Origin: Maribacter sp.
GTDB taxonomy: Bacteria; Bacteroidota; Bacteroidia; Flavobacteriales; Flavobacteriaceae
Direction: 5' to 3'
Assembly (NCBI GenBank): GCA_022865355.1
Contig: JALHST010000070.1
Span: forward strand, 1 to 41,950
DNA: 41,950 nucleotides
Numbering within the stretch: the first letter of the stretch is position 1; each line of letters begins with the position of its first letter. A program made the position numbers and the translations under genes. Below are positions 1 through 41,950 of the stretch, piece after piece. A model generated the notes under the pieces. That model had not been told where the DNA came from and ran no database searches. It saw only the letters and a list, made by a program, of their open reading frames with translations.

Positions 1-378
1 ATATTAAAAATTAAAACGGTTTATTGAGAGTCATAAACGTACTGGTCCTTAAATTTAGCATTGAATTTAGGGGCCAAAGAAGGTAACGTATTTGTACCGT
101 CCACCTATTGGTTGGCATCTTGATTTTGATTTAGCAATATTTCAGTCTAAAATCAGTATAAGTGGTCAAGGTTTAGATTCAGTATCTTCTTTGAGACCCG
201 GGTATCCAGGTTTCTTTAAATCATTTTAAATCATCAGGGCATAGGTTCTTTTTTTAGCAATAAAAAAAGCAACTTAGTGAAAAGAGCGATACAGAGGTTG
301 CCAAAATCGCCCTCTAGATTATTTTAGCGATAAAATAATGTAAAGGAATGTTTGAAAGTACCCTCGTATTTGAACTTT
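1..378. other. Non-coding left edge
   Basis: I see no convincing gene in this stretch. It contains a perfect 9-bp inverted repeat with a GCGA loop (arms 318-326 and 331-339) that is not followed by a T run. It ends just before a strong plus-strand terminator at 386-417. The stretch could be the 3' untranslated region of a gene left of the window, or a small RNA. No promoter of the type used elsewhere in the window was found here. Confidence 0.5.
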
Positions 379-825
379 TCACGGGAAACAGGAAGCTTTC
401 GCTTCCTGTTTTTTTTTACTACTCTTTTGAAGACCGGCTTCGAGTTGAACTAAAAAATAGGACCTTGGCCCAGCGGGTGATTGCTGCGACCTAACCAAGA
501 AAGTCCTTGTTAGGTAGTCGGCACGTATACTAAGCAACAGCCTAGCTTCCTTCAACTGTTTTAAATTGATGACCGGCTCACGTTCGGGTATACCCAATCC
601 CCTTAAGATACCATACGGCCCCGAAGAGAGGGTTCCTAAAGCTTTTCCGTCCACATTATGCAGAAATTGGGAAACTAAAAATTCGGCAATGCAGTGCGAC
701 CCGACTTCGAAATTCGCAAAAAATAACATATCAGCTGTGCCCAATAGATCTGTATAATATGTTTTCAATTCTTTTTTTGAGGCACTATTAGTCCTGTTTT
801 GGGTATTGGCCGTTTTCGATTTCAT
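379..825 (-). CDS. Unrecognised 148-residue protein
   Basis: I do not recognise this family. The ORF starts with ATG at 825 and encodes 148 residues with lysine-rich ends and a mixed hydrophobic middle (about residues 25-110). There is no signal peptide, membrane segment or known motif. It is divergent from the ytxH operon, but the regulatory box at 901-912 has no -7 element at the usual distance on this side. Its last twelve or so codons are made of the hairpin of a plus-strand terminator, which is odd for a real C-terminus. It may be a genuine accessory gene, a gene whose 3' end was replaced, or a chance ORF. Confidence 0.4.
   Translation of the reverse strand: MKSKTANTQNRTNSASKKELKTYYTDLLGTADMLFFANFEVGSHCIAEFLVSQFLHNVDGKALGTLSSGPYGILRGLGIPEREPVINLKQLKEARLLLSIRADYLTRTFLVRSQQSPAGPRSYFLVQLEAGLQKSSKKKQEAKASCFP
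386..417 (+). terminator. Strong intrinsic terminator
   Basis: An 11-bp perfect stem (386-396 pairs with 401-411) with a TTTC loop is followed by a run of T to 417. This is a textbook Rho-independent terminator for transcription entering from the left. It lies inside the last codons of the opposite-strand ORF 379-825, which lowers confidence in the end of that ORF. Confidence 0.85.
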
Positions 826-900
826 GCTTTGGTATGTTTAAACCTTGTATGACGTTTTACTCTCACCGTATTAATTTCTGAACTATCACACCCCGCAGTA

Positions 901-943
901 TGACTTAAATCATTTGAATTCATTTCCAAAGACGTTATTTTTG
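901..943 (+). promoter_or_regulatory. FNR-like box and -7 element for ytxH operon
   Basis: The palindrome TGACTTAAATCA (901-912) is followed by the -7 element TATTTTTG (936-943), which ends exactly 31 bp after the box. The predicted start of transcription is near 948, giving a leader of about 37 nt before the ATG at 985. Same architecture as eight other promoters in the window. Confidence 0.8.
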
Positions 944-984
944 AGTAGAAATTTAATTGAATCAATAACTTAAATAATAAAATC

Positions 985-1314
985 ATGACAAATGACAGTG
1001 GAAATGTGCTGTTGGCACTACTAACGGGAGCAGCCATAGGCGCGACAGTCGGCATTTTATATGCCCCTGACAAGGGTGTTGAGACAAGGCACAAAATCAA
1101 GGACAAGGTCTCGGAAACAACGCACGACTTGGCTGATCGTATTTCTCATGCCAAGGAAGAGCTTACCAAATCGGCCAATGAGAAAAAAGATTTATTCGAC
1201 CGAAGATTAGATGAAGCGATTACTACCATGACCTACAAGGCAGACGAGATTATTGCCACTTTGGAACGAAAACTGGAAGACCTGCGAAAAAAGAACGCTC
1301 AATTCCAAAAATAA
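985..1314 (+). CDS. YtxH domain protein
   Basis: This 109-residue protein has one glycine/alanine-rich membrane segment near the N-terminus (about residues 8-27, ending in LYAP), followed by a long charged helical region (30-105) with likely coiled coil. That layout is typical of YtxH-family general stress proteins, which are membrane-anchored and of unknown biochemical role. It is the first gene of a tight three-gene operon: the holin-like gene follows after 6 bp. The start at 985 fits the promoter at 901-943. Control by the same box as the Usp, Hsp20 and kinase genes supports a stress role (inference). Confidence 0.85.
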   Translation: MTNDSGNVLLALLTGAAIGATVGILYAPDKGVETRHKIKDKVSETTHDLADRISHAKEELTKSANEKKDLFDRRLDEAITTMTYKADEIIATLERKLEDLRKKNAQFQK

Positions 1315-1320
1315 GGTCGC

Positions 1321-1665
1321 ATGGCGTTCGAAGAACTAAAGCGAGACCTCATTGAAGCAGATGCCGACGTGAGGTCTTATCTGGAAAATAGCGAGGAGTA
1401 CTTTCGTTTAAAAGTCTTTAAGGTACTTATGGGGATTATTACCACCGCCTCACAATCGCTCCTGATTGGGGCGTTGGCATTATTAGCCCTGTTTCTGTTA
1501 TCCTTAGCGGCATCCATCGCCTTAAACCTGGTATTTGACAGTCCGTATCTAGGCTATGTCATACTCGGAACGGCGTATGTGCTCTTGGCTATCATTTGCT
1601 ATTTTCTTAAGGATCGGTTCAACGCACCCCTTTTTCGAAAATTCTCCAAACGATATTTTGATTGA
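1321..1665 (+). CDS. Holin-superfamily (phage_holin_3_6-like) membrane protein
   Basis: This 114-residue protein has a charged N-terminal amphipathic stretch (1-40) and two hydrophobic segments (about 42-68 and 75-96) with a short basic tail. Size and layout match the Phage_holin_3_6 / actinobacterial holin-X family. In bacterial chromosomes these are usually paired with YtxH proteins and are not linked to phage. No phage genes are present nearby. It sits 6 bp after ytxH and 3 bp before the next small gene, so all three are probably co-transcribed. Function is unknown; a role in envelope stress or membrane organisation is an inference from context. Confidence 0.8.
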   Translation: MAFEELKRDLIEADADVRSYLENSEEYFRLKVFKVLMGIITTASQSLLIGALALLALFLLSLAASIALNLVFDSPYLGYVILGTAYVLLAIICYFLKDRFNAPLFRKFSKRYFD

Positions 1666-1668
1666 ACT

Positions 1669-1935
1669 ATGAGAAGGCAATATCAATCTTTCGAGGAAAT
1701 AGATGAACGCTTGAAGCTATTAAAGCTGCAAAGACAAATTAATATAGAGAGTTTAAAATTAAATTTAAATACCGCCAAATCAAATTTGTTACCTGCGAAT
1801 ATACTAGCAAATTTGTTACCTGCGAATATACTAGGTGGAGCCAGTATTTTCGTTCAAAAAATCATTTTGACTTTTCTTATCAAAAAGCTTTCTAAGATAG
1901 TTCGAGGTCGAAGTCAACCCGAACTTTTAAATTGA
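1669..1935 (+). CDS. Small operon protein with internal 9-residue duplication
   Basis: I do not recognise a named family for this 88-residue protein. The N-terminal half is charged and helical (FEEIDERLKLLKLQRQ); the second half is hydrophobic and basic and may associate with the membrane. A perfect 27-bp tandem repeat (1781-1807 and 1808-1834) duplicates nine residues in frame, giving two copies of LLPANIL. It is the third gene of the ytxH operon, beginning 3 bp after the holin-like gene. Similar small proteins often end such operons in flavobacteria (general knowledge, not checked). A weak hairpin terminator follows at 1985-2007. Confidence 0.7.
   Translation: MRRQYQSFEEIDERLKLLKLQRQINIESLKLNLNTAKSNLLPANILANLLPANILGGASIFVQKIILTFLIKKLSKIVRGRSQPELLN
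1781..1834 (+). repeat. Perfect 27-bp tandem duplication
   Basis: Two identical adjacent 27-bp copies (1781-1807, 1808-1834) lie inside the small gene 1669-1935. The unit length is a multiple of three, so the frame is kept. Perfect identity suggests a recent slippage event. Confidence 0.95.
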
Positions 1936-1984
1936 AAGCAGTCCCTGCGTTTTAAGTTAGCGAACGCTACGAATAGGCAGCATG

Positions 1985-2007
1985 AAATAGCTAAAGGGTG
2001 CTATTTT
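1985..2007 (+). terminator. Weak hairpin after ytxH operon
   Basis: A 7-bp stem (1985-1991 with 2000-2006), an 8-nt loop and a short T run make a modest terminator between the convergent ytxH operon and the response regulator gene. Confidence 0.45.
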
Positions 2008-2055
2008 GTGAGAGTCTGCTTCGAATCCTCATCGTTCTCGGTTCAAAAACGAGTT

Positions 2056-3126
2056 CTAAACCGGTTCGGCCACATTTCTTAACTTCTCCCTGTCCAAGAG
2101 AATAATCCTTCGTCCATAATCGGTAGTAATCATCCCCTCGTCCTTAAAATCGGATAAGGTGCGAATGGCAGTTTCGGTCGCCGTACCGATCAGACCGGCC
2201 AAATCCTCACGGGGGATACCGATACCACTATGGGTCTTATCGCCAACGATTCCTTTGGTATATAATTCGAGAAGTGCTTTGGCAGCGCGTTGCCGCACCG
2301 AAGCATAGGCCATATCGACCAAATGTTCCTGTACATCGATTAGATTGCTCGATATCATACCAATAAATTTCTGCGATACAACAGGATTTCCATATAGTAA
2401 TTCGGTAAATTCCTTTTTGGGTATGGCTACGACTTCGGCATCCTCAAGTACGGTAGCAGTTTCGATACAGGTGCCCAAACGGTTCAATATGGAAAGTTGC
2501 CCCATAAAATCTCCTGCGCTATAGATACCGGTGACGAATTCCTTCCCTGATTCGGTACCTTTATGTGTTTTAATGGTCCCGCTTTCAACGAAGTATAGGG
2601 AGTGTGCCCTATCTCCTTCCCAATACATGATTTCGCCTTTGCTTAGTGCCTTTAAATCGTGTTCCTTTGATAGCTGTTCAAAATCCAAATAGTTGGAAGC
2701 TTCGATCAAAAACGAATTTAAACCTTGTACATTCTTGGTTATCTCTTTTTTTAGGAACTCATTTTTTTGAAGACGACTTGAGATGGCATCCAAAAGTTCA
2801 TTTTCCTCAAACGGTTTGGTCAAGTAATCGTCGGCCCCCAAATTCATACCGGCCCGTATTTCAGTCCGCGCGGTCTTGGCTGTCAAAAAAATAAAGGGAA
2901 CACCGGCCGTTTTACTGTTTTTTGACAATGCCTCCAATACTTGGTAACCGTTCATTTCGGGCATCATAATATCGCAAACGACGATATCGGGCTCGAACTG
3001 TTTCGCCTTTTCAACGCCAATTCTACCATTTTCAGCCGTAACCACCTCATAGTTGGCCAATTCGAGAATATCGGCCGTATTCTCGCGCACATCTGTATTA
3101 TCCTCGATAAATAGTATTTTTTTCAT
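2056..3126 (-). CDS. Response regulator: receiver + cNMP-binding + Crp/Fnr HTH
   Basis: This protein (356 residues from the chosen start) joins a receiver domain (1-120) to a Crp/Fnr regulator. The receiver has the acidic pair E8/D9, phospho-acceptor D52 (CDIMMP), the conserved Thr of FLTAK and the Lys of LTKPF. A cyclic-nucleotide-binding-type beta-roll follows (about 150-265) and a C-terminal winged HTH (285-350). The recognition helix has Glu and Arg four apart (TETAIR, about E318 and R322 from this start), aligning with CRP Glu181/Arg185 and FNR Glu209/Arg213, which contact the GA of TGA. There is no FNR-type cysteine cluster. The start at 3126 is favoured over ATG 3132 because the paralogue at 26809 begins identically with MK-ILxIED. 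It overlaps the kinase gene by 29 bp, so the two are translationally coupled. It is the best candidate for binding the TGAY-N4-RTCA boxes. Confidence 0.92.
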   Translation of the reverse strand: MKKILFIEDNTDVRENTADILELANYEVVTAENGRIGVEKAKQFEPDIVVCDIMMPEMNGYQVLEALSKNSKTAGVPFIFLTAKTARTEIRAGMNLGADDYLTKPFEENELLDAISSRLQKNEFLKKEITKNVQGLNSFLIEASNYLDFEQLSKEHDLKALSKGEIMYWEGDRAHSLYFVESGTIKTHKGTESGKEFVTGIYSAGDFMGQLSILNRLGTCIETATVLEDAEVVAIPKKEFTELLYGNPVVSQKFIGMISSNLIDVQEHLVDMAYASVRQRAAKALLELYTKGIVGDKTHSGIGIPREDLAGLIGTATETAIRTLSDFKDEGMITTDYGRRIILLDREKLRNVAEPV

Positions 3127-5872
3127 AATCATATAGATTTAAGGGAAGCCGCACCGTAAACGTACTTCCTTTCCCTAAGCTGCTTTTGAATGTTACGGTG
3201 CCACCCATCAATTCGGTGTATTGCTTTACGATATGAAGCCCCAGTCCCGTACCTTGGATAGTTCCGGCATTTCTTGCCCTAAAAAACCTATCGAATAGGT
3301 TTTTGTGTTCATCACTAGGGATTCCGATGCCTTTATCTGATATTTTAAGAAGTAGTGTATCGCCTTTACGCAGAATTTTTAATAGAATTTCCTGACCTTC
3401 ATGTGAATATTTCAAGGCATTGGAGAGTAAATTGACCAGAATATGGCTCACCAATTTTGGGTCTAAATAAACTGACAAGGTAGTTTCAGTAGCGTTTAAA
3501 ATGATTTGTTGTCCTTCCTTTTTACTCGATTCCATTTCGTCCAACAACGATTTTGATAACTGTATAAGGTCAAAATGCTGCAAATTGGCAACCAACTTTC
3601 CTTCTTCCAACTTACCCAATGAAAGGAAATCATTTAGAATGACCACAAGATTCTTCACATTCGCACGAATGCGCGAAACGTGCTTTGATCGGTAGGTTTC
3701 CTTGCCCGGTTCGTTTTGCTTGTCTATTAAAATGGCCGACGATAAAATGGCACTTAAGGGCGTTCTGAACTCGTGGGAAGCCATTGAAATAAAACGGGAC
3801 TTCAATTCATTCAGTTCTTGTTCGACCTTTAATGCCCGTCCCAACTCTTCGAGTACCTTTTTTTGTTCGGTGATATTGTGATAAACGAACAAGGCCGCAT
3901 CAATTTTGTTGTCTTCGGAGCGCATGGGGGTTGTATTCACCGCATAATAATTCTCCTGATAAATCAACTCAAAGGATAGACTTTGGCCGTCCAATGTTTG
4001 TTGGATATGCTTTTTTACCTCTGCTATCGAGTCAGTCGAAAAAATAGCAATGGCATCGATTGACCTGCCTTCCAAATCTCCATTTTTAAGATGTAACCGC
4101 GAGAGTTCCTCCCCTTCAATGAAGACTAATTCATAGTGCGAATTGTATACCGCGATGATGCCCTTTGGGAAGTTTTGTGCGATGGCGGTCAACTGCATTT
4201 GATTTTGCCGTGCCTTGCTCTCAGCAATTTTGGTCTCTTGTATTTGGTCTTCTAAGCTTTGATTGGTTTCGACCAATTTGTGTACGGCGATATGTAGCTC
4301 GTGGGTGCGCTCATTTGCCTTATTCTCAAGTTGATTGGCATATTCATGCAATTGATTTTTAGTATTTTGAATTTCGGTCACATCGTTTTGAACCCCAATA
4401 AAATGTGTCAATTTTTGATCTTCATCGTATAAAGGGGTTAAGAACAACTCGTTCCAAAAAAGAGTGCCGTCCTTTCGGTAATTCCGAAGCACTACGCGAC
4501 ACGTTTTACCCGTTTGAATGGCCTTGGCCAAAACAGCAATTTGCTCTTGATCGCGGTCATCATTTTGTAAGAATCGACAGTTCTTCCCAAGAACTTCGCT
4601 TTGCTTGTACCCGGTGATATGGGAAAAGGCTTTGTTACAATAAATTATGGGAAGATCGGGATGCTGTGCATCAACAATAATAATCCCGTTCCCTGCAGCC
4701 TCTAATGCCCTGTTTCTGATGTCGAGTCGTTGTTTGGCCAATTTTGTCTCCGTCACATCGATTCCTGAACTGATAACCCCAATGGTTTTGCCTTTATCAT
4801 CCTTAAAGGTGGCATTTCGCCATCGAATGATCCGTTTGACACCATTTTTATTTAGGATCGGATTTTCAAAATAATCGGGCGGAGATGTTCTACCGGAAAT
4901 AACCGAATCAAACAATCCCAACAATTTTTTTCTATCCTTTTCCGGTATGAAGCTATCAAACCAATTTTTTCCGGCGATATCCTTTTGGGGATATCCAAGT
5001 ATCTCGCATCCCTTTTTATTAACCATTTCAATGATATGATCTTTGTTGATCACCAAGAACATAGATGCGGCCGTATCCAAATATTGGTGCAACCGACTTT
5101 TCTCTTTGGTTAGTCTGATCTCGGTTTCCTTTTGTCTGGTTATATCCTCCATAAAGCCTTCCAGTCTATGGATTTTATTTACTTCATCCTGCACCATGGA
5201 ACCTCGCTCCAATATCCACTTTACCTGGTTGTTCGAGGTGATGATCCTATAGCTAAATTGATACTTCTTTTTTTTTGAAACGGCCTGCTTTATTTCCTCC
5301 CGAATTCGATCCCTATCCTCTGGGTGAATGAGGTTGCCCCAGGAAATTTCACTGTCATCGTAAAATTGTTCGGGGGTATACCCGCTAATTTCTCGGCAAG
5401 CTGCACTGATAAATTCCATACTTCTTTGCCTATCAAGTTTACAGCGGTATACAATACCCGATACATTGGCCACCAACCTACGAAACTTCATATCACTTTC
5501 AAAAACGGCAATATCGGCCGGTTTACAATAGACCACCTTGATATTTTGCCCCTTTAATTCGGTCCTTACAATTCGAATGTCCATAGGGAATTCTGTCCCA
5601 TTTTTAACCCGGCCTACAAACTGGATCGGTTTCGCGGTAGCTTTTTCTAAATGGACTCTAAATTCATCCCCATACCCATTGGGAATAACCATCCTCATTG
5701 GTTGATGGGTCAATTCACCTGGTTGATAACCGAACATACGTTCCCCTGCCAGGTTGGCATTGAGGATCATCCCATTTTCATCCAAGACAAAGAAGCCCGC
5801 AATGGATGATGCCGAAATGGCCTGAAAAAGATCGCTATTTTTTAGTACATCGGGCATGACTCGGTATTTCAA
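3098..5872 (-). CDS. Multi-PAS/LOV sensor histidine kinase
   Basis: This 924-residue kinase has no membrane segments and is probably cytoplasmic. Order: PAS1 (about 12-120), PAS2 (125-250), PAS3 (258-378), a LOV domain (about 383-505), coiled coil, PAS5 (560-680), HisKA with His700 (SHEFRTPL), then the ATPase domain with N, G1 and G2 boxes. The LOV domain has GKNCRFLQ with Cys432, and Asn464, Asn474 and Gln495. Spacings from the Cys are 32, 42 and 63, identical to Avena phot1 LOV2 (C450, N482, N492, Q513). A flavin photosensor is therefore strongly predicted. It is co-transcribed with the overlapping response regulator, and its promoter carries the regulon box, implying autoregulation. The mRNA leader would be about 135 nt, much longer than others in the regulon. 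Confidence 0.93.
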   Translation of the reverse strand: MKYRVMPDVLKNSDLFQAISASSIAGFFVLDENGMILNANLAGERMFGYQPGELTHQPMRMVIPNGYGDEFRVHLEKATAKPIQFVGRVKNGTEFPMDIRIVRTELKGQNIKVVYCKPADIAVFESDMKFRRLVANVSGIVYRCKLDRQRSMEFISAACREISGYTPEQFYDDSEISWGNLIHPEDRDRIREEIKQAVSKKKKYQFSYRIITSNNQVKWILERGSMVQDEVNKIHRLEGFMEDITRQKETEIRLTKEKSRLHQYLDTAASMFLVINKDHIIEMVNKKGCEILGYPQKDIAGKNWFDSFIPEKDRKKLLGLFDSVISGRTSPPDYFENPILNKNGVKRIIRWRNATFKDDKGKTIGVISSGIDVTETKLAKQRLDIRNRALEAAGNGIIIVDAQHPDLPIIYCNKAFSHITGYKQSEVLGKNCRFLQNDDRDQEQIAVLAKAIQTGKTCRVVLRNYRKDGTLFWNELFLTPLYDEDQKLTHFIGVQNDVTEIQNTKNQLHEYANQLENKANERTHELHIAVHKLVETNQSLEDQIQETKIAESKARQNQMQLTAIAQNFPKGIIAVYNSHYELVFIEGEELSRLHLKNGDLEGRSIDAIAIFSTDSIAEVKKHIQQTLDGQSLSFELIYQENYYAVNTTPMRSEDNKIDAALFVYHNITEQKKVLEELGRALKVEQELNELKSRFISMASHEFRTPLSAILSSAILIDKQNEPGKETYRSKHVSRIRANVKNLVVILNDFLSLGKLEEGKLVANLQHFDLIQLSKSLLDEMESSKKEGQQIILNATETTLSVYLDPKLVSHILVNLLSNALKYSHEGQEILLKILRKGDTLLLKISDKGIGIPSDEHKNLFDRFFRARNAGTIQGTGLGLHIVKQYTELMGGTVTFKSSLGKGSTFTVRLPLNLYDYEKNTIYRG

Positions 5873-6011
5873 GGCTTAAAGAGAGGGAAACCAATAGGTC
5901 TGACCTCCATGCCACGGCAACCAGAGGAACTATTTCTACTACTTGTTCAAGGTAAAATTCCCTCAGCACATCAATGTATTTTAAAGCCCCCATTTTTTAT
6001 AGTCTTATCTA

Positions 6012-6054
6012 TAAATGTAGTACGCAATAGAACATTAGAAAATGATATCTGTCA
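6012..6054 (-). promoter_or_regulatory. FNR-like box and -7 element for LOV kinase operon
   Basis: On the minus strand the box (TGATATCTGTCA on plus, 6043-6054) is followed by TACATTTA (6012-6019), ending exactly 31 bp after the box. Predicted transcription start is near 6007. This suggests the kinase/regulator pair controls its own transcription. Confidence 0.75.
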
Positions 6055-6080
6055 TCAAGTCTCGCCATACCCTTGCCTAC

Positions 6081-6123
6081 TGATAAAGATCATATGGTTG
6101 CTGACGTATATTCAGTATGTTTA
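6081..6123 (+). promoter_or_regulatory. FNR-like box and -7 element for patatin gene
   Basis: The box TGATAAAGATCA (6081-6092) is followed by TATGTTTA (6116-6123), ending exactly 31 bp after it. Predicted start is near 6128, about 19 nt before the ATG at 6147. It is back to back with the kinase promoter; the two box centres are 38 bp apart. Confidence 0.78.
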
Positions 6124-6146
6124 AACCAGTCAAATCACAATAATTG

Positions 6147-6983
6147 ATGAAAACAGGTTTAGTACTTTCCGGCGGTGGTGCCCGTGGCATTGCGCACATA
6201 GGGGTTTTAAAGGCATTGGACGAACAGGGTATCTATCCGACACATATCGCGGGTACAAGTGCCGGGGCCATCGTCGGGGCACTGTATGCATCAGGTTGTG
6301 GTTGGGAAAAAATCTTGGATTTTTTTAAAAACCTCGATATATTTTCCATTAATAACTACGCTAAAAACCAACCTGGGTTTTTGGATTCGACCAAATATTA
6401 TGCCCATTTGAAAAAGTATCTCATAAACGATAGTTTTGAAAAACTCAAAAAACCACTTTATATCACCGCCACAAATTTATTGGACGGAACCTCAAAAGTT
6501 TTTCATCGTGGGGAATTGATCCGGCCCCTTTTGGCCTCCGCGGCCGTACCCGGGATTTTCTCTCCAGTGCAGATCGAAGCCGGATATTATGCCGATGGGG
6601 GCGTACTGAACAATTTTCCGGTAGACCTCATAAAACCCCTATGCGATCAAATTATTGGGGTCTATGTGAATCCCTTCGATAAAGTCAAAATTGGGGATCT
6701 GAAACATTCCTATAGTGTTATGGAAAGAACCTATCATATCATGCTAGACAAAGCATCGTTTGCTAAATTCGCTGATTGCGATCTTATGATACGCCCCAAG
6801 GACATGCAGAATTTCGGCCTATTTTCAATGAGAAATATCGACACGATTTTTCAGTTGGGTTATGAAAGCGCCCTACAGGCCCTGCAATCTAAAAAAAAAA
6901 CGCCAAATTCGGGGAATAACATCAGCCGAATTGGAAGCTATGAATGGTTTTTCACTAGATATTTGGGAAAAGTGATGCTATAG
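6147..6983 (+). CDS. Patatin-like phospholipase
   Basis: This 278-residue patatin-family lipid acyl hydrolase has the oxyanion motif GGGARG near residue 9, the nucleophile elbow GTSAG (about residues 36-40) and the second dyad residue in ADGGV (about 150). The chain is close to a bare bacterial patatin domain with a short basic C-terminal extension and no signal peptide, so it is probably cytoplasmic or membrane-peripheral. I chose ATG 6147 over the TTG just upstream. It is transcribed alone, divergent from the LOV kinase operon, from a promoter with the regulon box. A role in membrane-lipid turnover under stress is inferred from this control. Confidence 0.9.
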   Translation: MKTGLVLSGGGARGIAHIGVLKALDEQGIYPTHIAGTSAGAIVGALYASGCGWEKILDFFKNLDIFSINNYAKNQPGFLDSTKYYAHLKKYLINDSFEKLKKPLYITATNLLDGTSKVFHRGELIRPLLASAAVPGIFSPVQIEAGYYADGGVLNNFPVDLIKPLCDQIIGVYVNPFDKVKIGDLKHSYSVMERTYHIMLDKASFAKFADCDLMIRPKDMQNFGLFSMRNIDTIFQLGYESALQALQSKKKTPNSGNNISRIGSYEWFFTRYLGKVML

Positions 6984-7163
6984 AGGTCTAGCCACAAGGA
7001 TCGTTAGATCGTTTTCGTATGGCCATGAAGCCATGTATGCCCTGAATCCCGAATGTTAAGAACTTTACTTACAGACAGACAAATTATTCAAGCTGTGTCC
7101 CAATGTTGGCTTGACACCTAAATTTATCCTTAAAATTCAAGCGTTTGGTAAGTAGCATGCGAA

Positions 7164-9833
7164 CTAAATTATTCCATTCGGCCTTAGGACAAAAAAGCCA
7201 CTTGCCCGTTTAACGAACTGGGCGACAAGCAAAGACCCAAAGGCGAATAGCAAGATCAATCCATATTCATGTAATGAAAGGTGTACCAATGAAAGTGCTT
7301 CTGCAATTGGCTTTACAGAGGCAGCTCCTAGGGTCAATACGGTGCAAAGAACAAGTGCCGCCCACACCCAGCCATTTGTGGTGACTTCATTCCTGAAAAA
7401 AGAAGCGGTGCGCTTCGGAATATTGAAAACATTTAGAAGTTGCGCCAAAATAAGGGTATAGAAGGCCAAATTATTAATTGTAGACGGTGACAGCTTCAAT
7501 ATGAAATAGGAATAGCCGGTGATACCAAGAACAGCGGCACTTATAGACAAGCCGTATGTTACCGTATCATACCAATGTATTCTTGTCATGATAGGTTCAT
7601 CTGATTTTCTCGGTGGCATGCCCATAATGCCCTCTTCTCCTTTGCCCAATCCCAAAGCCAAGGCTGGAAATATGTCTGTCACAAGATTGAGAAATAAAAT
7701 CTGCAATGGTAATAAAGGAGAGGGCAAATTCAGGAGCGCTGCGAACCCTACGGAGATTATCTCAGCTAGGTTGCTTGAAAGAAGATAGACAACGAACTGC
7801 CGAATGTTCTGATATATGATCCTTCCTTGACGAATAGCCAGTTCAATAGCCGTAAATTTATCATTCTTTAAGATCATATCTGCCGCTTCCCTTGCAGCTT
7901 CAGTACCTCGAATGCCCATCGCTATCCCGATATCGGCTTTTTGTATCGCCGGCACATCGTTAATGCCATCCCCGATCATGCCTACTATATTATGATGCTT
8001 TTGATAAAAGGCAACCAATTTTAATTTTTGTTCAGGTACGACCCTTGCGAAAACCGTGGTATCCAAAATTTGCTTTGCCATTTTCCTATCGACTATGTCA
8101 AGATTTCCCAAATTTTCACCCCGAAGTACCTTCTTACCTGGTGTGTTCGGCATCAAGATACCTACTTCTTCCGCAATTTTTTGTGCGGTACCGGGATGAT
8201 CTCCGGTCAGCATCACCACTTTGATACCAGCCTTATTATAAACTTTGATGATTGGCTTTACATCTTCCCGTGCAGGATCCATGAATCCGACGACACCCAT
8301 AAATGTAAGTCCGGTAAGGAAGTCTTCTACATTTGGCGGTTTCTTGCTTTTTTTATAGGCAAATGCCAATGTCCTTAGTCCTTTTGAAGCTAGTTCATTC
8401 ACACGTTTCACCCATTGTTCCTTATGACCGTGGACCAGTACCACATCTTCCTCGGATAATGATCCACAATGTGTTATAATGCTTTCAAAGGCTCCTTTTG
8501 CATACGTAATAAAGCCATCATTGACTTGATGTACGGTCGCCATCATCTTGCGATTTGTATTAAAGGGCAATTGCATTTTTTCAGGATACGTCTTTTGAAT
8601 TTCCGTAGGCTCGTAGTGCTTGAATCTGGCAAATTCATGTAATGCCATATCTATGGCATCACCATGTTGTGTCGTATTCGATGGTGCAACATCGTTGCAT
8701 AAAATACCGGCCAAAATAATCCCGTGAAATACTGGATCCTCGTCGAATATTTCCAAGGTAGCGTTACTTTCCCCATACACATTCGATCGCGACTTCTCCG
8801 CCGTTAGTATGGTGTGAACTTTCAAATGATCCTCTGTGAGCGTACCCGTCTTATCGGTGAAGATGATATTGGTGGCCCCTAAAGTCTCAACTGCTTCCAA
8901 ATTTTTAATGATGACCTGTTTCTTGGAAAGTCGTAACATGCCCCTGGCCAAGGCAATGGTCGCCACGATAGGTAACCCTTCCGGAATCGTCGCCACGGCT
9001 AAGGCGACGGCGATCTCGACCATCAATATAAAATCATTTCCCCTTAAATATCCGGTAATAATGATCAATACGGTCAGCACGATTGTCAACCCGATCAGCC
9101 ATCGGGTCAATTCTGCCATCTTTTTTTCAAGAGGCGTTCGTTCCTCTTTGATATTTAGGCCCATTTGCTGAATTTTGCCCAGTTCGGTTTGGACGCCCGT
9201 GGCGGTGGCAATGGCTTTCCCGTTGCCGCCACTGACCAAAGTGCCTTTGAAGACCATATTTTTTTGTTCCGTCAAGATACTAGTGGCCATAAGTACCTCG
9301 GTACTTTTTTCCACGGCAATACTTTCTCCTGTTAGCACTGATTCCTTCACCATAAGATTTTCGGTTTGGATCAGACGGGCATCGGCCGTGATGATATCCC
9401 CAACTTCCAAAAGCAGAATGTCTCCAGGAACCAATTCCGAAGCTCTGATTTTGGCATTTTTCCCAGATCGAATTACTTGGGCATTGGTCTGTCCTATTTT
9501 ACGAAGTGATTCTAAGGATTTTACCGCCTGCAATTCCATAAAAAAACCGATCAACACGGTTATCAAAATGACGACCAGGATGGCAATCCCCTCCTGCCAA
9601 TCCTTAAGAAAGAACGCTAAGACGGTGGCACCGATTAAGATATAGATTATGGGATCGGCAAACTGGTCAAAAAGAATACGTCCTTTTGATTTCGGCCTAT
9701 TTTTGGGAATTTCATTATAAGGATACCTTAAAAGGCGTTTAGCTGCCTCTTCATCACTCAATCCTGCATTCGGGTCGCTATTCAAGTATTGCAGCACATC
9801 CTCAATAGTCAGGGCATAAGGCTTGAAATTCAT
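7164..9833 (-). CDS. Ca2+-type cation-transporting P-type ATPase
   Basis: This 889-residue P2-type ATPase has an N-terminal cation-ATPase domain, the actuator motif TGES, the phosphorylation site DKTGTLT (Asp327), the TGD motif and the hinge GDGINDVPA. TM4 has PEGLP and TM6 has NLVTD, the ion-site signatures of SERCA/PMCA-like calcium pumps, so Ca2+ export is likely (a related Na+ or Mn2+ specificity is possible). I chose ATG 9833 over an upstream TTG. It lies 136 bp downstream of hsp20 on the same strand with no box of its own and is probably co-transcribed through the hairpin at 9880-9933. CtpF, a DosR-regulon ATPase of mycobacteria, belongs to the same broad class. Confidence 0.9.
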   Translation of the reverse strand: MNFKPYALTIEDVLQYLNSDPNAGLSDEEAAKRLLRYPYNEIPKNRPKSKGRILFDQFADPIIYILIGATVLAFFLKDWQEGIAILVVILITVLIGFFMELQAVKSLESLRKIGQTNAQVIRSGKNAKIRASELVPGDILLLEVGDIITADARLIQTENLMVKESVLTGESIAVEKSTEVLMATSILTEQKNMVFKGTLVSGGNGKAIATATGVQTELGKIQQMGLNIKEERTPLEKKMAELTRWLIGLTIVLTVLIIITGYLRGNDFILMVEIAVALAVATIPEGLPIVATIALARGMLRLSKKQVIIKNLEAVETLGATNIIFTDKTGTLTEDHLKVHTILTAEKSRSNVYGESNATLEIFDEDPVFHGIILAGILCNDVAPSNTTQHGDAIDMALHEFARFKHYEPTEIQKTYPEKMQLPFNTNRKMMATVHQVNDGFITYAKGAFESIITHCGSLSEEDVVLVHGHKEQWVKRVNELASKGLRTLAFAYKKSKKPPNVEDFLTGLTFMGVVGFMDPAREDVKPIIKVYNKAGIKVVMLTGDHPGTAQKIAEEVGILMPNTPGKKVLRGENLGNLDIVDRKMAKQILDTTVFARVVPEQKLKLVAFYQKHHNIVGMIGDGINDVPAIQKADIGIAMGIRGTEAAREAADMILKNDKFTAIELAIRQGRIIYQNIRQFVVYLLSSNLAEIISVGFAALLNLPSPLLPLQILFLNLVTDIFPALALGLGKGEEGIMGMPPRKSDEPIMTRIHWYDTVTYGLSISAAVLGITGYSYFILKLSPSTINNLAFYTLILAQLLNVFNIPKRTASFFRNEVTTNGWVWAALVLCTVLTLGAASVKPIAEALSLVHLSLHEYGLILLFAFGSLLVAQFVKRASGFFVLRPNGII

Positions 9834-9879
9834 AGTAAGGAAATTAGGGCGTAGCAAGTTACAATTGCCAAAACGAAAT

Positions 9880-9933
9880 GCCCTCCCGATCTTACCTATC
9901 TTATATGGACACCAATAGGCTTTGTGGGAGGGC
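9880..9933 (-). other. Nested hairpin between hsp20 and P-ATPase genes
   Basis: An 8-bp GC-rich outer stem (9880-9887 with 9926-9933, GCCCTCCC/GGGAGGGC) encloses a 5-bp inner stem (9895-9899 with 9915-9919). On the minus strand it is followed by ATTTCGTTTT rather than a clean T run. It could act as a partial terminator, an RNA stabiliser or a processing site that sets different levels of Hsp20 and the ATPase. Confidence 0.5.
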
Positions 9934-9969
9934 GTTGCAATAAATAAAATCCTAAATTACTTCAGCGTT

Positions 9970-10434
9970 CTATGCAATCTGTACTTTTTTAGGAGGCAAT
10001 TTTTTTGCAGTTTCCCTTTTAGCAAGGTCGAAACTCAAGATGCCATCCTTGTAAGATGCCTTGATTGCTTCTTGCTTCACAGTTTCAGGCAGTTGTAGGG
10101 ATCGTTGAAAGCCATTATAGCTAAATTCCCTGCGGGTAAAGTTGTCGTCTTTTTCCTCCTCGGAAGTCGTTTTTTCAGCTGAAATGTTAAGGCAACCGTC
10201 ATCTATGGTAATTTCAAAATCTTTTTTAGCGAATCCTGGCGCAGCCAACTCGATTTTGAATGTATCATCGGTTTCTTTTATATTTAGAGCAGGTTCGGAT
10301 CTTTTGCCATTCCAAAAACGATCTGGCAACATATCCCTGACCCAGGAACGGTTGTCAAAAAAATCATCCATGTCAAAAAAATCCTGTGTCATAAGGTTTC
10401 TAAAAGGTCTTCTTTCAAATTTTACGAGTGACAT
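9970..10434 (-). CDS. Hsp20 / alpha-crystallin small heat-shock protein
   Basis: This 154-residue small heat-shock protein has a variable N-terminal arm (1-45), an alpha-crystallin domain (about 46-140, with APGFAKKDFEI and the closing DGILSFDLAKR motif) and a short basic C-terminal tail ending KKVQIA. It is an ATP-independent holdase that keeps unfolding proteins soluble in the cytoplasm. Its start at 10434 lies 42 nt after the predicted transcription start of the box promoter at 10481-10523. It is the first gene before the P-ATPase on the same strand and is divergent from a second P-ATPase. HspX of M. tuberculosis, a hallmark of dormancy, is in the same family. Confidence 0.93.
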   Translation of the reverse strand: MSLVKFERRPFRNLMTQDFFDMDDFFDNRSWVRDMLPDRFWNGKRSEPALNIKETDDTFKIELAAPGFAKKDFEITIDDGCLNISAEKTTSEEEKDDNFTRREFSYNGFQRSLQLPETVKQEAIKASYKDGILSFDLAKRETAKKLPPKKVQIA

Positions 10435-10480
10435 AATTTTTTATTTTTAGGTTAAACAATTAATTAAATTAAATACACTT

Positions 10481-10523
10481 CAAAGGTACAAACGGGTTAA
10501 TGCCCAAAAAATGACTTGGATCA
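10481..10523 (-). promoter_or_regulatory. FNR-like box and -7 element for hsp20
   Basis: On the minus strand the box (TGACTTGGATCA on plus, 10512-10523) precedes TACCTTTG (10481-10488), which ends exactly 31 bp after it. The same box could serve the divergent P-ATPase: on the plus strand TATTTTTA (10545-10552) ends 29 bp after it, two bases short of the common spacing. Confidence 0.8.
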
Positions 10524-10652
10524 GTTGGTTGAATTTTTTAATCTTATTTTTAAGTACATTGGGCCCGAAATACAATACGGTTTTTGAAATAGGCCCTATG
10601 TTTTTTGGATTGTTTCGTAAAACACGACCAAGCGTGCCATAACTTAATTAAA

Positions 10653-13160
10653 ATGTCTGTAGATAATTTCGGGATCAAGGGTTTAACCGACGAGCAGGTA
10701 GTTCGGGCCAGACAGGAGTACGGCATGAATACGTTCACCTACAGGAAGGAAAGTGGTTTTTGGGATGCCCTGAAGAATATCTCGAAAGAACCCATGATCC
10801 TATTATTATTGGTGGCTTCTTCCATCTATTTTATTAGTGGGAATATCGGGGACGGAATTTTCTTGGCCTTGGCAATTGTCCTTGTCGGATCTATCTCGCT
10901 CTATCAGGATTCGAGGAGCAGAAAGGCCTTGGAAAACCTGAAAACTTTGACGCAACCCAATTGTACTGTCATCCGCAATGGGGAAGTGGTCATGATACCC
11001 AGTATTGAATTGGTAATCGGCGACAGTCTTATGGTGGAGGAGGGTACTTTTATCCCGGCCGATGGTACCATACAACATTCTAACGATTTTTCGGTCGATG
11101 AATCAATTTTAACGGGGGAATCCCTTGCCGTTTTTAAGGATGCCGAAAAATCGGATAATTCGATTTTTGCAGGGACCACGGTCGCAAGTGGTTTGGCGAT
11201 CGCAACAATTACCGCCATAGGCAATGTAACCGAATTGGGCAAAATTGGCAAAAGTCTAGAGGCGATCCAAGAGGAGAAAACCCCTTTGGAGCATCAGATA
11301 GTGAACTTCGTAAAAAATATGTCGATTTGGGGAGGCATAGCCTTCCTTTTAGTATGGGGCATCAACTTTTTTAAATCCTATGACCTTTTAGACAGTTTGC
11401 TAAAGGCCCTGACGTTGGCCATGAGTATTCTCCCTGAAGAAATTCCTGTTGCGTTTACCACATTTATGGCCTTGGGCGCTTGGCGGTTAATGAAAATGGG
11501 CATTGTGGTCAAAAAGATGAAAACCGTAGAAAGTTTAGGAAGCGCTACGGTCATCTGCGTAGATAAAACGGGGACCATTACCCAAAACAAAATGAGCTTG
11601 GCCAAATGCTTTGTCTCAAAATCAGAAGCATTTGAAACGGTCGATGGCGCAGTAAGCGATGCGGCCAAGGAGCTTATAACCCTTGCCATGTGGGCCAGTG
11701 AGCCGATTCCGTTTGACCCCATGGAAATTGCGCTACATGCTGCCTATGCGCAACTTGACAGGGTGGATGAAAGGCCCCACTTTAAGATGATTCATGAATA
11801 CCCTCTCGGAGGCAAACCTCCTATGATGACCCATATTTATGAGGATGGTTCGGGCCATCGAATCATTGCGGCCAAGGGTGCGCCCGAAGCATTTCGTGAA
11901 ATTTCCAACCTGACACCGGCCGAAAAAGCAAAAATTGAGGATGCCATAAAATTATTGGGAAAAGATGGGTATCGTTTATTGGGAGTGGGAATAGCAGATT
12001 TTAAAGGATTCGACTTTCCCGAACGCCAACAGGATTTTCAATTTGAATTCAAGGGCATTGTCGCGTTTAATGATCCACCGAAGGCACATATCAAAACGGT
12101 GTTGCAGGAATTCGACAAGGCAGGGATTCAGGTAAAGCTGGTAACGGGAGACTATGTCGAAACCACCTTGGCCATTGCCAAACAAATTGAATTCAAGGGG
12201 TTTGAAAAATGTCTTTCAGGCGATGAACTTATGCAATTAAATGAAGAGGAATTAGCTCAAAAAGTAAAGGATACCTTTATTTTTACACGCATGTTTCCTG
12301 AAGCCAAGTTACGGATAATCAATGCCTTAAAAGGCAATGGGGAAATCGTAGCCATGGTCGGGGATGGCGTGAATGACGGCCCTGCCTTAAAGACATCCCA
12401 TTTTGGCATCGCCATGGGCAAAAAAGGTACTGAAATTGCCAAACAGGCGGCCTCCCTGATATTGGTCGATGATGATCTATCACGCATGGTGGATGCCATT
12501 GCCATGGGTAGAAAAATTTATACCAACCTAAAAAAGGCCATACAATATATAATTTCGATACACATACCAATAATTTTGACCGTTTTTATTCCTTTGGCCC
12601 TGGGATGGGTTTACCCGACTATTTTTACGCCACCCCATATAATCCTGCTTGAATTGATCATGGGTCCGACCTGTTCGATCATTTATGAAAATGAGCCGAT
12701 AGAAAAAAATACGATGCTCGAAAAACCCAGGCCTTTTACTTCACGCTTTTTTAAGTTCAAGGAATTGGTTACGAGCATTGTTCAGGGCCTGGCAATTTCG
12801 CTGGGATCCTTATCAATGTATCAATTTGCCGTAGCACAAGGGTTCAATGAATCGATTACCAGGACCATGGTATTTATGGTTTTGATCAGTGCGAACATTA
12901 TGCTGACTTTGGTCAACCGTTCGTTTTATTATTCAATTTTTACCACCCTTAAATATAAGAACAATTTGGTGCCCGTGATTATTGGGATTACCTTTGGGTT
13001 GGCCGGATTCTTGCTTTTTATACCCACTTTTACCGCATTTTTTCAATTTGAGACATTGAGTTTATACCAGTTGCTGATAAGTGGTATTGTAGGAAGTATT
13101 TCCGTTCTTTGGTATGAGTTGGTGAAGTGGCATAAGCGCAGTATAACAACCCACAAATAA
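10653..13160 (+). CDS. P-type cation ATPase (PEEIP subtype)
   Basis: This 835-residue P-type ATPase has TGES, phosphorylation site DKTGTIT (Asp304), TGD and GDGVNDGPA motifs and about eight to ten membrane segments. TM4 has PEEIP rather than PEGLP, and the later segment reads ELIMGPTCSIIYENEP, where related pumps usually have Asp before Pro. This is a different subgroup from the neighbouring pump, and its ion is uncertain. I chose ATG 10653 because the upstream TTG at 10605 is less likely. It is divergent from hsp20 and shares the box at 10512-10523, with a -7 candidate at 29 bp. It converges on upp with an 11-bp gap. Confidence 0.88.
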   Translation: MSVDNFGIKGLTDEQVVRARQEYGMNTFTYRKESGFWDALKNISKEPMILLLLVASSIYFISGNIGDGIFLALAIVLVGSISLYQDSRSRKALENLKTLTQPNCTVIRNGEVVMIPSIELVIGDSLMVEEGTFIPADGTIQHSNDFSVDESILTGESLAVFKDAEKSDNSIFAGTTVASGLAIATITAIGNVTELGKIGKSLEAIQEEKTPLEHQIVNFVKNMSIWGGIAFLLVWGINFFKSYDLLDSLLKALTLAMSILPEEIPVAFTTFMALGAWRLMKMGIVVKKMKTVESLGSATVICVDKTGTITQNKMSLAKCFVSKSEAFETVDGAVSDAAKELITLAMWASEPIPFDPMEIALHAAYAQLDRVDERPHFKMIHEYPLGGKPPMMTHIYEDGSGHRIIAAKGAPEAFREISNLTPAEKAKIEDAIKLLGKDGYRLLGVGIADFKGFDFPERQQDFQFEFKGIVAFNDPPKAHIKTVLQEFDKAGIQVKLVTGDYVETTLAIAKQIEFKGFEKCLSGDELMQLNEEELAQKVKDTFIFTRMFPEAKLRIINALKGNGEIVAMVGDGVNDGPALKTSHFGIAMGKKGTEIAKQAASLILVDDDLSRMVDAIAMGRKIYTNLKKAIQYIISIHIPIILTVFIPLALGWVYPTIFTPPHIILLELIMGPTCSIIYENEPIEKNTMLEKPRPFTSRFFKFKELVTSIVQGLAISLGSLSMYQFAVAQGFNESITRTMVFMVLISANIMLTLVNRSFYYSIFTTLKYKNNLVPVIIGITFGLAGFLLFIPTFTAFFQFETLSLYQLLISGIVGSISVLWYELVKWHKRSITTHK

Positions 13161-13171
13161 AAAACATTGGG

Positions 13172-13825
13172 TCACAGCTTTACCCCAAAGGCTAAATCAC
13201 CGGCATCACCCAGCCCTGGGATAATATAGCCCTTGGCGGTCAATTCTTGGTCTATCGCGGCAATCCATAAATGCGTGCTTTTTGGAAATACCTTTTTAAT
13301 ATGCTCAATACCATTTGTCGAGCCAATTACCGATACGATGTGTATTTGTTCGGGTACCCCATGCTCCTTTAACGCATTCAATACATTTTCTAAGGTCTTG
13401 CCCGTAGCCAACATGGGATCTGAGAGCACTAAGGTCTTGCCGTCCAAAGAGGGGGCGGCAAAATACTTCACAATGACCTCAAAGGCATCTTCGTCGTCCG
13501 GATGATGTCGATAGGCCGAAATAAATGCATTTTCCGCCCGATCAAAATAATTAAGCATTCCCTGATGCAAGGGTAAGCCTGCGCGAAGTACCGAGCAAAG
13601 TACCAAGCGGTCTTTGGCAAGAGGTATTTCAGTGCTTCCCAAGGGTGTTGTGACGGTTTCTTTCGAGTACTTCAGGGTCTTACTTAGTTCGTAGCTCAGA
13701 ACTTCCCCGATTCGCTCAATATTTCGGCGAAATCGCATAGCGTCCTTTTGGATCTCAATATCCCTGATTTCTGAAATAAACTGATTTAATAGCGAATTTT
13801 GTTCGCCAAGATGATGGACGATCAT
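13172..13825 (-). CDS. upp: Uracil phosphoribosyltransferase
   Basis: This 217-residue enzyme converts uracil and PRPP to UMP (pyrimidine salvage). It has the PRPP-binding loop SDPMLATGKT (about 138-147) and the uracil-binding C-terminal motif PGLGDAGD, and its length is usual for Upp. It is the second gene of an operon with the site-2 protease: the protease stop is 11 bp upstream. It is therefore probably transcribed from the box promoter at 14944-14986. Salvage of uracil fits with deoC/deoD and the ribonucleotide reductase in the same island. Confidence 0.95.
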   Translation of the reverse strand: MIVHHLGEQNSLLNQFISEIRDIEIQKDAMRFRRNIERIGEVLSYELSKTLKYSKETVTTPLGSTEIPLAKDRLVLCSVLRAGLPLHQGMLNYFDRAENAFISAYRHHPDDEDAFEVIVKYFAAPSLDGKTLVLSDPMLATGKTLENVLNALKEHGVPEQIHIVSVIGSTNGIEHIKKVFPKSTHLWIAAIDQELTAKGYIIPGLGDAGDLAFGVKL

Positions 13826-13836
13826 AGCGTTTCGAA

Positions 13837-14925
13837 TTAATTTAAAGATACAGCTTTCAATAAAATGAACTCGCTAATGTTGACCATATCGATCGCCCCG
13901 ATCAGTTTTTCGTTTTCAACGACGGGGAAAAAACTTGCCCTTTCGGTTCCTACCATCTCAAGTACCTTCTGAAGTTCGGTGGAGGCTTCCACGGTCTTGA
14001 AAGAAGTTTGCATTATTTCCTTTACCCTGCGTGCCGGGGTGTTGGCATGTTCAATAATATCCTTATGATTGACAATGCCCAGTATCTTTTCATTTTCTAC
14101 CACCACAAAATCTTTTTCGGTACCTGCCAAGACAATGTTTACGACTTCCCCAACACTGTCGGAGGGACTCAGTAGCGTAATTTTTGTTAAGGTAGCTTCC
14201 TTAACGATATGGCCCTTTAAGATCGAATTTTGTTTTACCATTTGATTTTCGCCATACGCCCCGAAAAAAATAAAGAAGGCGATAAGGATCAAAAACGGAT
14301 TGAACATCAGACCCAGGATAAAAAAGAATACGGCCAGGGCTTGACCGATAATGGAAGCTATTTCAGTGGCCCTTACACGACCTAATTTGAATGATAGCAA
14401 AGCCCTGAGGACGCGACCGCCATCCATCGGAAAGGCTGGGATAAGATTGAAAACGACCAACATGACGTTGGCAATAAAGAGAAAGAATAGAAAATTTTGC
14501 AGTGTTGGTTGGTAAAGCATTTCTTCGGAAACAATCGCATTGAAGTTGAAATAGCTTTTTATAGGGACCACCAGAAAGAGTAAAAGGGCAATGACAATAT
14601 TAACGGCCGGCCCGGCCAAGGCTACCAACAGTTCCTCCCCAGGTTTTTCGGGCAATTTCTCTAAAGAAGCGATGCCACCTATAGGCAACAAGGTAATTTT
14701 TTGAGTATTGATCTTAAATCGCTTTGCCGTAAGGGCATGACCCAATTCATGTAGCACTACACATAGGAACAAAACCAAGATCAGCGCCTCGTTAAGCAAG
14801 ATCCGATCAAGGTTTCCCCCACGCTGCATTTCCAAAAAAGCGACCCAAATCAACAAAAGCGTAAAGGTCCAATGTACTTCAATTTTAACGCCTGAAATAC
14901 TGCCCAGTCTTAAAACACCCTTCAT
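13837..14925 (-). CDS. Site-2 protease (M50) with CBS domain
   Basis: This 362-residue intramembrane metalloprotease has HELGH (His59, Glu60, His63) in a membrane helix and the third zinc ligand in PMDGG (Asp168), with four to six membrane segments in residues 1-225. A CBS pair (about 240-355) follows, which may bind adenine nucleotides and report energy state. The substrate is unknown; family members cleave anti-sigma factors or other membrane proteins. It is the first gene of an operon with upp and is divergent from pfkB, both from a single shared box. Mycobacterial Rv2625c, a DosR-regulon protein, has the same M50-plus-CBS layout. Confidence 0.92.
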   Translation of the reverse strand: MKGVLRLGSISGVKIEVHWTFTLLLIWVAFLEMQRGGNLDRILLNEALILVLFLCVVLHELGHALTAKRFKINTQKITLLPIGGIASLEKLPEKPGEELLVALAGPAVNIVIALLLFLVVPIKSYFNFNAIVSEEMLYQPTLQNFLFFLFIANVMLVVFNLIPAFPMDGGRVLRALLSFKLGRVRATEIASIIGQALAVFFFILGLMFNPFLILIAFFIFFGAYGENQMVKQNSILKGHIVKEATLTKITLLSPSDSVGEVVNIVLAGTEKDFVVVENEKILGIVNHKDIIEHANTPARRVKEIMQTSFKTVEASTELQKVLEMVGTERASFFPVVENEKLIGAIDMVNISEFILLKAVSLN

Positions 14926-14943
14926 CCAGATTTTTATTTAGAA

Positions 14944-14986
14944 CGAAGATATTTCCAAAGGCCAATTTGGGCAATGACAATTATCA
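14944..14986 (-). promoter_or_regulatory. FNR-like box and -7 element for site-2 protease operon
   Basis: On the minus strand the box (TGACAATTATCA on plus, 14975-14986) is followed by TATCTTCG (14944-14951), one mismatch from TAnnTTTG, ending exactly 31 bp after the box. Predicted start is near 14939, 14 nt before the ATG. The box is shared with pfkB. Confidence 0.68.
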
Positions 14987-15017
14987 TATCTACACCGATG
15001 GTTACAGTGTATATTTG
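14975..15017 (+). promoter_or_regulatory. FNR-like box and -7 element for pfkB operon
   Basis: The same box (14975-14986) is followed on the plus strand by TATATTTG (15010-15017), also ending exactly 31 bp after it. Predicted start is near 15022, 27 nt before the ATG of pfkB. Confidence 0.8.
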
Positions 15018-15048
15018 AAAGGCAGGCTTAAGATCAAGAACTATCGAA

Positions 15049-16041
15049 ATGAATACGATCATTACCCTTACGGTGAATCCGGCCGTCGATAAGAGTACCA
15101 CCGTAGCGGCCATTAAAGCCAATAGCAAATTAAGGTGTAGCGACCCCGTTTTTGAGGCGGGCGGGGGAGGCATCAATGTCTCACGGGTCTTGGCAGAACT
15201 GGGTGGAAAGTCCTTATGCATGTATATGGCCGGTGGCCCTACGGGAAAACATTTAAAAGACCTGATCGACGCACAGCATATTCGCCAAGATATTATTCCC
15301 ATAGAAGGTTGGACCCGTGAAAATTTGGCGGTAACAGATACCTCTGCCCATCAACAATATCGATTTGGGATGCCAGGACCTAAGGTTAACGAACTCGAAT
15401 GGAAAAAAACCTTGGAGCATCTGCACGATACGTTGCAGGAAGGGGATGTCTTGGTGGCCAGTGGAAGTCTATGCCCCGGCATGCCCGTTGACTTCTTTGG
15501 ACAAGTGGCCAAAATAGCCCTGAAAAAAGGGGTGAAATTTATTTTGGACACCTCCGGTGAAGCCCTGCGCGCGGCAGTGAAAGTTGGTGTTTATTTGCTA
15601 AAACCCAACCTAGGCGAACTCAGTAGCCTCTGCGGCGTAACTTCTATTTCCTTTAAGGAATTGGAACGATATGCCAAACAATTTGTAGTGGATAATCCCT
15701 GCGAAGTCATCGTGATTTCCTTAGGGGCGAAAGGAGCCTTGATGGTCACCAAGGACACCCTCGAATATATAGCAGCCCCGATCGTACATCAAAAAAGTAC
15801 TATCGGTGCCGGGGACAGTATGGTGGCCGGCATTGTATATCGCCTGGTCCATGGCAGATCCCTTCTGGAAATGGTACAGTACGGGGTGGCCTGCGGTACG
15901 GCCGCAACCATGACCGAAGGTACCCAACTTTGCAAAAAGAAAGACGTGAATGGTTTGTTCAAATGGATTAGGAAGAACACGGGGGAATCTGAGGGAAAAA
16001 TAATAAACACTAACAGCGATTCTTTTAATACCTCTGAATAA
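15049..16041 (+). CDS. pfkB: 6-phosphofructokinase II (PfkB)
   Basis: This 330-residue PfkB-family sugar kinase closely resembles E. coli PfkB. Shared landmarks are LTVNPAVDKST at the N-terminus, FEAGGGGINVSR, the YRFGMPGP stretch, LDTSGEAL, LKPNLGEL and the anion-hole/catalytic-base motif GAGDS. It should phosphorylate fructose 6-phosphate, or possibly fructose 1-phosphate or tagatose 6-phosphate. The C-terminal 20 residues are an extra polar tail. It heads a probable operon with DUF302 (33-bp gap) and class II ribonucleotide reductase. A PfkB enzyme, Rv2029c, is also part of the mycobacterial DosR regulon. Confidence 0.92.
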   Translation: MNTIITLTVNPAVDKSTTVAAIKANSKLRCSDPVFEAGGGGINVSRVLAELGGKSLCMYMAGGPTGKHLKDLIDAQHIRQDIIPIEGWTRENLAVTDTSAHQQYRFGMPGPKVNELEWKKTLEHLHDTLQEGDVLVASGSLCPGMPVDFFGQVAKIALKKGVKFILDTSGEALRAAVKVGVYLLKPNLGELSSLCGVTSISFKELERYAKQFVVDNPCEVIVISLGAKGALMVTKDTLEYIAAPIVHQKSTIGAGDSMVAGIVYRLVHGRSLLEMVQYGVACGTAATMTEGTQLCKKKDVNGLFKWIRKNTGESEGKIINTNSDSFNTSE

Positions 16042-16074
16042 ACGAAATATAAACCTGCAATCAAAATCAGAAAA

Positions 16075-16464
16075 ATGAGCTACTATTATTCAAAAATTCT
16101 CAGTGACCAAACCTTTGAAAATGTCGTACAAAAAACTACCGAGGCCTTAAAACAAGAAGGTTTCGGAGTATTGACCGAGATCGATTTACAAGCTACTTTG
16201 AAGAAAAAACTCGATGTCGACTTTCACAAGTACAAAATTTTAGGCGCCTGCAATCCCGGTTTTGCCTATAAAGCCCTGCTATCGGAAGACAAGGTGGGTA
16301 CCATGCTTCCTTGTAATGTGATCATTCAAGAAAAAGATAATGATTTAATCGAGGTAGCCGCAGTGAACCCTATTGCCTCGATGCAAGCCATAGAAAATGA
16401 AGCGCTTTTTGCTATTGCCACCGAAGTATCGGATAAATTGCAGCGGGTGGTGAATTCGCTTTAA
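16075..16464 (+). CDS. DUF302 family protein
   Basis: This 129-residue cytoplasmic protein matches DUF302: an opening YYYSK strand, the helix FENVVQKTTEALKQEGFGVL, the central YKILGACNPGFAYKAL and the VEVAAVNP-like strand. The family has no established biochemical activity and is common near sulfur, redox and stress genes. It lies 33 bp after pfkB and 136 bp before the ribonucleotide reductase and is most simply read as part of that operon. No independent box was found in the gap after it. Confidence 0.88.
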   Translation: MSYYYSKILSDQTFENVVQKTTEALKQEGFGVLTEIDLQATLKKKLDVDFHKYKILGACNPGFAYKALLSEDKVGTMLPCNVIIQEKDNDLIEVAAVNPIASMQAIENEALFAIATEVSDKLQRVVNSL

Positions 16465-16600
16465 TATAAGTCTAAGATAAATCATCCGGCTACAAAATAG
16501 GCTTTTGTGCAGTTATTGGTTCGCATTAGGTAATTACCACGAAAAAAAGTCCGGCCGCCCCGGAAAAACGAAAGGCTAAAATGAAACCCTATTTATAACG

Positions 16601-18328
16601 ATGCTATCCCAACTTACGGCAAACGCACTACAAATTCTTGAGGCACGCTACCTCCTGCGAAACTCGAAAGACAGGCTTATTGAAAGCCCGGAACAGCTCC
16701 TTAAAAGGGTGGCCAAGCACGTCGCTAGTACCGAGAATACCGATACGACGCTATGGGAAGAATCATTTTACCAAAGTATGGTCCAACTTGAATTTCTGCC
16801 CAACTCGCCTACCTTGATGAACGCAGGTTTGCCAAAGGGACAGTTGAGCGCCTGTTTTGTGCTCCCCGTAGAAGATAGTCTTGAGGCCATTTTCACTACC
16901 CTGAAAAACGCGGCCATGATACACCAGAGCGGCGGGGGTACAGGTTATAATTTTTCAAGTCTTCGGCCCAAGGGAGACCTAGTGAGTTCAACCGGGGGTA
17001 CTTCTTCGGGACCTATTGCCTTTATGGAGGTGTATGATAGCGCTACCGAACATGTAAAACAGGGGGGAAAGCGACGTGGTGCCAATATGGGCATTTTAAA
17101 TATCGACCATCCCGATATCGAAGAATTCATCGTGTCAAAATCGGAGGGCAAGCGCTTGAAAAATTTCAATATATCGGTCGGGATAACCGATGCTTTTATG
17201 CTAGCGGTCGAAAAAGATGCACAATGGGTCTTACGCAATCCCAGGACCCAAAAAATTGAAAGAACGGTCAGTGCCAAAGCCTTGTGGGATACTATTGTCA
17301 GGGAAGCCTTTGCTACCGGAGATCCCGGTCTGATCTTCCTCGATACCATCAATGGGGAGAATCCATTACCAAAAAAAGGGCGCATACTCGCCACCAATCC
17401 CTGCGGGGAAGTTCCCTTACTAGACTATGAAAGTTGTAATCTGGGATCTATCAACCTAACCAAAATGTTGCAAAATGATGGCAACCATTTTCAGATCGAC
17501 TGGAACAAACTGGATAAAACCATTAAAATTAGCATTCGATTTTTGGACAATGTCATCAGTTGTAACTACTATCTATTGCCCGAAATAAAAGAAAATACCC
17601 AGGCCAACCGAAAAATAGGCTTGGGCATTATGGGCTGGGCAGAACTGTTGATCCTGCTTGATATACCCTATGCCTCCGATAAAGCCGTTGCCCTTGCTGA
17701 AAAACTGATGCAATTTATCCAAGAAAAAAGCTATGCCGCCTCCAGAAGTTTGGCAAAGGAGCGGGGAACATTTCAAGCCTGGGAAGATAGCAACTATGCC
17801 CCTGACCGGCCTATTCGCAATGCTACATGTAATAGCATTGCGCCTACAGGGAGTATTTCGGTTATTGCCAACACCTCCTACTCCATTGAACCATTGTACG
17901 CGCTATCGTATAACCGGGTGGGGATTTTGGACAACAAGACCCAGAACGAAACGAACGGCATTTTTGTAAACAGGATGAAACAGCTCGGACTTTGGACCGA
18001 AGAGGTCAAGGCGGCCGTAACGGCCACAGGGAGTATTCAGCAGTTAAAATACCTTTCTAAGGAGACTAAAAAACTTTTTGAAACGAGTCTTGAGATTCCC
18101 TGGAAATATCATCTCTTACACCAAAAGGCCTTTCAAAAATATACCGACAATGCGGTTTCCAAGACCATCAATCTTTCCGAAACCACTGCTATTAAAGCGG
18201 TATCCGAAATTTATAAAACAGCCTGGGAGTATGGTCTGAAGGGAATAACGATTTATCGGAACGGAAGCAAGGTCGATCAAGTGTTACGCAGTTGTGGTGT
18301 GGATCTCATCGATGCGTGTAGCTTATAA
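16601..18328 (+). CDS. nrdJ: Adenosylcobalamin-dependent (class II) ribonucleotide reductase, short form
   Basis: This 575-residue enzyme makes deoxynucleotides using coenzyme B12 and needs no oxygen. The redox pair is Cys85 (LSACFVLP) and Cys279 (ESCNLGSINL); the thiyl-radical site is NPCGE with Cys268. APTGSIS and the closing GLKGITIYRNGS motif are present. It is shorter than typical NrdJ (about 700 or more residues) and lacks the long C-terminal zinc-binding region. It ends with two cysteines, C565 and C573, which may act as the shuttle pair as in NrdA-type tails. No ATP-cone is apparent. It follows DUF302 by 136 bp with no box of its own. NrdZ, its mycobacterial counterpart, is in the DosR regulon. 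Confidence 0.9.
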   Translation: MLSQLTANALQILEARYLLRNSKDRLIESPEQLLKRVAKHVASTENTDTTLWEESFYQSMVQLEFLPNSPTLMNAGLPKGQLSACFVLPVEDSLEAIFTTLKNAAMIHQSGGGTGYNFSSLRPKGDLVSSTGGTSSGPIAFMEVYDSATEHVKQGGKRRGANMGILNIDHPDIEEFIVSKSEGKRLKNFNISVGITDAFMLAVEKDAQWVLRNPRTQKIERTVSAKALWDTIVREAFATGDPGLIFLDTINGENPLPKKGRILATNPCGEVPLLDYESCNLGSINLTKMLQNDGNHFQIDWNKLDKTIKISIRFLDNVISCNYYLLPEIKENTQANRKIGLGIMGWAELLILLDIPYASDKAVALAEKLMQFIQEKSYAASRSLAKERGTFQAWEDSNYAPDRPIRNATCNSIAPTGSISVIANTSYSIEPLYALSYNRVGILDNKTQNETNGIFVNRMKQLGLWTEEVKAAVTATGSIQQLKYLSKETKKLFETSLEIPWKYHLLHQKAFQKYTDNAVSKTINLSETTAIKAVSEIYKTAWEYGLKGITIYRNGSKVDQVLRSCGVDLIDACSL

Positions 18329-18358
18329 CTTTAAGTTATTTCATTCCGGTATTAAAAA

Positions 18359-19021
18359 ATGATGATGAAAGATTTATTTTCAATCAAGTCCTTTTCACTC
18401 GTTCTATTCCTATTGCCTATTATTGGAATATTTCTATTTCTGTTACTCTATGTACTCGCTGCCCACAATTATCCAGGAGGCTCTTGGATGGTGCCCGATC
18501 AGGTTGGCTTTAGCTTTTTGAACAATTATCTCTGCGATCTACTAGATCGATACGCTATCAATGGGGAATTGAATACGGCTCGCTATTTTGCGAGGGGTTC
18601 GCTCGGCATACTTTGCATTAGTCTGGGTTTTCTCTGGTATTGTTTACCTAGATTGTTTTTTGGACAAAGCCTAAATAAAACCATTATGTGGGCGGCAGGA
18701 ATTTTTGCTTTGGTCATCACCTTTTTTTTGACTTCGGGAACACATGATGTTATTGTACGAATTGCCGGAATATTTGGGGTGATAGCCTTTGTCACCGCTT
18801 CTGTTGAACTTTTTAAGACCCGGCATTTCAAGCTCTTTGCAGCTGGCCTGATCTGTCTTTTTATTTTCTTGGTAAATTATTATATCTACGAAACAGGTAC
18901 TTTCTTGCAAACGCTTCCGATACTTCAGAAGATTACCTTTGTTTGTTTTCTTCTCTGGTTTGTTTCTTTGGATTTGGCCCTTTACAAGGAAATACGATCA
19001 AAACGTAAAGCGATGAGGTGA
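18359..19021 (+). CDS. Six-helix membrane protein (DUF998-like)
   Basis: This 220-residue integral membrane protein has about six hydrophobic segments (12-35, 75-95, 103-122, 126-146, 155-172, 183-203). The loop after the first helix contains PGGSW, then FSFLNNYLCDLLDRYAINGE, reminiscent of the DUF998 group; I do not know a function. It begins 30 bp after the ribonucleotide reductase stop, so it is probably the last gene of the pfkB operon. The start is within a run of three ATG codons at 18359-18367. Confidence 0.7.
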   Translation: MMMKDLFSIKSFSLVLFLLPIIGIFLFLLLYVLAAHNYPGGSWMVPDQVGFSFLNNYLCDLLDRYAINGELNTARYFARGSLGILCISLGFLWYCLPRLFFGQSLNKTIMWAAGIFALVITFFLTSGTHDVIVRIAGIFGVIAFVTASVELFKTRHFKLFAAGLICLFIFLVNYYIYETGTFLQTLPILQKITFVCFLLWFVSLDLALYKEIRSKRKAMR

Positions 19022-19292
19022 TAAATAAGTCTATTTTTTAATTGATGGCTGACAGGCTTTGACCAGCCGACAGTTATATTGCTGCTTTTTTGAAGCTGAT
19101 AATTTTTGTTGCCCGGTAGAATTGTCGTAAATTTAAAAGAATCGCGGTACACCAAATAGAAGCAAAAACTTCCTATATGTGCGAACTATATTGAGGTCTG
19201 AAAGTAGGATCGACGTCAAATGACCCATGCTTTTTATCCTTGACTACTGGAACCTGAATTAAAGATTATCTCAACCCATAAATAAGTACCCA

Positions 19293-20039
19293 ATGAATCC
19301 ACTACTATTGTTAATACTCATTGTCTGCGTATTCCTCATGATAGGATTACGTGTTATTTTTGAATATAAAAGAGCCCTAAAATTCCGTTTTGGAAAGTAC
19401 ATAACCACTTTGCAGCCTGGTCTTCGATGGATCATTCCCTTTGTAGAGACGATTCAAGTGGTTGATGTTCGCGTGATTACTATCAATGTGGTATCCCAAG
19501 AGGTCATGACCAGGGATAACGTGCCATGCAGCATAGACGGGGTGGTTTTTTTTAAGATCAATAACCCTGAGAAGGCGGTCTTGGAAGTGGAAGAATTTGC
19601 CTTTGCGATTACACAACTTTCCCAAGCAGCCTTAAGGGATGTATGCGGGAAGGTAGAATTGGATACGATTTTATCGAAGCGGGAGGAAATGGGTAAGAAT
19701 ATCAAAACCATTGTTGAAGGGGAAACCCAGGAATGGGGCATTGAAATCAAAGATGTGAAGATCAAGGATATACAACTTCCCGAAAACATGCGTAGAATGA
19801 TGGCGAATCAGGCCGAGGCCGAACGTTCAAGAAGGGCCCGAATTATTTTGGCGGAAGCAGAAGAACAAGCCGCCGGGAAACTTTTAGAGGCAGGCCTGCA
19901 AATCGACAAATCACCGTCGGCCATTAAATTGCGATTGTATCAGACCTTGTCAAATATCGCTGCAGAAAAGAATTCGACGATAATATTCCCATTCCCCGAG
20001 GAAGCCCTACCAAGAAATACTAAAAAAGGGGATTCTTAA
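19293..20039 (+). CDS. Slipin (SPFH/Band 7 membrane protein)
   Basis: This 248-residue protein has one N-terminal membrane segment (about 2-22), then a Band 7 domain (25-190) beginning FEYKRALKFRFGKY, with the slipin hallmarks RDNVPCSIDGVVFFKI and VEVKD-type strands, and a coiled-coil region rich in Ala and Glu (AEAERSRRARIILAEAEEQA). Slipins form membrane scaffolds. It is usually paired with an NfeD protease partner, which is absent here. It is 271 bp from the preceding gene in a gap with no convincing regulon box, and it converges on the cyclase-like gene with a 25-bp gap. Confidence 0.9.
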   Translation: MNPLLLLILIVCVFLMIGLRVIFEYKRALKFRFGKYITTLQPGLRWIIPFVETIQVVDVRVITINVVSQEVMTRDNVPCSIDGVVFFKINNPEKAVLEVEEFAFAITQLSQAALRDVCGKVELDTILSKREEMGKNIKTIVEGETQEWGIEIKDVKIKDIQLPENMRRMMANQAEAERSRRARIILAEAEEQAAGKLLEAGLQIDKSPSAIKLRLYQTLSNIAAEKNSTIIFPFPEEALPRNTKKGDS

Positions 20040-20064
20040 ATCGGTTTAAAGGCAATGATCAAGG

Positions 20065-21042
20065 TTAAATTCGCCGTTCTTGGGAGGTATAAGACAAGTT
20101 TGCCATGTGCCTTTTTGCTTGAAGATCAAAGTGTTTCAATACCCGCATGGCCCTCAAGGTATTCCATCGGCTTGGTTTGCCCGCTTCTTCCATCTCAAAA
20201 TGCACTTGCCCTGGATGTTTTGCCTGTAGGTTCCACGTTCCATTTTTATTTCTCTTTTTTAGGAGAACCTGTATGGCAGGTCGCATGCGTTCATCCCATG
20301 GAAGTTGTGCATATTGAAAATAATCCAAAGCGCTCAGGATATCATAATACCAACGTCTTGGATAAGAGAGCTTCAAAAAATCTTGGTTTATGATTTTTCC
20401 TGTTCTATCGGAAATATAAAGTTGGTGTACTAAAATAAATTCTTTTGATGATCGGATGGCATTTTTAACTTCCTTTAAACGATATGGATAACCGTTTTGT
20501 TCATATTCGGTGAGTCCTTCCAAAACAGATAATGTTGTATGCAAAGAACTGTGCCTGGTCGGTAACCGATTAGATCTACAGTTAAATGCGCCATCAGGCA
20601 TCACTTGGGATAGGATGCAGTCGACTACTGATTTTAAATCCTGTGTATTTGTATTAAAGTAGGAGGCGTAGTTCAAGAACATGCCATTAATACATAAATC
20701 GCTTAATTGATCCGCGCCGATAGGTAAAATGCCACCGTCTTTTGCTTTCTCATTTTTAAGGATAATTTCAATAGTTTCCTGTACTTGTGCAGTATCAGTT
20801 GCAATACAAAGGTTTCGTAGGTCTAATAGGCTGTAATGGGTGGATGTCCATTTGGGCTGATAGAATTTTAATCCCCAGTGACCATCCCGCTTACGTTTTG
20901 ACAATAATTTGGCTCCCCAGCCTTCTAAGGCAATTCTTTTTCTCAAGTCTATGCGCTCTGACAATAACAAATCGCGACATACTTGGTATTGTATTGATAC
21001 ATCCCCTTCGAGTAACCAATTTACGAGGCCCTTGCTATGCAT
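20065..21042 (-). CDS. Prenyltransferase/squalene-cyclase-like toroid protein
   Basis: This protein of about 325 residues has repeated helical units with DG-W/F turns (DGHWGLKF, DGAFNCRS, NGTWNLQ), typical of the alpha/alpha-toroid fold of prenyltransferase and squalene-cyclase families. The Asp-rich catalytic motif of true cyclases is not evident, so enzymatic activity is doubtful. I chose ATG 21042 because the longer frame relies on a TTG start at 21090. It is the last gene of the minus-strand operon WG, SDR, FMN-lipoprotein, after a 65-bp gap. Function unknown. Confidence 0.65.
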   Translation of the reverse strand: MHSKGLVNWLLEGDVSIQYQVCRDLLLSERIDLRKRIALEGWGAKLLSKRKRDGHWGLKFYQPKWTSTHYSLLDLRNLCIATDTAQVQETIEIILKNEKAKDGGILPIGADQLSDLCINGMFLNYASYFNTNTQDLKSVVDCILSQVMPDGAFNCRSNRLPTRHSSLHTTLSVLEGLTEYEQNGYPYRLKEVKNAIRSSKEFILVHQLYISDRTGKIINQDFLKLSYPRRWYYDILSALDYFQYAQLPWDERMRPAIQVLLKKRNKNGTWNLQAKHPGQVHFEMEEAGKPSRWNTLRAMRVLKHFDLQAKRHMANLSYTSQERRI

Positions 21043-21107
21043 ATTTAAAGTCTTTGACGCCAATATATTGCCACTATCGGCGTTTACCAATAAATTGAGG
21101 ATGCTTG

Positions 21108-21779
21108 CTACGGATTTAAATAATTACGATACTTTTGCAACCCTTCGTTTACCATGGTAACGGCCGCCGTACTAGTGGCGGTAGCACCGGAAATGCCATC
21201 GATTATCGTATTTCCTGCCATCAGCTTTTTACCGCTCTGGCGTAGCCCAAAGCTGTTCTTTTCAAAGTCTATTTTTACGCCCGTGAACTGGGATTTAAAT
21301 GACGTATTCGTTATTCCAGCCCCATAACCCTCGGATTCTACCTTATGTCCGAATTCGATTTTTTTGATTTCCCTAGTGGTCCTATCCACCAAGACTTTCG
21401 CCCAAATAGGGCCTCCAAACCCATTTCCTTTGACCATTAATACAGCCTTGTTTGTGTTTTTGATTTCAAAAATGGGCAGGGACTGGGTTTCTTGCGATTG
21501 CATCTGAGCCTTATATAGTTTCAGATATGCCTGCATATCAATGGTCTGAATGGCCCCGCTTTCCGTGTCTTCCTTAAATTCGATCAACTGATTGCCGTCT
21601 TCGGATTCCGTAAGGCTGGTATCTGCAAAAGTCGCAAGCTCCTTAATAATGGCCGCTACATCAAAACGTTCCTTGGCCTCCTGCTTTGCTTCTTCAATCC
21701 TTGGTTTTGAGGTATCGACATTTTCTTTGCAGGCACATAAAGCGCAAACCAAAATCAACAAAATTAATTTTGTTTTCAT
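21108..21779 (-). CDS. FMN-binding lipoprotein (NqrC/RnfG-like domain)
   Basis: This 223-residue protein has a lipoprotein signal (LILVCALCAC, lipidated Cys near residue 17), so it is anchored on the outside of a membrane. The C-terminal FMN-binding domain (about 100-215) has GFGGPIWAKV and the flavinylation motif SGAT (Thr200), where an ApbE-type transferase would attach FMN through a phosphoester. The usual role of such domains is one-electron transfer to or from the cell surface. No ApbE, Nqr or Rnf genes are in the window, so its partner is unknown. It lies 18 bp after the SDR gene on the same strand. Confidence 0.85.
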   Translation of the reverse strand: MKTKLILLILVCALCACKENVDTSKPRIEEAKQEAKERFDVAAIIKELATFADTSLTESEDGNQLIEFKEDTESGAIQTIDMQAYLKLYKAQMQSQETQSLPIFEIKNTNKAVLMVKGNGFGGPIWAKVLVDRTTREIKKIEFGHKVESEGYGAGITNTSFKSQFTGVKIDFEKNSFGLRQSGKKLMAGNTIIDGISGATATSTAAVTMVNEGLQKYRNYLNP

Positions 21780-21797
21780 TTTTTATATACTTAAGAT

Positions 21798-22559
21798 TCA
21801 CGACAGTAACATCCCCCCATCAACCGCATGGGTGCATCCCGTGATATATTTACTATCGTCCGAAGCCAAAAATAACACCAGATCGGCGATCTCTTGTGAT
21901 TCAGCATATCTGCCAAAGGGTACCGATGCCTCAAAGCCTTTCACGACCTCTTGTGGACTTTCAGGTGACATGTCCTTTTCTATCCTGCGCATCATCTCGG
22001 TATTCACGGGACCCGGATGTATGGTGTTCACACGAATTTTTTTATCGGAAAACTCAAGAGCCGCTACGCGCATAACCCCCACAATGGCATGTTTACTGGT
22101 CACATAGGCCCCCAATCCCGCAAAACCCTTTAAGCCGGCAACTGAAGATGTAATGATGACACTACCCCCTGCAGACATCTTGGGCATAACGTGTTTACAG
22201 CCGAGCCATACCCCCTTCAAATTAACGGCGATGACCTTGTCGAAGATTTCATCGGGATACGTGGCCATTGGACTTGATATACCCTCTATACCCGCATTAT
22301 TGAAAAAAATATCTATTTTACCTTGAACCTCTATCGTACGGTTTACATAATTTTCGACATCCTTTGCCTTTGAAACATCGGCAACACAATATGAGAGATC
22401 GGGATGGTCCAGAAGGTCAATAACCTTTTCTAATTCTGGCTTATTAATGTCGACAATGACCACTTTGGCACCTTCCTTTAAAAATAACTTTGCGGTAGTC
22501 AACCCTATTCCGGCAGCACCGCCCGTAATAAGGGCCACTTTGTTTTTTAATCGGTTCAT
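21798..22559 (-). CDS. Short-chain dehydrogenase/reductase
   Basis: This 253-residue classical SDR has the cofactor motif TGGAAGIG (about 13-20), an acidic residue after the second strand (VDINK) that favours NAD(H), NNAG (about 88-91), the catalytic Ser (ITSSVAG) and the YVTSK motif. Substrate cannot be told; the closest general type is the glucose/3-oxoacyl reductase-like group. It is in an operon between the WG-repeat gene (10 bp upstream) and the FMN lipoprotein gene (18 bp downstream). Confidence 0.9.
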   Translation of the reverse strand: MNRLKNKVALITGGAAGIGLTTAKLFLKEGAKVVIVDINKPELEKVIDLLDHPDLSYCVADVSKAKDVENYVNRTIEVQGKIDIFFNNAGIEGISSPMATYPDEIFDKVIAVNLKGVWLGCKHVMPKMSAGGSVIITSSVAGLKGFAGLGAYVTSKHAIVGVMRVAALEFSDKKIRVNTIHPGPVNTEMMRRIEKDMSPESPQEVVKGFEASVPFGRYAESQEIADLVLFLASDDSKYITGCTHAVDGGMLLS

Positions 22560-22569
22560 ATTTCTTTTT

Positions 22570-23202
22570 TTATGGATTCAATTTTCGTATTTCCCAACGG
22601 TTGTCCTCGGTTTTAACGGCAATCAGATTATCGGCGAGCATTTTTGCCCCGATTGAGGGCAGTTTATAGCGTTTTTTTGTCATTTGTATGTTGCTTCTTT
22701 TTGTAAGATACTCATCGATTTTTCCGGAAACATCCAGTACGACGTCATGAAACTTAAAATCATAGATTTTAAGTTTGAATTCATTTTCACCTCTCAAAGT
22801 CTTTTCAAAAAGCACCCCGGTTGTAAACCCATTTTCAAAGGGGTATACATTTAAAAATTGGGGTTCGATAACCACATTCCCCTTCGGGTCGATAAAGCCA
22901 TAAACCGATATTCCTTCCTCTACGGTCTTGGTTATCATACACCTTCCTTCTTGAAATATGGGGTATCGAATTCCCATAATATCAGTTTTAGAGGGGTCCG
23001 CATCCTTGTTAAAATACAAATCACTCCTGAAATCGATTACCAGGGTGCCTTCCTTATCGATAAAGCCCCACTGGTTTCCTTTTCTTACCGCCGCCAATCC
23101 TTCGTTAAAGGAAGTGAATTCATCAATTTCCTTTAATTGTTGAGCAATCGAGAAGGTTGGCAATAATGCCGTCAGCACAATCAAAAATCGCAGTGTTTTC
23201 AT
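22570..23202 (-). CDS. Secreted WG-repeat protein
   Basis: This 210-residue protein has an N-terminal signal peptide (MKTLRFLIVLTALLPTFSIAQQ) and at least two WG-type repeats: FNEGLAAVRKGNQWGFIDKEG, and a later ISVYGFIDPKGNVVIEP. WG repeats form beta-rich binding surfaces of unknown ligand. I chose ATG 23202 because the longer frame starts with TTG. It is the first gene of a four-gene minus-strand operon. The upstream region lacks the regulon box, so this operon may lie outside the regulon. Confidence 0.82.
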   Translation of the reverse strand: MKTLRFLIVLTALLPTFSIAQQLKEIDEFTSFNEGLAAVRKGNQWGFIDKEGTLVIDFRSDLYFNKDADPSKTDIMGIRYPIFQEGRCMITKTVEEGISVYGFIDPKGNVVIEPQFLNVYPFENGFTTGVLFEKTLRGENEFKLKIYDFKFHDVVLDVSGKIDEYLTKRSNIQMTKKRYKLPSIGAKMLADNLIAVKTEDNRWEIRKLNP

Positions 23203-23286
23203 CCTAATCAAATTAAATATATAACCGTCCTAAACGATCAAAATAAAAAAGGCAGCCTACCGACGGCAACTATTTTTCGAAAGATC

Positions 23287-23739
23287 CTAAAACATTAGAT
23301 TAGAGTAGATCATACTCTTCAAATCCTTGGGAAGTGAGTCTCGAATGTCCTCCATTTCTCCTAAAGAGATGTGTTTTCTTAAATATATAAATGTGGTGTC
23401 AACATATCGTTCAGCCCTTTCATCACTATATTCAAAATCGTTTACGGCAGCCGGGCCATCATGTTGCCTGACCAAATCGAGAAATTCGGCCATATGCTTT
23501 ACCTTGGGTTTTTCTTTCTTGATGTTCCATCCGTTTACATAGACGCCTTTCAAGAATAAAGGCAGCTGGGCGATAAGTTGTAACGATTCTTCAGTAGGTA
23601 TGATATCGCGCAATGCGTGGAGTATTGAGGTTAGTATCCTTCCCGCCTTGTCACGATCGTTTCCTAAGTTCATTTCCTTTGTATACTCTTTTAGGAATGT
23701 ATTACCCTCCAAAGCATACTGATTAAAATTAAGTGCCAT
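23287..23739 (-). CDS. DUF2267 family protein
   Basis: This 150-residue cytoplasmic protein matches DUF2267: RILTSILHALRD, the LIAQLPLFLKGVYVNGW motif, and the closing HISLGEMEDIRDSLPKDLK. Family function is not established; it is often found near Usp and Hsp20 genes in stress islands. It is transcribed alone on the minus strand. A perfect regulon box is 57 bp upstream of the ATG (23796-23807), but the -7 element at the standard position is poor (CAATTTTA), so activation from it is uncertain. Confidence 0.88.
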   Translation of the reverse strand: MALNFNQYALEGNTFLKEYTKEMNLGNDRDKAGRILTSILHALRDIIPTEESLQLIAQLPLFLKGVYVNGWNIKKEKPKVKHMAEFLDLVRQHDGPAAVNDFEYSDERAERYVDTTFIYLRKHISLGEMEDIRDSLPKDLKSMIYSNLMF

Positions 23740-23764
23740 GATTCCAAGATTTATAAGTGAAGTA

Positions 23765-23807
23765 TAAAATTGGCAACTTATGGGCTCTTAAAAAATGATG
23801 TAGGTCA
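23765..23807 (-). promoter_or_regulatory. FNR-like box upstream of DUF2267, weak -7
   Basis: The box TGATGTAGGTCA (23796-23807) is a full match to TGAY-N4-RTCA. At the fixed distance the minus strand reads CAATTTTA (23765-23772), which keeps A and TTT but not the T or final G. Confidence 0.5.
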
Positions 23808-23846
23808 GTCAGGGGGTCTTTTTATGGCATACTGGGTTCTATTATC

Positions 23847-24545
23847 TCAAATCAGGTTCAAGGCAATTTCTACCATTTCCTTAAACGAACTTTCCTTCTC
23901 GCTGGCAGAAGATTTTTCCCCAGTAACCAAAGAGTCCGAAATGGTTAAGATAGCAAGGGCCCGAACGTCATATTTAGCGGCAATTGTATACAATCCGGCG
24001 GCTTCCATTTCAACACAGAGCACCCCATATTGCGCCCATAATTTATAATCATCGGGGTTATCTTCATAAAATTCATCGGAAGAAAGAACGTTACCAGCCT
24101 TTATGGCGATATAATGCTCCTTGGCATAAAGAACGGCCTGAATGAACAGTTCAAAATTTGCTGTCGGCGAGTAATCGGCATTGATAAACCTTGAATTGTT
24201 GATGCCCGATGTGGTTGAAGCAGCCATAGCCAATACAATATCCCTTATTTTCACCTCTTTTTGGTATGAACCCGCTGTTCCTACCCGAATTAGGTTCTTG
24301 ACCCCGTAATCGTTGATAAGCTCATGGTAGTAGATCATAGCCGACGGAATACCCATCCCACTTCCTTGTAACGACACTCTTCTGCCATTGTACCTCCCCG
24401 TGTATCCCAACATTCCTCTTACATCATTATAGCAAAAGGCTTCATCTAAAAAAGTCTCCGAGATCCATTTAGCCCTCAATGGATCTCCCGGCATTAATAC
24501 AGTTTCGGCAATATCACCAATTTTGGCTTCTATATGATTACTCAT
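23847..24545 (-). CDS. deoD: Purine nucleoside phosphorylase, DeoD type
   Basis: This 232-residue enzyme splits purine (deoxy)nucleosides with phosphate to base and (deoxy)ribose 1-phosphate. Motifs are MPGDPLRAKW near the N-terminus, GSGMGIPS, the nucleoside site VEMEAAGLY and the catalytic SDSLVTGE. Length is that of hexameric DeoD enzymes. It starts 2 bp after deoC, so the pair is an operon expressed from the deoC promoter. Together they turn nucleosides into acetaldehyde and glyceraldehyde 3-phosphate for glycolysis, once a phosphopentomutase (not in the window) acts. Confidence 0.95.
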   Translation of the reverse strand: MSNHIEAKIGDIAETVLMPGDPLRAKWISETFLDEAFCYNDVRGMLGYTGRYNGRRVSLQGSGMGIPSAMIYYHELINDYGVKNLIRVGTAGSYQKEVKIRDIVLAMAASTTSGINNSRFINADYSPTANFELFIQAVLYAKEHYIAIKAGNVLSSDEFYEDNPDDYKLWAQYGVLCVEMEAAGLYTIAAKYDVRALAILTISDSLVTGEKSSASEKESSFKEMVEIALNLI

Positions 24546-24547
24546 AA

Positions 24548-25201
24548 TTATTCATTTGGTTTACTGTTTATCATAGAGACCCCTGACGAAGTTCCTATGC
24601 GTGAAGCTCCCAAGGCAATATATCTTTCAGCCGTTTCCCTATCTTTTATACCTCCCGAAGCCTTTATTTTAACTTTTTCACCAGCAAGTTCTTTAATCAA
24701 AATAACATCCTCAAAATTGGCGCCACCTGACCCGAATCCAGTTGATGTTTTTATAAAATCGGCCTTGGTTTCCATGACCAGTGTGCATGCCATCTTCTTT
24801 TCTTCAATAGCCAAGTAGCAGGTTTCGATAATGACCTTCAAAATATTTTTATGTATTGCCTTCTTTACGGCTCTAATCTCTTCACCTACCAAGTCGTTTT
24901 TGCCTGACTTGAGCCAACCGACATTGATGACCATGTCTATTTCATCGGCCCCGTTACTTATAGAATCCTTTGCTTCCAATATTTTCGATTTCGTAGAAGT
25001 AGCACCCAACGGAAAACCTACCACGGAAACAATTTTAACTGGGGAGCCCATTAAACATTTTTTGGCAAACGCAACATGGCACCCATTTACGCAGATTGCA
25101 TAGAAACCATATGTAATAGCCTCCCCACAAAGCCTTCTGATTTCCGAAATTGTGGCCGTAGGCTTTAGGAGTGTATGATCAATGTAGTTGGCCAAATTCA
25201 T
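24548..25201 (-). CDS. deoC: Deoxyribose-phosphate aldolase
   Basis: This 217-residue class I aldolase cleaves 2-deoxyribose 5-phosphate to glyceraldehyde 3-phosphate and acetaldehyde. It has the start YIDHTLLKP, the Schiff-base lysine motif FIKTSTG and the second lysine motif KIKASGG. I chose ATG 25201 because an in-frame start at 25261 would lie within the regulatory box, whereas 25201 is 19 nt after the predicted transcription start. It is followed by deoD after 2 bp and is divergent from the second kinase gene. The regulon box suggests that sugar phosphate from nucleosides is used under stress. Confidence 0.95.
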   Translation of the reverse strand: MNLANYIDHTLLKPTATISEIRRLCGEAITYGFYAICVNGCHVAFAKKCLMGSPVKIVSVVGFPLGATSTKSKILEAKDSISNGADEIDMVINVGWLKSGKNDLVGEEIRAVKKAIHKNILKVIIETCYLAIEEKKMACTLVMETKADFIKTSTGFGSGGANFEDVILIKELAGEKVKIKASGGIKDRETAERYIALGASRIGTSSGVSMINSKPNE

Positions 25202-25224
25202 AATTTTAGGCAATAGGTGATTTT

Positions 25225-25267
25225 CAAAGGTAAATTCAAAATCGTTTTTCGCGTATGACAAATGTCA
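25225..25267 (-). promoter_or_regulatory. FNR-like box and -7 element for deoC-deoD
   Basis: On the minus strand the box (TGACAAATGTCA on plus, 25256-25267) precedes TACCTTTG (25225-25232), ending exactly 31 bp after the box. The predicted start is near 25220. Confidence 0.82.
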
Positions 25268-25286
25268 CAGAGTTATTATACATTTG
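25256..25286 (+). promoter_or_regulatory. Same box close to the second kinase promoter
   Basis: On the plus strand a good -7 element TACATTTG (25279-25286) ends only 19 bp after the box and 4 bp before the kinase ATG at 25291. The box centre would sit near -30, overlapping the core promoter, which points to repression rather than activation. The mRNA would begin at or next to the ATG (leaderless). Confidence 0.55.
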
Positions 25287-25290
25287 AACC

Positions 25291-26805
25291 ATGCACATCT
25301 TCCAAAAAAATAGCAATATTTTTAATTTACTTTCCGAAGGCATTTCCGAAGGAATTATCGTTGTTAATGAAGAACAACAGATCGTCGCAACCAATTCTTC
25401 CGCCAAGGAAATGTTTGGCTATGTTGAGGATGAGTTATTGGGCAAGCCGCTCGATACTCTGATTCCTTCAAAATATCATCATGCCCATAAGCACCATTTT
25501 GAAGACTTTATCAAGAAAAGTGGGAAGCGCCAAATGGGAATGGGTCGGGACCTGTACGGCGTTCGAAAAGGAGGGGAGGAATTTCCGGTAGAAGCCGGTC
25601 TCAATCCCTTCGAGCTTTATGGACATACCTATGTTATGGCATTGGTCATAAATATTACCGAACGAAAAAAGGCCGAGCAAGAACTCATTCATTGGGCAAG
25701 AATATTTGATGAATCCTTAAACGAAATTTACATATTCGATGCCCATTCATTACGGTTTATAGATGTCAATAAGGGGGCAATTGGTAATATGGGGTACACC
25801 CTGGGAGAATTTAGGCAGTTGACCCCGGTAGACATTGAACCCAAATTTGCGGAAGCTAAATTTCGCAAATTGTTGCTTCCTTTATTGGACAGGAAAAAGG
25901 AGAAGCTGGTTTTTGAAACGGTCCATGAACGTAAGGATGGCACGACCTATCCGGTCGAAGTGCACCTTCAATCCTCTAAAATTGGAGAAAGGGACGTGTT
26001 TGTAGCTATGATCGTTGATATTACCGAGCGATTAAATTATACGAACAAACTTGAAAAAACGGTTGAGCAGCGCACCAAGCAATTGACAGAGGCCTTGGAG
26101 AAAGAAAAGGAACTCAACGAATTAAAAACACGGTTCTTGTCTTTGGTATCCCACGAATTCAAGACCCCGCTTAGTGGCATTTTAACCTCGATTACCTTAT
26201 TGGCCAAATATACCGATACCGATCAGCAAGACAAGCGCGACAAACATATCACCACCATTCGAAATAAGGTGCGGTATTTGGACGCAATTCTAAATGACTT
26301 TCTTGGGGTAGAACGCTTGGAATCCGGGAAGATAAGCTACAAATTAGTGCCATTTCCGCTGAGCAAAATCGTCAACGAAGTTATCTATGACGCCAATATG
26401 TTGCTAAAGACCGGTCAGAGAATAAGCTATCCCGAAAATATCGATGGCATAATACTCAAATTTGATGAAAAAATTCTGGAATTGGCCTTATCCAATCTAG
26501 TGAACAATGCCATCAAATATTCGCCTGAAGATTCAATCATTGATATCACAATAGAAAATGACAACGATCATTTGATAGTAAACGTTATTGATAAAGGAGT
26601 AGGTATTCCCGAAGCGGCACAAAAACATATATTTAATCGTTATTTTAGAGCTGAAAATGTCTTGTTGATCCAAGGGACGGGTATAGGTTTAAATATTGCC
26701 AGACAACATCTTGAAAATTTGGGCGCGACCCTTAATTTTAGCAGTGTAGAAAATAAAGGTTCTATCTTTCGTATAAAAATCCCGGTAGCACCTCTAAAAA
26801 GCTAG
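25291..26805 (+). CDS. PAS sensor histidine kinase (second pair)
   Basis: This 504-residue soluble kinase has PAS1 (about 8-125), PAS2 (130-250), HisKA with His288 (SHEFKTPLSG) and an ATPase domain (FKYS-type N box, VIDKGVGIP, GTGIGLN). PAS1 keeps two residues matching the haem pocket of FixL: His66 and, 20 residues on, Arg86 in GMGRD (BjFixL His200 and Arg220). The hydrophobic residue equal to Ile215 is Gln81, so haem binding is uncertain. The kinase core resembles that of the LOV kinase (ELNELK-RF-S, SHEF-TPLS). It is followed 3 bp later by a response regulator. It lacks membrane segments. Confidence 0.92.
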   Translation: MHIFQKNSNIFNLLSEGISEGIIVVNEEQQIVATNSSAKEMFGYVEDELLGKPLDTLIPSKYHHAHKHHFEDFIKKSGKRQMGMGRDLYGVRKGGEEFPVEAGLNPFELYGHTYVMALVINITERKKAEQELIHWARIFDESLNEIYIFDAHSLRFIDVNKGAIGNMGYTLGEFRQLTPVDIEPKFAEAKFRKLLLPLLDRKKEKLVFETVHERKDGTTYPVEVHLQSSKIGERDVFVAMIVDITERLNYTNKLEKTVEQRTKQLTEALEKEKELNELKTRFLSLVSHEFKTPLSGILTSITLLAKYTDTDQQDKRDKHITTIRNKVRYLDAILNDFLGVERLESGKISYKLVPFPLSKIVNEVIYDANMLLKTGQRISYPENIDGIILKFDEKILELALSNLVNNAIKYSPEDSIIDITIENDNDHLIVNVIDKGVGIPEAAQKHIFNRYFRAENVLLIQGTGIGLNIARQHLENLGATLNFSSVENKGSIFRIKIPVAPLKS

Positions 26806-26808
26806 TAA

Positions 26809-27861
26809 ATGAAAACGATACTATTGATTGAGGACGATAAAGTATTACGTGAAAATACCAAAGAACTCCTAGAACTTTCTGACTTTAAGGTTATCGTCGC
26901 ACCGAATGGAAGGGTTGGTATAGAGCTTGCCAAAGAACGTATCCCCGATATTATCGTCTGCGATATAATGATGCCCGTAATCGACGGGTACGGTGTATTG
27001 CGCGAACTTTCTTCAAATGAGGGAACAAATCAAATTCCTTTTATTTTTCTCTCTGCAAAAATCGAACACAAGGAAATTCGAAAAGGAATGGATCTTGGGG
27101 CCGACGATTATCTCACCAAACCTTTTGAAGAAGACGATCTACTCAGTGCTATAGCAAGCCGTTTGGCAAAAACGGAATTACTTGCACGTATGACCTCTGA
27201 AAAATCTTCACCCTTTCCATCGGTTAGTGAAGAAATAAAAACCTTGAACGAGCTAAAGAACTTTTTTGATGATAATGGGCAAATTGAAGCGTATGGGGAA
27301 GGTGAAATGCTCTATCGGGAAGGTGTGCATTCGCATAAAATTTATCTTATTTTAAAAGGTGTTGTAAAGTGTCATACCATTGATGAGGATGGGAAAGAAT
27401 TGATTACCTCCCTACACAGGGCAGATGATTTTTTAGGTCTTACCTCCTTCGTAAATAATAGTCCGTACCCGGAAACTGCAACAGCGATGGAAGCCGTTGA
27501 ATTGGCCGGAATCTCTAAAGAACAACTCAAAAACATACTTTCCCATAACCAATCTATTTCTTTGGAACTAATGGGCCTACTTACCGAGAACCTTACCGAA
27601 ATGAAGAATCAGTTGCTTCAAATGGCGTATAGTTCGGTACGAAGAAAAACAGCACAGACCTTATTGCAATTCGCCGAAATTTTAAACAAAAAAACCGAAG
27701 AGCCCATAAAAATTTCAAGAAACGATTTGGCCAGTGTGGCTGGTATTGCAACAGAGAGTTTAATACGAACCCTATCGGGCTTCAAAAAGGAAGGCCTCAT
27801 AGACATTGAAGGAAGAAACATCAAAATTATGGAATTGAAGGCGCTGCAGCATGTCATTTAG
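26809..27861 (+). CDS. Response regulator: receiver + cNMP-binding + Crp/Fnr HTH (second pair)
   Basis: This 350-residue paralogue of the regulator at 2056-3126 has the same architecture. The receiver (1-120) has E8/D9/D10, phospho-acceptor D52 and the LTKPFE lysine; a cNMP-type beta-roll (about 145-260) and a winged HTH (280-345) follow. The recognition helix TESLIRTLSGFKKEG has Glu316 and Arg320, the Glu-x3-Arg pair that reads TGA in CRP and FNR, so both regulators may bind the same boxes. No Fe-S cysteine cluster is present. It is co-transcribed with the kinase (3-bp gap) and sits 96 bp upstream of the first usp gene. Confidence 0.92.
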   Translation: MKTILLIEDDKVLRENTKELLELSDFKVIVAPNGRVGIELAKERIPDIIVCDIMMPVIDGYGVLRELSSNEGTNQIPFIFLSAKIEHKEIRKGMDLGADDYLTKPFEEDDLLSAIASRLAKTELLARMTSEKSSPFPSVSEEIKTLNELKNFFDDNGQIEAYGEGEMLYREGVHSHKIYLILKGVVKCHTIDEDGKELITSLHRADDFLGLTSFVNNSPYPETATAMEAVELAGISKEQLKNILSHNQSISLELMGLLTENLTEMKNQLLQMAYSSVRRKTAQTLLQFAEILNKKTEEPIKISRNDLASVAGIATESLIRTLSGFKKEGLIDIEGRNIKIMELKALQHVI

Positions 27862-27896
27862 CAGGTTGACAATAGTTGGCCCTTAAAATTGATAGC

Positions 27897-27939
27897 TGAT
27901 AAATGTCATATCATAGGGAATACGGGTCAGCTACCTTTA
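27897..27939 (+). promoter_or_regulatory. FNR-like box and -7 element for first usp gene
   Basis: Box TGATAAATGTCA (27897-27908) is followed by TACCTTTA (27932-27939), ending exactly 31 bp after it. Predicted start is near 27944, 14 nt before the ATG at 27958. Confidence 0.8.
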
Positions 27940-27957
27940 TAGGTACTGATCATCCCT

Positions 27958-28806
27958 ATGAAGAACGTATTAATACCGACCGACTTTTCCAATAACTCCA
28001 TAAATGCCTTGAATTATGCCTTGGTATTATTCAAGAAAATTCCCTGTAACTTTTACATCGTTCACGTACTTGATTTTGCCGAAAGGCGGGTAGAAGTTAT
28101 TGCCAATGGTCCTTCATTGTTGGAAGCCTCGCCGCATAAAATGGCTAGTGCAGTAAACGAATTGGACAAAATACTGCAAACGGTTCGGGATACCTCCCAA
28201 TTTAGCGGCCATCGCTTTTTTACCCAATGCTATTATGGATTCTTCGTTGAGGTCATTCGTAAACAGGTCATTGACAAAAAAATAGATCTTATACTACTGG
28301 GAACGAAAGGTGCTTCTGGCCTTAAAAAATTCATTATTGGCAGTAATGCCGGCGATGTAATCACCAAGGTGCGTTGTAATGCCCTAATTATACCAGAAAA
28401 CGCACCTCCTCAAGTCCCTAAAAAAATTGTCTTTCCTTCAGACTTTAATTTCTTCTATACCCATGCCATTTTACAAAATATAACCGAAATAGTGAACCTC
28501 TGTAAGGCTTCGATAAGCATCTTGAACGTCGGTACGATACAACCTCAATTAAGTGCCATGCAGCGGCATAACAAGGCTGAATTACAGGATTATATGGAAG
28601 AGATTTTTCCAAGTTCACACGACTTTCAGCGTTTGAAGGGACCTAAAGTCACCGACACCATTCAAGATTTTGTTTCGAACAAAAATATTGACATGATCCT
28701 TATGGTTGCCAAAAATTTAAATTTTCTGCAACAACTTTTGTTTACTACTACTATTAAGAAAGTCAGTTTTCATACCAAGGTGCCCGTATGGGTCTTACAT
28801 GATTAA
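27958..28806 (+). CDS. Universal stress protein, tandem Usp domains (1 of 3)
   Basis: This 282-residue protein has two Usp domains (about 1-143 and 148-281). The first begins IPTDFSNNS and has the ATP-binding motif G-2x-G-9x-G-S (GTKGASGLKKFIIGSN). The second domain lacks this motif, as is usual in Bacteroidota tandem Usps. Usp proteins bind ATP or AMP and aid survival under starvation, redox and other stress. It is the first of three paralogues in a row, each with its own upstream region. The first two have full regulon boxes. It lies immediately downstream of the second response regulator. Confidence 0.92.
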   Translation: MKNVLIPTDFSNNSINALNYALVLFKKIPCNFYIVHVLDFAERRVEVIANGPSLLEASPHKMASAVNELDKILQTVRDTSQFSGHRFFTQCYYGFFVEVIRKQVIDKKIDLILLGTKGASGLKKFIIGSNAGDVITKVRCNALIIPENAPPQVPKKIVFPSDFNFFYTHAILQNITEIVNLCKASISILNVGTIQPQLSAMQRHNKAELQDYMEEIFPSSHDFQRLKGPKVTDTIQDFVSNKNIDMILMVAKNLNFLQQLLFTTTIKKVSFHTKVPVWVLHD

Positions 28807-28836
28807 AATGGCCCCATGATCAGTGCCTTTTTGTCC

Positions 28837-28879
28837 TGACCAATATCATAGTTTATCATCTACCTTACAGATATTTTTG
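28837..28879 (+). promoter_or_regulatory. FNR-like box and -7 element for second usp gene
   Basis: Box TGACCAATATCA (28837-28848) is followed by TATTTTTG (28872-28879), ending exactly 31 bp after it. Predicted start is near 28884, 20 nt before the ATG. Confidence 0.8.
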
Positions 28880-28903
28880 GGTTGATTTTAGAATGGGAGG
28901 CCT

Positions 28904-29764
28904 ATGAAAAACATCCTTATACCCACCGATTTTTCGCGAAATGCCTGGAAGGCAATTGCCTATGCCCTACAATTTTTCAAAAATGAAAAATGTACGTTCT
29001 ATATATTGCACACCTATACTCCGATCTTCTATCGCATTGATTACATGATGGGCGGACCTGCCTTCAGCGCTATACCCGATATGGGGGTAGATATTGCGCA
29101 AGCGGGTTTGGATAAAACATATTTAGATATAAAATTGAAATATCCAAATGAAAGGCATTCGTTCAAGTTGCTTAGCTCCTTTAACACCCTAACCGAAGAA
29201 ATTCAGGAGGTTGTTCAGAGGGAAAAAATCGACCTTATTGTCATGGGTACCCAAGGAGCTACCGGGGCCAAGGAAATTTTTCTGGGCACACATACCGTCA
29301 ATGTTATTAGAAAATCTAAAGTTCCCGTGATCGCCGTACCTCTGGGGTATCGATTTAAAGCCATTAAGTCGATTGTATTTCCGACAGATTACCTGTCATT
29401 ATATATAAAAAAGGATCTACAATGCCTTATCGATACCGCAAAAATGTTTCAGGCCGAATTAAAAATCGTACATGTAATAGAGGACACGAAACTAACGGAC
29501 GAACAAAAAGCCCATAAGACGGCCTTGGAGAAATACTTCAATTCCTTGGATTGCTCGTTTGAGGAAGTTAAAGGAGCATATATGCCGAATGCCGTTTACG
29601 AATACATCGATAAACATCATTGTGGACTATTGGCCATGATGAATCGCGACCATTCCTTTCTAGAGCGATTGTTTATAAAACAGAACATAGATGCCATAGG
29701 GTTTCATTCAAAGATCCCCTTTTTGGTGATGCGTGATTCGGCCAAGATCAATCAAAAGAACTAA
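28904..29764 (+). CDS. Universal stress protein, tandem Usp domains (2 of 3)
   Basis: This 286-residue protein has two Usp domains. The first starts IPTDFSRNA and has the ATP motif GTQGATGAKEIFLGTH (about 124-139). The second (150-280) is degenerate at this motif. It closely resembles the third copy (shared GTQGATGAKEIF-G) and is less like the first, so copies 2 and 3 are the more recent duplicates. A near-ideal Shine-Dalgarno-like GGGAGG lies just upstream of the ATG, unusual for this phylum. It is driven by its own box promoter. Confidence 0.92.
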   Translation: MKNILIPTDFSRNAWKAIAYALQFFKNEKCTFYILHTYTPIFYRIDYMMGGPAFSAIPDMGVDIAQAGLDKTYLDIKLKYPNERHSFKLLSSFNTLTEEIQEVVQREKIDLIVMGTQGATGAKEIFLGTHTVNVIRKSKVPVIAVPLGYRFKAIKSIVFPTDYLSLYIKKDLQCLIDTAKMFQAELKIVHVIEDTKLTDEQKAHKTALEKYFNSLDCSFEEVKGAYMPNAVYEYIDKHHCGLLAMMNRDHSFLERLFIKQNIDAIGFHSKIPFLVMRDSAKINQKN

Positions 29765-29815
29765 AAAATAAAAAATGTAGCATAAGGGCGATCTGCTTGC
29801 AGACCATTTTAAAAA

Positions 29816-29852
29816 TGACCCGTTGCAAGGGCCTTTAAGTAGGAAACGTTTG
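29816..29852 (+). promoter_or_regulatory. Degenerate box upstream of third usp gene
   Basis: TGACCCGTTGCA (29816-29827) keeps the left half-site but the right half is TGCA instead of RTCA. The nearest -7-like element, AACGTTTG (29845-29852), ends 25 bp after it, 6 bp short of the common spacing. It is probably a decayed or weak site. Confidence 0.35.
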
Positions 29853-29880
29853 GGTCGTAACTAATTAAATAGATAGATGG

Positions 29881-30723
29881 ATGAAAAAAATACTTTTGCC
29901 CACCGATTTTTCCGATAATGCGTGGAACGCCATATTCACGGCCATAAAAATATACAATTCCGTACCATGTCAATTTTATCTTCTTAATGCCTATGAACCT
30001 GACGCCTTGAACTTACTTGGTAAAAAAACCCAGCAGCGGCTAGGGGTCATTTACGATTCATTGGCGCAATACTCCCAACAGGAACTCGATAAGGTTTTGG
30101 CCTATCTGCATCAAAACCATCCCAATCCAAAGCACCGATTTGAAACGATCTCAAAATCGGATACCTTGGTAAACGCCGTAAAGGAAATGGTGCTGAAACA
30201 CGACATAGACCTGATAATTATGGGAACACAAGGAGCAACAGGTGCCAAAGAAATTTTTATTGGAAGCAATACCGTTGAAGTCCTTAAAAATTGTACCGGT
30301 TGTACCATGATGGCCGTACCGTCCACTTATAATTTTCAATCCTTTAAAACCATGGTATTCCCTACTGATTTTACAAGATCATATAGAAAACAACAGCTAT
30401 CGCCTATAATCGAATTGGCCACACTTTGGAAATCCAAAATACTGGTTTTACATGTGGCCCTTGAATTTGTTTTGAGCGATATTCAAAAAGCCAACAAGGA
30501 AATCCTAAAAGCGCGTTTTTTGAATTTGGCATATGATTTTCAAAATGTAGAAATGGAGGTCAATGTGGCTAAGACCATTGAAAATTATGTTGCAAATACC
30601 CGTGCCGACTTAATGGCTATTATTTGGCGTCAACATACATTTTGGGAAAATATCATCGGGGAAACGGTAGTTAAAAAAATAGTATTCCATACCGATGTCC
30701 CTCTCCTTGTATTGCCTGAATAA
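29881..30723 (+). CDS. Universal stress protein, tandem Usp domains (3 of 3)
   Basis: This 280-residue paralogue starts LPTDFSDNAW and has the ATP motif GTQGATGAKEIFIGSN in the first domain. The second domain (about 145-279) is degenerate. It lies 116 bp after the second usp gene, with only a degenerate regulon box upstream, so its control may differ, or it may be expressed by read-through. The end is at a TAA at 30721. Confidence 0.92.
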   Translation: MKKILLPTDFSDNAWNAIFTAIKIYNSVPCQFYLLNAYEPDALNLLGKKTQQRLGVIYDSLAQYSQQELDKVLAYLHQNHPNPKHRFETISKSDTLVNAVKEMVLKHDIDLIIMGTQGATGAKEIFIGSNTVEVLKNCTGCTMMAVPSTYNFQSFKTMVFPTDFTRSYRKQQLSPIIELATLWKSKILVLHVALEFVLSDIQKANKEILKARFLNLAYDFQNVEMEVNVAKTIENYVANTRADLMAIIWRQHTFWENIIGETVVKKIVFHTDVPLLVLPE

Positions 30724-30906
30724 AAATAAAGGAAAACAATGCGGAAGAAGCGAATCAAACGGGATATTTTCTTCCAAGATTCCAAACATGAAGCTTATAT
30801 CGTATTCATCGCTATGCGACAAACAAAATGATTTTTATTTTTTAATTGCCCCTTGCTGCGAAGGGATGCCAAAAAGCGTAAAGCCTCATCAATTTACAAG
30901 ATTCAA

Positions 30907-32484
30907 ATGAAGTTAGTGCCTAAAAATGTGGGGCAGGTTGAACCTAAAATTTATCAACTGAAACAGGGTATACCAAGAACCTATTGGCTAACCCGGTTTG
31001 TCATTCTTCGCCTACTGGGAGTACTTTATGCCGTGGCTTTTCTCGTGGCTATTCACCAGATTGTTCCTTTGATCGGTTCGAATGGTCTGCTTCCCGTTGG
31101 GGATTACTTAGCGCGGGTGGGTGATGCAATGGGGTCGCCCCAGGCGGGATTCATGCGGCTCCCTTCAATTTTTTGGATCGATCATTCAAATACTGCTCTT
31201 TTGCTTGTTGCATGGATCGGTTTTTTATTTTCATGCATAGTAATTGCTGGCTATGCGAATTCACTTTTGCTCGTTGTGCTATGGCTCTTCTATATGTCTA
31301 TCGTTCATGTAGGTCAAGACTGGTATGGCTATGGCTGGGAAATTCAACTTCTCGAAACTGGCTTCCTGGCGATATTTCTTTGTCCGCTGCTTGATATGCG
31401 ACCCTTTCCCAAACGACCGCCCCCCATGCCCATCATTGTATTGTTCCGTTGGTTGGCCTTTCGTATTATGTTGGGCGCCGGACTGATCAAAATGAGAGGG
31501 GATGAGGTATGGCGTAACGGTACGGCCCTGTATTCTCATTTCGAGACACAGCCTTTGCCCGGCCCATTTAGCCGCTGGTTCAATTTTCTGCCACCCACGC
31601 TGTTAAAATTCGGCGTTTGGTTCAATTTTCTTGCCGAACTTGTAGCCCCCTGGTTTGTGTTTTGGCCCCGTATCGCCAGACATATAGCGGGATCGGTAAT
31701 AATACTCTTTCAGCTTGTGCTGATTGTCAGTGGTAATCTTTCCTTTCTTAATTGGCTCACAATCATTCCCGCCCTTGCCTGCTTTGATGACGGATTCTGG
31801 TCGAAAATCCTTCCCGGAGTGCTCGTCCGAAAGGCAAAAATCGCCGCGGTCAATGCCGTACCTTCCAAGCCAATGACGGTGACCGCCTGGGTCGTTACGG
31901 CCCTGATAGCAATCCTCAGCATTCAACCGGTCATCAATATGTTATCGCCCCGACAGATCATGAATACCTCGTTCGATTCCCTTGATCTGGTCAATACCTA
32001 TGGCGCATTTGGCTCGGTGGGTCGCGAAAGGATGAACGTGGTGTTTGAAGGCACCATGGATGAAAACCCCGAGGACCATGCTAATTGGAAACCCTATATT
32101 TATAAGGCCCTACCCGTTTCCCTTGATGAAAAGCCTCCTCAGATAGCCCCCTACCAATTGCATTTAGATTGGCAAATGTGGTTTGCCGCCATGGGGTCAC
32201 CGGAGCAATACCCATGGACACTGAACTTAGTCTGGAAACTGCTACACAATGACCCGGATGCGGTTGGACTTTTTGCAGATAATCCGTTTCCTAACAAGCC
32301 TCCTCGATACATTCGGGCCGTATTATATCACTATCGGTTTGCCAAGCCCGACAATGCGGAAGGTCTTTGGTGGCAACGGGAACGCGTTGGCCAACTTTGG
32401 CTGCCCCCACTTTCAGCCAATGATCCGGGATTGTTGCAGTTTTTGAAAGCCAACCATTGGATTTCATTGGCCGACCACAAATAA
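30907..32484 (+). CDS. Lipase maturation factor-like membrane protein
   Basis: This protein of about 525 residues is an integral membrane protein with many hydrophobic segments between residues 25 and 360 and a soluble C-terminal part. Landmarks of the lipase maturation factor (LMF1-like) family include IGSNGLLPVGDYL in the first loop and, near the end, WWQRERVGQLWLPPLS. In animals LMF1 aids folding of secreted lipases; the bacterial role is unknown. I chose ATG 30907 because the longer frame begins with TTG at 30853. It is followed by the glucan phosphorylase gene after 36 bp. No regulon box was found upstream. Confidence 0.85.
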   Translation: MKLVPKNVGQVEPKIYQLKQGIPRTYWLTRFVILRLLGVLYAVAFLVAIHQIVPLIGSNGLLPVGDYLARVGDAMGSPQAGFMRLPSIFWIDHSNTALLLVAWIGFLFSCIVIAGYANSLLLVVLWLFYMSIVHVGQDWYGYGWEIQLLETGFLAIFLCPLLDMRPFPKRPPPMPIIVLFRWLAFRIMLGAGLIKMRGDEVWRNGTALYSHFETQPLPGPFSRWFNFLPPTLLKFGVWFNFLAELVAPWFVFWPRIARHIAGSVIILFQLVLIVSGNLSFLNWLTIIPALACFDDGFWSKILPGVLVRKAKIAAVNAVPSKPMTVTAWVVTALIAILSIQPVINMLSPRQIMNTSFDSLDLVNTYGAFGSVGRERMNVVFEGTMDENPEDHANWKPYIYKALPVSLDEKPPQIAPYQLHLDWQMWFAAMGSPEQYPWTLNLVWKLLHNDPDAVGLFADNPFPNKPPRYIRAVLYHYRFAKPDNAEGLWWQRERVGQLWLPPLSANDPGLLQFLKANHWISLADHK

Positions 32485-32520
32485 AAACTATTTCATCTTA
32501 AATGGTAAAATTTAAAAGAA

Positions 32521-35064
32521 ATGAAAAAAGAAGCATTTACCTCCAGTCAATTATATGGCATCTTACCTACCGATATTGATGGCATCGAGGCCTTGGCCGA
32601 ACTAGCCCTTGATTTGCGCTGGTCATGGAACCATGCCGTTGACGAAATATGGTATCAGCTTGATCCCGATTTATGGATGGAAACCCATAATCCATGGGTG
32701 GTTTTGCAAAATGTCTCCCACGACCAGCTTAAAAAGCAAATGGCGGACCAAACATTTAGGGGTACCTTGGATGAAATGATGAAAGCGAAGGAAAAATCGC
32801 TTACCGATCCGGCATGGTTCCAAATGAACCATACCGACGCCCCTCTAGAATGCGTTGCGTATTTCAGTATGGAATTCATGCTTAACGAGGCCTTGCCTAT
32901 TTATGTTGGTGGCCTCGGCAACGTTGCCGGTGATCAATTGAAATCGGCCAGTGACCTTGGCGTTCCCGTTATCGCCCTTGGTTTGCTTTACCAGCAGGGG
33001 TATTTTCGGCAACTGATCGATCCATATGGCACGCAACAGGAATTATTCCCATACAATGATCCCGGACAATTGCCTATAACCCCTTTGCGATTGCCCAATG
33101 GGGAATGGCTGCGCGTGAAGGTAATCATGTCAGGCCATACCGTATGGTTGCGGACATGGCAGGTGCAAGTAGGACGTGTCAAACTTTATCTAATGGATAG
33201 TAATGATCCCACAAACATGCCCTTTCATAGAAGCATAACCAGCGAAGTCTATGGTGGTGGGTTGGAACTTCGCATCCAACAGGAAATCATCTTGGGTATA
33301 GGTGGCTGGAAATTGCTTAAGGCAATGAATATATCCCCAGAAGTCTGCCACATGAATGAGGGCCATGCGGCCTTTCTTGTCTTGGAACGGGCAGGTGATT
33401 TTATGAAGGAAAATAACGTAACTTTTGAGGAGGCCTTGGCGGTTACCCGGGCTGGAAATGTATTCACGACCCACACCGCGGTTGCCGCTGGATTTGATCA
33501 TTTTAGCCCAGCACTCATGTGGCAGTATTTTGGAAATTATGCCAAGGATGAGCTTAACCTCGATTTTAATGATTTGTTGGCCTTGGGAAGGGAAAACCCA
33601 TTCAATTGGTCAGCATATTTCAACATGGCGTATCTCGCAATTCACGGTAGTGGGGCAATCAATGGTGTTAGCCGTTTGCACAAGGATGTAAGTCGTAGAC
33701 TTTTTCGAAATTTATTCCCTAGATGGCCCATACATGAAGTGCCGGTAGGTTCGGTAACCAATGGTGTTCACATGCCCAGCTGGGATTCGGTTTTTGCCGA
33801 TAAAATCTGGACACACTCCTGTGGTAAAGAGCGATGGCGCGGTGAACTTGAAACCGTTGAAACCGATATTTTCTCTGCCTCCGATATTGACTTATGGCAG
33901 TTTCGCAAAGATGCACGAAATCATATGATCAATTATATCCGCGAACGGTTCGCAAGGCAATCAAAAGATTCGGGGCAATCTCTCGAAATTATCGAAAGGG
34001 CGAAACAGGTTTTCAATCCGGCCACCTTGACCCTAGGTTTTGCCCGACGCTTTGTGCCGTATAAAAGACCCAATCTGCTCTTGCACGATACCGAAAGACT
34101 AATTCGAATTCTAACCAATCCCAAACATCCAGTGCAACTGGTTTTAGCCGGAAAATCGCCCCCATACGACGAATCCGGAAAGGCCCTCATACGCCAATGG
34201 GTGCAATTCATACAACAACACAACTTATACGATCATGTCGTTTTCTTGAGCGATTATGATATGCTGCTCACCGAGCATCTTGTACAAGGAGTAGATGTCT
34301 GGTTGAATACGCCAAGACGGCCCTGGGAGGCCTGTGGCACCAGTGGTATGAAAGTTTTGGTGAATGGTGGCATAAACCTATCGGAACTTGACGGATGGTG
34401 GGCCGAGGCATATACCCCGGAGGTGGGATGGGCTTTGGGCGATGGGCAGGAACACGGCGACGATCCAACATGGGATGCGTTAGAGGCCACCAGTTTGTAC
34501 GATTTGTTGGAAGAAGAAGTCGTGCCAGAATTTTACACCCGGAGTGAAAATGGCATACCGGAGCCATGGGTAGCAAAAATGCGAAAGAGCATGTCAATAT
34601 TAACGCCCAGATTTTCGGCCAATCGCGCCGTACGGGAATATACTGAAAAGTATTACCTGCCTGCAGCAGCCAACTATAAAAAAAGAGCCTCAAATGGTGG
34701 GTGCGCCGGCAAGCAAATAGTTAATACGTTGCATGATCTGCAAACTAAATGGGAGCACCTGCAATTTGGCGAAACCCTAATAGAAAATATAGAAGGTGGT
34801 TATCATTTTACCATTCGAATCGCGTTGAACCATATTTCCCCAAATGATATCTCAGTAGAACTTTTTGCGGAAGGGATTAATGGCAGCTTATCGGAAATAA
34901 TTACGATGCGCCTCGATCCCCTTGCGGATAGTCAGATGGAACATACGTACCGCGCGCAAATCCATACAACTCGGGAAGCAAGTGATTATACTGCCCGTAT
35001 CATTCCCTCTCATGAAGATATATCAGTGCCTTTGGAAAACAACTTGATCCTTTGGCAACGATAA
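32521..35064 (+). CDS. glgP: Alpha-glucan (glycogen) phosphorylase
   Basis: This 847-residue enzyme belongs to the shorter, Thermotoga-like alpha-glucan phosphorylase group (GT35), with an N-terminal DUF3417-type region (about 10-115). It cleaves glycogen or maltodextrin with phosphate to glucose 1-phosphate, saving one ATP per glucose. The pyridoxal-phosphate lysine is Lys611 in GTSGMK, followed by VNGGINLSELDGWW. The last 110 residues form an extra beta-rich domain. It lies 36 bp after the LMF-like gene. Mobilising reserve glucan into PfkB-driven glycolysis fits an energy-stress island, although no box precedes it. Confidence 0.93.
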   Translation: MKKEAFTSSQLYGILPTDIDGIEALAELALDLRWSWNHAVDEIWYQLDPDLWMETHNPWVVLQNVSHDQLKKQMADQTFRGTLDEMMKAKEKSLTDPAWFQMNHTDAPLECVAYFSMEFMLNEALPIYVGGLGNVAGDQLKSASDLGVPVIALGLLYQQGYFRQLIDPYGTQQELFPYNDPGQLPITPLRLPNGEWLRVKVIMSGHTVWLRTWQVQVGRVKLYLMDSNDPTNMPFHRSITSEVYGGGLELRIQQEIILGIGGWKLLKAMNISPEVCHMNEGHAAFLVLERAGDFMKENNVTFEEALAVTRAGNVFTTHTAVAAGFDHFSPALMWQYFGNYAKDELNLDFNDLLALGRENPFNWSAYFNMAYLAIHGSGAINGVSRLHKDVSRRLFRNLFPRWPIHEVPVGSVTNGVHMPSWDSVFADKIWTHSCGKERWRGELETVETDIFSASDIDLWQFRKDARNHMINYIRERFARQSKDSGQSLEIIERAKQVFNPATLTLGFARRFVPYKRPNLLLHDTERLIRILTNPKHPVQLVLAGKSPPYDESGKALIRQWVQFIQQHNLYDHVVFLSDYDMLLTEHLVQGVDVWLNTPRRPWEACGTSGMKVLVNGGINLSELDGWWAEAYTPEVGWALGDGQEHGDDPTWDALEATSLYDLLEEEVVPEFYTRSENGIPEPWVAKMRKSMSILTPRFSANRAVREYTEKYYLPAAANYKKRASNGGCAGKQIVNTLHDLQTKWEHLQFGETLIENIEGGYHFTIRIALNHISPNDISVELFAEGINGSLSEIITMRLDPLADSQMEHTYRAQIHTTREASDYTARIIPSHEDISVPLENNLILWQR

Positions 35065-35227
35065 TAGCTCTTCCCAGCGAAACGGGAATGAAATTGAAAA
35101 TCGAATGCGATACATAAACCGTATTATATTAGGCTAGAATTCTCAATAGAATCCTTGTAAATGCCTGAAAAGCTCCCCATTTAAAATGCACATCCATAAA
35201 AGAACAAGGATCACCGACTTGGAAAAA

Positions 35228-36061
35228 TCAAAGTTCGATTTCCTGTCCTTGTACGGCCAATTCGATGGGAAAATCGTAGTTATGCTTTTCCATAAAGGTA
35301 TCGAACATTTGGGTTCTAAAATCATCACTGTGGGCCGGATTATGGTGAAAAAGAATCAAATGATCGGCATGGGCCCTTGCCGAATATTCGGCTGCCATCT
35401 CCAAGGAACTATGGCCCCACCCCACTTTATCGCCATATTCTTTTTTGCTATACTGAGAATCGTGTATCAGGAGATTCGTTCGCATGGCCAATCCTAGGCC
35501 CGAAACCCATTCATCCTCTTTATACAGGTGTGCCCGACCTAGGACAGGTTCATGATCCGGGATGTATGTAAGGGTCTTTGAACCATTTTGAATCCTAAAA
35601 CCAACGGTTGGCCCCGGATGACTAATAAATTCTGAGGTGATATTAAATCTCCCAAGGGAAAAAGTCGTATTCGGCAATTCGTGGATTTGAAGATTGCATG
35701 GAATATCACGCAATACCACTGGAAAAAGAGGAGGCGATAGAAACCGGTTCAATCGGGACTGGAGCGAATTGGTACTTCCACCTGGGCCCCATAGATGCAC
35801 TTCTTTATCAGGTTCGAACAACGGTTTGCAAAAACCCAGACCCTGTATATGATCTAAGTGCAAATGGGTCAATAAGATATCTATGCGGTCCGAGGTATAA
35901 TGTTGATCAAAATCGATCCCTAAAATCCCGGTGCCGGCGTCGACAATTAACCGTTGGTCACCATCTATGATTTCAATGCAAGAGGTATTTCCACCGTATT
36001 TTTGATTTTCGATGGAAGAAGTGGGATATGCCCCCCGAGTACCATGTAGTATTACCCTCAT
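35228..36061 (-). CDS. Metallo-beta-lactamase-fold hydrolase
   Basis: This 277-residue enzyme has the MBL-fold metal motif THLHLDH (His66, His68, Asp70, His71), a further HPG histidine, the IPDHE aspartate and a late FHHNP histidine, so both zinc sites look complete. Fold order resembles RNase Z- and PhnP-like phosphodiesterases rather than beta-lactamases; the substrate (perhaps a cyclic nucleotide or other phosphodiester) is unknown. Its ATG overlaps the stop of the upstream PAS gene by 4 bp, so the two proteins are translationally coupled and probably work together. It converges on glgP. Confidence 0.88.
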   Translation of the reverse strand: MRVILHGTRGAYPTSSIENQKYGGNTSCIEIIDGDQRLIVDAGTGILGIDFDQHYTSDRIDILLTHLHLDHIQGLGFCKPLFEPDKEVHLWGPGGSTNSLQSRLNRFLSPPLFPVVLRDIPCNLQIHELPNTTFSLGRFNITSEFISHPGPTVGFRIQNGSKTLTYIPDHEPVLGRAHLYKEDEWVSGLGLAMRTNLLIHDSQYSKKEYGDKVGWGHSSLEMAAEYSARAHADHLILFHHNPAHSDDFRTQMFDTFMEKHNYDFPIELAVQGQEIEL

Positions 36062-36456
36062 ATCCTGCGCTCATTATCCCAAAATATGGCAATAGCACCG
36101 GTAAATTCTTTTGATCGCCCAATAATGGGGATAGATGTAACCGAAATTTTTGTGGTTTTGCCCGAAAGGCTTTTTATCCAGAATGACTTATGTGCAGGTT
36201 CTTGGTTGTTTAAGGTCTTCACAAGCGGAAGTTCACCCGCGGGTAAATGGTTGCCATCTTCGTCTAATGGGTAAAATAAGGTACTCCACCTTCCCACTGG
36301 CATAGGTCCTGAATCCTGAAACCGTTGCCCGAGTATTTCTTCCGCAGGAACATTGTAGAATAATAAGGTGCCCTGCGGGTCGACAATAAATACGGGTACC
36401 GTGAGACAATCCGCCAATTGTCTACTCAGTATTATTTCTATGGTATGGCCGGACAT
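36058..36456 (-). CDS. Single PAS-domain protein
   Basis: This 132-residue protein is essentially one PAS domain: ADCLTVPVFIVDPQGTLLFYN, the helix EEILGQRF and the closing GAIAIFWDNERR strand. It lacks an output domain. The LOV cysteine motif is absent. It overlaps the MBL-fold gene by 4 bp, suggesting that it senses a ligand and controls the hydrolase. The upstream region (36457-36560) has a TATTTTTC-like and a TATATTTA-like -7 candidate but no full regulon box. Confidence 0.85.
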   Translation of the reverse strand: MSGHTIEIILSRQLADCLTVPVFIVDPQGTLLFYNVPAEEILGQRFQDSGPMPVGRWSTLFYPLDEDGNHLPAGELPLVKTLNNQEPAHKSFWIKSLSGKTTKISVTSIPIIGRSKEFTGAIAIFWDNERRI

Positions 36457-36740
36457 CGCAGGGCGAGATTAGACGTTAAAGTTATCTTAAATATAAGAAA
36501 AATACCTATAGGTTAACGGTTTACGGGTAATTATTGCATGTGACACGATAAAGGGAATCGAAATGAGTGGAAATATTATATATAAGAAAATTTATAGCTT
36601 TGGATTAGACCTGACGATTACTTCGCAATGTTCTCGAATTTGGGAGCAAGACGCTGCTGTATTGCACTGTGCACAAAAAGGAAACAGCCAAATCGCCACC
36701 AAAAAAATCCTGTGGGCACAGCCTGCCCATACCAAGAAAC

Positions 36741-36774
36741 AAAAAAAGCCCCCAACTTTCCTTAAAGGCTTTTT
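36741..36774. terminator. Bidirectional intrinsic terminator
   Basis: An 8-bp stem, AAAAAGCC (36743-36750) with GGCTTTTT (36767-36774), has A-rich and T-rich flanks, so it can end transcripts in both directions. It probably helps to stop the minus-strand carbohydrate operon from reading into the PAS/MBL genes. Confidence 0.65.
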
Positions 36775-36805
36775 GCGATCCGGACGAGGGAGCAAAAGCG
36801 ACGAC

Positions 36806-36829
36806 AAGCCACTAGAAATAGTGGCTTTT
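36806..36829 (+). terminator. GAAA-tetraloop hairpin
   Basis: A 9-bp perfect stem (36806-36814 with 36819-36827) capped by a GAAA tetraloop is followed by two more T. It could be a terminator on the plus strand or part of a larger RNA structure. Confidence 0.5.
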
Positions 36830-37189
36830 GTCATAAGAAAAACTTTGGGGGAGAAGCATGTGCCGCGTTTTTCGCGGAATGCCCAAGAGGGGACCATATC
36901 GTTAGGTCAGAATATTAGTGGCCCAATCCCTTACTTTAACGGGTTCCGCCGTTTTTTGTGTTTTGGATTTTGAACTAGAACAGCCTATAACGAAATATAA
37001 TGAACAGAACCATATGATTTTAAACGTATTGTATTTAATGATTTTGTTTCATAGAAGTATCCTCAAATAGGATAATTTAAAAGTGTTTCTTTAATTTACA
37101 ATTAAGGCCTCCTGAATTTGTGTTCAAATATTTTTTAAGATATTACTAAATTAATGGGGCCTTAATGGTTGGGATATTTGTAATACCGA

Positions 37190-39277
37190 CTAATTCTTAG
37201 GGGAAACTTCAATCAAAAGGAAATTCTTGAAAGAAACCTGGATTGATGGATTAATCCCTTGGAGTTCACCCAGATCTATTTGATTATAATAATCCCTCAC
37301 GGCATAGTTTTTAGCACTGTCAAGCCCTTTTAATCTTACCACATCATCCCATTCATCACCATAAAATGCATAGTACATGGTATCATTTTTTTTAATAACG
37401 TGGGTTTCAGGCTTGTCATAACCTATATCGTATAGTTCTCCTAAATACTGTTCCTTGGAAAGCATTTTTTCGTTGTAAAGGGAAAACCATTTTTTCCAAA
37501 TTTTTTCTTTTTCCGGGGTCAACAGATAGCTTTCGTGGGCGTCTGGATTATCTTTAGGCCAAGTAAACTTAGTACCTAGAACTGCTCCGATGCCAAAAGA
37601 ACTTGCAAAATCATTGGCATTGTCACTGAGTTCTACATGGTCCCCATAATATGCCGTTTGGGGAACTAATGCCTTATAGGTTTTGCCTTTGTGGCGTACT
37701 TGCCAACTGGAAAGTGGATCGGATGAAACGGCTTGGTTCATCGAGGCCATATTATAGAAGGACATACAAGTCCCACACGGGCAGTTCTCGATGACCGCGT
37801 TTGGTTTAATGCTTTTTGCCTCATCGTAGATCATTTTAAAAAAATCGGGTAATGCCTCCGGAGCCGAAAGCGGATTGTCAAGACTATAATCAAGATCTAC
37901 TGCATTCATTTGCTGCCCATCCATTTTAAGACCATCAAAACCCCAATCTTTCATAAAAAGATGTATAATATGTTTGGTATGGTCTATAACTTTTTCCTTG
38001 GCCGGGGACAAGTAATATGCATCCCACCAAGTAATAAACTGCGGAGATCCATTTTTCAAAGTTATCATCATCTCGGGATTGTTTTTTAAAGCTTGGCTAT
38101 TGGGGTCCGCGGCCAGCGGAGTCCACCAAATTTTGGCCTTAAGCCCTTCTTTATGAATGTTGTCCACCAATTTTTTGATTTCTTGGTTTCCTTTCGGAAA
38201 TTTATCATGATTGGCATCCCAGTCACCCTCTGCAATTTGAAAACCATCGTCAAGCACGGCCCATTTTATGCCAAGTTCCTTGACTTTGGGAAGCGTGCCG
38301 ACAATTTCATCCAAAGTGAAATTTCGTTCGTATCCCCAAGCACACCAGATGGGTTCAAAAGCAGCTTCTTCCCTTTCCGCCATTTTGATTCCCTTGTCCT
38401 GCATAATGTTGGAATATCTTTGAAGGTTCGCAAAGTAATCTCCTTTTGTAATCGAAACAAAGGTTTCCAATGTTTCGATCGAATCCTGCGATTTGAATAG
38501 GGCACGTTCTCCCATGTCTTCGGAAATTCCAATATGAACATCATTTCCATCCATAGGAAGTTCGGTTGGGAGACTCACCAATTTAGGTACCAGTGCCAAG
38601 TGGCCAATGGCAATATTTATATCGGGCCTCCAAATAGAAGTAACCGGGATGCCACCACCATAATCGGTATCGTTCATTCCCATAAAGTTTTTTTGATAAA
38701 AACCAGGAGCCAAAGGTTTTATCCAATCTTTCCGCTCTGTAGTAGAGCCACCTTGGAAAGCCCAAAATAGCGGGGCGTCGCCTTGAGAGAGAATATTGTA
38801 ATCGTTGTTAATCCATTTGTTGATATATACCTCCTTATTAGATTGGTTGATATATACTACTTTGGTAGTAATCATGTCAGGATATTTATCATAGGCAGTG
38901 ATTATTAGCTTTTTGTCAATAGATAGCTGCCCATCCTCATAACTCCCTTTTAATACCCATTGTTTCCCCTTCAATGCTCCCTCTAAGGACAATTTATCTA
39001 GCCCTGAATAGGCAAAATCACAAATATTTTTATCGTTTATTAGCAAATGTTCGGAGGGCTGAAAATTATCCATAATCGATTTGGCCCCATCCAAGGATGC
39101 TAAAAATTTTGTATGTAATTTGTCATTTACTTCGAAAAGAAGATTACCATGATTCAAACTAAGAACCACAGTATCCTCTTTTCCCTTGCAGGAAATAAAG
39201 AAGATGGCCAAGGCGATTACGGGGGGCCATATTTTTAATAATCTACTAATGGTTGAGAGCTTTTCTAGCATTTTCAT
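37190..39277 (-). CDS. GH36-like glycoside hydrolase lipoprotein
   Basis: This 695-residue protein has a long lipoprotein-type signal (lipidated Cys near residue 30, FFISCKG), an N-terminal beta-sandwich (about 40-300), a clan GH-D (beta/alpha)8 barrel (310-600) and a C-terminal beta domain. Catalytic candidates are the nucleophile Asp453 in KMDGQ and the acid/base Asp520 in SSDPLSS. Alpha-galactosidase or a related activity is likely; linkage and substrate are uncertain. It is the last gene of a four-gene operon and overlaps the amidohydrolase gene by 32 bp. The usual SusCD pair is not in the window. Confidence 0.85.
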   Translation of the reverse strand: MKMLEKLSTISRLLKIWPPVIALAIFFISCKGKEDTVVLSLNHGNLLFEVNDKLHTKFLASLDGAKSIMDNFQPSEHLLINDKNICDFAYSGLDKLSLEGALKGKQWVLKGSYEDGQLSIDKKLIITAYDKYPDMITTKVVYINQSNKEVYINKWINNDYNILSQGDAPLFWAFQGGSTTERKDWIKPLAPGFYQKNFMGMNDTDYGGGIPVTSIWRPDINIAIGHLALVPKLVSLPTELPMDGNDVHIGISEDMGERALFKSQDSIETLETFVSITKGDYFANLQRYSNIMQDKGIKMAEREEAAFEPIWCAWGYERNFTLDEIVGTLPKVKELGIKWAVLDDGFQIAEGDWDANHDKFPKGNQEIKKLVDNIHKEGLKAKIWWTPLAADPNSQALKNNPEMMITLKNGSPQFITWWDAYYLSPAKEKVIDHTKHIIHLFMKDWGFDGLKMDGQQMNAVDLDYSLDNPLSAPEALPDFFKMIYDEAKSIKPNAVIENCPCGTCMSFYNMASMNQAVSSDPLSSWQVRHKGKTYKALVPQTAYYGDHVELSDNANDFASSFGIGAVLGTKFTWPKDNPDAHESYLLTPEKEKIWKKWFSLYNEKMLSKEQYLGELYDIGYDKPETHVIKKNDTMYYAFYGDEWDDVVRLKGLDSAKNYAVRDYYNQIDLGELQGINPSIQVSFKNFLLIEVSPKN

Positions 39278-40316
39278 GGTATAATTTTTTTAAGATCGTA
39301 TCTCCCAGTCCCAGGCCATTTAGCGCCCAGTGGTATCCAAATTGGGATTTCTTATAAAAATGCTCGTCTTCCGTTTCTAAAATCCGAAACGTAATCTTAT
39401 ACATTTCGGGGTCAAAACCCATATCGGTCCCATACATTAGCCTATCTTGATATTTTTCAAAAAAAGCTTTTGTATATCTGGGTACGGGAGTAACTTCCGC
39501 ATATCTCGCGGCAATATCAAGGTATAGATTGTCATACGAATCCAGAAGTTTGCCTATGATACTAAAATCATAACTGCAATTGGCATAATGACAGGCGATG
39601 AAGGTGGTTCCGGGGCTGTTTTTCACTGCATTTTCCAAAGTCTTAATAAGTTCGGCGTGCAATAGTAACCCTTTTTTTGATGTATCTATTTTCCACTCAG
39701 CGGCATTCATTAATCCATCATTATGGAGGTCTATCGGCTCATACATCCAGTAAGGTTCCGCTACATGGATACTGATTGGCATTCCCAGTTCACCACACCT
39801 TTTAAGTAACGGTTTCATCCGCTCATCATCAATGTGCATTCCATAGGCCGGAGTAGGTTTTGAATATAGCATTCCTTCTCCTTTATCTCCAATTTCGCCA
39901 ACGCCCCGCGCGCCTACTTCATAGCATCTTTCTAATTCCTTAACTGCTATCTCGCTCCACCCTTCTTTTTCATATCCGGTAAAATAAAAACCGCACCAGA
40001 GTTCAAAACGCCCGTCATATTTTGAATAAATATTGTAAATACTGTCAAATGCCTTTCCCGTCTGATACGTTAGGATAGTTGTTCTTTCAATCCCCAGTTC
40101 GTCCATAGCATGCACCCATTGTTCAATTTCTTCCTTCGTTGTCGCGTAAGGATGGGAATGTAAATCGATAATCGGAAATTTTGCTTTTTTGATTTCCGTC
40201 TTTTGTGATCTGTAAATTGATACGGGATCGTAGTCTTTTAGGAGGATTTCCTCTTGGGCATAACTATTGGAAAATCCCAGGCAAATTAAAATTACAAGTA
40301 TTGTCCTGTTTGTCAT
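39246..40316 (-). CDS. Secreted amidohydrolase (amidohydrolase-2 type)
   Basis: This 356-residue protein has a cleavable signal peptide (MTNRTILVILICLGFSNSYAQ) and a TIM-barrel metal-dependent hydrolase domain: DLHSHP (first metal His pair), GVGEIGD, ISIHVAEP, ACHYAN and the late Asp in YGTDMG. Related enzymes act as lactonases, decarboxylases or deacylases; the true substrate is not evident. It sits 1 bp from the aldolase gene and overlaps the GH36 gene, so all are tightly co-expressed. A lactonase role in sugar catabolism is a guess from context. Confidence 0.82.
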   Translation of the reverse strand: MTNRTILVILICLGFSNSYAQEEILLKDYDPVSIYRSQKTEIKKAKFPIIDLHSHPYATTKEEIEQWVHAMDELGIERTTILTYQTGKAFDSIYNIYSKYDGRFELWCGFYFTGYEKEGWSEIAVKELERCYEVGARGVGEIGDKGEGMLYSKPTPAYGMHIDDERMKPLLKRCGELGMPISIHVAEPYWMYEPIDLHNDGLMNAAEWKIDTSKKGLLLHAELIKTLENAVKNSPGTTFIACHYANCSYDFSIIGKLLDSYDNLYLDIAARYAEVTPVPRYTKAFFEKYQDRLMYGTDMGFDPEMYKITFRILETEDEHFYKKSQFGYHWALNGLGLGDTILKKLYHENARKALNH

Positions 40317-40317
40317 T

Positions 40318-41139
40318 CTATTTGAAATTAATGGTTCTCAATTTATCCTCGACCAGAGCAGTAGCTTTGGAAGTTGCTTTTGGAAAGACTTCCCGCAAAT
40401 CAATATTGTCTGAATTCTTTAGTTCGATTTGTAGACTTTTCATAAAAATATTCTTGATTTCGGTTGCCAGATTTATTTTTGTAATCCCATTCTTAATGGC
40501 CGCTTGCAATTGGTCGTTCGGGATACCCGAACTTCCGTGTAGTACCAATGCGGCAGGGGTGACCACATTGATTTCCCGTATCAGGTCTAACTGCAGTTTG
40601 GGCGAATCTTTATAAAACCCGTGTGCCGACCCCACTGCGATCGCTAAGGCGTTGACACCGGTGGCATCGACAAATTTCTTGGCATCCTCAGGCCGGGTGT
40701 AGATCATCTTTTGATCTTGGCCCAATTTTGAAATATACCCCAATTCAGCTTCCACATTGATATCATGTTTTCCGGCATACCTTACAATTTCTTGGGTAAT
40801 CGCTACATTCTCATCAAAGGGTTTTTCGCTAGCATCTATCATAACGGAATCAAACCCGGCATCGATACATCTTTTTACCAAGGTCACGTCCTGGCCATGA
40901 TCTAGGTGAAGCCAAGCGGTTACGCCATATTGTGATACGGCACTTCGGGCAAGTGCCATGGCGATATCGAGCCCCATATAGTTTATAGAGCTTTCGGAAA
41001 GCTGCACGATAAGGTCGGAACCTGTGTTTTTAGCGGCAGTTAGTACCGCCGACAGGGTTTCAAAATTATAAAAATTGGTGGCCAATAGGGCTGTTCCGTT
41101 CTTTTTATTGAGCGCTAGTCTTTCTTGTAGCTTCATCAT
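40318..41139 (-). CDS. Class II fructose/tagatose-bisphosphate-type aldolase
   Basis: This 273-residue class II aldolase has zinc-site motifs HLDHGQD (first ligand and catalytic Asp) and HGSSG (late His), plus the glutamate in EAELG and the phosphate-binding NLATE. The family (FbaA/GatY/KbaY) splits ketose 1-phosphates or 1,6-bisphosphates. Size favours the GatY/KbaY or Fba-IIB group over housekeeping FbaA. It overlaps the PfkB kinase gene by 4 bp, so kinase and aldolase form one catabolic unit: the kinase phosphorylates and the aldolase cleaves. Confidence 0.9.
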   Translation of the reverse strand: MMKLQERLALNKKNGTALLATNFYNFETLSAVLTAAKNTGSDLIVQLSESSINYMGLDIAMALARSAVSQYGVTAWLHLDHGQDVTLVKRCIDAGFDSVMIDASEKPFDENVAITQEIVRYAGKHDINVEAELGYISKLGQDQKMIYTRPEDAKKFVDATGVNALAIAVGSAHGFYKDSPKLQLDLIREINVVTPAALVLHGSSGIPNDQLQAAIKNGITKINLATEIKNIFMKSLQIELKNSDNIDLREVFPKATSKATALVEDKLRTINFK

Positions 41140-41950
41140 TTGAAATCGAATGAAAATTTATTTTTGGCTGTTTTTTTTACTTCCTCAATATCTGAAAATG
41201 CGGAGGTGCCCCCAAATGATGTGGTATTGATGGCTCCGGCGATAAGGCCAAACTGCAAACAGCGCTCCAAAGCGCTGCCTTTTAGGAATTGACTAATAAA
41301 ACCGGCATTAAAACTATCCCCGGCCCCGATACAATCAACAACATTATTGTTCAAATAGGCCGGTTTGGATATTAATTCGTTCGTGTCCCACAGAAGGGCT
41401 CCCCTATCACCATCTTTTATAACTACAATATTGGCATAGGGTCTTATTTTGTTGAGAGACGAGGCAATATCTTCACTACTGGTCATACGGCACAGTTCCT
41501 TGACGTTGGGAAGAAATATATCAACGTAAGATAAAAGACCAAGTAGATCGATATCCCATTTTTCACTCGGATCCCATTGTGGGTCCAAGGATGTACTAAG
41601 CCCTAATTTTTTTGCTTTTTGAAAAAGTTTGACAACATCTTTCATAAGCCCTGTCTGTAAAAAAATAGAACTCAAATGGAGATGCCGGGCCCGGTTTAGT
41701 ATATTGGAAGTTATGTCTTTTTCAAATAAATATCCCATGGCACCAGGGAAAGTAACATTGGCCCGATCCATATGATAGTTCATTACGATAGTTAAACCGG
41801 TTTTGTAATGATCCGAATGAATAATCAAATCAGTATTGACGTTTTTGTTTTCCAAGGAACTCGTGATCAGGTCGGAAAAATTATCTCTCCCAATTTTCCC
41901 TATAAAGGCAACCTTGGTTTCCAAAACACTGAGGTTGCTAGCAAATATGG
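41136..41950 (-). CDS. PfkB-family sugar kinase, 5' end beyond the window
   Basis: The frame stays open to the right edge, so this gene is truncated there: codons before 41924 continue as FASNLSVLETKVAFIGK, a normal PfkB N-domain, and the true start is outside. The visible part (about 271 residues) includes FIGKIGRDNF, the catalytic motif GAGDSFNAGF and ATP-site residues. The expected substrate is a sugar or sugar phosphate, probably a ketohexose handed to the aldolase. It is the first visible gene of the operon; its promoter is not in the window. Confidence 0.9.
   Translation of the reverse strand, partial: IFASNLSVLETKVAFIGKIGRDNFSDLITSSLENKNVNTDLIIHSDHYKTGLTIVMNYHMDRANVTFPGAMGYLFEKDITSNILNRARHLHLSSIFLQTGLMKDVVKLFQKAKKLGLSTSLDPQWDPSEKWDIDLLGLLSYVDIFLPNVKELCRMTSSEDIASSLNKIRPYANIVVIKDGDRGALLWDTNELISKPAYLNNNVVDCIGAGDSFNAGFISQFLKGSALERCLQFGLIAGAINTTSFGGTSAFSDIEEVKKTAKNKFSFDFK

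Follow-up and report, generated by a model that had tools for sequence, protein, structure and literature searches.

A LOV histidine kinase paired with a REC-CRP regulator as a predicted blue-light input to a low-oxygen-type regulon in Flavobacteriaceae

A histidine kinase gene of Maribacter sp. carries, as read from its sequence, a complete LOV domain and lies directly beside a gene for a REC-CRP response regulator. Together they probably form a two-component system through which blue light acts on a regulon for low oxygen and energy saving (LOV-kinase to REC-CRP to FNR-type regulon), in parallel to an oxygen-sensing twin. Both genes are encoded on the 41,950 nt of DNA analysed here, referred to as the window (assembly GCA_022865355.1, contig JALHST010000070.1, positions 1-41,950, forward strand). 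For the wider comparison, 397 sampled Flavobacteriaceae genomes were surveyed by protein search for LOV matches.

The kinase gene (3098-5872, reverse strand) encodes 924 amino acids from a TTG start, and residue numbers fall by 5 if the start is the ATG at codon 6. Its domain order, based on the translation, Pfam and PDB matches, is PAS1-PAS2-PAS3-LOV-PAS5-HisKA-HATPase. All five PAS regions, of which LOV is the fourth, score above a Pfam cut-off for PAS. HisKA (residues 691-758, 45.0 bits) and HATPase_c (residues 804-912, 101.3 bits) exceed their own cut-offs of 26.9 and 26.4, and LOV, HisKA with its phospho-His and HATPase_c are thereby combined in a single chain. The four further PAS domains have no assigned signals. 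The LOV core, delimited by PDB matches, predicted structure and PAS profile, covers residues ~386-504 (4361-4717, reverse strand), and it falls inside the range of 4360-4730 for which the initial annotation had claimed a complete LOV domain. The photoactive residues named there, and their spacing of 32, 42 and 63, could all be read from the translation. NCRFLQ starts at residue 431, within GKNCRFLQ, and Cys432 (codon 4577-4579, reverse strand, as for the codons that follow) is succeeded at +32 and +42 by Asn464 (4481-4483) and Asn474 (4451-4453), which by analogy would contact the flavin ring, and at +63 by Gln495 (4388-4390), by analogy the signalling Gln. The predicted phospho-acceptor, His700 in HEFRTPL (3773-3775), is 203 residues past the LOV DxT motif.

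The best PDB matches span residues 389-516 (E 5.6e-34 against 8a3u in the sequence search). The LOV match is not due to chance, because these best matches are all LOV proteins or LOV-kinase chimeras. A structure was predicted with a mean pLDDT of 83.4, and among its 519 structure matches (E <= 0.001) the best 50 are all LOV; judged by those 50, the predicted fold resembles LOV more closely than it does other PAS structures. Counting from the Cys, and with Avena LOV2 numbered as we take it to be, the pocket differs from that of Avena LOV2 in Thr418 to Val, Asn425 to Leu and Arg467 to Ala. In the sequence alignment, the SB2F1 LOV (8a3u) likewise lacks the Thr and Asn at the first two of these places. 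Two NCBIfam models matched below their cut-offs: NF052306, blue-light-activated histidine kinase (127.8 bits at residues 382-538, cut-off 450), and NF052652, YtvA family (155.5 bits at residues 387-517, cut-off 250). The genome has one LOV match and no other. We also considered a heme-sensing role for the LOV kinase and dropped it, since its PAS1 carries Phe where the heme His would align.

The start of the regulator gene, RECCRP1 (2056-3132, reverse strand; REC-cNMP_binding-HTH_Crp), overlaps the end of the kinase gene by 35 bp. RECCRP1 and a second REC-CRP in the window, RECCRP2 (26809-27861, forward strand), both score above the curated Pfam cut-offs for Response_reg, cNMP_binding and HTH_Crp_2. 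Across the family we detected 58 strong LOV domains in 55 of the 397 genomes, and 57 of them, in neighbour counts that share ancestry, are in a kinase adjoining a REC-CRP gene. The exception (L106) is set among P-ATPase, Hsp20 and USP genes. All five Maribacter loci have both the REC-CRP pairing and the Cys. Conserved gene order thus strongly supports the predicted pairing of kinase and REC-CRP. Outside the family, 20 of the strongest LOV matches were inspected (L140-L159) and none is beside a full REC-CRP; nine of these loci (L140-L143, L145-L147, L149 and L150) have an adjacent receiver-only protein. A strict DNA pattern for GxNCRFLQ, which hit 19 of the 397 genomes, was replaced by the protein search, because LOV domains lacking the leading Gly escaped it and two of its matches were out-of-frame chance hits (L018, and L023 in a 14-aa frame). 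Twenty LOV-less loci were chosen for the absence of LOV in the family search, and their "no LOV" count of 20/20 is a selection effect.

The Cys is kept in 56 of the 58 strong LOV domains (the other two have Phe and Ile) and the full C-N-N-Q in 46, with Gln replaced by Leu, His or Ser in 10. Light sensing is therefore not under absolute constraint. All 27 weaker LOV-like matches in the 397 genomes lack the Cys, and because of this true LOV can be separated from ordinary PAS. The losses of Cys and Gln in otherwise intact systems would fit a LOV domain retained mostly for a flavin redox or structural function, with light of little importance in nature and the kinase responding above all to its other PAS domains, of which there are four here. 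A light-independent role of Caulobacter LovK in general stress control, mentioned in an excerpt of PMC4844311, points the same way. We consider this quite unlikely, given how widely the Cys and the full C-N-N-Q are retained and that LOV has repeatedly been acquired or lost across this regulator family; a structural role alone needs no adduct-forming Cys.

Upstream regions point to the DNA site of the REC-CRP. The operator ATGAC-N4-GTCAT, a motif derived from an overlapping locus set, occurs in 103 of 393 upstream regions compared with 2.05 in shuffles. At 84 of 118 sites (33 exact), a -7 element is spaced exactly 29.5 bp from the operator centre, and the next commonest spacing accounts for 4. 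This element is TANNTTTG, the Bacteroidetes -7 element as we assume its consensus to be. The fixed 29.5 bp spacing would correspond to the geometry of a class-II CRP/FNR activator, with the operator near -41.5. Genome-wide there are 55 such composite promoters versus 5 for the reversed control, and 9 of the 55 are inside the 42-kb window, which is 1% of the genome.

The LOV-kinase and patatin genes diverge from a region that contains an operator with one mismatch (6042-6055). Facing the LOV-kinase operon, operator, 29.5 bp spacing and -7 element (TACATTTA, one mismatch) make up a predicted class-II autoregulated promoter (6012-6054, reverse strand), and a composite promoter with one mismatch (6081-6123, forward) faces the gene for a patatin-like phospholipase (Pfam; 6144-6983, forward). 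Motif searches, with Pfam for the YtxH-like and protease genes, placed others ahead of a YtxH-like gene at 985-1314 (901-943, forward; the operator, 900-913, is also upstream of 379-825 on the reverse strand), Hsp20 at 9970-10434, reverse (10481-10523, reverse), an M50 protease-CBS gene at 13837-14925, reverse (14944-14986, reverse, one mismatch), PfkB at 15049-16041, which is followed by DUF302 and class II ribonucleotide reductase (14975-15017, forward), USP1 at 27958-28806 (27897-27939, forward, one mismatch) and USP2 at 28904-29764 (28837-28879, forward). DeoC has a composite promoter (25225-25267, reverse), and the operator there, 25255-25268, is located between DeoC and the sister kinase HK2. 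At one mismatch, few or no operators were found for genes of the types PATPase1 (0/15), WG (0/11), DUF302 (0/8), DeoC outside the window (0/4), HK2-type (5/57) and USP3 (1/20).

Genes preceded by the composite promoter in the genome include those for universal stress proteins, Hsp20, HemN and PFOR. A rival owner of operator and regulon would be a conventional FNR-like protein of the L219 type. L219 encodes a free-standing Crp-family protein with CxxC at its N-terminus, is itself under a composite promoter and could own part of the regulon; the LOV kinase and REC-CRP would then control only a few local genes or have another role. The site spacing resembles what we take to be that of FNR sites, and HemN and PFOR are presumably typical FNR-type targets. 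We nevertheless regard this as unlikely: in many species the REC-CRP loci carry sites of their own, the LOV-kinase operon promoter included, and the sites are concentrated in the window. Moreover, the recognition helices of the two REC-CRPs, TETAIR and TESLIR, both keep the Glu and Arg that we assume contact such sites in CRP/FNR proteins. Overlapping regulons would also be compatible with control by the LOV kinase and REC-CRP.

Near the LOV kinase is a DosR-like set of genes that includes three USPs, Hsp20, class II ribonucleotide reductase, PfkB and two P-type ATPases. Class II ribonucleotide reductase (16601-18328; TIGR02504) and HemN are above their family cut-offs, and PFOR and PPDK are present as frames cut by the locus edge. 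With Hsp20, DnaJ and USPs in the set, the regulon might instead be a photo-oxidative or general stress response in which light warns of damage, and links from LOV to general stress are known for YtvA/SigB and Lmo0799 (PMC4844311, in excerpt). This seems improbable to us in view of the oxygen-independent enzymes HemN, class II ribonucleotide reductase and, in partial form, PFOR, as well as the oxygen-sensor type of PAS in the sister kinase; furthermore, neither catalase nor photolyase was among the 10 target ORFs scanned with Pfam.

A low-oxygen-type regulon remains our preferred reading, and it bears on the initial annotation's proposal of a light input to a dormancy-type regulon in a non-phototrophic marine bacterium. 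That proposal gains from the complete LOV domain in a REC-CRP two-component kinase beside DosR-like genes, and from operators that would tie kinase, regulator and many genes of the set to one regulon. The non-phototrophic part agrees with a count of 0 rhodopsin matches in this genome, in a search that was positive for 10 of 60 genomes, and the marine habitat is taken solely from Maribacter relatives. The proposed link to day/night or depth would be a further step.

The sister kinase HK2 (25291-26805, forward strand) comprises, according to Pfam, alignment and PDB matches, a heme-type PAS, a second PAS, HisKA and HATPase, and no LOV. Its first PAS (residues 11-125; 25321-25665, forward) matched DosP, FixL or a YddU/heme-PAS sensor in 13 of 16 PDB matches (best E 3.8e-14). 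H66, M84 and R86 are at the aligned FixL/DosP places for the proximal His and the distal Met and Arg, roles that we take as given for these positions. By these aligned residues, the HK2 PAS is predicted to be of the FixL/DosP-like heme type.

Relatives of both kinases occur with and without LOV. Among HK2-type kinases, the last DxT is 167 residues from the phospho-His in 31 of 33 readable sequences with LOV and in 6 of 7 without. RECCRP1-type systems lack LOV in 6 of 27 cases, and in these kinases the distance from LOV to His varies (376 in 15 and 203 in 5, with 25 of 26 readable). On a regulator tree built with a quick method, the LOV state changes at least nine times, seven of which are forced by starred branches. 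The L075 and L110 kinases have both an intact heme-type PAS and LOV. The LOV and REC-CRP pairing in relatives suggests that light may be added to, or replace, the oxygen signal. Taken further, blue light could be a built-in proxy for oxygen in this family, the LOV cassette having several times entered or replaced the heme-oxygen PAS of an FNR-type-regulon kinase, with unchanged His distance in the HK2-type; L075 and L110 would compute both signals, and neither photosynthesis nor rhodopsin would be needed. Our confidence in this extension is evenly divided. We did not rely on an apparent loss of the distal heme-PAS Arg with LOV (Arg in 11 of 35 readable HK2-type kinases with LOV versus 19 of 20 without), a trend with only 4 independent pairs and a sign test that was not significant. 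The distal Arg is present in 0 of 4 readable RECCRP1-type kinases without LOV.

We envisage that blue light would generate a Cys432-flavin adduct in the LOV domain, and that the LOV C-terminal helix and PAS5 would relay the change to HisKA and alter the net phosphorylation of the adjacent REC-CRP. RECCRP1 would then bind ATGAC-N4-GTCAT near -41.5, a position computed from the promoter geometry, and may activate in the class-II CRP/FNR manner. The predicted targets include the genes for USPs, Hsp20, HemN and PFOR, that for PfkB together with class II ribonucleotide reductase, and the operon of RECCRP1 itself. The HK2/RECCRP2 pair would do the same through its oxygen-type heme PAS, and therefore light and oxygen would reach one regulon through parallel, interchangeable inputs.

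The LOV fold and photoactive residues are shared with PpSB-LOV, YF1 and SB2F1 (8a3u, 4gcz and 3sw1), as is the arrangement of LOV, helical linker and HisKA-type kinase. However, those kinases are short or engineered, whereas the present LOV occupies the fourth of five PAS positions and is separated from HisKA by a further PAS. In YF1 the sign of the response to light depends on the register of the linker (PMC6798134, in excerpt); we make no such claim here, since PAS5 intervenes. Caulobacter LovK-LovR and Brucella-type LOV-HKs are also LOV-HK two-component systems, and LovK is tied to stress control (excerpt of PMC4844311). LovK-LovR feeds a sigma-factor stress pathway, whereas the partner here is a REC-CRP with predicted DNA binding at a class-II operator. 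FixL and DosP share the PAS type of HK2, with proximal His and distal Met/Arg aligned, and the output is of the CRP/FNR type, but the LOV kinase, unlike FixL/DosP, lacks the heme His. In FixLJ the CRP-type FixK2 is a separate downstream protein (PMC9104804, in excerpt), whereas here receiver and CRP are fused. Rhodobacter AppA (BLUF plus heme SCHIC) likewise brings blue light and oxygen/redox under a single control (excerpt of PMC4844311), but it is a BLUF protein from a phototroph, where it is an antirepressor for photosynthesis genes, in contrast to a LOV kinase in a host with no rhodopsin match.

What is shared with the DosR system is confined to gene content. DosR is a NarL/LuxR-type regulator served by GAF-heme sensors, whereas here the regulators are REC-CRPs and the sensors LOV or heme-type PAS; Pfam listed no GAF model for either window kinase. 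Class II ribonucleotide reductase, PfkB and P-ATPase presumably also belong to the mycobacterial DosR regulon. USPs and heat shock proteins are common to the DosS/DosT-DosR dormancy regulon (PMC10034137, in excerpt). A CRP/FNR paper that includes Flavobacteriales genomes predicts carbon-sensing MalR-like regulators, and the available part of it does not give the ATGAC-N4-GTCAT site (PMC8510549). We found no account of LOV kinases with REC-CRP regulators in Bacteroidota in open-access PubMed Central, judged by titles and the starts of abstracts.

To our knowledge, LOV kinases are common and the target genes of most are unknown; here sensor, regulator, operator and target list are all readable from sequence. 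If the proposed system is real, heterotrophic flavobacteria set a low-oxygen/energy-saving programme partly by light, which would be sensible in habitats whose oxygen is raised during the day, and drawn down at night, by photosynthetic neighbours. Kinases with and without LOV, and those lacking the Cys or the Gln, all at identical spacing, represent natural variants for the plug-in of PAS cassettes into kinases.

The LOV histidine kinase gene (3098-5872, minus strand) translates to a 924-aa protein with five PAS regions, each scoring above the Pfam PAS cut-off (the weakest, PAS5, at 25.9 versus 23.1 bits), followed by HisKA (691-758) and HATPase_c (804-912) domains. PAS4 is the LOV domain, with Cys432 in GKNCRFLQ, Asn464, Asn474 and Gln495. 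The initial annotation had described a complete LOV domain with residue spacings of 32, 42 and 63, and the translated kinase reproduced these exactly. By sequence, this domain best matches PDB entries of LOV proteins and of LOV-kinase chimeras (8a3u, 8a7f, 4gcz, 7r5n, 9vf7). A structure prediction built on 24 aligned LOV domains (mean pLDDT 83.4, pTM 0.70) matched LOV structures in 50 of the 50 database matches listed (best E 2.0e-13). The window's own genome has one LOV match, and a rhodopsin search of it found none (10 of 60 genomes were positive in the same search). At 0.42, the GC content of the window lies in the range of other assembly stretches (0.36-0.46), so the region is not foreign-looking. 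We infer the habitat of the host from Maribacter.

The end of the LOV-kinase gene is overlapped by 35 bp by the start of RECCRP1 (2056-3132, minus strand), which encodes a partner regulator with receiver, CRP-type cNMP-binding and HTH domains above Pfam cut-offs. A paralogous kinase/REC-CRP pair, HK2 and RECCRP2, occupies 25291-27861 (plus strand), and the recognition helices of the two window regulators are alike (TETAIR and TESLIR). A third REC-CRP is encoded on contig C283 of the same genome (L180:7856-8902, minus strand), with five USP genes nearby and no adjacent kinase within the stretch read; one of the two kinases in the window may drive it. Two small proteins (379-825, minus strand, and 1321-1665, plus strand), neither with a match in a Pfam scan, accompany the LOV-kinase/REC-CRP pair in many genomes.

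Searching 397 genomes of the same family at the protein level, we obtained 58 strong LOV matches (≥110 bits; the next score down was 78 bits) in 55 genomes, and assigned all 58 to loci. A REC-CRP gene lies within 400 bp of the LOV kinase in 57 of them, 21 of RECCRP1 type and 36 of RECCRP2 type. As the genomes share ancestry, we read these counts as conserved linkage and not as independent events. Named carriers of the pair are Maribacter halichondriae, M. orientalis, M. arcticus, M. polysaccharolyticus and an uncultured Maribacter; all five have the adjacent REC-CRP and the Cys. The sole match without a nearby REC-CRP (L106) has P-ATPase, Hsp20 and USP genes as neighbors. The photoactive Cys is kept in 56 of the 58 strong domains and the full Cys-Asn-Asn-Gln set in 46, and was found in none of the 27 weaker LOV-like matches below the score gap (Cys, 0/27). 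Ten strong domains retain Cys but carry Leu, His or Ser in place of the signaling Gln (L062, L066, L070, L093, L112, L117, L122, L128, L134 and L138); they are natural variants for testing what Gln does in LOV signaling. Two related genomes carry Cys-to-Phe (L137) and Cys-to-Ile (L139) substitutions with the kinase and REC-CRP/USP neighbors retained; these are predicted to be naturally blind LOV domains.

Of the 397 genomes, 186 encode REC-CRP relatives (E ≤1e-60) and 27 a RECCRP1-like regulator (≥360 bits against RECCRP1), in 21 cases with a LOV kinase and in six without. On a tree of 90 regulators, made by a quick method, LOV presence switches at least nine times, seven of which are forced by starred branches; we therefore regard LOV as a module that has been gained and lost while the regulator stayed stable. 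Beyond the family, none of 20 loci inspected among the strongest matches had a full REC-CRP beside LOV, and in nine (L140-L143, L145-L147, L149 and L150) a receiver-only protein adjoins a LOV kinase of ~500-530 aa. L145 and L150 also have a stand-alone CRP-type gene ~1.5 kb away.

HK2 (25291-26805, plus strand) lacks LOV. Its first PAS domain matched mainly heme-PAS oxygen sensors, with DosP, FixL or the YddU heme-PAS sensor making up 13 of 16 PDB matches (best E 3.8e-14), the other three being one multi-sensor kinase and two of unlike type. In the printed alignment, H66 and M84/R86 line up with the His and Met-x-Arg of DosP. Among RECCRP2-type kinases, the heme-PAS His is present in 19/19 readable sequences without LOV and 31/35 with LOV, and the Arg in 19/20 and 11/35, respectively. 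This suggests that LOV may have replaced oxygen sensing in these kinases, on four independent pairs for which the test was not significant. The L075 and L110 kinases have LOV alongside a heme-type PAS that is intact, with His and Arg retained, and are candidate light-plus-oxygen sensors in a single chain. In HK2-type kinases, the last DxT motif of a PAS or LOV domain is 167 residues from the phospho-His in 31 of 33 readable sequences with LOV (of 36) and in six of seven without (of 20), so the LOV-plus-linker unit leaves the output register unshifted. The 13 LOV-less kinases unreadable by the DxT rule mostly have one PAS fewer, judged by their length of ~410 aa. Of 25 readable RECCRP1-type LOV kinases, 15 have a distance of 376 residues and five one of 203; it is 203 in the window's kinase.

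From upstream regions we recovered the palindrome ATGAC-N4-GTCAT, which occurs with ≤1 mismatch in 103 of 393 regions versus 2.05 expected from dinucleotide shuffles, at loci both with and without LOV. Its position is steady (-78 to -85 for Hsp20; -61 to -72 in 16 of 21 USP1 sites). At the same threshold it is rare upstream of USP3 (1/20) and HK2-type genes (5/57) and was not found upstream of PATPase1 (0/15), WG (0/11) or DUF302 (0/8) neighbors. One copy (900-913) lies upstream of the small gene at 379-825. A TANNTTTG element, which we take to be the Bacteroidetes -7 element, starts exactly 29.5 bp from the operator center in 84 of 118 sites when one mismatch is permitted (33 are exact); the second-commonest spacing accounts for four sites. 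This spacing places the operator near -41.5, the class-II CRP/FNR activator position. The combined motif occurs at 55 sites genome-wide versus five for the reversed pattern. Nine of the 55 are inside the window, and one of these nine (6012-6054) faces the LOV-kinase operon.

We checked 30 of the 55 sites for downstream ORFs and found one at 26, some seemingly by chance. Their products include USPs, Hsp20, DeoC, DnaJ, a CBS protein, cytochrome c, HemN (above its family cut-off) and PfkB, the last followed by DUF302 and then a class II ribonucleotide reductase that passes the TIGR02504 cut-off. Also downstream are PFOR and pyruvate-phosphate dikinase, in frames cut by the locus, and thioredoxin-reductase-like and glycogen-synthase-like proteins scoring below cut-offs. 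For the two P-type ATPases of the window, the best-scoring models are calcium pumps, yet below cut-offs. The combined motif also precedes a stand-alone Crp-family gene (L219:1546-2256, plus strand) whose product has CxxC at its N-terminus and is probably an FNR-like member of the same network. Taken together, the predicted targets form a gene set for low oxygen and energy saving. The USPs and heat shock protein among them are reminiscent of the DosR regulon (PMC10034137), which fits the earlier designation of the regulon as dormancy-type.

In the simplest model, light and oxygen would be two parallel inputs into one activator network, because LOV and heme-PAS kinases pair with paralogous regulators having like recognition helices. 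The LOV domain would bind flavin and run a photocycle, the kinase would pass phosphate to REC-CRP, and REC-CRP would bind the operator and activate transcription, such that light may alter expression of the regulon. In YF1, a single extra linker residue flips the direction of the light response (PMC6798134); unlike YF1, the window's kinase has a PAS domain between LOV and output. LOV kinases and LOV-controlled stress responses (YtvA, LovK, Lmo0799) and light-oxygen integration (AppA) are already known (PMC4844311). In the open-access literature, we found no report of LOV kinases driving a REC-CRP or a low-oxygen regulon in Bacteroidota. The window also encodes a stand-alone PAS protein of 132 aa (36058-36456, minus strand), whose PAS scores are close to the cut-offs and which adjoins a gene that is metallo-beta-lactamase-like by eye (35228-36061, minus strand).
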